This document shows, one piece after another, positions 1 through 64,000 of a stretch of 64,000 nucleotides of DNA (position 1 is its first letter; each line of letters begins with the position of its first letter). The notes below the pieces were generated by a model that did no database searches, was not told the origin of the DNA, and was given only the letters and a program-made list of their open reading frames with translations. The position numbers were made by a program, and so were the translations under genes. Source of the DNA: Capitulum mitella. Lineage: Eukaryota; Arthropoda; Thecostraca; Pollicipedomorpha; Pollicipedidae. The DNA is taken from NCBI GenBank assembly GCA_030062745.1, contig CP099843.1, positions 23,986,122 through 24,050,121 on the forward strand, written 5' to 3'.

Positions 1-110
1 TCCATAAAATTGCATGTCTCTAGCTCTTTCCATTTTCGAGATCGGAAGGGGGCACTTGTGTGCCCCCCGTCCAGTACGCGTTAGCGCGAAACCCCCTTCC
101 ACTGTTCGGA
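1..110 (+). repeat. Family C repeat fragment (left edge)
   Basis: This about 100-bp segment is repeated with roughly 85% identity by eye at 63722-63830. Both copies contain a G-run/C-run hairpin (G5-CAC, short loop, GTG-C6 at 48-68 here), followed by a CGCGTTAACGCG-like palindrome that is slightly altered in this copy, then GAAACCCCCTT. The arrangement resembles the ends of families A and B, so this is probably the end of a third short DNA element. The rest is cut off by the window edge or too diverged to trace. No coding capacity is seen. Confidence 0.6.
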
Positions 111-209
111 TTTTCTGGCATAACTTTCAAATTACAAATGCTAGCGGCCCCAAAATTTCCCACCCTTACCTGAGCACCACAACCACTTCTCGACAAAAAA
201 GCCTATAAG

Positions 210-1058
210 GTCATCATAGTTCGGGCCATATGACGTTATAAGTTTAATTATAGATATGCGTGGTTTTTAGGTGATGTTAGTACTACCCTTTTCATTTTTG
301 GCGTGATTCGCAAGAAGCTGGCAAGGCATGACAAATACCAATTATTAGGTCACGCAAGTCATGAGTGACCTCAAGCGAAGTCAGCATTGGCCAGTGGCGA
401 CGTTTGCACTGAAATGATTTGGTCTCCCTTACATAAATCTACCGTTAGTTAGCCAGGTATCGCAGGTGCAAGAAAACAAATGGCATATTTTAGCTACTCG
501 TTACATTATGCTTCATAAACATATACAGGTCAATAGTAGAGCTGAGGTTTTGGATTCAGATCACTCAAATATTCGGTCGAAAACTCGAATTCGGTGAACA
601 TTGAAATTTGATTTGAAGATCCGAATATTCGGCGAAAATCTGGTTGGCCACTTTCATCCAAATATTGCCAAAAATTCAAGGGCCATCCGAGGATTCGAAT
701 ACCCTTATGCATTCTGCTGCAGAATCTGATGAAAAATATGGGCCGAATTATACATAATCATGCGGAATGCTAATCGGGGTAACGCCTGCCGTTGTTTTTC
801 TGAACATCATTATGGATGGGATCAATGTTGAGAGTGACACCTTTTACATACGAGGACGTCGAGTTATTTAAATTAATGGGGGGTCCAGCCGAGGGGCCGA
901 CAGCCTAACCTACCCTAAATGAGGGTTTCTCACCGGACTGAGCCCACTTTATTTTGACCAACGAAGATTTTTAGGCTTTTTCCTACCATTTATCGAATGA
1001 AAATTTGCATTTATCCCCATGTATACAGGTACAGATATTGATAGAAAGATAGATTTCC
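210..1058. other. Unannotated sequence
   Basis: No exon, RNA gene or recognisable element was seen. The stretch is moderately AT-rich with short imperfect repeats around AATATTCGG (560-640). Confidence 0.4.
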
Positions 1059-1059
1059 T

Positions 1060-1235
1060 TAGACTTAACTTTTTACTTTCCGCCTATTTCTCATCTATTG
1101 CGACTGTCCTTTTCGTTATTTTTATTCATTTCCCTTTAAAACAGACAGAAAATATTGGGATACCAAAAAACAAGGGGGGGGGGACAAATCAAAACGGGAT
1201 GAACCAAGGCCCTCTCAGAAGGATATAAAGGGATA
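1060..1235 (+). repeat. Dispersed repeat, copy 1 (partner at 48365-48530, minus)
   Basis: The stretch around CCTTTAAAACAGACAGAAAATATTGGG recurs in inverted orientation upstream of CHTF18. The similarity extends about 150 bp on both sides of this core, including a G-rich tract (GGGTGGGTCC in the partner). In one frame both copies read as a hydrophobic peptide ending in IHxPLK..ENIG, and the substitutions are mostly conservative. It may be a relic of an element that once encoded a small membrane peptide. No family is recognised. Confidence 0.5.
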
Positions 1236-1901
1236 CTCCTGCTTAAAAATATTCCGGCACCTCCCCAATGTAGCACGGGTCTGCTCATCATATTTCGCGG
1301 GAAGACGAGTAGCCTCGAGCACAATATACCATGTGTTCCGCGTCTGGCAACGACGGGCAGAGACGCCGGGTCGGTATCAGTAGGCGAGTAAAGCTGGACG
1401 TCACGGTCAGGCACATATGAGCTTGTTTGTATTAAACAGGCAAATAGCCAGCTCCTCATTACATTAATACGCAATGCGCGTGGAATAACCTTGAGCACAT
1501 ATGTTGATTTGCCAATATCACGGGCATATACTGATGCGAAATCGAAGCAAGGAACTGCGACATTGGAAGCTTCTCGTATACTATCCTGGCGACTAAAATT
1601 CGAAAATTTTGTGTTCTGCATCATGTTTAACACGAACTTAACCACGTTTAATTCCTGTCTTTGAAAAAATGAAAAAAAAACATGGGCGTAGAACGTTCAC
1701 AAAATTCGCTCTTTGCTGCCGATACTGGAAACACGTGTTATGGAGTGGTTAGGAGCAATACTGACATGGGGAATTTACTCCTTATTCTGATTTTGTCTGT
1801 GGAGACGGTGGTGACGAGCAAGATGACAGCTTACCACCTCTTTCAAGGCTCGGGTTGATGCTTTCTCACATTTATCCGTTCTCAAACTAATCATTCCGAA
1901 G

Positions 1902-1932
1902 CGACGCACCGTGTGAACTTGACGGTGCGTCG
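1902..1932 (+). repeat. Perfect hairpin, 11-bp stem
   Basis: CGACGCACCGT is followed by a 9-base loop and then its exact complement ACGGTGCGTCG. It lies 40 bp before a second hairpin (1972-2007). The pair is probably part of a small fold-back or MITE-like repeat. No boundaries or target duplication could be assigned. Confidence 0.7.
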
Positions 1933-1971
1933 ATCGTTCCGCTGCGTCGAATGCTGCGTCCACCGTGCGCA

Positions 1972-2007
1972 AAATTCCCACCCAGCGCCCATGCTGGATG
2001 GGAATTT
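1972..2007 (+). repeat. Hairpin, 15-bp stem with one mismatch
   Basis: AAATTCCCACCCAGC pairs with GCTGGATGGGAATTT across a 6-base loop, with a single C/A mismatch. This is the second hairpin in the cluster at 1.9-2.0 kb. Confidence 0.7.
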
Positions 2008-2398
2008 TTTCCCAGTAACTCAAGCCGCGCACCGTTCGAGAGAACGTTCGGTTCATTATGGCTATAGATGGCAACACCATTACTACACGTCGTGCTCCGT
2101 CGGAGTCGACACGCTACTGAGACTGAGTTTTCCTCTTCTGAGTGATGTCAGGCCACAATTTGAGTTTGGTTTCTTCTTTCAGACTTAGCACTGGTGCTCA
2201 TGGTCACTAACAGAAGCTCGCTGCAATACGCCTTCATTTACTTGTTTTATTATTGTGCTCGTCGTAACGTTGCAACCGTTTAAGCGACAGCTAGAGCGAC
2301 CACAAAAACCGACATGAGATGAGACTTAGTGCAGTGCAAGATCCCAATCTCCCACTCCCTCACGCTGCACCGCTGCCCCACTCCTGCCGAAGACTCAC

Positions 2399-2599
2399 CG
2401 GCGAACCGACGTAATTGTCGCTCTCGGGCAGCACGAAGTTCAGCGTGTTCCGCTCGCCGAAGCGCATCAGGATGTTCTGCACGGTGGAGCTGCCGCACTT
2501 GTGCGTCTTCAGGAAGAAGATGGCCTGGCGCGGTTGGCACGCGCCGCCGTCCGATTGGGAGCGGTCCGGCAGTCGGTCCTCGAAGGCCGCCGCCCACCG
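2399..2599 (-). CDS. Galactose-3-O-sulfotransferase-like, PAPS-binding exon (partial gene)
   Basis: This exon encodes 67 residues in phase 0, from a TTTCCTGTGGTGCAG acceptor to a CCG|GTGAGT donor. The central stretch CQPRQAIFFLKTHKCGSST is the 5'-phosphosulfate (PAPS) binding loop of the Gal-3-O-sulfotransferase family, whose members read C.PR..I.FLKTHK..SST. The residues that follow (NILMRFGERNTLNFVLP) also match the family. Such enzymes are Golgi type II membrane proteins that transfer sulfate from PAPS to galactose 3-OH on glycolipids or glycoproteins. The catalytic remainder (about 250 residues) should lie left of the window edge, since no matching frame was found at 1-2399. The choice among Gal3ST paralogues cannot be made from one exon. 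Confidence 0.8.
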
Positions 2600-2623
2600 C
2601 TGCACCACAGGAAATAGGCGTGC

Positions 2624-2706
2624 ACTGGCGAGAGGAGACTGGCGTCAGGTCAGGGGCCACCACCGCACCGCCCGAGGAAGGAGACAACTGGCGAGAGGAG
2701 ACTGGG
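2624..2706. repeat. Two-copy direct repeat, 63-bp period
   Basis: ACTGGCGAGAGGAGACTGG occurs at 2624 and again at 2687, just upstream (in transcript sense) of the sulfotransferase exon acceptor. It is a minimal minisatellite. It creates an open frame on the plus strand that has no coding features. Confidence 0.7.
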
Positions 2707-3571
2707 GTCCGATGAGATGGACATGTACTCTGCATGCAGCTGCAGACATGATGTGCATCGCCGAGCACTTCGGCATTGACATGCGAGTGACAGGAGGCGA
2801 CTCAGTGCCTTGGATCCGACTTTTGCACGTTCGGTACGGGAGTCTGAACGTCACTGATCATCCGCTGGGCCAAATAAAACTCCGACAGTTGGATCGTCCC
2901 AGGGCATGATGTTCGTCGTCATGATCATCATTCATAAATGTTTCCTTATTTACGATTTGCTTTGGTTTTGGATTTGTGTCGCCGCCATTTTGGCTATTGC
3001 ACGAGGTATGCGTATGATCATGCGTCACACCGAAATGACGTCAATGTTCCAAATGACACGTCGAATGAAGTAACTGCTTCATAAAATACGAGTTCCTGCG
3101 AGCTGCGCATGGTCGTTGCAAACTGCTCATACATCTGTTGGTAACTTCACAATTAACTTACTCCATAAATTATACAACATTCACAGGGATAACTGTTGGA
3201 TTGGCGTCGAAAAAGGACAACCATACGCATAAACGCCCCAATAAAAGCACAGTTTAGATAATGAGTAATTGTACAACTGCACGATAAGGTTTACGCGTTT
3301 CATACCCTGAATCACATGCTGCAACTCACACAATGATCTGTGTTCTGACCAACAAGCGAATACCTTATTAACTTCACTTCTGGGCTTTTTCTTGACAATT
3401 GTTAGAAATGTACGCAATTCCACGCTTCATTGTGTGTAGCTCTGGTTTAATCACAGGAACAATGCACACTTCCCAATCTTCGACACGGCTTTTCCTAACA
3501 GGCCACTACAGTGACCGGCGTTTCAGTGAGCCCTCAGCCTGACAACATAGGAGCCGTTCCCCAGCGCCCAC

Positions 3572-3714
3572 CTGTTGCTGTTGGCGACGCGGTAGTCGCT
3601 GATGATCATCACCAGCAGCGCCAGCATGCCGCAGGCCAGCAGGCTGACCGCCACAGAGCGCCTCATCAGCACAGCGCCCACGCCGCTCCGCAACACGTGC
3701 GCCACGTGCTCCAC
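3572..3714 (-). CDS. Possible membrane-anchor exon of the sulfotransferase-like gene
   Basis: The segment runs from a GATGTGCCGCAG acceptor to an AACAG|GTGGGC donor and encodes up to 47 residues. It contains a basic start (MRR) followed by an uninterrupted hydrophobic run (SVAVSLLACGMLALLVMII) and then SDYRVANSNR. That is the layout of a Golgi type II signal anchor and stem start. Its strand and position upstream of the PAPS-binding exon fit the same gene. However, the donor leaves phase 2 while the downstream exon starts in phase 0, so either an unseen stem exon lies between 2600 and 3571 or this exon belongs to another gene. Confidence 0.4.
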
Positions 3715-3799
3715 CTGCGGCACATCCGCCCTCGGTCAGCGGCCGCGCGCCAGCACCGCCGCAAACTGACGCACACGGACTGGCCGAGGTGGCTGAAGC

Positions 3800-4448
3800 C
3801 AGAGTAAACTCGTCATAGCGCTATGCAAGGGGCTGCGGTTTCTCCGTGTTGATCACAAACGACTGGTGCGAAGGACGTGGAAATATACCATCCAGAAGGT
3901 AGAATTTAACTTTCGCAAGCTGACGTTGATGAGAACAAAATGAAAAATGAAAGCACAACTAGGATAATGCATAGGGGAGGATGCCCAATTTGCGCCACCT
4001 TCTCAAAAAACGGGCACTTTGACTACGATATGGGAAGCATTGTTTTATTTCTTTCTCATATGCCTTCTCCGGTCTTTTGACCACCATAATATTTGGTGTT
4101 CTGAAACTTCAGTCTTTGCCTGCTATTTGATATTCGGTATCTAGAAATACAATGCAAAAGGCGCACTTAGGGCAACCCTGTCATATTTGCGCTACGTGAT
4201 GTGCCTTATTGCGCCATCATAAAAATGACACGAATTCCAGGTACTTTGCGGTGGCAAAGGGTATAATGAACCACTATCTGGTATATTACGATTAGTTTCA
4301 CTTTTATTCTTTTTGCCAATGCTTGCAAACAAGTCGGGAGAAGTGCTAATATCCAGACAAGATGCTGGGCAGCCCGTGGAGATGGCTACATAGGCGCATC
4401 CTGTGGGTTTGGGGTCCATACCCCTCTTGTGATCCGAAAATGTTTCCC
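3800..4448. other. Unannotated sequence
   Basis: No gene or clear element was recognised. The segment borders the family A element directly. Confidence 0.35.
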
Positions 4449-4450
4449 TC

Positions 4451-5656
4451 TTAACCCTATTCCCGGCAGGGGGGCGGAATCCGCCCCCCTCGGGTTTTTT
4501 GCTTGCCAATTCCAGGCTTTTAAACGCAGCTTCACGAAACTTGGTGAATTTTCCTAGCTATTCTTTCTACGTGCTGTGGCAAAATTTCAAAATTCTATTT
4601 TGTCAGGGGCGGAGCCAGGCAACGTTTTTGGGAGGCACCTCATGCCATTTTTGGCCATGTTGAGGGTAAAAGGAAAATGTCTGCCAAAAACAGAGTTGTA
4701 AAGCTAGAACTTAAAACCTTATATGGATGTATAGCTTAATAGTTGGGCAATGCGCAGATGTAATTTTGTTTATCTGAGGTCATTTTGCAAGGTCAGGTCA
4801 AGGTCAAAAGTCAAAAATAGTTTTTTTGCTATAATTTCGGCGCCGTTTTTTCAAATGACAAACCCGGAATATATATGACGTGGAATGGTGTCTTCTACTT
4901 GTGTACCACGTTTCAGCTTGACATCAGGTCGGGTCACGGAGCTATGACCTAAAATGTCAGTGCGCGTACCCTAGATCGCAATAGCCATAAAATGAAATTT
5001 TGAAATACAGTGAATTCAAATGGTTGAAAACGTTAACAGATAATATTAAATGCACACGAGATCATTCCAAGTGATCCCAAGGTAAGTGGAGGTCATTTAA
5101 GGTCAAAGGTCACAAGTTGATCTGAGAAACGTGTGACCATGACAGTTCCCCCTTTTCATGTCCCTGGCACGGCCTATGCTAACATTATACAAACACTGTA
5201 ATGCGATTTGTACTTCTTTAGTATAACATGACTAGCAGAAGCCAAAAAAGGGTGTTTGCCTCTTTTGTTCATTCAGTTGCTAGAAAACTAATCCCTATTT
5301 TTGAAACCCTGTGAACGCCCATGAATTTTTCTCAAAATTTCAGATTTGCAAACCCATGGTAAAAGCCCTATCCATAATCTCTCGATTCATGCCAGTTTCA
5401 TCGAAATCGGTCAGTAAACAACGGAGTTATAAGAAGTCCAAAAGTACCCCCCATTTTGACATTTTTGCCTCGCTGTATCCACAAATGTCAAAATTTTGAA
5501 AATTTCTTTTTATAAAAGTGTAGTTCACGTCACGGCAAATCGATTACCGTTTGTTGCGATGAAATCGGACAAGTAGTTCTCGAGATCTCAGGGGGGCCGA
5601 ATCCGCCCCCCTGCCGGGATCGACCATACCGTCTAGCCCTCCGGGAATAGGGTTAA
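4451..5656 (+). mobile_element. Family A piggyBac-like MITE, copy 1
   Basis: TTAA occurs at both ends (4451-4454 and 5653-5656), followed inward by matching inverted termini beginning CCCTATTCCCGG. TTAA target duplication plus a CCC-starting TIR is the signature of the piggyBac superfamily. There is no transposase frame, so this is a non-autonomous element. At 4469-4489 is a near-terminal hairpin (G6-CGGA, one base, TCCG-C6), and a less perfect version lies at 5591-5611. The right end carries extra sequence between the TIR and the hairpin (ACGGTATGGTCGATC on its bottom strand). A near-identical inverted copy lies at 13584-14801. The interior is rich in AGGTCA half-sites, including AGGTCAAAGGTCA at 5100-5112. 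Confidence 0.85.
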
Positions 5657-8155
5657 ACCCAAAATTGCAGTAGTCCTGCATTTCCTTAATGTCGAAGTAA
5701 GATCACAGATATCAAAAGGGTTCAGGTGTACGAAAGAGGTACATTCTCCCCTTCAGGATTCATTTTAACATGTCAATTAGGGAACAAATTCCTGCAGTGG
5801 CAGATAAATCCCCCGATGGAGAACGGCACAGCAAGGTCACCTGGCTCCTAAGGGCACAGTGACTGCGGTCGCGTCGGGCCACCCTCTCTAAATGAATTGG
5901 CTAAAATCGCATTAACACATTTACAACACATTTACCCGAAAGACTGATAGGAGGTCCTCGTTCCTGGGGTGTCGCCAGGATTCTCGGCCTGGGGGCTGCC
6001 TGCGAGAATTAGGGCGCTGATTACATAGTAAATGAGAAAAAATGATGTTTTGCATTAGTTTCCGCGGCCAGTGGACGGCGGGGGCCGAACAGGTTCCGCG
6101 AGGGGGAGGGCTAAGGGCTGCAGCCCTTCCAAGAAGGCTCTGGTGACATTTCTGCCTCTTCCCAAGGTGTCCCCTCTGCAGCCGAAATCCCCCTCCGTGA
6201 TCATCGCTTTAAATGGGCCCCAGAAACGTGTAAAGCATTGGAGCAACCATCAGCACACCGTTAGCTAGTCCTGCCTTGAATGTGATGCTGGCGCGCGCAA
6301 TAAGGCCCGGCAAATGGCGACGCAAAAACGGACAATGCTTCTACCATAACAAAACCAGTCGCGGGTAAAAAACGCGCGAACGTATCATCTCTATTCTGGT
6401 CAAATTCCACAACGCAGGCACTATATAACAACAATTTTGCTTCACGGTGCTGGTAGCACAGCTATACACGGGTAGCACAAGGCAGAAAATCATTTCAGAC
6501 TTGCACTGAAACTTCACGGACCCACTACAAGTCTGTACTGCTGACAGAAAGGAAGAGGAAGGGGTCAAATCCGCAGCCAAGCTGTCTCAGAAAATATCCT
6601 TTACCTGCCAATCATCTGTCTCAGTTAGGAAATAATGGGGGGGGGGCGGGTGTAATTAGGCAGGATGGCGCACATTGGGCAGTTTCGCCTACCTTTTTGT
6701 GCGCCAAAGGTGGCAAGTGTACACATGTCAATATTTAGGACAATGTTTACAGGGTGCATATTCGGATTTATTTGTACAGATGCGACCAGAACCGAGGAAA
6801 ATGTCACATCGCTATTCCAGAATGGCCAATGGATTCATAATCCCACTGTGTGATAAACCATGAACCTCACTAAAAAAAAACTGTCATTATAATGCGTTGC
6901 TGAATGAGTGTGCGTGAATCCTCCTTTCGTTTACTTGAGAAAAAAATGATCCCATCGAGCCCAAGAATTTTAAAGTCAAAATGTTTTAAAACCTGAAACC
7001 TTTGAAAAACACCGAAAATCCTGACCTTGCTTAGGACAGAATTAAAAAAAAACGCACACCACAGCTAGAGGCAAACGCATACTCACGTTGCGGGTGCATA
7101 CAATCCCCAAAACCAGTCCATACCGTCCCCATCTCCTGACCTCATTTTGCCCTGTCTCATCCTTCTCCTCCAGAATGTGGTCCAGTCAGACATTTCGGAA
7201 GAGCCGGCTGAAAGAGCCATTAAGCCGCTTTAAGAACTTAGGCCTCATGACTTCCCTGGGTACGCCCCTGTCCTCTTGTCCAAGTCCGTGACGTTCCGTG
7301 GCCAAAATCTGAGCTTCCAACAAAATGCCGGCGAAAAACTGCTCCGGAAACTGGGCCACGTTATCTGAAAATCCGCCCAGTTAACTGGTAATGCGGCATT
7401 GATAACACAAAGATACGCCTGCAAATAAACTAAGGCGAGCTGGTGCATGGCCCCACGTAAATTGATATGTGCAAAGGACGTGAGAAGCACCACAGTGGCT
7501 ATTCAAACTTCCAGACAACCGAACTAGACCCACAATGCCAAATGACAGCGTTAAAAAGGTCGAACGTTTAGATGGGTTAGGGGAACTGACTTTGGCATTC
7601 CCGAAAAATTTGAGACAGCAGAATTTCGCATCTGTATTATTCTGTCAATGTAGCAAGCTTAATGTTCACCATTCATTTCGCAAACAGGTACAACACTTTA
7701 CTTGTTTGTAACCTGATCTTACATGACCTGTTCTGGATTAGTGATCCGAAGTGACCTCAAGTGAAAAAAATCGGCATAATGTGTGAAAAGATGTATGGAG
7801 AGGTACCACACGATGCACATCTCCGCACCTCTTCGTTTTCTGCCCATCGTGAAAAATACAGGTTCTAATGAACCCCCCACTGCCCGACCAGGGTTAATCC
7901 GGCATTCACTTGGGCATTTCGCCACCTTCCATTGACTGGAGGTTGGTAACGTCCCTTGTCTGTCTCGAGAATCAATATCCCAATTTGGCTGATTTGAAGG
8001 ATAACAGATGGCGCCGGATCGTGCGGTCATGTGACATTTGTATTTTTTATTTTTGGGCCACTGATGACGTCACAGATCAGGTCAGACACCCAGAAGTGCC
8101 CCTTTTCTCCCGAGGCCGGCGATACCGCAGACTGCGGTCCCGAACCCTCCGCCCC

Positions 8156-8205
8156 CTCCCCCCGATATCCCGAGGTTTTAGCATTAGGCCTATGGCAATG
8201 ACCGG
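8156..8205 (-). repeat. Short dispersed repeat end, copy 1
   Basis: On the minus strand this reads CATAGGCCTAATGCTAAAAC followed by a G-run. It is similar to the plus-strand segments at 9040-9090 and 9488-9512. The three copies are probably ends of one diverged repeat family. No complete element can be drawn. Confidence 0.4.
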
Positions 8206-9034
8206 AAGGGAACGGTATGAAATCCCATATGAACTCTCCCCTCCACTAATTTTCGTAAACACTTCAGCCACGTTTTCTCCAGGGCCGCCTTATTACGACA
8301 AAACCTTGACAGAGACTGAATTCCATGATGGCATATGTCTCAAGAAGCTTAACCTCACATTCTGAGCGCGACCTGATCCAAGGCTAACAAAGCTGAATAT
8401 CACAGGCTAGGTCAGTTTTGACATCTGTGCTGATGGGTCATACAGCACATTTTTCCTGGGCCATTCGACACGGAGATTCAATAAAAATACACTTCCAGAG
8501 CGCTTTCTGTACAACCAAAGACCTGAAATGACTCCGATTACCGTGCACATGCAACTATGCAACATTTTGTACCTTCAAACTCGGAGCACCGTGAGCACGC
8601 GTTTGGCCTCCACGTGACACCTCTGAGCCACCCTGCAAGTCAATTTGGCCCTGTTCTAGGAGTGTTGCGCAGCGTTGCTAAGGCCGATATGTCAACGCCG
8701 ATCTTTCAGAGCGTCAAACGGACGCCATCAGATTAACCGCTAATTTGAAGTCGGCATAAAACTGCTCAATGTTTAACTACAAAAAAGTCACGCTGTTTAA
8801 AGAGCAGGCTGCATAACCTGCCTGTGCAATTTGTCGCAAGAAAGTTGACATTGCATCTGGACGTTTGCAAAAATCGGTTCATTAAGCTCCCTTTCTAAAA
8901 TGCATTTTCACTGGATCTGAAAAAATGCGAAATGCGTATTTGATCTAGGTTCGGGTCCGATGTGTTCCATGTTGAACCAGGAAAACAGAAACATCCGGGA
9001 AAGCGGAAGGGGGGGGGCAAGGAGGAACAGATGT

Positions 9035-9100
9035 TTTTCCCCATAGGGCTAATGTTAAATTTCCAAAAGATTGGGGCGTGCCCCCCCGCCCCCTACCCCC
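9035..9100 (+). repeat. Short dispersed repeat end, copy 2
   Basis: CCATAGGGCTAATGTTAAAT is followed by GGGGCGTGCCCCCCCGCCCCC-type G/C runs. It matches the cores at 8156-8205 (minus) and 9488-9512. Confidence 0.4.
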
Positions 9101-9484
9101 GTTCCTATGCCGATGTGATGAACTCTCAGGCCATGGTGGTGTGTAACACAAACCACAGTCGCCGCAGTCGGTATAATAAGGCCTGCAGCAAAGTAGAAGC
9201 ATGTAAAAGAAGAGACGAAGCACCAAAGCAAAACTAAACGTCGAACCGCCAAATATGGCTGTCCTTATGGCGTCATTAAGACATGGCCTAAGATGGCCTT
9301 GTTTCCAAAGTTTTGTCAACGTGTGCATGATTAATATAGAAAAAATACAGATGAGGTTTCAAGATGGGACCTTCATTCGTTTGCCAGATATTTAGGGAAT
9401 GCACACGTTTAACTCCCCCTCCCCCCACAGTCGTTGGCGGGTTAAGGACTAACACGGCCCCCCGCTCACACACAAATCCTAACG

Positions 9485-9515
9485 GTGACGCCATTGGGCT
9501 AATGTTAAAACATTT
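9485..9515 (+). repeat. Short dispersed repeat end, copy 3
   Basis: CCATTGGGCTAATGTTAAAA is the third copy of the GGGCTAATGTTAAA core within 1.4 kb. Confidence 0.4.
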
Positions 9516-10816
9516 GTCCCCACTATCGCACCTGAGACCCTACACCTCATTGCCATCGACAACTTTTCGCTTTCACGGGGCGAAGGAAGAAGAGAATATT
9601 CATAAACATCCGGAACCTGGACATTTAGTGGCCGAGATCCGAGAATATTCTTTTCCGAGAGGGGCTAAGTTTGGCTGAGACTCTGAACCCCGTACCCTCA
9701 CAAATGACATAAAAAAGGTGCGCTTATGCTCGGGCCGCTCTTAGGGACATCGGTCATAGATATTATAACGATAGAAACGTCCGTCTCGATGTACTGCGAT
9801 TAAACGGGTTAGTCGACAGGTGTGCGCATTCCCAAAAGCTCTGGTTGTGAATGCTTACGGGTCACTTACGTCGTCGCATTTGAATAACGACATGCTCTGG
9901 GAAAATTGAAATCAAGTATAGGATGTCAAATGGCGCTTACAGTCTGCAGTTTAGCAGCCGCAAACCGGACGGGCTAAAAGCACATGTCCCTTTTGAGCTT
10001 TTTCTTTTCATTAATTCTTCAGGAACTACTGGACTCTGGAGACTTTCGCTGCACTTTGAATAGCTGGTAGCCGCACTACTTTTACCGAGTATCCAGGATC
10101 CGCACATGCTGAAGTTCTACACCCTGTGATGATAGTTCGAGGCAAAGCATGAAATTACTGAGACGGACCTGCATTGTTACGACTCCCGACCAGCCCTATA
10201 GCCGCACGGAGAAGCCTGCGTTTCTTTCTTTGCTGCTCTGACTGTCCACGATCCTTCAACCTTAATCATATTTTCGCAATAATTCACGCCTCTTCGCAAC
10301 ACTTTTGTTGTCTGGCTGCATCTTCAGTTTTCGCTGTACCGAACTGCTCCGGGTTTGTTCACACGAGCCACCCTAACCGTCCGGCAGCAGTGCAGGAATC
10401 ACCGGACGCTCAGTCTCCGGTTGTGGGTGGAGCCTAGCGCCGAGTGGATGACGCCATGCCTCTGAAGTCTATATCCAGGCTGTTAAGTAACCATTATTGT
10501 TTCCAATATTGGGCGTCTGGAAATTCAGCTGAAATGGCGATGTGCAGTCTTACCAACGTGAAGCCAAACTGATGAAATCATCGATAAAAATTACGACATG
10601 CGGGGTTGGACGCAGGCAGTACCAATGTCGACAGAAAATTTTAAAAAATCAGGGAAAATACGTCGCTACTGACTGCAGACAAGGGCTGAGGCAAATACAG
10701 TTTTGTTACGATCCGTTTTGCTGTTGGCTGTCATCATATCGTACTAGATGGATCACATAGGCAAATGCATACTGGTATATTTGCATGTAGAATGTGATGT
10801 GATGCATCCTAACTGT

Positions 10817-10817
10817 T

Positions 10818-10889
<72 letters not shown>

Positions 10890-10898
10890 GTATGTATG

Positions 10899-10950
<52 letters not shown>
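10817..10950. repeat. Compound microsatellite (AC)n(TA)n(TATG)n(TA)n
   Basis: A run of AC is followed by two long TA tracts separated by CGTATGTATGTATGTG. The long TA tracts can fold back on themselves. Apparent frames of alternating I and Y across it are artefacts. Confidence 0.95.
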
Positions 10951-10951
<1 letters not shown>

Positions 10952-11650
10952 GAGCACTGGCGGGTCCAGAAGCCAAGGGGCCATGCCTCCCCCCGAAATG
11001 GCTAGAATTGGACAAAAGTTGACACATGTTTAGACTTTGAGAAAACTTCAAATTTACGAAGGAACGTCTATTTTAAAACAGTCCTTGAGGAAGAAGGAAC
11101 GGAAATCCGGTGAGGTTTTGAAAATCAATACATCTTTCAGACTTGCCCCGCCCTCAAACAGGCGGAAACCAATGTTCTGTATTCGCCTCTGTATATTAGT
11201 CATTGAGAGCTGAAAAGTATTTAAACGGAGGTTTCAGGTGAAAATACGGACGAAGTCGGCCAAGTAAATTTATGAATTTTGATAAGCAGCGTGGAACACA
11301 GAAGGATGAACACGCAAAACTGCAATTAATATTGTGAAGTAAAAATGCAAAAAACTGTACGTAGTAGCGTATCTTTCTCGCAGTCAACGAAAACATATAC
11401 CTTCCTGAACAGATGAAATCGCTTAGACACCACACCCCCAGGAGTAAAGCTATAACTCCAAGGAATAAAATGGTTAAAGCACTGAAGAAACATCTTCCAA
11501 AAACAATTCGCTGAGCAGGTTACGTGACCAATGAAAACTAAACTTGAGGACGACATTTGAACCGCAACGTGGAAGGGAACTTTTACAAAGCAAATGATAT
11601 TTGATACGTATAGCCGACTCTGAACTATTTAAACAAAATGCGTCTGCTAA

Positions 11651-11652
<2 letters not shown>

Positions 11653-11681
<29 letters not shown>
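11653..11681. repeat. (TC)n microsatellite
   Basis: About 14 uninterrupted TC repeats abut the start of the direct repeat copy at 11690. Confidence 0.95.
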
Positions 11682-11684
<3 letters not shown>

Positions 11685-11689
11685 CAGAA

Positions 11690-11975
11690 AAATGTGCTGC
11701 GATCTTGCGCCTAAAAGGGTCGAAGGATTGGCACAAGCCTCGCACCGTTCGAAAGGTCTTGCACTCTACCAGTGTATGAGCTACTTTTTGTCGCAGTACG
11801 GCCTGTCGTCGGCTCGTGATGCACGCTTCGGGGAAGATTTTCAGACCGCAGGAATAGCATGTAAAACAGGAAACCGAACAACGTCAAACATCGTCTCAAT
11901 TCGGGTTAGTTTTCCCTGCGACCGTGGGTCGGATTGACTCGAAAAACGTCAACTCGGTACGGTAATTTAACTAAA
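11690..11975 (+). repeat. Diverged direct repeat, copy 1 (partner 13055-13583)
   Basis: Blocks such as GGATTGGCAC, CCGAAAGGTCT/TCGAAAGGTCT, GTCGCAGTACGG/GTCGCGCTGCGG and the end block around GTCGGATTGACTCGAAAA recur in order at 13055-13230 and 13486-13583. This is therefore one old repeat in two copies. It carries no gene that I recognise. Confidence 0.6.
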
Positions 11976-13054
11976 AGACGCATGGCGCGCAACACGTTTC
12001 AAAGCCGGCACCGCTTTCCGCAAAAAGTTATCGCTTGCCGGCAGCAGTCTCTGACCAGTTAACATTCCAAAAATTAACTTAAATAAGCTAAATGACACAA
12101 GCGTGTCCCTGTATCTGAAATTCGTTTGGCAAAGATGCCAATTTCTCACTTTCAAAGCGGTCTCTGTTCCAAAGCTGTATCGGCAAGACAAGGTCGGGGA
12201 GATTCGAAATGGGCATCGCCTCGAAGAAAACCGGACGCCCAATTGTACAGCATGGTGCATGCGCAACAACACATAGCACATGTCAAGTTTAGGGGATTAA
12301 AGACCAAAATGGGCTTCTGTAGCGTTTTCCCATTCTAGCGTAAAGGTCTAGAGACGGATCTGACCTATCATTAAGAAGACCACTGCATCGTCGTGGGAAT
12401 GCGTTGGGATCAGGCATCAGATTGTGCATTGCACGTGGTACCCACCACGCACAGAAGTATAATTCACATCTGTAACGTGGTCCACACTCATTAGTGGCTT
12501 TTATGCCTCAAGTCAACTGCGGTGCAGGTATAAAAGCAAACGAAATCAAAACATGCACATTGCATACAGAAAATACACCAACGTTGGCAGGATGTCACAG
12601 AACGTCGTGCCAGCCTAGTAGGGTGCTCGGTCCCGGTTGAGATACCATTGTCTCGTGGCGTGGGCAAAACTCTTCCATCGGAAAGGTGTAAGCTCATTGG
12701 GGAGCTGGTTATACATTGCTGGCGCTCTTGGGGAAAATCCCCTCTTCCCTGCCTCCGTCCTAAAACGTAAGACATGCAACAAGTTGTCCTCCCTGGTGGT
12801 CCGTTCTCCTACTGCTCTGTTCGCGCACAGGAGGTGTTACGTGTTGTTATTTGTTTTTACGTGTTGCTAATACTCGTTGCTTATATTTCCCAAAACTTAC
12901 GATTGCATCCAAAAATCGAAGTGACTCACGACTGGTATCAATGTAAACTGCAGAGTGCAGAGGACAGCAGAAACCTTGCTTGACGAAGTAAGCGGTGAGC
13001 CCTCGTCTAGATACCAGTTATGTTAAGTGGTTCTATTTGCCTGTCGTGAAATCT

Positions 13055-13583
13055 TCTCTGCGATCCAAGACCCAAACGAGTCGATGGATTGGCACGTGCT
13101 GCGCACCTGCCGAAAGGTCTCGCGCATTAACTGTGCGTCGCTGATTTCCGTCGCGCTGCGGTCCGTCGCTGCTGCGTGCTGTCCGCTTCAAGGGAGATTT
13201 TGGCTCAGAAATACGACGCAAAATCAAGCACGTGGTTGGTATTTTCCTCCAAAAGGGGTGGGTCAAATGTCAAATTTTGTTATATGCCACTGGCATATGC
13301 CAAAAGTTATGGGAAAAAGCAGCAGTAACTGGTCTGATATTAAACGCAGGGAAAAACATATAATGTTTGCTTTCGCATTACATGCATGACCACTTTTCTG
13401 TATTCCTGCAAAATCGCCAAATATCTAGTGCAGACCGCTTGGCATGGGAGCATGGGACCCAAGCCTCTCCCCCCTGGCTACGTACCTGAGTAAAATGGAA
13501 CACCGAATAGCGTCAAAGATCGCCTCTGTTCCGGCAAGTTGTCCTCGGTAGCCATGGGTGGGATCTGCTCGAAACGCGTTGCC
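13055..13583 (+). repeat. Diverged direct repeat, copy 2, interrupted
   Basis: This is the same block order as 11690-11975, but the middle (about 13231-13485) holds unrelated sequence ending in CCCCTGGCTACG, a motif also seen at 31180. The family A element has inserted into its right side at TTAA (13584). The flank after the element resumes similarity to the sequence following copy 1. Confidence 0.55.
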
Positions 13584-14801
13584 TTAACCCTATTCCCGGA
13601 CGGCTAGACGGTATGGCCGATTCCCGGCAGGGGGGGATTCGCCCCCCCCCCTGAGATCTCGAGAACTACTTGTCCGATTTCATCGCAACAAACGGCAATC
13701 GATTTGCCGTCACGTGAACTACATTTTTATAAAACGAAATTTTCAAAATTTTGAAATTTGTGGATACAGAGGGGCAAAAATGTCAAAATGGGGGGTACTT
13801 TTGGACTTCTTATAACTCCGTTGTTTATGGACCGATTTCGATGAAACTGGCATGAATCGAGAGAATATGGATAGGGCTTTTACCATGGGTACACAAATCT
13901 GAAATTTTGAGAAAATTCATGGGCGTTCACAGGGTTTCAAAAATAGGAGGATTAGTTTTCTAACAACTGGATGAACAAAAAAGGCAGACACCCTTTTTTG
14001 ACTTCTGCTAGTCATGTTATACTAAAGAAGTACAAATCGCATTGCAATGTTTGTATAATGTTAGCATAGGCGGTGCCAGAGACATGAAAAAGGGGGAACT
14101 GTCATGGTCACACGTTTCTCAGATCAACTTGTGACCTTTGACCTTAAATGACCTCCAGTGACCTTGGGGTCACTTGGAATGATCTCCTATGCATTTAATA
14201 TTATTTTAAACGTTTTCAATCGTTTGAATTCACTCTATTTCAAAAATTTCATTTTATGGCTATTGCGATATAGGGTACGCGCACTGACATTTTTGGTCAT
14301 AGCTCCGTGACCCGACCTGATATCAAGCTGAAACTTGGTACACAAGTAGAAAACACCCTTTTACGTCATATGTATTCCGGGTTTGGCATTTGAAAAAACG
14401 GCGCCGAAATTATTGCGAAAAAACAAATTTTAACTTTTGACCTTGACCTGACCTTTTAAAATGACCTCAGGTGAACAAAATTTTATCTGCACATGGCCCA
14501 ACTATTTAGCTATACATCCATATACAGTTTTAAGTTCTATCTTAAAAACTCTGCTTTTGGCAGACATTTTCCTTTTACCCTTAACATGGCCAAAAATGAG
14601 ATGAGGTGCCTCCCAAAAACGTTGCCTGACTCCGCCCCTGAGCAAAGAAGAATTTTGAAATTTTGTCACGGCACGTAGAAGGAATAGCTAGGAAAAGCGA
14701 TCAAGTTTCGTGAAGCTGCGTTAAAAAGCCTGGAATTGGCAAGCAAAAAACCAGAGGGGGGGCGGATTCCGCCCCCCCCCCCCTGCCGGGAATAGGGTTA
14801 A
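13584..14801 (-). mobile_element. Family A piggyBac-like MITE, copy 2 (inverted)
   Basis: TTAA occurs at 13584-13587 and 14798-14801, with TIRs starting CCCTATTCCCGG. The sequence is the reverse complement of copy 1 at 4451-5656 with few differences apart from longer G/C runs at the hairpins. No transposase frame is present, so it is non-autonomous. The close similarity of the copies implies fairly recent mobilisation. The DR1-type motif is retained on the opposite strand (TGACCTTTGACCT, 14132-14144). Confidence 0.85.
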
Positions 14802-15284
14802 AACGCAAATTAAATCGCCTGGCTAACACCACGCGTCAATGCGCACGCCACGTACAAGCGGTGCCGTTATGAAAACCTGGTTCTGAGCACTTTCGATGTG
14901 TAACGGGCCTTCAGCAAAAAGGCCGGAGTGATCAAGAGATCGCAGCGACCTGGAGAAGGCACTACGCTATTACTCAGTTTGTAACCACGTCTTTCGTTTG
15001 CACAAAGAGATCAACGACTCTGGCCCGCGGCGTGCGCGCCACGCCGCCTGGAAGGGGAACATGATCCCATTCTCGACTCCCTCACTGATTCCACTTCAAC
15101 AATGTACAGGCCATGAGCTTCTTGCAATGAAAATTGCGCCAAAGTGTAGTCCGTTCTTGTTTGCCCCATATCCACCCAAAGCACGATCGTATTTTCTCGT
15201 GGTTCGACCATAATCATTTTTCCGGTGAATCTTTCACGACTTACCTTTTTTTTACTTTTACCGTGTCCATTACCCTCGTGCGTA
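14802..15284. other. Unannotated sequence
   Basis: This is flanking sequence between the family A copy and an old family A relic. No gene was seen. Confidence 0.4.
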
Positions 15285-15720
15285 TTTCCGTGTGGGAGGG
15301 GGGAGGGTATTCGATCCCATTACGAAATCTCGAGAATACCCATCCGATTTCACCGTAAAAAACGACAGTCGATTAAGCATGACGTCAAGTACATTGTCGT
15401 CGAAAGACGTTGTTAAAATTTTGAACGGGACGGATACAAGGGGTGGCAAAAAAGTTGGAAAACGTGCTATCTTTACTTGTAACTCCGATATTTATGGACC
15501 GATCTGCATGCATTTAGCATGAATCAAGAGCTAATCAACTGGGCTTTCTCTTTGGCTTATATGTTCGGAATTTTGAGAACATTCCTATGCTTCCACGGTG
15601 CTTAAAAACAGGAAGAATATTTTCTAAGAACGTGAGTAACATAACACTTCCAAACCTTGTTTCAACTTTGACTAGTCATTTTAGACTTAAAAAGTGCGAA
15701 TCATGTCACATAAGAGTTTG
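15285..15720 (-). mobile_element. Old truncated family A relic
   Basis: From the G-run at 15293-15305 onward, the sequence follows copy 2 (13640-14060) block by block. Shared blocks include TCTCGAGAA, CCGATTTCA, TTTATGGACCGAT, CATGAATC, GGAATTTTGAGAA and GACTAGTCAT. Identity is far lower than between copies 1 and 2 (about 65-70% by eye), and only one half of the element remains. It shows that the family has a long history at this locus. Confidence 0.6.
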
Positions 15721-17055
15721 GCGGAGTGATTAAGATGACGTGTTGGCACTACGGATGAAGGAATTTTTCGAACTATTGCCCTCGTCTTGTGTGTTATTAT
15801 TTACACGTTGTTTCGGCCAGTTAGTTCTTCGGCCGTCGTCAGGTGTTAATTCGGCGTGAGAAAGGGATATATCAAGCACTTCACAAACTGTATCATAGCA
15901 TATTTTTGTTTCGAAAAAATGCGTTGCGGTAAGAAATGGAAGTAAACCCAAATTACATCATTTGCAATTACAAAATGTACTTGTGCTAGGTGGCTTACCT
16001 ATTTCTGTTCGGACCTCAGAACAAAAAATCAACGATACACTTTAACTTATCCGGCGGCTCGCCACTTCTGCCTGGAACGCATCACGAAGAGACATGCTAC
16101 CTGAACAGTGTGAAGTACACTACGCGTACGCACCAGCCAACTAACCCAGTTAACTCGCGGACTAAAATGTCCATTGTGTATGTGCTCAGACGTGTTCGTC
16201 TCGCTCGCTTGAAAGTGGACGCATGTTTGCATTTACGTGCGTGCACATGTTCGGTGGCAGTAGCTTTGTCCGGCGCATCGAACATCCTGGCAGTTGAGCA
16301 GCCCGAACCCTTAGCCGATCAACGCGGTAGACGACATACTTCGAGCGCCTAGACTGGTTCGTACTTCAGTACTACGGCCAGAGGCGTCACGCACACCGAA
16401 CACTCGGTTCTCCGCCCCGTCTACTGGAACGTGGCTGACAGTGGCTCTCCTCGCACAGATACAGCTGGCTGCGCAGCTGGGCAAATATCGGTCAGTCGTT
16501 GAAAATGAAGTCTTTCCGGGTCGATCGCAAATGTTCCATGCGAATGGGAACTGGTCCAGGGCCCCTCTCATCACGTGACTCACATGCTAGCCGTCAAATG
16601 TTAAAAAACTCCGCAAAGGTCCGCCCTTGTTTGCAACGCGTAACGTCCCGCGGTGTGCACCCTACGACCGTCCACTTGTGACGGTGAACAATGTTCGGCA
16701 AATATGTAGTGTCCAGCGGGGCATGTAGAACAGCGTTCCCATCCCGACCTGGGGGCGACTCTGTCAATTCTATGAACAATTTTAACTTTAGTTCCATGTG
16801 CTGCATAGGAAGAAATTGTCGAAATATGGCTCTGGCCCTGCAACTTCGAAAACGCCGTTATGCCGATTGTGCGTGGCGAGAAGCTGCTTTCCCAGGGAGT
16901 TCACTCGCGTTTCAAACAAAAAAAGTGGAAAATACACGGTCGATTACCTGAGTGCGACCTTCCACCTGGTCGCAGCTGTCGGCCCAATCCAATCCGAGAC
17001 GGCAGAACACGTTCGTATCTCACCTGAGGTGTGCATACACGGCGCATCGTGAGGT
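15721..17055. other. Unannotated sequence
   Basis: No exon or element was recognised on either strand. Open frames are short and lack motifs. Confidence 0.35.
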
Positions 17056-17059
17056 CGCC

Positions 17060-17205
17060 TGCGCCTGCCGCTCCGCCTGCGCAGGCTGCGTCAGCGTAGC
17101 TCCTGCGCCAACCGCGCCCGCCGTTCAGCCTGCCCAGGCGGGATAGCGGAGCTCCTGCCCCGTCCGCGCCTGCCGCTCAGCTTGCACGGACGGTACGGCG
17201 TGCAA
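17060..17205. repeat. Short GC-rich tandem repeat, about 52-bp unit
   Basis: About 2.7 imperfect units start GCGCCTGCCGCT..GCCTGC and contain GCGGAGCTCCTGC or AGCGTAGCTCCTGC. The unit is recognisable at 17060, about 17113 and about 17165. Confidence 0.6.
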
Positions 17206-18019
17206 ACGTGAGACCCGTCCTCACCTCCGGCCTCTGAAGCGGCCGGGCCCCACACCTCCGGAGACGTCCGCAGCCGGCGACGCGCAGCTTTCGACTGTCG
17301 TCTCGCCGTAAAAAGTGGGTCAAATGGTCGCGGAGCGTCTGCGCTGCTTTCGTCGGCCGGCCTGACGAGTTTGGCCCGTCCCTCCCGGCCAGGAACGGTC
17401 AGCCGCCGACGCGCCAGGACTGACTAGAGCGGGTGTGAGGTGGCCGGGCGCCGTCTCATGGATCGTATGCCTCACGCCGCCGCTGGCACCATCACCGACG
17501 TCACGTCCCCGACTTGTCCGTGACGACGTCCTGTCGGAAACGCGAGGAACTTGGCTATGGATTGTGCTGCTTCGACGCTTCTGTGCTACAGGCACCGTGT
17601 GCACGCGTATTTTAGGGTATGCATGGCTTGAGTCGGACGTCGTGGAATTGTTATGAAGGGCCGTATGATATACGACGAATAATTTCCGGTAACTGAAGTA
17701 TGTCTTAGATATAAAGTACTTTGCTTTCGCTCCGAATTCATTTAAAATCAACTTAAGTTCAATTTAACATTTTAGATTTAAATCAAATTCAGATTCATAA
17801 AAAGTGAGCGAGTGGAGCGGAGGAATGCTGTCAGACAATCGACAGAGACCAAAGTTCTGAATCCTTGCTTGCTTGAATGCTTTTCCTAAGTATGCGTGCT
17901 GAATAAGAATGCTTCACACGCATGCTTGCTGTTGTTCGGATGTTTCATGTAAGTGGAGTTCACAGATTACTTCTGAATTACGCTTCCTTATCAACAGGCT
18001 TCGTGAGCAGGGAATTAGT

Positions 18020-18550
18020 TTAAATCTGCTCGGTATTTTACAAATTTGCAAAAACGGACTTGTTATGGTGTCACCCGCGAAATAAGCGCCTCTGTCAGGG
18101 GCTGTTTGCGGGTCGTCTCGCCATTAGGATTTCACTTCATTTCGTGTTAGTTTCTTTATTGCTCTTCTTATGACAGGACAATGGATTTTTTACCTATACC
18201 GGAATGGTAAGCAGACTCTCAGGAACATTATAAGAGGCATTTGTTTAATGTCAACCGAAAGACGTACCCGCATTTTTGATTAACTTTACTCTTGCAGGTG
18301 CTGTTTGACTGGCTTAAAAGGTTTAAACTTACTCAGTACCTTGCAAATTAGTAGAACTGCCCTTTTGATGGTGTATCATTTGCGTAACAAACTACTCTGC
18401 CTGGCGCCGTCTACGGGTCGCCATGCCATGGGGATTTCACCATATTTGGGGGCTATTTTCTTTGCTGCTCGTTCCCTGATACTGTTATGGATCTTATAGC
18501 TCCAACGCGCTGTTCGGCAGACTTTCAGGAACATGTAACTTGGGGCATTT
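18020..18550. repeat. Ancient tandem duplication, about 300-bp unit
   Basis: Two adjacent segments (about 18020-18245 and 18310-18550) share ordered blocks. These are TTTAAA..TACTCAGTAC/TGCTCGGTAT, GGGTCG(T/C)C..GCCAT, GATTTCA, CTTTGCTGCTC/CTTTATTGCTC and CAGGAACAT. Identity is roughly 60-65% by eye, so the duplication is old. Confidence 0.5.
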
Positions 18551-18559
18551 TTTTCTTTG

Positions 18560-20130
18560 GCCGGTGTCACTTTTTTCTCGGAGCGGCGCCCATTCAGCAA
18601 ATTCGACGGCGAGCGACAGAATACCGTACCGCCCCCGCTCCCAAGTCTCGCGATCCTGCAGCCCTGCCGCGCTTCCGAAGTAAAAACTTCGAAGAAATCG
18701 CTTCCTCACGTTGGCTGCCCCCAGCTTGACGGATCTGGTCCCGTGTGAACGGAAACTGGCGTGGTACGTGACGGACCGCTGTGCGTGCATCAAACAGCAG
18801 AACAAGTCGTCGTGCCGGAGTAGGCAGGGTCTGTTCGGTTCCAGGCATGCCATCCTGAACAGACCGCCATGGTATTTTCACCGCCTCCAGTAGAGCGGCG
18901 GCCCACCTCCGACTCGACGCCACCTGATGCGGCAATACCCCAGCCGAGAACACGTCTATCCGGAGCGGACCGACCGCGCCCCGCACCAAAGTCCGTTACA
19001 GAACAGCGAGATGACACGACAACCTGTCCAGGCAGCTGACGGGCCCACGCCACGCCCACGGGAAGACGACTGACCGCACCAGGGCGGGAGGTAAGAGCAG
19101 CTAAAAGAGGAAGACGGGGGATTCAGGACGCTTCCGGCACTGGCCTTCACGCAGCATGCAAACGACAGTCTCAGGCAGCGGTCTGGGCCCGGTAGTCTCC
19201 GGACTTTCCAGGTCTTCAAACAACGTCAGCATCGAGGCGGAGTGCCATACGCAGGCGCCAGCCGCAGCTACAGTCACCGCATCATCTGCAGTGAGTGGTC
19301 ACGGAGGCATCCTGGCCGCCCCTCTCCGCCTGTCCAAAACCCTGCCGCCGCCGTGCCGCCCTCAGAGAGACCCAAACGTGGCGGAAACGACCTGCTATTA
19401 CGGACGGCACATGCTGGCGGAGAAAGCGAGGGACAAATTTCACTTCGGATCGAGCGTTGTCCTGTCACCGTCGGTATGTTAGTGTGTCAGAATCACGCGA
19501 TGGAACGCCAGTCTGTCACAGTGAGAGCGTTAGGGTGACGCGAAAGAGCGCCATCCTGTCTCAAAATGTTAGGGTTCCAGCGTAACAAGACATTGTATGG
19601 TCAGAAATATGGATTTGAGTGTTAACTTTGTGTGTGAATATATTCGAAATGGATAAACGTCTTTTTATTGGAATGGGCGCGAGTAAGGTGATGAGCACTG
19701 GATGGCATTGACGCAAAGTCCTGAAGCTGCACTGCAATGACATCGGCGAAGATAATCAATGACGCAAAGCTGGTAAGCAGAATTTTCCGATCAGATTGCT
19801 GTCTGGCTTACGCTCAGCAGTAAGTAAATAATCCGGTCAGAATTGCGTTAGCCCGCCAAAATTAGGTCAGAACGTGGCATCGATAACACAATTTAGTTTG
19901 CTATCAACAGTACTCGCCCCCCACCCCGCTCCCCAGTTCTGCCTATGCAGACTGGTGAGTACAGGAACGTAGGAGGTTGAGCGAGACCCTGGTCAATTAT
20001 CGAACCCGCTGGTACGTAGGGGAACGTCGACGATTACCCAAGACTCTGCCAGCGCCCCGTCAGATTAATCGTGCCGCCGCAGTGGTGCGAAGGCCCGCCA
20101 TGTGAGCCGGTCCGTTCTGGCCAGAACTGA
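18560..20130. other. Unannotated GC-rich sequence
   Basis: This is CpG-rich sequence with several overlapping open frames on both strands. None has a recognisable domain or sensible splice borders. No gene is supported. Confidence 0.35.
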
Positions 20131-20139
20131 ACAACTTCG

Positions 20140-20211
20140 GTGACGGTCGCCGGTTCGGTGACGGTTCGGTGACCGTCGGTCGACGGTCGCCGACCGACGG
20201 TCGTGCGCAGA
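20140..20211 (-). repeat. Family B-type terminus, isolated relic
   Basis: A palindromic tract built from CGGTGACGGTCG, CGACCGTC and CCGACCGACGG words. Its last 23 bases (20186-20208) are the exact reverse complement of 56893-56915 in family B copy 3 and resemble the right end of family B copy 2 (50462-50484). No partner end was found nearby. Confidence 0.5.
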
Positions 20212-21770
20212 CGAACATGACCTCTTATGCCGGCATGTCACAACTGTATATTCTTTTTGGGGACCGCGTCCTACGTAAATCTAAATGACCCATGCTTTAC
20301 ATTCGCGAATATTATCTAAAAAAAGAAGAAACATGTTCGCGCCATAGCTCAAAGACGCGAAAACATGCATGCAAAGGTTTACTTATGACGTGGTATCTCC
20401 ATGGTCTGAGTTAGTATAGACATGGTTTTTATGTTACAATATGTAAAACTGATTGATCAACAATTGCTGGAAGATTGGTTGGGTTATTTCCAGTGGTTCA
20501 GAAGTCACATTCGAAGGATCTTGGTTTGTCAAATCATTATGCCCGCGACCGAACGAACCACGACGACCACTACAAACCATTAGCCGAGGTCGCCATTAGG
20601 CGTGTGCTGGATCATTTGTAAAAATCTGGACTCGGTGTCGTCGATTTAGTCCCCAATTAACCGGCTCTGTAATGGATGGCATAGTCCAAACGGTAACTGC
20701 TTATTTTGCAAACTTGCATTTATTTTTATACTGTCGGCGACGCCCATCTGAGACATGCTGAATTTTATGCAGGCCTGGATATTTTTCAGTTAGTTACGGC
20801 TCTAAGCAGATTGGAGAGCCGTCACAGCTGCCGCGTCATGCTTCTCAGAGTCTGGCACCACAAAGAAACTCCGATGATCAGTTCCGCTGTAATGAAAAAT
20901 GGTGCAGCGTACACTGAATTCTGCCAATTATATTCTTGCGCCGCTCCTGAACAATGAAAGCGTAATGCTCAGCAAAGTCCACCACCAATTCTACCTCGTC
21001 ATCTGGGATTGAACCTTTCCGGCACTTAGAAGATTCTGAGAGTCGGTAACAAAAAGATGAATCGTGAGTGCTGAAATGGACTCATTGACACAGACTCGTC
21101 CATTGAAAGGACCGCATCAACAAGCGTGCATCTATCTACCGACATCCAGACATGTACCAGGATTCCGATGCAATGTAGGCTATCCTCTTTCTGCGTCAGA
21201 TTCTACGCCGACCAGGGTAAGTATTGCGTCATCTGGGCCGCGTTCGGAAACTAACTTGGTCACTTGTCAAGTAACCTCAGTGCACCAAAACATCATTGGG
21301 AGAGCAAAGTCGATTTTTCAACATGTATAAACGGAAAAGCAACCTTGCTACAAATCGCAGTAAGGAAATGAATGGTAACGTGAGTGATGTTGGAAAGTCT
21401 GTGAACGCAGCTCTGGACATTGTTTTGCTCGGAAGGGATACGGCCTTTCCGAGATGACGCAATGACAATCCCAGATCAACGAGGGTTTGAATGCAAGACG
21501 GGGATAACCTGCATTCCATCGGGACCCAGGTGCATGTCTGCCAACAACCATTTCTTGGAACGAGCTTCAGTCTCCAGCTTATCTTTTTTCCACCATGTTA
21601 TCCATAAAATCGTGAAAACCCTTCTCCCTAGGACAGTTCAGACACGCATGCAGAATACAGGAACAGGCGCGGTTGCACGCACCACAAACGCTTTTGTTCA
21701 TAAGTTCATAAATAATTGGACCCCTTACTCCAAGGGCTGAAACTTACAATCTGGAATTTCATCAGAGTTC

Positions 21771-21807
21771 CACACACACACACACACACATACGCACACA
21801 CACACTC
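21771..21807. repeat. (CA)n microsatellite
   Basis: CA repeats are interrupted by one TACG and followed by a C-run at 21822-21832. Confidence 0.95.
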
Positions 21808-22044
21808 ACCCATTAAGACCCCCCCCCCCCTCCAGCTCACACACTGGGTGTGTGTCACCGTTGCCGGCCAACACACAGCTGGCCATAACGGAGGATGCCC
21901 GTCGTTGTTAACTGTAGCAAATGTAGGGGGAGAGCTTTGGTGCAACCCCCTCGGGTTTTCCAGGGCCACAGAAAAACGGGGCGGGTTAGAGCGACGAAGC
22001 TTGTACCACCCTCGTGGACATTCGTTGCGGACATTTTGAAACAT

Positions 22045-23480
22045 TAAGTACGGGCCACTGACTTATAATGACATTTCTGGACCTCTGTAAGGTCAATTTT
22101 GTCCGAAATGCCGAGAAATCGCACATGACACGCACAAAAGCAAGAGACACTCATGACGCAAGTTGGAGTCATACTAACTGAAAACAGTCCACTCGATTAG
22201 TTCAACTAAGGTCGTGACCCTATTAAGCCACCCGAGGTCAATCACCTCGAGTGACTTGTAATGACTTTTTTAACTCGGGTCGACCCCAGAATATTCCGGG
22301 ACTCTGGTTTCGAATTTGGCATCCATTTCAAAGCATTCCGATTTATTTATGTTCATTTATGATCATTAGAGGGATTAGGATACCATCCCGTTCCAGACGG
22401 TCGTGGGATTTGATCTAGCCTGACTTGTGCCATTGACCGGAAGTAGCTCTGAAGGGCACCATTATATTTTTCAGGTTTCATTGAGTCCTATGCTTCTTCT
22501 CCACTTTCTCTTACTGTGGCTCTTTTTGTTCTGTGGCCCTCCGAACAAAACGCTGCGCAATTTTCGCTAATTTCGGATCATTGACCTGACCTTCGAGATC
22601 ATGGACTTAAAACCGCATACCGTTGGCCTTTGCTGATGACAACCAACACGAGTCTTTTTGTTTCGTGGCTTTAGCTCAATCAGGAGCTAATTGCCATGGA
22701 TAGATCTTACAACCCCATGCACCATAGAAGTTATCGAAATGCCGTACCTGGCGAGGGCTAAAAGACATGAAAACATGCTGAAAGGTGGATATTGATTTCA
22801 TGCATGTATTCCACATAACAAATGCTCTGAACGATACCCATATTGCTTATGTTTTGGAATAAATCGAAATTAGTAGGCATACATGCCAAATCAGTTCATG
22901 ACCCCCATTGTCTCCCGCCAGTGAGTTCCCATTTCACCATGAAATTTCGTCAATATGTCATCAGCAATGTAGCCTATTTTGTGTATCACTTTAAAATAAA
23001 TCGGAAATGGTAAAACGTGTTTGACCTTGATCTCAAAAAGGTTACGAAGTAAATTCTAAAAATTTGATCTGAAAAGATCAAGTTCTATAGAGAAATATTC
23101 CTTGTTTATCGTTCCTAGTAACATATCGTTCCTAGTAATACATCGTTTGTCCTTTTTCGATCACGGAGATACAGTAGCGTATAGAGTTGGCTGTCGGCCT
23201 TGACCTCACATCTTCAGTGACCCGTATCTCCAAACCAACTGACCTCACGATTTTATATATCCGCAGATCGAAATCGGGGCCCAGTATAACCAAGAGTACA
23301 AATTTTGAACGAATTCTGAGTTGATTTGGTAAACTTTTCTACCCTTACCTTCTTCATTTGTCATGGAATCACGCATATGTCAATTATATACATAACGTAA
23401 ATTTGCACTGACAAGTATCATGCTCATGACCACGTTAGCACTTACCAAAGCAAAAAAAAAACAGACAGAAGCAAAATAAA
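22045..23480. other. Half-site-rich non-coding sequence, possible old element
   Basis: No coding exon was seen. The segment has scattered AGGTCA/TGACCT words and a style of simple non-coding sequence like the interiors of families A and B. No termini or TTAA pair could be established, so it is left unclassified. Confidence 0.3.
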
Positions 23481-24585
23481 CACTTCGAAGCCTCGATTAC
23501 GTTTGCATATCCTTCAAGAGTTGAGTGCGTGTCAACTCAAACCAAATCCTAAACTAAATCAGCAATAGCCTTTTGAATTTTTTAACCTTTTAAATTTGAA
23601 AAAGTAAATTCAAGTTGCATCAGAGCTATCAACTTCTGTTTCGAATCTGATTCGAATCAGAGCAGCCCAAAACTTCTGTTTTGAATCTCCGTCAAAACAG
23701 AATCGGCGGGCATGACTAGTGATCCCGGGGGTTGGGGGAGGGAGGTTCAGATCCTCTCCCCCATTATTCAGGGATTTTAACATAAGCTTATGACAGTGGC
23801 TGGAAAAGCGGTCTGAAATCTTATGCGAACCCCCCCCCCCCATACTTTTCGGAAATCTCCAGCCACATCGGCGGGTTTGGATTCAGATCCTACACGACCC
23901 CCGAACATCTGCGTCAGCGCGACACGTTTGCCAGTCCGACTGGCGGCGTCCAGGCGCAGCGGTCGGCGACCGGAGCGGTCACGGCCGCCGGCATCCGGCC
24001 GCCGGCCCCAGCTAACGGACCGCGTAGCAGGACCAGCGGCCCGTAGCGAGCGCCGTGAACGGTTAGTGCCCGAACTGTGGCACGCGCGTGAGCTGGGCGC
24101 GTCTCTCACGCGTTCAGACGCGTCGTGCTGAGCGGTGTCGGTGGTTTCAGCGCGTCAGCTGTGTCCGCTGCTTTGGCACGAAATACAAGAAGTGCCATAG
24201 GGTCGGTGATGACAAGGCGTCGGCAAATGTCTCGGAGTGAGGGCGCAGCCACTCTACGGGCGGCGCGGAATACCTTTTTAAGATAAGAGTGCCCATGTCT
24301 GTTACAAGGGCGCACGACGTCACATGAGCGCTCTTTGATGATAGGATGATACGATAGTGTCCATGACCAAAATTCGTCCGTGAATGGCTTTCATGCTCTT
24401 ACCCTGCCTTTGGCACGCATGGACGCCAAATCCCGCGGATGGTTGGGCGAAAATACACACCGAAACCCTTGAAACCCTTGGCGCCCAAAACACTTCTAGA
24501 GCGCAGGGGGTTACCCCTCACCCCCTCCCCGGACTGTCCCTGACCCCAGCTAGGACCAGTTCGCAGCTATGTACCAGAAGTTCCT

Positions 24586-24638
24586 AGCAAAGCACACTGT
24601 AGAGAAGTACGCCGTACTTCTCTACAGTGTGCTTTGCT
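24586..24638. repeat. Perfect 26-bp inverted repeat with a 1-base centre
   Basis: The left arm at 24586-24611 begins AGCAAAGCACACTG. The right arm at 24613-24638 is its exact complement around a single C. CTAG lies just outside on each side. Such a perfect, nearly loopless palindrome is unstable in DNA, so it is either recent or an assembly fold-back artefact. Confidence 0.9.
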
Positions 24639-24639
24639 C

Positions 24640-26085
24640 TAGACGCGATCATCGTGATTCACAGCCGTTCAGCCTCCAACAAGTTTGCGTCTCCGACTCC
24701 ACTAACATCACCTCCATCTGGGGCGGACAGCTCAGTGTCAGTGTGCCGGTCTCCCTCCAGGCCTTGAACCAGAAGGAATCCGAGCAGCCAAATATCGGCA
24801 GTCGTGATTAATGGCTGATGATGTGACCTTCGCAGATGATCTCGCATACTAATGGTGGACTTGTAAAGCCGCCAGACGATATAGCGGTCGTTTATCATGG
24901 TCCTGAACAATTATGCAACTGACAAGAATTTACCTGGCACCATTTCTTGCAACGGCAAGCGTTAATAAGTTTTGGAAGCCTCCATCACTAAATGGACAAC
25001 TGCGGGTGACTGTGCTTGGCCATCGCACCTGACACTAGACTGATGAAGACAGTCAGCTGTACTGCTACTGGACCTACAGACCGTTAGCCAAATGCATGAA
25101 GTCGCTAGATAGCGGAAGCCATCAGTTGTAGCCAACGGATCCTCACCCCTTGCTGGGTTTTGGTGCAGGCGCATTTCGAATCCCATACTCTTGACATTTA
25201 CTGTTTAAAGGAATTCTCGCCAAAGTCTGACGTTTAGCTGTTTACCCGAAGCACTGTGCGGCAGGGCACAGCCAGCGGCTGCCCAGGGACAAGAGCCCGC
25301 TCCCAAACTCAGTTCCCTGCAGGAGCATTACAAAAAAACAACTCGAAGACTCGGAAGAGGCCAGATCACTTGGTGGCCATACCTCCAAGTATTTAGGGTC
25401 CCCTCGGCACGAAAACGTCCGAATCTCCTCCATGCAATCACCGCGCAATCGGGGGAGAAACGCCGATTTCGAGCCTTTTATTTGTTAAATACATCGTGAA
25501 ATGATGAATCCTAAATCTTCTGAGTTCCGCCAGCCCGCGTTCGCTGGCTGGCGAGTGCAGGCTGTGCAGAGCTTCTCTCCCCACCCCCTCACTTACCTGG
25601 CGTCGCCAGTGGGCCACTGTCTTCTGTCACTCGCTTGCCCATGTGCTATTTCTAATGAGTTTCCAAACTATGATGCATGTAATGTATATATACGGCAGCA
25701 CAAACACGGAACAGCGCCCGAAAAACACATTAATTCAGTTAACAGCGTGATTTGTATAATGATTCGTGATTCAACATGGTGATGCAACATTCCTTATTCA
25801 ACATGATTGATGTTGCATGAATATGTTATACCGTTTTCGGTCATATCTAACATAATCTGTGATGACCTATGTGTTACAGTTCAATCTGTTCTGTCCTGAC
25901 ACTGTTTCATATATGACTGTTCTTCCAAAACGAAACTGTGTAGTTCAAGTAGCGGCACTGAAAATGTAAGTTTCTACTGCCTTGTCATTCGGGAGCTACG
26001 TTGATCTTACAAATGGAGGAGGGGAACGAAAAAATGTTAATCCCAATTAATTGGTGGTCAACGCACAAGCCGAAGCACATAATAC
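24640..26085. other. Unannotated sequence
   Basis: No exon or element was recognised. The boundary with the transposase relic at about 26090 is uncertain. Confidence 0.35.
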
Positions 26086-26089
26086 AAGC

Positions 26090-26540
26090 AGAAAAATCTT
26101 TATTTACAGGGCGTACCCCAAAATGTCACACCTTCGACAATAACTTTTTTGTCTATTGAGTTAAGAACATCATATTTTTCACGGCACTGGCAATGTTCTG
26201 CAAGTTTAGCCCACCAACATCCACAACGAATAAGACGTTTAGTACTGATTTTATGGATGTTATATTACATGCTGTAAATGTTGGCCTCGGCGGCTCAAAC
26301 ACATCCTATTTGGCGAAACTGTCCCCAACGTTCACGCACTGAGCGATGGGGGTTGCTCGGATCGCAGGGTTCACTGAAGAGTTATGTTAAGTCCGATCCC
26401 CAGCATACATTGTTCTTTGAATTGCAATGGTCAATGAGCACAACGTGCGCGTCATCGGTGAATTAAAGATCGTCAAGGAAGTTTGGCTCCTTCTCGAATT
26501 TGTCAGTTAGCCACCGACACATCGCCATTCGTTTCTCCAT
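26090..26540 (-). pseudogene. DNA-transposon transposase relic (IS630/Tc1/mariner-like DDE)
   Basis: Reading the minus strand from 26540 gives MEKRMAMCRWLTDKFEKEPN, then FLDDL, an in-frame stop, FTDDAHV and CNSKNNVCWGSD. This matches the transposase pattern F.DEAHF..(G).VN..N...WG around the second catalytic Asp. The downstream sequence is riddled with stops. The far end carries CAGGGCGTACCCCAAAA (about 26108-26124), like the outward ends of many Tc1/mariner-type elements. The other terminus was not found. This is an ordinary cut-and-paste DNA transposon fossil with no active product expected. Confidence 0.55.
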
Positions 26541-26821
26541 GTCTTAGGGATGGAGTTCACGAGCACACCTATATGATATGGGTGTAGTTTCAAACCCTTC
26601 ATCAGAATGTTAGACAGTCGATGCTCGGACAACTCGAGCTCTTGAAAATGAGGGCTAAGGGACAATGTTGACTTGAGTTTTTAGGATTTTGGTCCTCCCG
26701 AGTCAGGAGCCTAGCCCGGGGCTTAAGCGTTCAGATTATGTACCGTTCCATGAACTCCGAGTTCGTGCATCCAACGGCAAGTTGATTGTCAGGGACGTAG
26801 CGTCTTTTTAAGATCGAAACA

Positions 26822-27562
26822 GTGTGCAAACTCCAGACGGGTCTGTTGGGAAGATTTGGTTGTTGCGTATTTTTGAACACAAAATGCCTTTTCCTCGTCT
26901 GTGAGTCCCAACTTGATCAAGTCATAACTCCAGCACTAATGAACGTTTCGAGAACAAAAATATACCGTGGCACGAGCTATGCATGTGCATTTTTACGTGT
27001 AAAAAATCACGTATTCATCTTAAAAACTACGTCCGTTAAGACGTGCCACATTTTTGGGGTCACGCTGTGTGTCCCTCTGAAAACTCCGAAGATAACGCAG
27101 ATAGACGAAAGTAAGGTTATTTGGGTTCTCCATAGTCTGTGTTTCCCTTCCAAACATTTCAGTAACAGAGTTTCTACGGATACCTTGAACCAACAAAAAA
27201 TTACGTCGTTAAATTCATTTCGCTTCAGTACTAAACGGTTTTATAAACCATGTATTGGCTTCTATCTGCAGCTGGGATTCTTTCCTCATTTCCAACTTTT
27301 GTTTACAGTTAAATACGATAAGCCATCATTTCTATCTGCTTGCCATTTCGGTAGGACGAGTAAGGACAATGGAAAAAACTGGCCGTTCATCGTTACCGAT
27401 TTCACAGTCATTTTGGTTGACTGGCTTAGGGTCGCAAACACAACGGCTTGTACAACCCACTGTTTCGTTACAGGGAATGCTCTGCCGCACTATTTTTCAC
27501 AAGTGTTTTGTACTAATACTGACTTAAAAGTGACACGTCGACTGCCGCGTGATTTGAACTAA
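26822..27562 (+). other. Longest unexplained open frame (246 codons), probably not coding
   Basis: The frame is uninterrupted for 741 bases, starts with an ATG and ends DLN. I recognise no domain, and the amino-acid make-up (many C, F, T, V, scattered basics) looks like random AT-rich translation. There is no obvious promoter, splice pattern or repeat structure. It lies near a transposase relic but shows no transposase motif. It is listed because its length is unusual for this non-coding background. Confidence 0.2.
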
Positions 27563-27647
27563 CCATGAACTGATGTAAATAAACACATCTTTTGAATTGG
27601 CGTAGGCAGTTGTAGCAGGTAGTCTTAGAAGCAAATCTGCAATATGC

Positions 27648-27649
<2 letters not shown>

Positions 27650-27690
<41 letters not shown>
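27650..27690. repeat. (AT)n microsatellite
   Basis: About 20 uninterrupted AT repeats. Confidence 0.95.
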
Positions 27691-27693
<3 letters not shown>

Positions 27694-27699
27694 AATATA

Positions 27700-28480
27700 C
27701 ATCATGTACTCAAAACTCCACACTTCAGGCCACACTTACCGGGTTCCAAGCGGTTGACCATGGTTTTCCCTTGTCCTGTTCAGCTGTGCCCTATATTTGC
27801 AGCTGCTGCACGGTGCCGCACCGCAACGAGCGGCCGCCGGCCCACAAACGCTGGCCTTCATTGGCCTAGTGCAGAGCCCAGGTTGCGTCATATCGGCAGG
27901 TGGCTGCAGAATGTATTTTTTATTACATTTTCTGGGATTTCTAGATGTTTTCAGAACGCTGAGCACTGAAAACGTTGTGAGCGACGTACTTCAGACTCGC
28001 CAGCCTCTTCATGGAAAGCCGACCAAGGTAGAAGACGAATACATAAGTTTAAAGTTCAGACGTTGGGTTCGTGTATTGTCTTGTTTAGTGCTTTTAGTGT
28101 ATTTGTAGTTTGCTGTCTACAAAATAAAATCATTCTTAAACTGAACAGTTATCCCTTAATTTACGACTGCTCACGGTTGTAGAGCTATTTGCAAAGAACT
28201 ACTGCGACAAACGTTTCGATTCTACTTTTGAGGCGAATACATCTAAAACTTGGTCTTCATAACACACCTGAAAACTGGCTGCTACAAACCACGTAGTACT
28301 GAACGAAACTACCATGACTCGCAGACCCTGGTAAAACACTAACGTTTACCGTTATCAGTGCGCCATGACGAGACAGCGGTGAAGGCGCGACCGCTGCAGA
28401 ACTAATTGGTTCTCCAAACATACTCTTCTGCTGGGACAATGCAAATAAAATGCAAGAACATACTGTGACGCAGCGACGGC
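27700..28480. other. Unannotated sequence
   Basis: No supported gene. An AATAAA-type word lies at 28124-28130 on the plus strand, but no upstream exon could be tied to it. Confidence 0.35.
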
Positions 28481-28483
28481 GGA

Positions 28484-28562
28484 AAAGGGGGGGGGGGCAG
28501 GAGGGGCGGCCGCCCCCCCAGCCGTCAGGCTGGGGGGCAAAACTATGTTTTTGCCCCCCCAG
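28484..28562. repeat. G/C-run hairpin cluster
   Basis: A 12-base G-run leads into GGGGCGGCCGCCCC. This is followed by GGGGGGCAAAA, a short loop and TTTTTGCCCCCCC (28534-28560). The G-run/C-run hairpin style matches the ends of families A, B and C, so this may be the end of a further family. No TTAA partner was found. Confidence 0.5.
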
Positions 28563-28719
28563 AAATTTCGGTGACTGTACCAAGCAAAATCGTGAAAAAT
28601 CGGCCTTACGCTATTAAAAAAAAAAACGAAAAAATCGATGTACGAACCGAAAGAAAACGTTCTACGAATATACAAGAAGGCTTTGTGCTATGAAGAGAGG
28701 CCTGTGGTCTGAATCAGCG

Positions 28720-30745
28720 TTTAGAGGCCCCTGCTAGCTTGTAGGGGAATTCACAGCTTGTTTCAGGAGGGCCCCCTGTAGACCCATAAAGGACCCCTGC
28801 CAGCCTCTGAAGGGACATCCTTTCTGTCTGGAAATAGGGCCCTGCCCCTGCCTCCAGAGGTCGACACGGGCCTTTAACAGACAGATAGAGTGCCCTCTAC
28901 AGATAGGCAGTGACCCCCTGGCCAACAGGTGCCCCTAAACGATTGTTCAGGAGCCCCTGCTTTCCTGTACAGATGCCCCTGCCGACCTGTAACAGGCACC
29001 CGCCAGATCGCCATGAACGTCTTTACAGGTGAGCATGGGCCCGTTGACACTTCAGCGAGGTACCTTTACAAGCCGACAGTAATTTTAACCACATGAGGTC
29101 CCACTCATTACGAGGGCCAGGCGCGGATCCAAAGGGGGAGCATTTAGGGTGGCCGTCCTCTCCTCCCTGAGGACTGAGAAGCGGCCCCTGTCAGACTTAA
29201 AAGGAGCCCCGAAGGGCCCGTATAAGCCCCAAGGGCCCGTATGAGCGTAAGAGCCCGTATGTCTCTATAAAAACCTGACATGCTCTTGATGCAGTCAGAG
29301 AGGCCTCCTGGAGGGCTAGATGACCTCGGAGACACATAGGGGGTCCCTGAAGCTCCCAAAGGGCCTCTGAGACCACAACAGGGTCCCAGTACGGCAGACT
29401 GTTCGCGAGACGGCCAGATGGCTCATAGGGCTCCTGAGACGACCAAGATGAGAACGGAGTCTCTATGGGGCCCCTGTGAGTGAAAAGCTGAAGATTCTTG
29501 GTGTAGTCAGAGGGCCTCCGGGAAGGTTAATGAGACCCTGACACGGTAAGATGACCCCTAAGATAGAAAGAAGGGTCCCTGAAACTCTTCGAGGGCCCCT
29601 GTGACTGCAAGGGGCCCCAACACGGCAAAGGGTCCATGAGACCGCTAACATTGCCAGAGAGGCACCTGAGACGGAAAGAACTTTAGATGGTGCCTGGCAC
29701 GGCATAAGGATACCCTGGCCAGCTAGAGGGGCCCACTGAACGGGAATTCGTGGATAACCTACTCAGTCTCGAGAGGAGCCACAAATGGGCTACATTGGCT
29801 TTTTTGAAATCTTTGAGGTTCTGGATGCTGTCAGGGGTCCCCGGGAAGGTCAGGTGGTTTCTGGGACGTCAAGATGGGCCTGTACACCGCAGATGGCCCC
29901 TGAGAACGCCAAAGGTCGCAGGACCCCTGCGAGACAATGACGATAAGAATGTCTCTGAAACGGTATTTGGGCTTTATGGGGGCGCTGGGCGGACAGAGGG
30001 TCCCCGAATGTAATAAGTGGGCTCCTGGCACGGGCAAGATCCCCCTGAGACTGCCAGCGAGGCCCATGAAGCGCCAACAAAACGGCTAGGGTTGTCACGG
30101 CTAGAGGGGTCCTAAAAGGCTGCCAGATATACCTCATGTAACAGAGGAAGACCCCTGATACAGCCATAGGGACCACCGGACACGTTCAGAGGGCCTATGA
30201 CACTGCACAGGGGCCCTGAAATTGCCAAAAGGTGTTTTGTAGCTACCAGAGGGCCCCCGAGATGGCAACAATGTTTCCCAGAGACGATAAGAAGAGTATC
30301 CAGGACCGCAGGGGGTCCACTGAGAATGCTAGACCTTTGAGACTGCTAACTAAAAGTCTCTAGCAATAGGGGTCACTGAGACGACCAGAGGAGCCCCTGA
30401 AACTATAGACCTTGAGACGTCCAGACTGCTCGTGAAACGGCCAAAGGACTTAGACGATTGCAAGAGGCGCTCCTGTCACAGCAGAGAGAGGCTTACACAG
30501 GGCCCTTTTTAGTGCCTGAGGGGCTCCTTAGACGGCAAAAACGTCTCAGGGACAACAGGAAGGAATCCGAGATGGTTTAAGCGTCCCTGAAACTACTAGG
30601 TGGGAAACTTCCAAAGGAGCACCTGAGACGTCCCGCGGGACACGTGAATTGGTAAAAGGAACCTGAGACCACTAGAGGATCCTGGCACGGCAGACTACCC
30701 GAGACCACCAAAAGTGCCCCTGTAATTGCAAGAGGAAACCTAAAC
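28720..30745. repeat. Two-kilobase degenerate minisatellite, about 20-bp unit
   Basis: The whole stretch is built from diverged copies of a GGCCCCTGAGACGGCAAGA-like unit, about 18-24 bp long. In the first 300 bp the variant GCCCCTGCC..CCTGTA dominates, and at 29206-29260 GGGCCCGTATGAGC predominates. Roughly 80-100 units are present. The array ends at 30745 in a tract of ACTAAACTAACC-like words and then a G-run (30822-30833). Copies are too diverged for a young satellite. No frame is conserved, so it is not coding. Confidence 0.7.
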
Positions 30746-31039
30746 TAAGCTGACCTAAACTGAACTAAACTAGACTAAACTAACCTTAACCAAAAAAAAA
30801 CGGAAGCTACGGGATCGGGAGGGGGGGGGGGGACAGACGAGCTCCTGAACCAGATACAGACACGACATTTCAAATGAAGGGAAGGACGGAGCCGCCTAAA
30901 ATCTCGCCGTTTTTGTCATATTTCGGGCACTGTGTTCGGAAACAAAACGCAGAATTTTCTCAAGTAAGATGACGCGTTCGAATTTTTTGGTCACCTTATA
31001 TCGTAAAAAGCAGAATAACATCATTTTCCATATCTGGAG

Positions 31040-31205
31040 GGCAAAAAATGGGGGCCCCGCGCTGACCATTTGCCTCCACCTCCCTCCCCCGCCTTAGCGA
31101 AATCTTGGATCCGCCCTTGGCGAGGGCTCCCATTGGTTTCGAGGGTCCCCTTGATCCAATTTGCCCTCCCTCTGGGCGAAATTCTGGCTACGCCCCTGAT
31201 CCATT
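31040..31205. repeat. Short duplicated repeat ending TGGCTACGCCCCTG
   Basis: Two similar halves each read as a CT-rich stretch, then GCGAAAT(C/T)(T/C)TGG and a C-rich end (CCGCCCTTGG or ACGCCCCTGATCC). The motif CTGGCTACG also ends an insert at 13475. It is probably the 3' end of a dispersed SINE-like or MITE-like repeat. Confidence 0.4.
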
Positions 31206-31209
31206 ATGT

Positions 31210-32302
31210 GAGAGATTTGGTACTGGCATTGTTACGTAATGTGTGTGTGGGGGACAGGCAAAGCTGCTTTGGCAAGTGCTTGAGGTAATGATTTCGTTCT
31301 CGTATGATAGTCTGTAGGAGCTTTGTTACTAAGCGTTGACTTATAATTTAATGTTGTGGGAGGAAACTGCCTTTCAACCGTTTACAAATGTATTTCATAA
31401 TAATGTTGAATTCGTGATGTAAATGCAAACATCATAACAAGCAGAAGTTTGCATCATTCGCCATTTTGAAGATGGATGCCCAAAGTCAAAGGCCTGAAAA
31501 ATGGCAATGGGTACAGACCTGAACAGAAAAATCAACGCATGTTGGAGGACACAAGTATGCACTAGCGCCAAAACCTGGAAAAAAGGTTTGCTTATTTAAA
31601 GAAAAATTTGGCGATAGCAAAAAAACGAAGTTCAGTTGTTTTTTCCGGGATGGGGGAAGAAGGTAACCCAAATGAGGTCGGCTGTTGATCCGACAGAGCT
31701 TGCCCCCCCAGCCGAAAATGCAATCCGCCGTCCCTGCTGTGACGCCACCAGGAACAGTTGTTTGTATAAGGGACGTACGGTGAAATGAAAGAAAAAACAT
31801 CAGCTAAAGGAGGCGTGAGGTGACTAGACGAACGAATGAACAGAGATGAAGACAAAAGGATGACCAGAACTTGCCGTCTCCGGAAACTGGAAAACTCAAG
31901 CGTATAAATACGCAGCACGAATGTATTTTCTCTAATATGAAATGTACTGTCTACCATAACCTCCATCGTAACCGAATTCTTCAAGTCTACCAGTGTTTGG
32001 TGAACTGTTTGTGCAAAAACACCATGCTGGGAACAATCACACAACTTGTCATCAGCACTGCCTACATTGTCAGAAAACTGACTAACGATCACAAGAACCC
32101 TATTCCAGCCAGCGGGAACTTTCGACAGCATCCGGCCACACACAAGTCGCTGCCAACCCTTTGCTCGTGCGCCTCCAATCCAGCCGCCAGTCCTCGGCAC
32201 TCCGACGCCAGACTCGCACTCCAAACACACACTGTCCACGCCGAAGCACGCTCTCCAGCAGCTCTCCACCGACCCCCCCCCCCGGGCGGAGCGCAGCCCC
32301 CC
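31210..32302 (-). other. Downstream flank / possible 3' UTR of CHTF18
   Basis: Sequence immediately 3' of the CHTF18 stop. A long open frame on the minus strand overlaps the last exon in another frame and is not supported. No clear polyadenylation signal was identified with confidence. Confidence 0.3.
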
Positions 32303-32339
32303 GGCGCGGCGCCGGCGGGCCGGCCGGCGGCGCCGCGCC
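32303..32339. repeat. GC-only hairpin just after the CHTF18 stop
   Basis: GGCGCGGCGCCG pairs perfectly with CGGCGCCGCGCC across a 13-base GC-only spacer, starting about 45 bases 3' of the CHTF18 stop codon. In the RNA it would be a very stable stem in the 3' UTR. Confidence 0.8.
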
Positions 32340-32385
32340 GGGGACAGTGCCGCCGCCGCAGCCGCCGCGCCCGACCGCTGACCGT

Positions 32386-32495
32386 TCAAGCCAGGTCCTG
32401 GACGCGCACGGTGCGGCGCACGGCATTGTTGTAGCCCTCCTTGAAGTGGTACCAGACGTCGGTGCACAACAGCCGGCCGGCGTCCGACGCGTCCG
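32386..32495 (-). CDS. CHTF18: CHTF18 exon 21 (C-terminus and stop)
   Basis: The acceptor is GTGCCTGTTTCAG. It encodes DASDAGRLLCTDV then WYHFKEGYNNAVRRTVRVQD, LA and TGA (32386-32388). Human CHTF18 ends with WFRFNEGVSNAVRRSLYIRD. This C-terminus binds DSCC1/CHTF8 and links the loader to polymerase epsilon. Confidence 0.96.
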
Positions 32496-35400
32496 CTGAA
32501 ACAGGCACCGCGGCGTCACAGCCGGCTCGTGTTTGCTCCTGAATCGATACGAATCCATTCCGAGTCAATTCGGCAATTTCAAGCTTTACGGTGATCAGCA
32601 CCAGAATCGATCCAACTGGAAACTGCAGTGGATCAGAATCGGACCACAGGTTTGCTGTCATAGTCATCACTGCATCAGAATCGACTCGTAGGGCTGCTGT
32701 CAGTATCCCGGTACCTAACCTCGCACAGAGAAGGCTCAGAACGTCAGGACTCAGCGCCATGCGAACAAGGCTGCTGATCACCACCAGCGCTGCCTGCCGA
32801 CGTCACTCTGTTCCCGCCTCGTCCGCAGCGCCAGTGTCGGCGGAACACAAACCGTGTACAATAGATGACACGTCCTAACCTGACGTCACGACCGGCTCTT
32901 TCGGCAGGGCCCGGCCTCAGCACAGTTTCCGAAACACCAGACAGACGGGGCCGGCGGCGGCGCGCGGTGTCACTGACGGCCGAGCCGGCGCGTCCGCCGC
33001 CGAAACGCCAGCTGGCCGGCGGCTGCGCGTCTCGAGACGCTGACCGGCTGGGAAGCCGGCGACAACGCGAAAACGTCCGTCCCGGCGCTCCCCGGCGGCA
33101 GATGGCGGCAGCGCGCGCGGCGTGGCGTGGCAGCATGGTCGGACGCCTCGTCTCAGGGCCGAAGGGTCTCCAGTTCAAATCCGAGTGGCGTCGAAATTTC
33201 GCCCTCCCGCGACTACCGACGTTACAGACCAACCACCGGAACCCATCCGTCGAGACACAGCTCGAGGACAAATAGCCCGCCAGGGACTCACCCTCCTCCT
33301 CCGTCTGCTGCCTGGCCGGCTGCGGCTCCACCACGCGGCCGAAGAAGTCTCGAGGCGCCTGCGGCAGGAGGCGGCCATCAGTCGACGCGGCAGGCGGGCC
33401 GGGGTGCCCCGGGCAACGCCCGTCGCTCGATCGGGCGCTGCCAGGGATCGTCTCCACGCCGCCGGCCGCACGGCGGCGGCGGCGGATAGACAGACGCCGC
33501 GGCGGACGCGCCGGCGGCGGGGCGCGCCACAGCAGGAACCATCCGGCCGAACTCAGGGCTCCCATCTGTGATAGTGCGGTCAGTCGCGCGACACGATCGG
33601 ACCCGACCCTATCCACCATGATCAGATCTGGCCAGACCCTACCAAACCCGCCCGACCCCACACGACCTGATCCCGGCCAGCAGTCCCGCGTCGCTCACCG
33701 AGTCTGCGGCGGCGGCCGGTCCGGCCAGCGGCCGCGGCTTCAGCTGCTGGCGCAGGTGGTTTGGCACGGCCGCGGCCGGCTCCGGCTCCTTCTGACGCCC
33801 GCTTCCGCTTCCGCTCCGGCTCCGGCTCAGGCTCCTCAGGTCCCGGAGCCGGCTCCGGCTCCGGCCGCCGCTCCTGCTGCCGTGCTCTGATGGCCTGCTG
33901 AGTCTCGGCGCCCACCACCGCCGCCTGGAGGACGCACGGAGAAATACAGATTGTGGGCAGGGCGGACAGGTGTCACAAGTTTCCATTCAATACACATTTG
34001 GAAAATGACGTCGGAAACAGTAACGTGCAACAATCTAAACAAATACACAAATCCATTCTGAATAAAAAAACAGTTTAAGTTTCCCCACCCATACACTCAA
34101 AAACGATAAATAACGGCACCTACAGTTAACGACAAAGCTATCCTTTAAGATAGTCAATTGTGGTGAACTGCACGGCACAAGGGACGGAAGACACATGAAG
34201 CCGTTTTTCGTGCGAGGTATGTTTCGACACGCCAGAATTCGTGCCACAACACGCAGCATGTGCGGTTACAGTGGTGTTTCGAGTTTGTATTTCCGTGTTT
34301 CGAGAGCGTTAGCCTAGTGTCACATAACGACCAATCTGTCCACAGGAAATACGTATAGCTCTCCATGAAACGGTCCCAGACCAGGACGGGTTTGCAAATG
34401 GGACTTACGGCAGAACAGCAAACAAAAGAATTAATTAACATCCACTTAACTCCAGAAATACTCCACTTCAAAGCCAACAAAAAGTGAACTGAATAGTGAA
34501 GTTTAGAATGGAATGGAATAATATAGTTCTTAACCCGACCGGTCGGAAAGCAGGGGGAGCCCCCCCTAACACGAACGGTTGTAGATAAAAAAAGCAACCG
34601 TTGGAAAGCCCGTCACGAGTAGAGCCGAAACGGCCATTTTTAGTTTAGATAATATGCAAGCCAATTTACGCCCATATATGTTTTCTCATAGCCGACTGCA
34701 GAGACAGAAATGGCCGAATCTCAAGGGCGTGACTAATAACGCATAGGTAAAGGCACCAGGCACAAGTAAATGTCCGCGGATGCCGATACAGTCTAATTTC
34801 CTCAGATTTGTTCAATATATACGCCGAAACGTTGAGTTAAAGACACCGTAATTCTCCCGTCAGGCGTCACTGTGCGCCGCTGCCGTATGCGGTACCAAAT
34901 TGACAGGAACTAATTTTAGCGTTCCTTTATTTTCGCGAAAAAAGACAATCTATGTAAATTTTATTGATTTTTGTGGTTCTTGTGATGGCTTCTCATGCTT
35001 AAATTTCGGAAAAATTGATTAGTTGCCAATCTACAAAGTTGGCGGAGCTTTATTCGCGAGAGCCTGTTTATTTGCAAAATATGCTACTTTTTCAAACTTT
35101 TTCAGGTTCCTGGTATTACTTACGTCTGTGCAAGCTAGTTCTGCCATTTTCTACCCATTCTGAGTAATTTATCGTCGATTTTGACGGTGGTACATTTTGG
35201 CCCACTTCAGTTATTCGTGACCTGACCTCAGGTCAATGGCTGGAAGTCACTGATACTTTGCCCAATGACGGTAACTAGATGTCTGCTTCACTCCACACTA
35301 AAAATGTGATGAAATATTCCGTCAATTTCAGAAAAAAACGGCGATATGTCTTAAAAATGGGCTTGACCTTAGGTCAATGACCCGGAAAATTCCGAAAAAT

Positions 35401-38400
35401 CCGAGATAGCAGATTTGTTGCATCTATCACGATCACTAATCCCTGAAAGTATTATTGAGATATCTTGTTTTGCGAAAAAGTTAGAGGGAGCTAAACTTTT
35501 TTGGACTTAGGTCTGTTTGACCTGGTCTAGGTCAGGCACCTGACTTGACCTGAGGTCAAAATTTTGACACAAGACGTAAAATTGATGGAGCAAAACGTAC
35601 ACAAAGTTTTGTGACTCTGTGTTTGTTGGTTCTCTCGCAATCCCAGAAAAACCTCAGGGGGGGCAGTCAACTGCCCCCCCCAGTCGGGGACGGGTTAACA
35701 TATAAGTGGACTTGCAGATAAATAAAAAAGAAACTAAAAACACGATCAAAAGCAGATACATTCGGAAAGCCATTCGGGCAAGACAGCTTTGCTAAGCAAA
35801 CTAATATGCCCCTGGCGAAACAATGTAACTGCCAGTGTCATGCATTCCAACGCAAAAAGGCAAATGAGCACACATGAAACTCAGGCACAAGAGTCTTAGG
35901 GGGTTGTTCGATGGACAAACAATGATACACTTAGCAACAAGGTCAATGAAATGGTGGCAGAGTACACAGGATAAATATTATGCTGGCTGATCAGCCTCAA
36001 GTTCTACAACCGATCAGTATTCCCTATTATTATTCACGGGAACCTTACCTAGACTAAGCAGACTACATAGCAAGGGTAACTTCTCTAAAACAAACGGAAT
36101 GTAACCAACAATGGCCTCACGGCTCGCCCTACGGTGCTGCCATCTCCGGTCAAAAGGTACAAGTTCTAGTGTTCTAGGTGAGGCGCCCACCTCCGCGCGG
36201 CGCATCTTTTCCAGCTCGATCTCGCGGGCGATCAGCTGTTTGACGGTGTACGGGGCAGCTCTCTGCGGCCGCTGGTCGCCAAAGTACACCAGCTCCTCCA
36301 TGTTCCTGAAGCGGGGAACAGCTCCTTAAGCCAGCACTAAGTGGCGCAGAGTGGCCTGAAGCCAATGAAGGCCTCAGGCAGCACGGTTTACACAGCCTTG
36401 GTCGGCACCAAATCACCTTTATTTTGGGCGCATAGGCTGATAGTCTCCAGCAAAATGCCAAACTATTATCTCGTAACGCACAAAGTTCTTGAACTAACCA
36501 AACTGCCCCAGCGAGTGATTGAGTCGAAATCAGGCCACGTGCAGACTCACATGACTAGCATACACCGAGGCCATTACTGACGTCCCCCTGAAACCAGCCT
36601 GCAGTCCCTCCACTCTGCACAGACACCAGACAGAGACCAGACAGAGGTCGGCCGAGGTCACTCACGGCTCCAGCAGGTACTGGTACTGTCCGTCCTCGTC
36701 TCGCTGCTGCCGGTAGGTCAGGTTGTAGCCGATCATCAGCTGCAGCACCCGGCGCAGCTCGTCGGCCTCGCGCGGCGTGTGCAGCTGACTGTTGACCTGC
36801 GGCGGACCACGACGGGCGGACGGACTCAGCGGCGGGTCAACAGGCCAAGGCAGGCACGGCCAGCACCGCGGACCACCGAGCGGCACAGGTCCACGGCTGG
36901 AACTGTCAGTGTCTCTAGGGGATCACCGGCTATACAGTGGTGATGATGTGGCACAGCAAATAAATCGGAGTCTGTGGTCAGCTCAGAATTGAACTCCAGT
37001 CAAACGTGCTTCAAGAACGTTGGCAGATATTCAAAAATTTACGCTGTGACTGAAAATCGCATATCAATGTGGGCAGAGCCACACTTAACTATGCCACAGC
37101 CATACAGCCACACACACAGCCACGAAATTTGGATGTACTGAGTGGCATACCTGACATCAGACATATCTCATATAGCTGGATTATTTACATCAGGATGACA
37201 GTCTGACATTACCGACGAATCTAAAATACCTAAAAGAACTGCATTATTTGCATCAGCCAATAGTCAAACTTAATAACTAGCAAACTAATTTGGCCACTAA
37301 CTTCTGGCACACCTACATAATTCTGGGTGGCTACCTCGCCAGCAAAATCATTTCAATGCAACATCACGTGTGAACAGGTCTTCCAAAAACCGGTCTGCAT
37401 TTGAGTCAAAATGTCCGCGATCATCGTCTTAATATTCCCGCCTGCTCTACCACCCGCTCCGCCCAGATACCCCCCCCCCCCCTTCCAGTTCAGAGCCGCC
37501 ATCAAGATGCTGCGAGCAGCGCGCCGCAGCCGGCCGCCGAGGCCACCCACCGGCCTGAGGCTGGGCTGGGCCACCTGCAGCAGGTACGGCAACACGTCCA
37601 GCACCAGGCTCGAGGTGCAGTTGAAACAGCGCGTCGCCGGCGACATCTCGGACACCATCGTCGACAGCAGGTTCGTCAGTTTCGTGTGGCGCTGCTTGAT
37701 CTGTGGACGTTGACGGGCGCAAAGGTTCAGCACGTATGTTGTAAAGGCTTGTGGGTCGTTAATCATTAATCACGACTTAACATAGAGCTAGTCAAACAAG
37801 TGGATGACGATTCGGTGGCTGATTTTAACGCTCCGAAACCATTCTGGGTGGCTATCTTGCGCGTATCCCCGGAAAATCAGTCCGGTGCAATATCACGTGT
37901 TTACAGTTTTCCAAAGACAGGTGTGGATTTGAGTCAATATGCCTAGTCATCGCCATAAAGTCCCTTTTTCAGGCTCAGCGTCGAGCGCAAAAGAAAAAAA
38001 AATAATCAGAGGGCTGAAAACACTACGCAAAATGAACCATTGAGCTGTGGGGCCTTGATACCAATCCAAAAACCAATTCTAATGAAGTCCGACAAATATG
38101 TCTCCCAAGAGATACCCAGCGGCATACAGTGCGTTTCCAACAAGCCTCCATCGCGCATTAACGCACATTCCGCAAAGTTCGACGGCGGCTTGTCTTTCGA
38201 CCTGTGACCACACGCCGGCGCACGGCTCCGCGTGGCCTGAACAGGACCCGACCCCGCCCCAGATCACTGACCTCGCTCTCCGCCTGGGGAAAGACGGGCC
38301 GCGTGCGCTGCAGCGAGGCGAACAGCAGGTGGAAGGCCACGGCCGTGTACGTCTGGTACGGCAGCAGCACGTAGTTCTGCGTGTGGTGCAGTTCCGTGCT

Positions 38401-41400
38401 CAGTTCGTCACCGAAGCAGAGCCAGTCCGCGCCCAGAGTCACCTGTCGGCGACGACGAGTTAAGGGCCCCTAATCAATAACGTAAGACTAATGTAATCAA
38501 TCAAGAAGTCAATAACTCGGTAACTCAATATAAATGCCTCCATTAAAAACACAAAATTTCCGTACTTTACCAATCCTTTATAGTTTTCCATACCGTCACA
38601 TTTCTTGCCGTTAACGTAACGTTGGTCACAAACACACCTCCCCTCCCGTTATGCAATGTATGAAATACCCCTTAGTTTTCAAGTCATCTGGCATATGAGG
38701 CAAATGGAACCCGACATGTCTGACGCACATGTTTGGCGCACATCAACAGACAAAATGAATGAAAACAAGACAAAACAAAAACCAAGTGTAACAAAACAAA
38801 ATAAAAGTACCGGAAATGCCACGGACTAGTCTCGCAACACATACGTCAAGACTTTATAGTGACAATGATTAAAAAAAAACATAAAACACACCAAGCTGAT
38901 TCCAATAAAAACATGCATAATGAATGAAACACACCGACTGGAAAGTTGAGTCCTTGATCTTGGCGCCGAGGTAGTTTTCAAACATGCCCTGCGCCATTTT
39001 GTCGTACTCTCCGCAGGAGGTGATCACGCCGACCATCGTGCGGAACCTGGAGCCAGGGTTCACTCGTGACCGCCACGGCAGCCGCCGCCGCCAGGCCACG
39101 GCTGACGGGTCAGGAGGGTCGCAGCTTCGAACGGACACCAGTCGCCGCGAACACTGCAGAGTTCTCGGTCCGGGGAATGTTCAGGAGCTGGGGAGCAGCG
39201 TCTCGGCGGACGGCGTGGACAGGCCGGGCGATGGATATGACCGTTGTCAGCGCTGGTCTAGACTACACCTACTGCTAGCTTAATGCGCGTTGTTTCTGAA
39301 TACCGCAACGCTTATAAAGAAAAAAGGAGACTAGGATTATTCCAGCCTGCACACAACTGAGATAACATTGCCGCTCCCCGGGCACCAACGCCAACATAAG
39401 AGCACTATTCGGTCCTGGATAAAGGTTTCAGGGCACAAAAGCACATCAACTCAGTTGAAAACAGACTGGACAAACGATGCGTGCGTCAGCTCCTGGCCGG
39501 TCAGGGCCAGGGACGTGTGCCCGTGGGCGCCGCCTCCGCCGCCGCCGGTCAGCGGCGCTCACCTCTCAGCCAGAGTTGTACCGTCACCGGACATCCTGGG
39601 CGGCCCGCCGTCCTCGGCCACCAGGTGCCTCCTGTCGGGCGGAGACAGGGCGTCACCGGCCGGCACCGCAGGCCTCCCGCTGCGGGACGCAAACCACACC
39701 GGGAGACTTATCCCGAACACCGCGGGTCTGGCAGCAGAAACTGCCGACCACTTACAGCGGGATAACGGCAGCAATGAACCACTAACGAAACATGGCAGAA
39801 AAAGAAGAATATCAAACACTACTGGCCTGGCAACAGAAACACTAGCGATAAACAACACTTCTCTGACACGCTTTTGCCGATTTTAACAGATCGGAACCGA
39901 GTCAGAGGAGGCACTTCCACCGTGGCAAAGATCAGTCCTGACGAAATAATCCGCACACATCCACACACGGCTTACGCACCGCTTCGGCCTGGGTAAGTTG
40001 AAGATCTCCTGCCAGGCGGCGAACAGCCCCTTGTGGTGGTCCTTCTCGCCGACCGTGGACGTTTGCACCTGCTCCAGAGTCAGTCGGTCTTGCCGACTCC
40101 TGTCGCCACACAGGGTGGTTACAGTTCGGCCGGGAGCGGGTCAGGCGGAATCACTGAGGAGTCCACGACAGCATTAAGATAGGACAACTGAACCGGAAAC
40201 ATCCCGGTCACAGCCGAGTAGACACCAGCTACCTATGGGGAATAAAATAAATATGAACAGAACATGGGCCTCAAGTTGCATTCATGGCCTGAAAAGGACA
40301 CAAAACAAGAGTAGCGTAACTGAAGACGTCATCACTGGCATGCAGAGCCGACGACCAAGCATACAATGACGCAGCCGTCGTCCTGTTCCATCGGTATCAC
40401 TGACAACGCGAGTTCGCCTTAGCGACAATACCTGACAAACTGCAGGAAGCTGAGGCAGGACCTGATGTCGTTCCGCGTCTTCTCGCAGAGGCAGAGCAGG
40501 GCGCCCAGGTCGGTTCGAAGACCGTTACGCCGGCAAATGTCAGCCAGGCGGCCGGCAAGTCTGTGGATGACAAAACCTGAGCACACGCCTCGTAGAGCAT
40601 TTTCCGTCCCATCTACGCCTTTGTCTTTCCTAACGCTGACCAGTGCGAAATAAACACGCAAGGATAGCCCCCAGTCCGCTCGCAGTCAACAAAACCATTT
40701 CGCTCAAATCAGGGATCTGTATCGGCGCGCAGTCACTGATTTTCAACACGACATCACAACACGACTGCACTTCCGTTAGCTCCACCAAACGCCGGCCACA
40801 CCCGCTGTCCGCCCGACAGCGTCACCGGCAGAAACCCGACCCGTCAGGAGGGGGCCCGTCCACGCCCGGAGCACGCCTGCTGCTCACCTCTCGCCGGCCG
40901 TCGGCGGGAACGTCATGACCAGCGCCATCTGGCGGAGCGGCCGCAGCGCCGGCACGTACGGGTCGTTGCAGATGCAGATCACCGGCCGGTGGATCGGCGC
41001 CGGCCCGGCCTTCTTCCGGCGGCCGCGGCCGGCCCCCGCCGACTCCGGCCCGGACAGGGCCGACACCAGCAGGCTGATGGAGGGCTGAGGGGTACCGGAG
41101 GACGGGTCACTGTACACGGGGCCGACACCAGCAGGCTGATGGAGGGCTGAGGGGTACCGGAGGACGGGTCACTGCACACAGAGCCGACACCAGCAGGCTG
41201 ATGGAGGGCTGAGGGGTACCGGAGGACGGGTCACTGTACACAGGGCCGACACCAGCAGGCTGATGGAGGGCTGAGGGGTACCGGAGGACGGGTCACTGCA
41301 CACAGAGCCGACACCAGCAGGCTGATGGAGGGCTGAGGGGTACCGGAGGACGGATCACTGTACACAGGGCCGACACCAGCAGGCTGATGGAGGGCTGAGG

Positions 41401-44400
41401 GGTACCGGAGGACGGGTCACCGCACAGAGGGCCGACACCAGCAGGCTGATGGAGGGCTGAGGGGTACCGGAGGACGGGTCACTGCACACGGGGCCGACAC
41501 CAGCAGGCTGATGGAGGGCTGAGGGGTACCGGAGGACGGGTCACTGTACACAGGGCCGACACCAGCAGGCTGATGGAGGGCTGAGGGGTACCGGAGGACG
41601 GATCACCGCACACAGGGCCGACACCAGCAGGCTGATGGAGGGCTGAGGGGTACCGGAGGACGGGTCACTGTACACAGGGCCGACACCAGCAGGCTGATGG
41701 AGGGCTGAGGGGTACCGGAGGACGGATCACCGCACACAGGGCCGACACCAGCAGGCTGATGGAGGGCTGAGGGGTACCGGAGGACGGGTCACTGCACACA
41801 GGGCCGACACCAGCAGGCTGATGGAGGGCTGAGGGGTACCGGAGGACGGGTCACTGTACACAGGGCCGACACCAGCAGGCTGATGGAGGGCTGAGGGGTA
41901 CCGGAGGACGGGTCACTGTACACAGGGCCGACACCAGCAGGCTGATGGAGGGCTGAGGGGTACCGGAGGACGGGTCACTGCACACAGGGCCGACACCAGC
42001 AGGCTGATGGAGGGATGGGGGGGGGGGGTAACGGAGGACGGAGTTACCGTACACAGGGCAGACACCAGCAGGCTGATGGAGGGCTGAGGGGTACCGGAGG
42101 ACGGGTCACTGCACACGGGGCCGACACTAGCAGGCTGATCGAGGGCTGAGGGGTACCGGAGGACGGGTCACTGCACACAGGGCCGACACCAGCAGGCTGA
42201 TGGAGGGCTGAGAGGTACCGGAGGACGGATCACCGCACACAGGGCCGACACCAGCAGGCTGATGGAGGGCTGAGGGGTACCGGAGGACGGGTCACCGCAC
42301 AGAGGGCCGACACCAGCAGGCTGATGGAGGGCTGAGGGGTACCGGAGGACGGATCACCGCACACAGGGCCGACACCAGCAGGCTGATGGAGGGCTGAGGG
42401 GTACCGGAGGACGGGTCACTGCACACAGGGCCGACACCAGCAGGCTGATGGAAGGCTGAGGGGTACCGGAGGACGGGTCACCGCACAGAGGGCCGACACC
42501 AGCAGGCTGATGGAAGGCTGAGGGGTACCGGAGAACGGGGTCACCGCACAGAGGGCCGACACCAGCAGGCTGATGGAAGGCTGAGGGGTAACGGAGGACG
42601 GAGTTAACACAACCACACAGAGAGAAGTCGCCACACAGACGTAGGAAAGGGTCACAACAGGCAGATCGACACCTGCACAGAATACTCAGTGACGACTGAA
42701 ATCGTGTTTCGCGTGCTAACAGCCAGGGAGGACCTCATTGAGCACGCAACATAATGAAATGACCTGCATAAATAAGTACGTGTCACATCTCATGATGGAC
42801 GCCCAGCTCGCTTCACGAACGGCCTGGCTGGATCAAAGGCCCGCGACAGCGACAGCAACTTCAGCAACGTCTAGAGGGCTGTATCTAAAGCAAACACGTG
42901 TAGAACACAGCCCTCGCAATCCCACTGGTCCTACATGTCGTTCTGTCCATCGGGCGGTCTAAAATCGTATACAGCTGCCGCCTCACCGTCCGTCCACGTC
43001 ACGGCCCGCCCACCTCACAGCCGTCCACCTCACAGTCGTCCACCTCGCAGCCCGTGCACCTCACGGCCCGTCCATCTCACAGTCCGTCCATCTCGCGGCC
43101 GGTCCACCTCGGCGCTCCGTCTCGACTCACGGCCGGGGCGCCGTCGATTTCGTCGATGACCAGGCAGTTGGGGCGCGGGTCCCTGCCGAGCATGGGCCGC
43201 ATCTGGGTGGCCGTCTCCAGCGCCGTGCCGAACGCCGCCACGCTCCTGTCGTCCGACGCGTTCAGCTCCATCACGTTGTAGCCTGCGGACGTACGCGATG
43301 TCTCCGAGACGTCATCAACACGAAAAGCAGCCGCATTAACTGCACGACTGCCGCGTCGTTTGGCGTACAACGCAACGATGGCGATGTCAACGAACCGTCC
43401 TGATTGCACCGAATATCTACCTCAATGCATACTGCAACACAAATTTGAACAAAATCGTTCTAGCGTGGCAAACTAAGCAGTTTACATCGCCAACAGCGTT
43501 CGGGCTCCTTCTCCATCTCCGCCATTTCAGTGCCGCCATTGCGATGGATCACCTCGGCTGAGACCACAGCCAGATACCAACCTGCGTGGCAAACCCTCCC
43601 ACGCCGCTAGGCTCGACCTGCAGAGGACACCCACACAGAGCGTCACCCGATCCCAGCGCGTCGGCGGGCGACAGTGGCGGCGGCGGCGGCGGCCGACTCA
43701 CCGGCGTGCTTGGCCAACACGTGAGCCAGTGTGGTCTTGCCGAGTCCGGGCGGGCCGCACAGCAGCGCCACCTTCTGGCGCGGCCGGCCGCCGGCGTCCA
43801 GCTCGTCCACCACCTCGAACGCCGGCTTCCGCACGAATGGCCGGACTGCGGCGGCGCCAGGCCGGGTCAGGTCAGGTCAGGTCAGCCCGCCGCCGGCTGC
43901 GGTCTGCCGGGTCGCCGCGGGCTAGATATGTCGCGGGTCCCACGGCGGGGCAGCGCGTAACCAGCAAGCAGCAGCACACAGGATACAGGGAACATGGAGA
44001 GGAACTGCCTTCAGGAACATTTGGTTCCTGTTATCTTATCACCGATCCAAGGAGAAAGAATATTAAAAACGAGATAACGTCTGGTAAGCTGGAGTGGGTG
44101 GCCGGGCCTCATGGACAAGGGACACGTATCTCAGTATAGCTATGAACTGCTGAAAAATCTGAATTATTTAGTAATACATAAGTTGTTGTTGTTTCAGTTG
44201 AATGACAGTCATCTGAGTGGTTTTGAAGAGAACAGCATTTATCGAGCAATGGTGGAAGCAGCTTTCTACAAGCATTTCGCCAGGTTCCTACAAGCATCGA
44301 TGTTTAACAACGACTTTGACAATGATCCGTCCGAACATAATATGGCCAAATTCATTTAATTATGAAAGTTATGCTTACAGCCAGCCAATGTGTTACGGAA

Positions 44401-47400
44401 GCAGCCATGGTGCACTTCCAGTGACATCTGAATCTTCCTTAGGAAAAAATACAACACCAAAATCATACCAAACAGTATAAAATTTAATCGTCCACAAAAT
44501 GGATAAGTCCATGGTGCGTGCGTGCGACTACTTACATTTGCCATCTGGCTTTTTCTCTTCCTTGGGTTTGATGACGACATCTCGACCAAAAACAGCCTTG
44601 TCCCAGAGCTTCAGCCAGTGTAAAAGGCCACGGTTGATTGTCTGTAACAGGATGATTGGTCTTGTACGCCCAATGCCTAATGACCCACAACTTACTCGAC
44701 TGGGTTCGACCAATGCGAATACTGAAAAATCATGTGGAACTGCACATTGCGATCTTCATATTTCACATGTAACAAGCATAACAGACACATCACAAACAAA
44801 GCCGTAATGCAGTAACACACAATGAACCGCACCGCTTGTCCTTACTGTGAGCCGACGCACTCCGAAAGAACCGAAAAACTTGCAGGCGCACCAAGTCGGA
44901 AACCCAGATAAACAGTGAGCGCTCGTCGTGAAACGTTCTCCCACCAGACCCTGACCCGACCACAGTCTGCGAGTCACCACACAGCGCCCTGAGCCGGTAA
45001 ACCTCCAGAGAGCGCCGGCCGCTCGGCTCCGCCCCCGGCACCGTCCCGGCCGGCCGCGGCGCCCCGGAGCGGCGGCGCCGGACCGGCCTCACCTCCTCGC
45101 TGAGCAGCTCCACGTAGCTGCGCGGCTGGAAGCGCTCGACCCAGAGCGCGCTGCGCTCCGCCTCGTCCTCCGACTCGAGCCCGGAGTCGGCCGGCTCGCC
45201 CCAGCTGGCCAGCTTGTCCAGCACGGCCTGCTCCTGCCGCAGCGCCAGGCGACGATCCTCCTGCCGCGCCGTTGCAATCGACGTCACAGGCGAGCGCCAC
45301 AGTCCAACGTCACAGGCCAACGTCATTGGCTGGCGTCACAAGTCAACGTCATAGCCGGGCGTCACAGGCCTACGTCAAAGGCTGGCGTCACAACTCAACG
45401 TCACGGGCGGGCGTCGCAGGACAACGTCACCGGCTGGCGTCACAAGTCAATGTCACAGGCAGGCGTCACAGGACAACGTCACAAGCGGGCGTCACGGGCG
45501 GGCGTCGCAACAGTCACACCGGCCACGACGGTCATGGCGGTCCCAGTGGCCACAGAAGTGGTCCCAACAGTGGTAACAACAGCAAGCGTAAGGTCACAAC
45601 AACGGCCACAGAGGCGGCCACCGAGGTCACAGTTACAGCCACAACCTTTTTCGCACGGCATCACCATCCAAACAACACATTCCGCGATGCGTGAACAAGG
45701 CACGCACATCCCCGCCGCCCCGTTTCCCGCCTACCGTGGAGAGCCAGCGCTGACGCCCCAGCGGCCGTCCCGCAGCACTCACCAGCTGCCGCGCCTCCTC
45801 CTTCAGCTCGGCCAGCGGCCGGGACAGCAGAGCGGGCCGCTCCAGCAGCGGGTCACGCACCGGCTGCGACGCCGGGCAGCGGACATTACACGCCGGACAC
45901 TGGCAGCACGGCTGGTGTCCCACTCAGGGGTCACTACACACCAACCGCACACGGCTGGTGTCGTACTCAGGAGACCACGTATCACTGCGCGCATCATCAG
46001 AGTAACATGGAAAATGACGCCAAAAACAGCTGAAACGTAACGGGCAAGTAGTGCATTACCATTCTGCAAGATATTATGCAACGTCCATTTGACTCTCCCC
46101 TACTAACAAATAACGCAAAATGGTCTACTCAGCATGATATTCACATGAGGTGGGCATTCTGAGAGTACCTGAGGTCGGCTGTTACGCAGGCGCAGATAGA
46201 AACGTCTTCCGTCCGAGTAGGTCAGCTTCTGGAAGTGGCCATCCAGCGGCACGCGCGTGGAAATACGATGCCGATCCGAGTCGGCCAGCCCACTGACAAC
46301 GGACCAGTGTCGGTTACGCTCTGCGATCCGTCCTGTCTCGGTACAGTATAGGCAGGCACTCTCGGCGGCCACTATGGCTCCTCAATGGCAGTAACCCCTG
46401 GGCGAAGAGAGGATGGGTTGGTCGGCGTCGAGCCGGACAAAAAGGGATCTGGGCCGGGTTCGGCGCCGCCCCGTGAATTAACAGCAGGGTCTATAAAGGC
46501 GAACCCAACGTGAGTGAGCCAAGTCTGACACTGCCAGAATAACAAACATCAACACCAGCATGGAGAAAACAGGCAATATTGCTGGGAAAATAAAACATCA
46601 GTCACTCAAACAAATAAAATCAAATCAAACAATGCCAACGAAACTGCACAAAAGTTAATTTGCCAAGCAGAATTCCTTTGTTTTTGACACCAAGACACAT
46701 CTAATCCAAGAGCTGTAAGTTTCCAAGATTCTTTATGTGTTCAAAAATGTTTCAAGTGTTCCTCAACCACAGCATGTTATGGACCCAGATTACATTCCTC
46801 CTTATTTTACATTACACCAACACTGCAACCCATCTTGACCTGCACAAAATGACCTGGCACAGCTGCCTAAACTGAAACAGGTGCACTCAACCATCAAAAA
46901 GTGTAATGTATGTTAACTTCCCTCAATCATCAGAAATGCAAAAAACTTGCCTTACTGCTGAAGCACCAACAACAAACTGCTCCATTTTTGGTCCTCCACG
47001 ACTGCTTCTGATCTTTTCCATTATTGAGTCAACATGCAATTCATCTTTTGTTTTTGTTGCAGATGTCTTTTGCCTCTTGGGGGCTGGAACATAGGGACTG
47101 CTAGGTAAAGAACTGCCTGGCCAGTACCAGTTACATCCTTGAAACTGTATTAAATAGGCTACTAAAAGCAACACAAAAACCCAAACCATTTTTGATGTCT
47201 ATGAAAATATGTGACTGGTTTTGTTCTAGGAACCAAACTGCATACAGCACGGGCATATGAACCTTCATTAACTTTGATGCAGATGAGCCAAAGAGCATGT
47301 TGCAATAACTGGACTTCATAGAAAGATCTGAGACTTTTGTACAGTACTTACCAGTCTCTTCTCTTGGGACTGAATGGTCATTCAAATCCCAAAAGATGCT

Positions 47401-47963
47401 GTCCAGAAGCCTCTTGTTGGTTTGTCCTTGAGATGCATGTTCACTGGCATTTAGAGTTGCACTTTCAAATGGTTTTGCATCACTTAGTGCTGGTGGCACT
47501 GTAGTTGCAGCAGCCTCCTCAACCTCATCAATATCTGATGGAATGTCTAAAACAAGAAAAACCTCAAACATGAGACAGGGTACATGACAATTAGTAGATT
47601 GGCTACCTTAAAGTTGAAGTAAGGTTACCAGGATAATACTAACACTGGGCACAGGTAGTAATTGCAGTCAGGTGTTTACAATCTCTTCCATCATTTTGGT
47701 ACCTTGAGAAGCATACATGCTTATTCTATGGAAAAAGACAATGAGAATTTCATGATCACCTAATGCATTACATGTTCCATTAATTCCACTTCCGTCACAG
47801 CAATATTCTGCATTTCAAGATTTCATTTCCCTGTTTCACTTTGTCTGGCTATTTCCAGTAAGCTGTTACCTGTATCATCTATAACCAGGTTTTTCTCCTC
47901 TTCCAATTCATCCAAAAGATCCTCTATGTCTTCATATCTAGGAATATCAGGTGGCTCATCCAT
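32386..47963 (-). CDS. CHTF18: CHTF18 (CTF18), Ctf18-RFC clamp loader large subunit: whole gene, 21 coding exons
   Basis: CHTF18 replaces RFC1 in an alternative replication factor C complex with RFC2-5, DSCC1 and CHTF8. It loads PCNA at forks, works with polymerase epsilon and supports sister-chromatid cohesion, acting in the nucleus. The chain of exons gives about 960 residues, close to the human length (975). In order it shows an acidic N-terminus, a WVERFQPRSYVELLS block, Walker A GPPGLGKTTLAHVLAKHAG, NASDDRS, Walker B CLVIDEIDGAP, sensor 1 ICICND and the CEKTRNDIR block. These are followed by the collar helices, the QLIAREIELEKMRRAE helix, RDFFGRVV and the conserved C-terminus WYHFKEGYNNAVRRTV. 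Junction phases agree throughout except at exon 4 and exon 19. Intron 18 holds a family B element and intron 9 holds splice-site arrays. Confidence in the identity is very high; exon borders are inferred from GT-AG sites and family similarity. Confidence 0.97.
33292..33358 (-). CDS. CHTF18: CHTF18 exon 20
   Basis: Encodes APRDFFGRVVEPQPARQQTE then EE; phase 0 to 1, acceptor CTGCCGCAG, donor G|GTGAGT. DFFGRVV is an invariant motif near the C-terminus of CHTF18. Confidence 0.93.
33699..33924 (-). CDS. CHTF18: CHTF18 exon 19 (frame inconsistent)
   Basis: The acceptor is GTCCTCCAG and the donor TCG|GTGAGC. From the acceptor the in-phase frame reads AAVVGAETQQAIRARQQERR then Glu/Pro-rich repeats and KRKRASEG. 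The phase needed at the donor instead gives AVPNHLRQQLKPRPLAGP, which resembles human RPAPRNHEQRLEH. The exon is 226 bases, so the two frames disagree by one base within a GGAGCC/GAGCCG repeat tract. An assembly or allelic indel in this tract, or an unrecognised splice, is likely. Confidence 0.65.
34530..35698 (+). mobile_element. Family B piggyBac-like MITE, copy 1 (CHTF18 intron 18)
   Basis: TTAA is present at 34530-34533 and 35695-35698. The right end reads inward as CCCGTCCCCGACTGGG then a hairpin (G-run, CAGT, two bases, ACTG, C-run, 35657-35680). The left end begins CCCGACCGGTCGG. There is no transposase frame. It is nearly identical to the inverted copy 2 at 49260-50488. The interior carries ER1 and IR1 arrangements of AGGTCA (35223-35235; 35364-35383). 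Confidence 0.85.
36191..36305 (-). CDS. CHTF18: CHTF18 exon 18
   Basis: Encodes NMEELVYFGDQRPQRAAPYT then VKQLIAREIELEKMRRAE; phase 2 to 0, donor GAG|GTGGGC. TKQLIAREIEVEKMRRAE is the human equivalent of the last block. Confidence 0.96.
36666..36796 (-). CDS. CHTF18: CHTF18 exon 17
   Basis: Encodes VNSQLHTPREADELRRVLQL then MIGYNLTYRQQRDEDGQYQY and LLEP; phase 0 to 2. LTYRQ...DGQY.Y.LEP is highly conserved in CHTF18. Confidence 0.96.
37551..37700 (-). CDS. CHTF18: CHTF18 exon 16
   Basis: 50 codons, phase 0 to 0. It encodes IKQRHTKLTNLLSTMVSEMS then SSLVLDVLPYLLQVAQPSLR. It matches the human collar-region helices ending LAPKLRP. Donor CCG|GTGGGT. Confidence 0.93.
38272..38442 (-). CDS. CHTF18: CHTF18 exon 15
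   Basis: 57 codons, phase 0 to 0. It encodes VTLGADWLCFGDELSTELHH, then YQTYTAVAFHLLFASLQR and PVFPQAESE. It corresponds to human VALDWLAFDDLL and VAFHVLFASS. Confidence 0.95.
38935..39046 (-). CDS. CHTF18: CHTF18 exon 14
   Basis: Encodes RFRTMVGVITSCGEYDKMAQ then GMFENYLGAKIKDSTFQS. It matches the human segment RFYRVLHAAASAGEHEKVVQ followed by GLFDNFL. Phase 2 to 0, donor TCG|GTGTGT. Confidence 0.92.
39563..39631 (-). CDS. CHTF18: CHTF18 exon 13 (short)
   Basis: 69 bases, from CCGCCCGACAG to AG|GTGAGC, phase 2 to 2. It encodes RHLVAEDGGPPRMSGDGTTL then AER. It fills the variable region before the RF...V helix of the family and restores phase with both neighbours. Confidence 0.75.
39980..40099 (-). 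CDS. CHTF18: CHTF18 exon 12
   Basis: Encodes RSRQDRLTLEQVQTSTVGEK, then DHHKGLFAAWQEIFNLPRPK, phase 2 to 2. KGLF..WQEIF.LPR is characteristic of CHTF18. Confidence 0.93.
40432..40560 (-). CDS. CHTF18: CHTF18 exon 11
   Basis: 43 codons from CATCCACAG to AG|GTATTG. It encodes RLAGRLADICRRNGL, then ALLCLCEKTRNDIRSCLSFL and QFV. CEKT.NDIR is the conserved AAA+ lid segment with the sensor 2 arginine. Confidence 0.95.
40888..41084 (-). CDS. CHTF18: CHTF18 exon 10, sensor 1
   Basis: Encodes PSISLLVSALSGPESAGAGR, a basic linker, then HRPVICICNDPYVPALRPL and MTFPPTAGER; phase 0 to 2, donor AG|GTGAGC. ICICND is the AAA+ sensor 1 block. The exon's first 30 bases and acceptor are the source of the adjacent minisatellite. 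Confidence 0.95.
41063..42603 (-). repeat. 62-bp minisatellite carrying the exon 10 splice acceptor
   Basis: About 25 units of 62 bp with few differences between them. In transcript sense each unit holds CCTCCGGTACCCCTCAG, a 3' splice site, followed by the first about 30 bases of exon 10 (encoding PSISLLVSAL). The innermost unit (acceptor at 41085-41086) is the one continuous with the real exon. Variable positions are the TGTACACA/TGCACACA/CGCACAGA segment. One unit near 42010 is expanded by a G-run. Sixty-two is not a multiple of three, and reading through the array meets TGA (CAG TGA) within three units. Confidence 0.95.
42984..43118 (-). repeat. Array of donor-like motifs at the 5' end of CHTF18 intron 9
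   Basis: In transcript sense the unit is about 16-17 bp, close to GCCGTGAGGTGGACGG, repeated about nine times directly after the true donor. Five copies keep GTGAGG or GTGAGA after CC, CT or CG, so they resemble 5' splice sites. Other copies are altered to GCGAG or GTGACG. Confidence 0.8.
43131..43282 (-). CDS. CHTF18: CHTF18 exon 9, Walker B
   Basis: Encodes GYNVMELNASDDRSVAAF, then ETATQMRPMLGRDPRPN and CLVIDEIDGAPA. DEID is the Walker B/DEXX box. The donor GCC|GTGAGT (phase 0) is followed at once by an array of similar donor motifs (42984-43118). Confidence 0.95.
43702..43845 (-). CDS. CHTF18: CHTF18 exon 8, Walker A
   Basis: Encodes RPFVRKPAFEVVDELDAGGR, then PRQKVALLCGPPGLGKTTL and AHVLAKHA. 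GPPGLGKTT is the ATP-binding P-loop. The donor G|GTGAGT splits the Gly codon, phase 1. Confidence 0.95.
44536..44641 (-). CDS. CHTF18: CHTF18 exon 7
   Basis: The acceptor is GTTACAG and the donor T|GTAAGT. It encodes TINRGLLHWLKLWDKAVFGR then DVVIKPKEEKKPDGK. LL.WLKLWD..VFG is diagnostic of CHTF18. Confidence 0.92.
45093..45260 (-). CDS. CHTF18: CHTF18 exon 6
   Basis: 56 codons, phase 0 to 0, from GCGGCAG to GAG|GTGAGG. It encodes EDRRLALRQEQAVLDKLASW, an acidic linker, then LWVERFQPRSYVELLSEE. The last block is the RFC-family entry motif (W.E.F.P..Y.ELLS.). Confidence 0.9.
45285..45508. repeat. 26-bp minisatellite in CHTF18 intron 5
   Basis: Seven or more units of the form GGCGTCACAAGTCAACGTCA plus six variable bases, themselves made of two 13-bp halves. 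The array starts only about 25 bp outside the acceptor of exon 6. A looser repeat of GGCCACAG/GTGGT words follows to about 45640. Confidence 0.85.
45783..45863 (-). CDS. CHTF18: CHTF18 exon 5
   Basis: 27 codons, phase 0 to 0, with a GGCGTCGCAG acceptor and CTG|GTGAGT donor. It encodes PVRDPLLERPALLSRPLAEL then KEEARQL, matching the helix before the RFC-box domain. Confidence 0.75.
46169..46332 (-). CDS. CHTF18: CHTF18 exon 4 (5' border uncertain)
   Basis: The 3' half encodes RVPLDGHFQKLTYSDGRRFY followed by LRLRNSRPQ and a CAG|GTACTC donor. It corresponds to the conserved LEDYV..TSTEGVRAYLVLR region of human CHTF18. The start at 46332 uses a GAGACAG acceptor, but that gives phase 1 while exon 3 ends in phase 0. 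The true start may differ by a few bases, or a small exon may be missing. Confidence 0.65.
46956..47137 (-). CDS. CHTF18: CHTF18 exon 3
   Basis: Encodes SSPYVPAPKRQKTSATK and HVDSIMEKIRSSRGGPK, ending GASA|GTAAGG in phase 0. The basic KRQK stretch is at the place of the family's N-terminal basic (possible nuclear-localisation) region. The acceptor is the less usual TTTCAAG, required by phase. Confidence 0.7.
47352..47546 (-). CDS. CHTF18: CHTF18 exon 2
   Basis: The acceptor is TTGTTTTAG and the donor G|GTAAGT. It encodes IPSDIDEVEEAAATTV and on to WDLNDHSVPREET, phases 1 to 1. It is low-complexity acidic N-terminal sequence that is poorly conserved in the family. It lies in the CpG-depleted block. 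Confidence 0.75.
47870..47963 (-). CDS. CHTF18: CHTF18 exon 1 (start codon)
   Basis: It begins MDEPPDIPRYEDIEDLLDEL and continues EEEKNLVIDDT, then the donor G|GTAACA in phase 1. The acidic N-terminus resembles that of other CHTF18 proteins. This ATG is chosen because the translation matches from here and joins exon 2 in phase. Confidence 0.8.
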
Positions 47964-48364
47964 GGCAGTTTTTTTCTGAAAATAAAGGCAAGGCATTCTG
48001 AAATGTCTCCATATCTGCATACCTGACAAAAACATTTGCATTAGATGGCATTAAGACCTGAATTTAATGAATTGTTTTAGGAATAATGGCTAGTTAAGAG
48101 ACTGCTGAATATTCTGTTTTGTATGTTGACAAGCTAGTCAGCCAAAAATCAACTGAAATTTGTGCTGAATTTTATACAAAAAAAAATTGATGATATAAGC
48201 TTGTAAAAGCACAAAGCACTAAACATGACAAGAAAGACAACAGACACAGAAAACAGGCTGCATGCCAAAGCACACCACAAAAATCCAGTTGGCATTACCT
48301 CATCTGCAAAAATGACAAACATGGAGATGGCCAGTAATAATAAGGCTGCAATCAGGGTGTCAAT

Positions 48365-48530
48365 TTGTATTCTTTTGAGGACCCTGGCCCACCCAGTGTT
48401 GATTTGGACCCACCCAATGTCGGTTTGGACCCACCCAATATTTTCTGCCAGTTTTAAAGGTAGATGTATAATCATAATGAAAATAATGGCTGCAACAGAT
48501 AAGAGGTACATGGAAAATAAAGAATGAAGT
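48365..48530 (-). repeat. Dispersed repeat, copy 2 (partner 1060-1235)
   Basis: The minus strand contains CTTTAAAACTGGCAGAAAATATTGGG. It is then followed by three tandem about 23-bp units with (A/C)TTGGGTGGGTCCAAA. It matches copy 1 across about 150 bases. A 132-codon frame on this strand has several hydrophobic runs, but since the core is repetitive it is treated as element-derived. Confidence 0.5.
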
Positions 48531-48760
48531 CCAGAGCAGTTACCCATTTTTTGGTAAATAGCAACAAAAAAGCTTGCAAAATTGTTGGTATATTAATGCA
48601 GGCTCAGTCTGTTGAGGAACCCATGTCTGGGGAAGTCAGGTTGCCAGGCCCTTGGCTTGGCCCCTCAATCATTTACAGAAATGATGCCCCTGGTTGCAAT
48701 CAACTAAGTGCCCTGGATATACTGAAAACTGATCTACCAACTGGGGATGCAAACACAAAA

Positions 48761-48784
48761 TGTTTGTTTGTTTGTTTGTTTGTT
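48761..48784. repeat. (TGTT)n microsatellite
   Basis: Six TGTT units. Confidence 0.9.
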
Positions 48785-49259
48785 GAGCTAGGATGCACAG
48801 CCTTTTGGCCTCAGGCGACCGTTTATTGAGTCAACCCTCATATTTGGTCAGGTATCAGTCAGTCGTCTGACAAAAAACGGCTTCAGAAGACTGCAGAACA
48901 TATATGCATGAAATGGCCATAAAGGCAAAAAACTGATGGGTATTATCTACTTACATCTGGACACTTGCTTCTCTCTTTCCAGTAATGATATTCGAACACG
49001 TCAAATGAGGTAGCAGTTACTGATGACCCAAACCTTGAAATTCCGTCATAGTCACCTTACGTTACAATCGGCAGACCGACACAACCGTATCAAAATAAGA
49101 TCACTGTGCACACACGACCAGAAACGCAAAAATCGCGCCAGAACTACACATGAAGGTATTCCTTTCCGTTCCCCAAAAGACCTTCGCAGTTTCATAGAAC
49201 TGCTGTTAGCATTTTCAGTTGTCATCAAGCATGCACGAATTCCCTCTTGTTTAAGAAAA

Positions 49260-50488
49260 TTAACCCGTCCCCGACTGGGGGGGGGCAGTTGACTGCCCCC
49301 CCCTGAGGTTTTTCTGGGATTGCGAGAGAACCAACAAACACAGAGTCACAAAACTTTGTATACCTTTTTCTCCATCAATTTTACGTCTCGTGTCAAAATT
49401 TTGACCCCAGGTCAGGTCAGGTGCCTGACCTAGACCAGGTCAAACAGACCTAAGTCCAAAAAAGTTTAGCGCCCTCTAACTTTTTCGCAAAACAAGATAT
49501 CTCAATAATACTTTCAGGGATTAGTGATCGTGATAGATGCAACAAATCTGCTATCTCGGATTTTTCGGAATTTTCCGGGTCATTGACCTAAGGTCAAGTC
49601 CATTTTTAAGACATATCGCCGTTTTTTCTGAAATTGACGGAATATTTCATCACATTTTTAGTGTGGAGTGAAGCAGACATCTAGTTACCGTCATTGGCCA
49701 AAGTATCAGTGACTTCCAGCCATTGACCTGAGGTCAGGTCACGAATAACTGAAGTGGGCCAAAATGTACCACCGTCAAAATCGACGATGAATTACTCAGA
49801 ATGGGTAGAAAATGGCAGAACTAGCTTGCACAGACGTAAGTAATACCAGGAACCTCAAAAAAGTTTGAAAAAGTAGCATGTTTTGGAAATAAACAGGCTC
49901 TCGCGAATAAAGCTCCGCCAACTTTGTAGATTGACAACTAATCAATTTTTCCAAAATTTAAGCATGAAAAACCATCACAAGAACCATAAAGATCAATAAA
50001 ATTTACATAGATTGTCTTTTTTCGCAAAAATAAAGGAACGCTAAAATTAGTTCCCGTCAATTTGGAACCGCATACGGCAGCGGCGCACAGTGACGCCTGA
50101 CGGGAGAATTACGGTGTCTTTAACTCAACGTTTCGGCGCATATATTGAACAAATCTTAGGAAATTGGACGTGTATCGGCATCCGCGGACATTTACTTGTG
50201 CGCTGGTGCCTTTACCTATGCGTTATTAGTCACAGCCCTTGAGATTCAGGCCATTTCTCGGTCTCATGCAGTCGGCTATGAGAAAACATATATAGGGCGT
50301 AAATTGGCTTACATATTATCTAAAACTAAAAATGAGACCAGTTTCGAGCTCTACTCGTGACGGGCTTTCCAACGGTATGCTTATTTTTATCGTGCGACCA
50401 ACCGTTCGTGAGTTAGAGGGGGGGGCAGTCAACTGCCCCCCCCCAGTCGACGGTGTTCGGGACGGACCGACGGTCGTGCGCGGGTTAA
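49260..50488 (-). mobile_element. Family B piggyBac-like MITE, copy 2 (inverted)
   Basis: TTAA is present at 49260-49263 and 50485-50488. The left end CCCGTCCCCGACTGGG plus G/C-run hairpin (49277-49303) is the inverted right end of copy 1. The other end has its own hairpin (50418-50442) followed by a GACCGACGGTCGTGCGCGGG terminus. No coding frame. It lies about 1.3 kb upstream of CHTF18 exon 1. Confidence 0.85.
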
Positions 50489-50489
50489 G

Positions 50490-52085
50490 AAAAAATGGCA
50501 AGAATTAAGTCATGTGCGTTGCTGCATTTTCAACCCTTCTCGAGCCGGCCGCCAGATCCATCTTCATCGGTCTGAGAGGCAGGGGTGTGGTTTCCTATCT
50601 CTTTGTGGGTGCCGGGGCACCCACAAATTGGAAATGGGCACCCACAATACGATTTGGGCACCGGCAACTTAAATTATGTTTAAATAATGGAACATACTTA
50701 TATTATCAGTCCCATAACGTTAACCACATAACATCAGCTTTGTAAATAATAGTTGGAATTCATTTACTCCGTTGTCACCTACCAGCTGCTTTTCCCCACC
50801 ATTCTCCAAGTAAAATTGTATCAGGCTGGGTCCTGGAGAAAGGTCCTCCATTAAAAACAGTGTATCTACTCAAATCGCATTTTTTTTAACTGTGCACGTA
50901 CGAATGAAGAGGACATTTTTATGAATCAAAGCGTAGGTACCATCCATTCTTGGCAACTCGTTCTCGTTTCCTTATATTTTACTGGGGCAGAAGAGTACGC
51001 TGGCTGCCAGCCCAAGCTTGATCTATTTACCCCAGATTCCTTTCAACACTAAAATCGCGGATGAATCGGGCTGGCGCATCGTCAGCCTCAGCGATGTCGA
51101 AGCTTACATCAGTTGACGAACACCAGAATCATGAAGTCGGCCATCATGGATTCAGGCAAGTACCGCTGCTGTTCCTCACATCTCCCCCGCAGGTATGTAT
51201 TACGTGAGTAGGTCAAAATACGTTGGTGTTGTTTGTCAAAACAATTATCGCTGCCGTTTGCAATTGCATCTGGTACAGCTAGGCATCGGGTAACCATCAG
51301 GTAAACAACAACCATAACCAAACTGGGTAACCATCGGGTGCGTCTAAGATTCTACCTTCGTATTTTCCGCTCGCCGATTGGCTTCTTTTTCTAGTATTTT
51401 GTGTTGTATTTTGCCTACCGATATCGCTGTCGATAAATGCGGTAAGTAAAGCGCAAATATTGGTCTAAGATGACCAAAATGCACTTGATTTACATGATAA
51501 TCCATACCCAATCTTAAATATTTTCCGGAGTGCGCTTCTGGGATACCGGAAAAACTAGATATATTAGTTTAAGCCCTTTAAGAATGCCACTGCCATAAAG
51601 CCATCTATGATTTGCGGAAGTCATCCTTCCGTAATCTACCTCCCGTAATACCTTTTCAAACCCATTTCTCTGAGCTTTAAGCATAAACGCCTGTCACGAC
51701 CCCCTCCACCCTCCGATACGCAATGTCTGGATGTCCCCATATGCGTTTTGGGCACCCACAATCATTTTCCGAAAACCACACCCATGCCGAGAGGGATGGG
51801 AGGACAAGAGAACCCCAAGATTTGGAGAACTGAAAGTCGCACAGAAAAAAAAGAAAAATTCTTCCGGAAAAGCCTTCGCGAAACTAGAAGAAAGCACACA
51901 GGTTTAGTCCAGTCAGGTCAATACTGAGGTCACCAAACGTCATGCTAGGTCAAATCGTCTGTTGACGCCTTTGGCAGAACACTGCAATAATCAAACCGTT
52001 CAGGTAGTTCCAAAGAGATTAGGCGTAAAAAAGAGGCCTCATTTACCCATAAGGCGCAGTAAACGAGCGCCCGGGGTCAGATTTG
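50490..52085. other. Unannotated sequence
   Basis: No supported gene or complete element. A GGGCACCCACAA word occurs at 50611-50650 and again at 51748, hinting at an old repeat. Confidence 0.35.
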
Positions 52086-52089
52086 GACG

Positions 52090-52990
52090 ATTTTAGGGCA
52101 AAAGTTTGTCTTGCAGAAGTTCGTCGGACAAAGTTTCATCGGACTTAAGCTCATCGGATAAAAGTTCGTCGTGCAAAAGTTCGTCGTGAAAAGGTTCGTC
52201 TGAGCAAAAGTTTGTCGAGGACAAAAGTCTGTCTAGTACAAACGTTCGTCTTGCAGAAGTTCGTCGGTGGAAAAAGTTTGTCTAAGGCAAATATTCGTGT
52301 GGGACAATTAAGTTCTTCTCGCAGAGGTTCGTCTAGGACAAAAGTTCGCATAAGGCAAAAGTTCGCATGGGGTAAAGTTTGTCTCGGAAAGGAATTCCGC
52401 CATGCAGAAGTTTGTTTAGAACAAGAGTTCGTCAAGGGCAAAAGTTCGTCTAGGACAAGTTTGTCTCGCTAATGGAAAAGGTTCGTTCTGCAAAAAGTTC
52501 GTGTGGAAAGGTTCGTAGGAAAAAGGTTCGTAAGGGAAAACGTTCGCAAGGGAAAGGGTTCGTCGCCAATGGTTGGTAAACTTCAGGTTCGTATCGGAAA
52601 AGATTAGCATCGGAAAAGGAACGGACCTAAAACAGTAACCCAACATAATCCAACCTTACCTAACCTAATCTTTTGCCCTAGACGAACTTTTGTCCAGACG
52701 AACCGTCATCCCAAACGAATTTCTGCGAGACGAACCTCTGTCCTGGACGAACTCTTGTCCTAGACGAACTTATGCCCTATACGAAGTTTTCTGGACGAAC
52801 TTTTGTCCCAGACAGGCTTTTGTCCTATACGAACTTTTGTCTTAGGCTAATTTTTGTCCTGGGGGAACTTTGTGCATACGAACTTTCGTGAGAAGAATTG
52901 TGCCATATACGATCTTTTGTCCGGCGAGGTTTTGTTCTTACGAACTATGACCCGACGAACTTTTGCTCTACAAACTTCATTCCGACAAAC
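52090..52990. repeat. Fold-back array of 17-bp units
   Basis: From 52090 to about 52570 the plus strand holds about 27 diverged units close to CTAGGACAAAAGTTCGT. From about 52675 to 52990 it holds about 19 units of the complement, ACGAACTTTTGTCCTAG. The centre (52571-52674) includes CAACCTTACCTAACCTAATC. The whole is a long inverted minisatellite, as in fold-back transposons. There is no coding frame, because a 17-bp unit shifts frame each repeat. Confidence 0.85.
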
Positions 52991-52999
52991 TTCTGCCCC

Positions 53000-53985
53000 A
53001 AAATCATTTGAACATTTCACGTTAAACTGAAAGTAGGGAAAATGTCGTTTTTTGTAAAGGCAGGAACCGCGTTTTTCTCAACGCAAAAGACCGCGTTTGG
53101 GCTAAATAACCGCAAATGTGTTAAGAATGCATATCAAGTCTGAAACCATCATATTAAGGTCAAACGAGGTCAGATTAGGTCAAACTTTTGGCGCATTTAG
53201 GCGGGAAATTTCTGGTGTTTGTCGTATTATCTGCCGCACTGATATTTATGAGACACTATCCTGCAAAATCAGTTCCTGCAATATCTCTTCTGCATTATGA
53301 TGTCCATGCCCCAAACAATTTCCTTCACGTATGTCACTCACACACCGGGCGCAGCTGCAATGCAAAAGCCCAATATTTGACATTGTTTTAGCGATGGCCA
53401 AGATTTTTATTTCGACGACCGAAAATAAGAGGGCTGGGGCAGTAGAAAGTTAAAAGAAAATACTTACATGTGTGCTTCTTGCTATCTGTGGCCAAAAAAG
53501 TGTGTATGCACTGAAAACAAACAACAACTTTTAAAATGACAAATGAGGCCAGCCTGAGGTAAATGGAATTGGGTCATTCGTGGGAAAGGAGTTATCTTAT
53601 TTCTTATCATGTACCTGTACTTCTAAACGACATATGACTACTGATAAATATTCAAAGACCGTAAACTGATTATTTACATTCGGCTGCAGCTCCCAAAATT
53701 TGGAATAAAAAGCGACCTGTGTCCCGAACCCAGGTCACGGTTCAAAAGATATACAGATAGTTCAAAAACGGTACCCGAACTCTTGTTAGTAACTTTTGTT
53801 GTCATTCTTCTAAATACACCAAACATACAAAGTAATATCTCTGTTCTATATATCATATTTTTGCCAAGTTTCAAAGGCGTCGATGGCATAGTTCTAAAAT
53901 GACTGCTGCTTATTAAAATGACGCTGTTTTGCACTCGTCTTAATTATTCATCAGTCTAACACACAATCAAGGGGCCCAATACCAG
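53000..53985. other. Unannotated sequence
   Basis: No gene recognised. A few AGGTCA-type words occur around 53158-53180 (AAGGTCAAACGAGGTCAG). Confidence 0.35.
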
Positions 53986-53989
53986 GAGT

Positions 53990-54500
53990 TCGCTTTTGGT
54001 CACAATTTTGTTTTTTCGCAACCGTTTCTATAGTTGTTGTTGTGGAAGCCGTGGATCCTTTGTAAGCCTGAATGGCACAGTTCTCATTGCCGTGTTGGAT
54101 ACCATGGTCAATCCTCAAGAAGTCATTGTGCTTTACGTGGAAACCGGATCCTTCAAACACACCACAAGATGCAAAATCCGGAGATTTTGCGTTAAGGTTA
54201 CGCGAGCAGCCGTGATTCCTGACTTTGTTAGTCCCGTTCGGTATTCCGGTCTTCACTGGAACGTCTCTACAGATGAACTGATTTGGAACTGTCTTTGGTG
54301 CTTTTCAAGGATCCGGTTGTCGCGTAAAGCTCTTCGTAAAATGCCTTCTCGCGGATCGACCATGGCATGTTTGGTACCCAGCATAGCCCAGCATAGCATA
54401 GCGCAGAGAAGGGTGTCATTCAACTTTGCAAAGGGTTGGCTATTTTCACAACAATAACTACAGAAACGTCCGGAAAAAAGGGTGACCAAAAACGAAATCT
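53990..54500. repeat. Imperfect long inverted repeat, arms about 180-200 bp
   Basis: The left arm (53990-54172) and right arm (54297-54500) are inverted relatives. Shared blocks, read inward, are TTTTGGTCAC, CGTTTCT(A/G)TAGTT(G/A)TTGTTGTG, CCTTTG..AAG.(C/T)TGAATG, CCATGGTC(A/G)ATCC and ACCGGATCCTT. The arms have diverged to perhaps 65%. The structure suggests a fold-back or long-TIR non-autonomous DNA transposon. No target duplication was resolved. Confidence 0.65.
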
Positions 54501-56466
54501 TGGTTTTTGGCTCTTTTTTTTTTGCTGGTCAGATTTATGAATCATTAGGACCACTGGAATAAAACGGTTTTTAATAATCAACCGTCATTCCAGAGTTCTT
54601 CCAGCTACTCTTTTGAAACTTGCCGAAGATATCATACACAAAACGGAGATACTGTTGTGAAACTTTAGGTGCATTTAGAAGAATTACAGCAATATTAATA
54701 AACAAAAACTCGGGAGCCGTATTTTTAGGAACACCTTGTACTTACATGTGCTAAAGGTGTGAGAAACACCAGATGGTATATTCATAGTTCAGAGCTACTG
54801 AACTAGACCTGCAATCTCAGTTGATAGCCTAAAAGAGGCCAAAATTTTACCTGACCTAAAGCCATTCATCTTGCCATTTCCGAGACACTCGAGATAACAG
54901 AATTGCTGTACTTATTGTACTTTGGCTAGTTTCAATTTAATAGTTACCTTAAATAAAATGGTATGCCACTACATTTCTGGAACATGGTCTTACTTGAACT
55001 GTCTTGGGTCAGTGGCCTGAGATGACCTGAAGCTGAAAAGTTTGTGGGAATGTAATCAAACAGGGATGTTTGAAAAGGCATTTCAAGTACCATGCCTCTG
55101 CGCCCCTTTGTGCTATGGTCATCCTCCAAAAACTGGAGGAGGTTCTCATAAGCACCCCCCGGCCCAGCGAAGATTAAGTTTGTAGGAAAACCATCCTGAG
55201 GCCATTTCATACCATGCAACGCCATAGGAATTATGTTAAAATTGTCCCGAAATTGATAAGATATTGGCCTATTTGCTATGCTCTTTCCCTATGGCTCCTA
55301 CTCTTCTGTTGAGAGTCTTTCAAAAATGTCGTAAAAGTCGGGCATTCGATGACGGTGCTCGGGTCCCTCCGATCTTCACCTTCTTCGAGTTCATTCAGCA
55401 GTTAGTACTTGCCAAGGTTCCGATCTGTGCCAGCTAAGTCTCCCATGCAACCTTCTCATCGAATCCTGGAGGTCTTTTGGCTGTGCTCAGGGACGCTTCG
55501 ACGATCATCGCAAGTGCCGTCATGCCTGGAGCCTGCGCGGAGCTTGGAATGTAAGACCGCACAGTGGCTGACAGCTGGCTGGAATCGTCACTGGCGTTGG
55601 CCGTCCTGAGACCGTCCGTGTTTTTCCAGTGCGTTCATGGCATTTTTCAGTGCCCTGCGAGGGGCACGGGAAGCGGGGGAGGGGAAATTTCCCCTAAAAC
55701 CTTTTTGGGATTTAACATTGACGCCATGGGCGTTGACTGGAGAAAATTGACCCAAACTGTGTGTTTGCCCCTCCCCACTCCCCCCAGGTGGGCGGGGAAT
55801 CCCCCCAGGAGGATTTCCCGTTCACCTGGTGCCTTGATCCAGGCGAACAAACGATTCGCTGAAGCAACTGATGCCACCGTCGGCACGGCTGATTTCGCTT
55901 TTATCCGATAACGTTTTACATGTTGGTAATCTGAGTTAACCTTGCTCTGGCTCAAGGATCATAAGACTCTATTTCGTCTCGATCCGCAGCCAGATACGCA
56001 GGACAGAGTTTCAGCTATGACCAATTTTTCTCCTCGACAAAGCTTGAATTTCATTAGTGCTGAACGTTCCCAGGTTGGGAAGTCAGTCCAGAAGTTGTTT
56101 GCCGTCTGGGATATTGTCCAAGATGTCGCTCACTGGTCGGAGGTTTTACCAAGGGCAGTAACGTAAAACGTTGGCTACTTTGCTAGCTACGCAACGATTT
56201 AAAGTAAACATGCGACGCGCGAGCTCCAAACGTTTCGATGAAGTCGCAGTCCTGCGGGGCCAGACCTCGAAATACGCTGCGCCGTGGCGTGACATGCTGG
56301 ACACGCCCCCAGAACAGACATCCAACGTCACTCCCAGCCCTGCCCCTGCGCCACAGACGGTCCCTGGGGATCAAGGTCCGGGAGGGGACTGAACTGAAAC
56401 GGGCCGCGACGGTCAGTGTAACACCCGCCGAGGTGGTGAGCGGGTGCGTCCATCGGCTCTGGTGAG
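54501..56466. other. Intergenic sequence and presumed SLC6 5' flank
   Basis: TTTTTAGGAACACCTTGTA at 54722-54740 looks like the end of a mariner-type element, but no partner was found. GC content rises from about 56250 toward the SLC6 start. No TATA box or further exon could be assigned. Confidence 0.35.
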
Positions 56467-56544
56467 ATGGCACGGTCCGACAGACCCACTCCGTCCGTCA
56501 GCTCTGACGGCAGCGAAGACAGCATCGGCAACGCGAAGACCGTG
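56467..56544 (+). CDS. SLC6 exon 1 (start codon)
   Basis: 26 codons: [20 protein letters not shown] then GNAKTV, with donor GTG|GTGAGC in phase 0. The start is supported by an in-frame TGA 30 bases upstream and a good start context (GAGATGG). The join to exon 2 is in phase. The Ser/Asp-rich cytosolic leader is typical of SLC6. This exon is inferred from context and is less certain than exons 2-5. Confidence 0.6.
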
Positions 56545-59500
56545 GTGAGCAGTCATGATGCTGGCCACCGATGCCCAGTCTGTCTTTGACAGCCTGCTAT
56601 CAGGACGGAGCCGGGTTGCTGGAAGAGAGACATAAAAAACTGGTCTGTTTAGCGATGATGGTAAACGGAATCGCTGTTGTTTTCTGTTTTCCACGCGTAG
56701 CATGTCCCTGTTATGGACAGGACCTGGGAAAACGGACACATTTGAATTCAAGTTCTGGCTGTAAAACTGCTCTAACCGAGGCACGTTTTCCGGACATCGG
56801 AATTAATTCAGAATACCCGAAGTCAGTCAATTTTATTTCAGCAGTTTCACGATTCCTGCTACCAGCGGGTGTACATCGTGGTCATTTAATCCGCGCACGA
56901 CCGTCGGTCGGCGACAATCACGCCCGACTCGGTGGGCGGGGGGTTGACCGTCCTCCCTCTAGCTCACGAACGGTTGGTCGTGCGATAAAAATAAGCGCAC
57001 CGTCAGAAAGCTTGTGACAAGTAGAACAGCTTGTGACGACTAGAATTCGAAACTGGTCTCATTTTTAGTTTCGTTTAATATGTAAGCAATTTACGTCCTA
57101 TATATATTTTTTCATAGCCGACTGCATGAGACCGAGAAACGACCTGAATCTCAAGGGCTGTGACTAGTAACGCATAGGTAAAGGCACCAACGCTCAAGTA
57201 AAGGTCCGCAGATGCCGATACACGTCTAGTTTCTCAGATTTGTTCAATATGTACGCCGAAACGTTGAGTTAAAGACACGGCAATTTTCACGCCGGCTGTC
57301 GGCGGGCGCCGCAGCCGTACGCAGTAAGAAATTAACGGGAACTAATTTTAGCTTTCCTTTATTTACGCGAAATAAGCCTATCCATGTAAATTTCATTGAT
57401 TTTAGTGGTTCTTGTGATGATTTCTCATGCTTAAATTTTGGAAAAATTGTTTAGTTACCAATCTACACAACTGGTGGACCTTTATTTGCGAGAGCCTGTT
57501 TATTCCCAAACTATGCAGTTTTTAAGACTTTTTGAGGTTCTTCGCATTACTTACGTCTGTGCAAGCCATTTCTGCCATTTTCTACCCATTCTGAGTAATT
57601 CATCGCTGATTTTGACGATGGTGCATTTTGGCTCACAACAGTTATTCGTGGCCTGACCTCAGGTCAAAGGCTAGAAGTCATTGATACTTTGCCCATTGAT
57701 GGTAACCAGATGTCTGCTTCATTCCACACTAAAAATGTTACGAAAAATTCCGCCAACTTCCGAAAAAAACAGCGTGTCTTAAAAATGGGCTTGACCTTAG
57801 GTCAATGACCCAGAAAAATTCGACAGATCTGAGATAGCAGATTTGTTTACATCTATGAAGATTACTAATCCCTGAAAATATTATTGTGATATTTTGTTTT
57901 GCAAAAAAGGTACTGGGCGCTAAACTTTTTTGGACATTGGTCCGTTTGACTTAACCTAGGTCAAAAACCTGACTTGACCTGAGGTCAAAACTTTGACGCA
58001 AGGCGTAAAAATTATCAAAAGAAAGGAACACGAAGTTTTATGGCGCTTTGTTTGTTGTCTCGCAATCCTACAAAAAACTCAGGGGGGGAGGACGGTCAAC
58101 CGCCTCCCCCCAGTCGGGAGGTGGGCGTCATCTCTGCGTTAATGAACTAAGTAAAATGCATGTACCGCACATATGCATACACATACATGACACATATTCA
58201 TCCAACCGTCACTCCAGCTGCCCTCCACGCTGCATCGTACGACGTTTCAGGGATAGACTGAAATGGTTGTGCGACATCCTACGGAGCGTGGTAGCGAACA
58301 TGCTGTAGTTGCCTGTTGCCAGCTCGGTAGTAAAATCTGTGTTTCCCAGCCTCAGTGCGAGTAGCGGACAGGCTCAGGTTGCTGTCCTGTCTTGTGGTCC
58401 TCCTTGCAACTCATTGTTGCGGTGGAACATGCCAGCGAGGGCGATGGGCTGGCAACGGCTTTGATAACCTTGCGCAAACATTAACAATGTTGCATGACGT
58501 TTGAAGCGGCAGGGCACTGCGTTAGCTATACAATATATATATATTTATATATATATATCGAACAATAGTTGTTCTCTGGCCAGCATTTCTGCGTTTCATT
58601 GTCAACTCATTACGTTCTGATTTTCATTATCCCTGGAAGTCCTCAACGCGGTACATTTCCAACACATCCTAACTCCTAGCTCTAGCCTCATTCATTTGCT
58701 TTCCTCTTCGGCATCCAGGAAAGGCATAGGAAGAGGAACTGCAGGGCAGCTTTCCCTCCTATGATTTGGAAAGCTGAATAATAACTTTACGACATAGCGA
58801 TGAAAGAAATGCCTTAACATGCTTCCCCAGTTCTGAAAACGTTTCGCCGCATGCGTCGGCTATCGCACCATGTGCGACTGGCACCCTGCATGACCTGGCG
58901 CCTCCACCGCTCGCCTGCAGGGGTACATCGGAGAGGCGTCAGCGCCCCAGCCGGAGGCCTGCACTGGCCAGACCCTGGAGAATGCAGCGGGGCAGAGCGG
59001 CGGGAGCGAGCGGGCCTCCTGGGGCTCCCAGCTGGAGTTCCTGCTTTCCTGCCTGTCGTACGCGGTCGGCCTGGGCAACATCTGGAGGTTTCCCTACCTG
59101 TGCTACCAGAACGGCGGAGGTAGGAGCGCGCAACGACTGCTTCTGGTCTGGCAGGAAGATATTTGTGGCTGGTGGGTGGGGGATATTGCTTGCTTTGTTT
59201 CTCATTCGTATCATTTCAAATCGATTTGTGTGTTCCCCTCACAGCTATGCGCAGGTATGTTCGCATTTATGCACACTCATGCTCAAAAGGTGCCGGTCTG
59301 TGAATCTCTACGTCAGGTGTTTGGTGCTCCTCATATAACACTGGTTAGGTGCAGCCCCAGGAAGACTCCAACGCGATACATTTCCGATACATTTTATTGA
59401 TTGGAAACGGAGCTCTGGTGGTTTCGACTGCCTCAGCGTACTAGAACGTCATGAAACGTATTGAACTAGAATGTCCATTTTTTTTGCTTTCCTGGTGTAT

Positions 59501-62321
59501 AACCGAACTCATCGTTGATCTTAAGGTGGACATTTCAGGCACTGTTAAGTTTTTGGAGTTCCGTAGTACCTATTGTTGTCTAAATAAGCAAAAAACCCGC
59601 CGTTTCTCTAAACAAATGACGTATGTAAAAAACATAACTCTCATCGGTTGAGAAGTCGAGCAAAATACCCCCCAAAAGTGGCAAGGCAACACCTGACGAT
59701 GGTCGAAGATTCACTCCCGCAGACTTTGTGCACAGCAGAATGCGTCTGGCGAGGAAGCTGTGTCTGAGCAGTCGTGACAGTTCCAAAAGGGGTTTCCTAC
59801 TTTGTCTGGCCTAACGTTGCAGCATGCGCTCCCGAAACGGCACAGTTCGATGTCCATGTAACCACATATTCATAGCATAGTTCAGTGAAGCATGAATTAA
59901 CCATAGCCTAAGTTAGTTTTTTGTTAGTTCGCCGTCTTGTCATGCAATAGGACGGGACTGCATTAACGCACCATCTTCAGTCGCGCGCTGCGACATTCCT
60001 CTGGGTTGCACTACAGACACCAGTGTAGGCGCAGACACGACCGACATGGCTGCAGTGCCGACACCATCTGTGGTGTCTGCTGCAGATACCTGGAGAGTAG
60101 CCCCACCACCGCACGTGCGCCCGAGTCGAGCTGAAGGATGACGGTATGGCTGCCACTTACTGGTCGGTCCCGACGAACCATTGTCACGAGCTGCGCTGAC
60201 GCCGTGCGGCAGGGGCGTTCCTGATCCCGTACGTGCTGATGCTGGCGTGCACGGGCGTGCCGCTGTTCCTGTTCGAGCTGACGCTGGGCCAGTTCACCAG
60301 CCGCGGCCCCATTGCTGTCTGGAGCGTCTGTCCGTTGTTTCAAGGTGCGTCCTCTGAAGTGTCTGTTCGCTGTTTCAAGGTACGTCCCTCTCCGCAGCAT
60401 CTCCAGCTAATTGTGTTGGTGATCGCGGTGCTTTGGGTTTCGTGGCGTGCTAACATCGGGTCACGTGACGACTGTTTTTGTTATTGCTGTTTACGTGATG
60501 GCTGTTTGGCTTCATAGTGTGCCGGTTCTAGATCGTATAGTGGTTTTCGGTGTTGCATGACGTGCCAGTACCGGTTTATAGACACCCGATTCTCCAGCAC
60601 TTCTGGGCACCCTTTCGATTTGCACGTCATACGTGTCTCTTGGGCAATCGACGTTATTTGTGACGGTGCTTGGACCCGCCCACACCCAGGGGCTGTTCTG
60701 GTGAAGGCAGTGGAGCTCATGAGGCGAGAAAGCTCACGAAAGCCCCTTAGAGTGAAACATCGGGAAGTCATGGGTGTAGGTCGATAGTTGAAATCGACTG
60801 CATCTACCAAACCACCTAGTTCCGGTATATGTTGCCGGGATACGTACGCACACTTACCGATATTTTGTCACTGTTGACGTGATCATTCTTCAGGTACATG
60901 TCTCATGGCTTAACTGGTTCTCAGGAGTTAGCCTTCGTCAATGTCGCCTTTGGCGCCCAACCAAAGGCAAGCTTTTAACAGCAGGTTGATCAACATCTTC
61001 CTTTTCAATGTTTGCACGACCTCATATGCATGTAGTATATTTGGCAACTGATTTGCGATGGACAGAACACAAATTCTCTTTTCGGGCCACCTCTGCTAGT
61101 TGTTTCTTCCTGCAGGCATTGGCTACGCTATGTTCTTCATTTCGCTGTTCATCGGCATCTACTACAACATGATTCTGGCCTGGGCGATATTCTACCTGTA
61201 CTCGAGCTTCACCGACAGCCTGCCATGGAAGAGCTGCGACAACTGGTGGAACTCGGAGGGTAAGACTGTGCTTTGTAAGTGAACAGAAGGGATCTTGTTC
61301 GCTGGCGACAGTGCGTCTCGCTGGAATAGATTGCAACACTTCAGGATATTTCAGGGCGATGGAACTCTTATCTGTTGTTAATTTGCTTATGAGCTTGTTC
61401 CTGAGCAACAGTGATACCTAATCACTGTATCTTACTGAGTATTACCATGGTGCTACAACGTTATGCATAAATAAGTGAAACAAGCATAACAAACAAAGAA
61501 CCATTTCTTCGTCAATGCATCGTTAAGATGATAATTAGCAAGATTTCACAATTTTTCTCGCAGCTGATCTCAATCCATTCAAAACCGACTGACTTCGAGC
61601 AGCGCTGCTATCCAGTCTGAAATGTTGACCCACGTCCATGTATTCTTTATCACTTAGGAGCGACTATTTCACAAAAAACTTCATACGTCCGTCGGTTGCA
61701 TGTGGCCATTGGTTGGAAAAGATGTAAGTGGATGTGGTGTTCGCAATGATTTATGTTCAGATATGTAACGAATTTCTCGTAAAATTTCGTTTGACCTTGT
61801 GGAACAAAACAGCCCAATGATTTGCGACGTAATGCTCGAAAAAATTGGTCATCCGGGATTTATTCATATATTCGAAATTATGAAACAATTGTTCTTTTCA
61901 GTGTCATTGAAAGAAACAATTTTTGTTAACAGACTGCATGTATTCAATGATGCACACGCCAGGATGTTATGACAAACGTTTCCGAAACACGGTTCCAAAC
62001 AAGGAAAATTTTGGACGGAACAAGCATTCAGTAGAAAGGAATTGCCCACGGATCTTATGGATATCAAATCGGAGCACACAGGCTCAGATCTCCCACCGTT
62101 TCATTAGTCGCTTCACGCAGAAATCCACCGCACAGCTCCCTCCATCGCTGATCCCGTGTTTCAGCGTGCCAGCGGTTCGATGCCAAGAACTGTACCGAGT
62201 CTGGCGGCCTGCTGAACGCCAACGGCAGCTGCGTGTTCGAGGCTGAGGTGGACGCCGACACCTGGGACCTGATCAACAGGACCGCCAGCAGCCGTAGGAT
62301 GCCGGCCGATGAGTTCTTTCA
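56467..62321 (+). CDS. SLC6 sodium/chloride-dependent transporter, 5' part (exons 1-5, gene continues right)
   Basis: SLC6 proteins are 12-TM plasma-membrane symporters that import amino acids or transmitters with Na+ and Cl-. Five exons joined in consistent phases give about 237 residues: a Ser/Asp-rich cytosolic N-terminus, TM1 ([20 protein letters not shown]), TM2 ([20 protein letters not shown] then ELTLGQF), TM3 ([20 protein letters not shown]) and extracellular loop 2. At the TM1 position where monoamine transporters have Asp this protein has Gly (YAVGLGN), as in glycine, GABA, proline and related carriers. A monoamine substrate is therefore unlikely. Loop 2 has paired cysteines and three N-glycosylation sequons. 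TM4-TM12 lie beyond the window or in a distant exon. The exact SLC6 subgroup is not resolved. Confidence 0.93.
56886..58142 (+). mobile_element. Family B piggyBac-like MITE, copy 3 (SLC6 intron 1)
   Basis: The same order of blocks as copy 1 but more diverged (roughly 80-85%). TTAA lies at 56886-56889, followed by CCGCGCACGACCGTCGG, the terminus also seen in copy 2. The right end retains AGTCGGG but is altered before TTAA at 58139-58142. The 20-base composite half-site motif (57792-57811) is unchanged despite the divergence. Confidence 0.75.
58533..58559. repeat. (AT)n microsatellite
   Basis: AT repeat with one TTT interruption in SLC6 intron 1. Confidence 0.9.
58921..59119 (+). CDS. SLC6 exon 2, TM1
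   Basis: The acceptor is CCGCTCGCCTGCAG and the donor G|GTAGGA, phase 0 to 1. It encodes [17 protein letters not shown], a linker, [16 protein letters not shown], then the TM1 unwound Na+/substrate site [17 protein letters not shown]. An open frame in another register on the same strand is a shadow. Confidence 0.93.
60213..60344 (+). CDS. SLC6 exon 3, TM2
   Basis: The acceptor is CGTGCGGCAG and the donor G|GTGCGT, phase 1 to 1. It encodes [20 protein letters not shown] then [17 protein letters not shown] and [14 protein letters not shown] and E..LGQ are SLC6 signatures. Confidence 0.95.
61116..61259 (+). CDS. SLC6 exon 4, TM3
   Basis: The acceptor is TTCTTCCTGCAG and the donor G|GTAAGA, phase 1 to 1. 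It encodes [20 protein letters not shown] then [13 protein letters not shown] and the loop-2 start [25 protein letters not shown] is the TM3 signature. Confidence 0.95.
62165..62321 (+). CDS. SLC6 exon 5, extracellular loop 2
   Basis: The acceptor is CCGTGTTTCAG and the donor CA|GTGAGA, phase 1 to 2. It encodes [20 protein letters not shown] then [20 protein letters not shown] and ADEFF. Sequons NCT, NGS and NRT and two cysteines fit the glycosylated, disulfide-linked loop 2. The expected next block (Y(F/W)...VL) was not found before 64000. Confidence 0.9.
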
Positions 62322-62771
62322 GTGAGACGGCAATCTTTTCAGTACTTGGAGGGGTGCTGGAGACAGGGATAAGGTCACGTGAAGAGACGTATATCGTGAC
62401 TCTACATCGTACGAAGTTCGAACTCAAAGAAACAAAACAAAATATGTCTTGTTTGTTTACACGCGCACTGGAAGGGGGCACTCTTCCAATGCGCGTTCAT
62501 TGCACTCCAGAACGGTTCGGAGCTAGTCGCTGGTACTTTGTGACATTGTGGCAATTGAATAACTCGTGGACCGACGGAAAAAAATCGAAAATCGCCCGGA
62601 AATTTTTGAAGTTTGAAGCATTTCAAGTCAAACAAACATCACAAAAATAACGATTGTCACTGACAAATTGGAACTTTGCGAAAGGACTAGCGTCAGACGT
62701 AAGATTACCGTATGAACATCATCAGCCGTTATTATTCGGGTATAAGTGATGGATGCACCAGGACCAAAGCC

Positions 62772-63062
62772 AGGGTCAGTAGGGGTCAAGGTCACCAAAT
62801 GTCAAGGTCAACCGGCTTGTGACCTAATCCTGATTTGCTTTGCAACATGTCGGTTTGCATGAAATATGCATCCAAAGACCCTAGAAAAATGCGTTTGCGC
62901 TCATTGATACGGTTACATATACAAGGGTCAGTGAAGGTCAAGGTCATGAAAGGTTAAGGTCAACTATCTTGTAACCTGATCCAAATTTTCTTTGCAACAT
63001 GTCGATTTGTATGAAGTATGCATTCAAAGACTGTAATACAAGCACGTTTGGCACATTGATGT

Positions 63063-63065
<3 letters not shown>
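62772..63065 (+). repeat. Two-unit tandem repeat, about 154 bp, with TCAAGGTCA sites
   Basis: Unit 1 starts at 62772 (GGGTCAGTAGGGGTCAAGGT) and unit 2 at about 62925 (GGGTCAGTGAAGGTCAAGGT). Each continues through TTTGCAACATGTCG.TTTG to CATTGAT. TCAAGGTCA occurs twice in unit 1 and once exactly in unit 2. It lies in SLC6 intron 5. Confidence 0.75.
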
Positions 63066-63119
<54 letters not shown>

Positions 63120-63139
63120 CGCATCAATGTGCCAAACGT
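63044..63139. repeat. (TA)n tract bounded by 18-bp inverted arms
   Basis: ACGTTTGGCACATTGATG (63044-63061) and its exact complement (63122-63139) flank about 26 TA repeats. A further TA tract follows at 63139-63164. Because the TA run is self-complementary the whole 96 bases form one cruciform-capable palindrome. Confidence 0.9.
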
Positions 63140-63721
63140 ATATATATATATATATACATATATAATTTTTGCGTTTTATTGCAATCAAATATTGCAACTG
63201 TGTTCATTATAACGAAATTACTTTAGTGCAGACAGCTGACATAAAGCTTACTTTGGATGGGAAACTTCATCCAAAGTCAATGGCATCACGTCGCTTCTTT
63301 TGACCTTGCTGAGGTTAATAAACGCTAGAAGTGGTCAGATGTACCGATGTTGGATATCTTCACTGACGTGCACCAAAACATGCGTTCAGCGACCTTACTT
63401 ACACTCAAGCAACATCAGTATCCCGTGGTACTCGAAATCTGATCTGCAAAAAAAAATGAAAAAATGACGCCGTTGGTCAATGACCTGACATGACCTCGAT
63501 CCGAGATCCTCAGCCAAGACTCTAACTCATGGAAATTTTAGTATTTTACCTTTGAACGTTCAAACACGCACCCTTTTCCCGTTTCGTCCGAAAAGCCGAA
63601 CGGAATGGCCTGTGCGGGCCGAGAAGGTGTCCAAAGCTGACCTTTTTGACCCCATTTGACCTTGAAGATATTGACCTAGGGTCATGAAAATTGCACGCTA
63701 TGTGAAACATCATGACCATAT

Positions 63722-63830
63722 CCTACCCATAAAATCTGATGTCTCTAGCTCCTTTCATTTTCGAAACTCGGGAAGGGGGCACTTTTGTTTCCCCCTCCAG
63801 TGCGCGTTAACGCGAAACCCCCTTTCCCCG
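63722..63830 (+). repeat. Family C repeat fragment (right edge)
   Basis: Second copy of the 1-110 segment, with G5-CAC...CCCCC and GTGCGCGTTAACGCGAAACC. It runs directly into family B-like terminal sequence. Confidence 0.6.
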
Positions 63831-63834
63831 CGCG

Positions 63835-64000
63835 TGTGAGCCCACACCCCACTGGCAGTTGTCGCCGGTGACGCTCGACTTGGGGGGGTTCGGCCGCCTC
63901 TCCTCCTACTCACGAACGTATGGTCGCACGAGAAAAAATAAGCACACCGTTGGAAAGCTCGTGACAAGTAGAGCTCGAAGCTAGTCCCATTTTTAGTTTT
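63835..64000 (+). mobile_element. Family B element, left end only (cut by window)
   Basis: CTCACGAACGTATGGTCGCA, AATAAGCACACCGTTGGAAA and GCTCGTGACAAGTAGAGCTC-like blocks match the left interior of copies 1 and 3 in order. The terminal TTAA is not clear here, and the element continues past the edge. Confidence 0.65.

Follow-up and report, generated by a model that had tools for sequence, protein, structure and literature searches.

In CHTF18 of Capitulum mitella, the junction of intron 9 and exon 10 lies in a 62-bp tandem array. On balance, we favour the view that this array grew from one real junction through repeated duplication and that, of the 24 acceptors that survive in it, the innermost is the one that would yield full-length mRNA, a view held with somewhat more than even confidence. 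The window analysed is a stretch of 64,000 nucleotides, and the gene lies on its minus strand.

Gene model of CHTF18

The features of the gene on which the argument depends are as follows.

37551..45260, minus strand: CHTF18 core gene model, 11 exons and 506 codons in one open frame
43131..43282, minus strand: exon 9, 152 nt, ending ...GACGGCGCCCCGGCC before the donor GTGAGT, phase 0
41085..43130, minus strand: intron 9 of the full-length model, 2046 nt
40888..41084, minus strand: exon 10 from the innermost acceptor, 197 nt, junction gapless against Pollicipes and Amphibalanus

Exon 9, exon 10 and intron 9 are numbered as in the preliminary description, which had named the gene as CHTF18. This was borne out: the 11 exons of the model encode a 506-aa product that is homologous to human CHTF18 chains (8umt_A, E 7.9e-135, query 20-506) over the AAA+ region and the region after it, and is also matched by barnacle CHTF18 proteins, with core identities of 81% for Pollicipes pollicipes and 78% for Amphibalanus amphitrite. 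The comparison with CHTF18 of relatives that had been suggested agrees with the splice phase given earlier: the exon 9-10 junction, which is predicted from protein homology and not from cDNA, joins ...VIDEIDGAPA to PSISLLVSAL and is gapless against the Pollicipes (GAPAPSINLLVTAL) and Amphibalanus (GAPAPAINHLVAAL) proteins. A pseudogene was ruled out for the core by the one open frame across 11 exons and the high conservation. The modelled exons measure 69-197 nt and all ten introns are at least 327 nt long, the nine other than intron 9 being 327-690 nt; these lengths suit exon definition.

Structure and origin of the array

41,054-42,601, minus strand: 62-bp tandem array bearing the intron 9/exon 10 junction, 24.8 copies (TRF)
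42518..42580, minus strand: outermost unit, 63 nt, 21 codons without a stop in the gene frame (unit alignment)
42015..42083, minus strand: degenerate 69-nt unit, ancestral-like AACTCCGTCCTCCGTTACCCC kept, CTCAG lost beside a poly-C run

TRF placed the minisatellite essentially where it had been described, with 94% matches and a score of 2716, far above chance. The unit holds GTGAC, a C-rich tract, CTCAG as the predicted intron end and 31 bases from the start of exon 10, in agreement with the acceptor-bearing unit reported before and refining its 'about 30' exon bases. CTCAG is kept in 24 of 25 copies, being absent from the copy at 42,014 that adjoins the poly-C run; the array thus holds 24 such acceptors in all, 23 outer ones and the innermost, and not the 25 or so that had been placed ahead of the true site.

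We propose that the outer flank (TTAAC...CTCAG) would represent the end of the ancestral intron and the inner flank the ancestral exon, and that a founder unit of 63 nt, frame-neutral and free of stops, may have been shortened by one base ahead of most of the amplification. This is suggested because the outermost unit is the one of 63 nt, because the spacing between acceptors is 62 nt in 22 of 24 units (the remaining one being 69 nt) and because unit alignment finds AACTCCGTCCTCCGTTACCCC common to the outer flank and the one internal degenerate copy. The 22 units of 62 nt carry 32 differences, a mean divergence from the consensus of about 2%, and the recent or ongoing expansion proposed earlier is plausible on that figure; however, neighbouring and distant units are equally alike (a mean of 3.61 differences at lag 1 and 3.0-4.0 at lags 2-12), and because neighbours are no closer the array looks shuffled and not simply freshly expanded. 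Another possibility is that the assembly inflated the copy number, or that the true locus has fewer units. Assembly of long near-identical arrays is prone to error, but we regard this as improbable here, as the units carry distinct and interleaved variants, differ in length (62, 63 and 69 nt) and include a degenerate copy with a private poly-C run, and as 1.5 kb can be contained in ordinary long reads.

A dispersed element was rejected, as no 13-mer of the common unit recurs on either strand in the rest of the window, and no exact 27-mer was found in viral_contigs, a set that may omit the window's own genome. Rfam gave no match at the gathering score, ARAGORN gave no tRNA, and for neighbouring genes 0 of 10 frames, taken from 40 open frames of at least 130 aa, matched Pfam at 0.01. 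Two other tandem repeats lie in or beside the gene.

42981..43110, minus strand: 16-bp tandem repeat starting 20 nt inside the intron 9 donor, with five donor-like GTGAG copies
45281..45506, minus strand: 13/26-bp tandem repeat with 17 TGAC motifs

The second of these stops 20 nt short of a further CHTF18 acceptor (exon 45,093-45,260). The first bears on the possibility that the array acts as a decoy, its repeated acceptors binding splicing factors unproductively and causing retention of intron 9 as do the decoy exons of human OGT and SF3B1. Retention of an intron is promoted when it contains decoy exons (PMC12017769), and GTGAG occurs five times in the 16-bp repeat, where Markov-1 sequences have it 1.3 times on average (P = 0.007, post hoc). 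A decoy exon, however, has a 5' site as well as a 3' site, whereas the GTs within the unit look weak on inspection, and we consider this reading unlikely, slightly below the one discussed under acceptor strength.

Reading frames behind the acceptors

41085..41086, minus strand: AG of the innermost acceptor, the sole CTCAG with an open frame
41136..41137, minus strand: AG of ATCAG in the penultimate unit, exon start 41135, adding 51 nt in frame (PAGVGPVYSDPSSGTPQ)
42581..42582, minus strand: AG of the outermost acceptor, exon of 1693 nt, stop after 54 codons

It had been expected that read-through from an outer acceptor runs into TGA within three units. All 23 outer CTCAGs bear this out, reaching a stop after 26-56 codons, while the frame behind the innermost stays open. 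The minus strand of 41,060-42,620 contains 65 AGs (24 in CTCAG and 41 others), and only two of them lead into a frame that stays open across the downstream exons of the model: the innermost CTCAG, and the ATCAG whose exon would start at 41,135 and whose use would add 17 residues in frame. The earlier statement that the innermost site alone can give full-length protein is therefore correct among the CTCAGs, but the ATCAG has to be set beside it. Exon 10 would be 197 nt long from the innermost acceptor, 259, 321 and 383 nt from the next ones outward and 1693 nt from the outermost. A coding repeat in the 62-nt form was ruled out by a TGA in the second unit, and recursive splicing is unsupported, as on reading the common unit is without AGGT.

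Acceptor sequence and predicted strength

42603..42607, minus strand: TTAAC, branch-point-like, before the outermost acceptor, putatively ancestral

All 24 acceptors read CTCAG followed by CC. Identity to the innermost extends over -25..+27 in 12 of the 23 outer acceptors and over -20..+3 in 19 of them, so that local sequence cannot single out the innermost. Predicted accessibility also fails to set it apart (0.07, against 0.005-0.12 in the other 23 intact copies), and a special RNA structure hiding the outer acceptors was rejected on this ground and because the array folds no better than shuffles (z of +0.65 for a single unit, +0.28 for a dimer, -0.73 for the inner edge and +0.40 for the outer edge). 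Since most acceptors are indistinguishable by their own sequence, the choice among them would depend on context.

On a weight matrix made from the gene's ten other acceptors, the innermost and most other array acceptors score -5.36, below all leave-one-out scores of those ten (-2.09 to 9.24), a value that 75.5% of 384 AGs equal or exceed; this home-made matrix has ten training sites only and is crude and unreliable, and its result goes against the array. By pyrimidine content the innermost ties for highest of the eleven. The outermost acceptor has the higher pyrimidine fraction (0.81 vs 0.75) and its TTAAC is a better branch-point-like motif than the GTGAC of the other intact acceptors inspected, the degenerate copy having GTAAC (8 of 25 copies were inspected for motifs).

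One explanation that would follow from these features is first-come splicing, in which the outermost acceptor captures most transcripts, leaving almost every mRNA with a premature stop and the allele near null. The outermost site is transcribed first, its use would shorten intron 9 to 550 nt by coordinate subtraction, like the nine other modelled introns, and upstream 3' sites are preferred overall where sites compete (PMC9225289). Its early transcription, the upstream preference, its TTAAC, its pyrimidines and the low matrix score of the innermost all speak against innermost choice. However, an open frame over 11 exons with 78-81% identity is not expected of a long-standing null, and the resulting exon would be the one of 1693 nt; we think this explanation unlikely, although it heads the alternatives.

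Discussion

We return to the preferred reading, duplication of one real junction with use of the innermost acceptor. According to PMC9225289, exon definition favours the sites closest across the exon, and the overall upstream preference is described there as significantly reduced, not as reversed, when both introns are long. Pairing of a 3' site with the exon 10 donor would likely favour the innermost acceptor as the nearest, and because of this the array would be tolerated, mainly as a passenger with a modest cost that rises with copy number. Some transcripts would likely leak to outer acceptors, gain a stop and undergo nonsense decay.

The closest known system is the VNTR in intron 18 of human ABCA7, a donor-side mirror image of the CHTF18 array, with a 25-bp unit and about 24 units in the reference (PMC5954066). 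Both are intronic arrays that begin at an exon boundary and have their splice site inside the unit, which places the CHTF18 array among splice-site VNTRs of this type, and use of an inner copy shifts the ABCA7 frame to a premature stop. The ABCA7 unit holds a donor and its array starts at the donor GT, with no exon sequence described as repeated, whereas the repeated site in the 62-bp CHTF18 unit is an acceptor with 31 exon bases. Length variation and isoforms have been measured for ABCA7, whereas the CHTF18 array is known here from one assembly. The UBC polyubiquitin gene likewise has a tandem repeat with a splice site per unit, and choice there is reported to be stochastic (PMC10809524), but its 228-nt units are coding and frame-neutral and its AGGT sites act as donor or acceptor; the CHTF18 array has CC after AG, no AGGT at the unit boundary and a 62-nt unit that is no multiple of three and breaks the frame. 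Tandem genomic duplications that give rise to introns also multiply splice signals within a gene (e.g. PMC4974935), but here no new intron is gained and an existing one is lengthened with surplus acceptors. Among the literature matches listed, none concerned an acceptor-bearing minisatellite of a cellular gene.

The W-repeat exons of Epstein-Barr virus present many identical acceptors in a tandem array, and the repeated exons are spliced into mRNA. The CHTF18 array resembles them in its many near-identical tandem acceptors, but its units are without a convincing donor by eye.

Copy number would likely influence the amount of CHTF18 protein, because only the last acceptor is predicted to give normal protein. 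The preliminary description saw copy-number change as tuning splicing or nonsense decay of a replication-fork clamp loader. As an adaptive reading of this, copy number would vary between individuals and be selected to set CHTF18 dosage. Skipping of ABCA7 exon 19 rises with VNTR length, in line with such tuning, although retention of one ABCA7 unit is unchanged by length (PMC5954066), which speaks against a simple copy-number effect. In CHTF18 conservation at the acceptor end of the unit is no higher than in the remainder, the last 16 nt showing no depletion of variable sites (P = 0.20), and the AG is lost in 1 of 25 copies where about one loss was expected (hand arithmetic from 32 differences in 22 units of 62 nt); neither the AG-loss count nor the distribution of variable sites gives a sign of selection for or against decoy acceptors. 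We therefore hold adaptive tuning to be quite improbable, a shade more so than an assembly error. The yeast Ctf18 clamp loader protects repeats from length change (reviewed in PMC3310812), and perhaps expansion could add decoy acceptors, lower CHTF18 and make the array less stable in a runaway loop, but such a self-propelling minisatellite seems very improbable indeed.

Engineered duplications are the classical means of studying choice among equally strong 3' splice sites. A natural gene that contains two dozen near-identical acceptors, of which only one or two are productive, would test 3' site choice and address the question of whether, among competing sites of equal strength, the first transcribed or the one nearest the exon's donor is used. 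The array further extends splice-site VNTRs, represented among donors by ABCA7, to acceptors, and the gene that it affects is tied to replication-fork fidelity and, in mice, is linked to meiotic recombination (PMC3486840).

Results

CHTF18 was modelled as a minus-strand gene of 11 exons (45,260 to 37,551) in one open frame of 506 codons, with exon numbers taken from the preliminary description and N-terminal exons only partly modelled exactly. The product matched human CHTF18 (8umt_A) at E 7.9e-135, and its best relatives among the matches listed were barnacle proteins, from Amphibalanus amphitrite (77% over the core) and Pollicipes pollicipes (918 amino acids); core identity in the alignment was 81% to Pollicipes and 78% to two Amphibalanus records. 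A barnacle is thus the likely source, distinct from the animals behind these records. The predicted exon 9/10 junction, GAPA/PSISLLVSAL, is matched gap-free in both barnacles as well as in two shrimps (GAPAPSINWLV); this alignment fixes the splice phase. The array lies at this junction:

41,054-42,601, minus strand, tandem repeat of period 62 (24.8 copies, 94% matches, score 2716; Tandem Repeats Finder)

The common unit on the minus strand is CCCTCCATCAGCCTGCTGGTGTCGGCCCTGT (31 nt, exon-derived) followed by GTGCAGTGACCCGTCCTCCGGTACCCCTCAG (intron-derived), and the TGA of the repeat lies within GTGAC, a branch-point-like motif of the unit. CTCAG precedes the exon-derived start in 24 of its 25 copies, the copy at 42,014 having a poly-C run in front instead. 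Units between acceptors measure 62 nt in 22 of 24 cases, with one of 63 nt and one of 69 nt.

Read in phase from exon 9, all 23 outer CTCAG acceptors, those upstream of the innermost, meet a stop after 26-56 codons, and the innermost (exon start 41,084) keeps the frame open across the modelled downstream exons. The earlier proposal that only the innermost acceptor is expected to give full-length protein thus holds for the CTCAG sites but not for every AG, as one of the 41 non-CTCAG AGs of 41,060-42,620 is also open: an ATCAG in the penultimate unit, which would start the exon at 41,135 and add 51 nt in frame (PAGVGPVYSDPSSGTPQ). In vertebrates, nonsense decay follows a 50-55 nt rule, and the crustacean rule may differ. 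As the stops lie 91-1528 nt before the end of exon 10 in the four of 23 outer acceptors measured, outer-acceptor transcripts would be expected to undergo nonsense decay if the vertebrate rule holds.

Over positions -20..+3, 19 of the 23 outer acceptors have the same sequence as the innermost (20/24 counting the latter), and 12 of 23 (13/24) over -25..+27. Since identical sites offer no local difference, a model of local sequence would be unable to favour the innermost among them and, judged from sequence, context must decide. The outermost acceptor does differ, with TTAAC upstream and a pyrimidine fraction of 0.81 vs 0.75. Predicted accessibility did not set the innermost site apart from other intact acceptors, and units folded no better than their shuffles. 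A weight matrix trained on the ten other acceptors of CHTF18 alone scored the array sites low, which counts against the array and was given little weight.

Exon definition would suit this gene because its ten modelled introns are all at least 327 nt and its 11 exons 69-197 nt. According to a transcriptome study, exon definition favours the sites closest across the exon, yet upstream 3' sites are preferred overall, a preference that long introns reduce (PMC9225289). First-come splicing, by which the outermost acceptor would be used, appears improbable to us. On balance we lean slightly towards exon definition selecting the innermost acceptor in most transcripts, with some leakage to outer ones.

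Two further repeats lie near CHTF18 splice sites, their motif counts carrying the caveat that any motif within a repeat gets multiplied:

42,981-43,110, 16-bp repeat starting 20 nt inside the intron 9 donor, with five further GTGAG donor-like sites
45,281-45,506, 13/26-bp repeat stopping 20 nt short of another CHTF18 acceptor, with 17 TGAC

Placement of both this close to an exon has P = 0.010 under random placement, for a post hoc observation. By eye, the 16-bp repeat is in rough register with the true donor, sharing GGCCGTGAG, and four tandem branch-point-like CTGAC (43,866-43,885, minus strand) precede the CHTF18 acceptor at 43,845 by about 20 nt. Within CHTF18, G+C per 2 kb falls from 0.56-0.64 (40,001-46,000) to 0.41-0.43 (46,001-50,000), the 3' exons being G+C-rich and the 5' exons A+T-rich. 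The window also holds longer repeats:

34,560-35,698, 49,260-50,488, 56,886-58,118 and 63,875-64,000, both orientations, dispersed family with copies 81-95% alike and reaching about 1.2 kb
4443-5656 and 13,584-14,809, inverted 1.2-kb pair, 92% alike
53,764-54,724, large imperfect palindrome of about 1 kb, 65% match to its own reverse complement
52,098-52,886, dense degenerate CAAAAGTTCGTC repeats in one half, the complement in the other

One dispersed copy sits within the CHTF18 3' region, and the termini of that at 49,260-50,488 carry inverted G-run/C-run stretches.

Discussion

The outer flank of the array holds TTAACTCCGTCCTCCGTTACCCCTCAG, and the degenerate inner copy has AACTCCGTCCTCCGTTACCCC in common with it. 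Such a pattern would be expected were the original end of the intron to lie in the outer flank and the original exon in the inner one. The outermost unit is 63 nt and stop-free in the gene's frame, so a founder duplication of that length would be frame-neutral; we infer that it came first and that the 62-nt form arose later. Adjacent units are as unlike as distant ones, which suggests that unequal exchange or conversion shuffled them. The final 16 nt of the repeat unit were no better conserved than the rest (P = 0.20), and AG losses (one seen, about one expected by hand arithmetic) match expectation; selection on the decoys, that is the outer acceptors, is therefore not visible in the sequence.

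The nearest relative in the literature surveyed is the human ABCA7 intron 18 VNTR, with 23.7 reference copies of a 25-bp unit whose opening dinucleotide forms the exon 18 donor; there, one-unit retention shifts the frame and is unchanged with length, and exon 19 skipping rises with length (PMC5954066). ABCA7 is donor-side, whereas the CHTF18 array is acceptor-side with exon sequence in its unit. UBC has arrays of AGGT sites, unlike CHTF18 (PMC10809524). Mice with disrupted Chtf18 reportedly show disturbed meiotic recombination (PMC3486840), and yeast Ctf18-RFC is described as protecting CAG repeats (PMC3310812); these reports bear only on the importance of the gene and on the idea of a self-destabilising array. 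The CHTF18 array would represent an acceptor-side counterpart of the ABCA7 VNTR.
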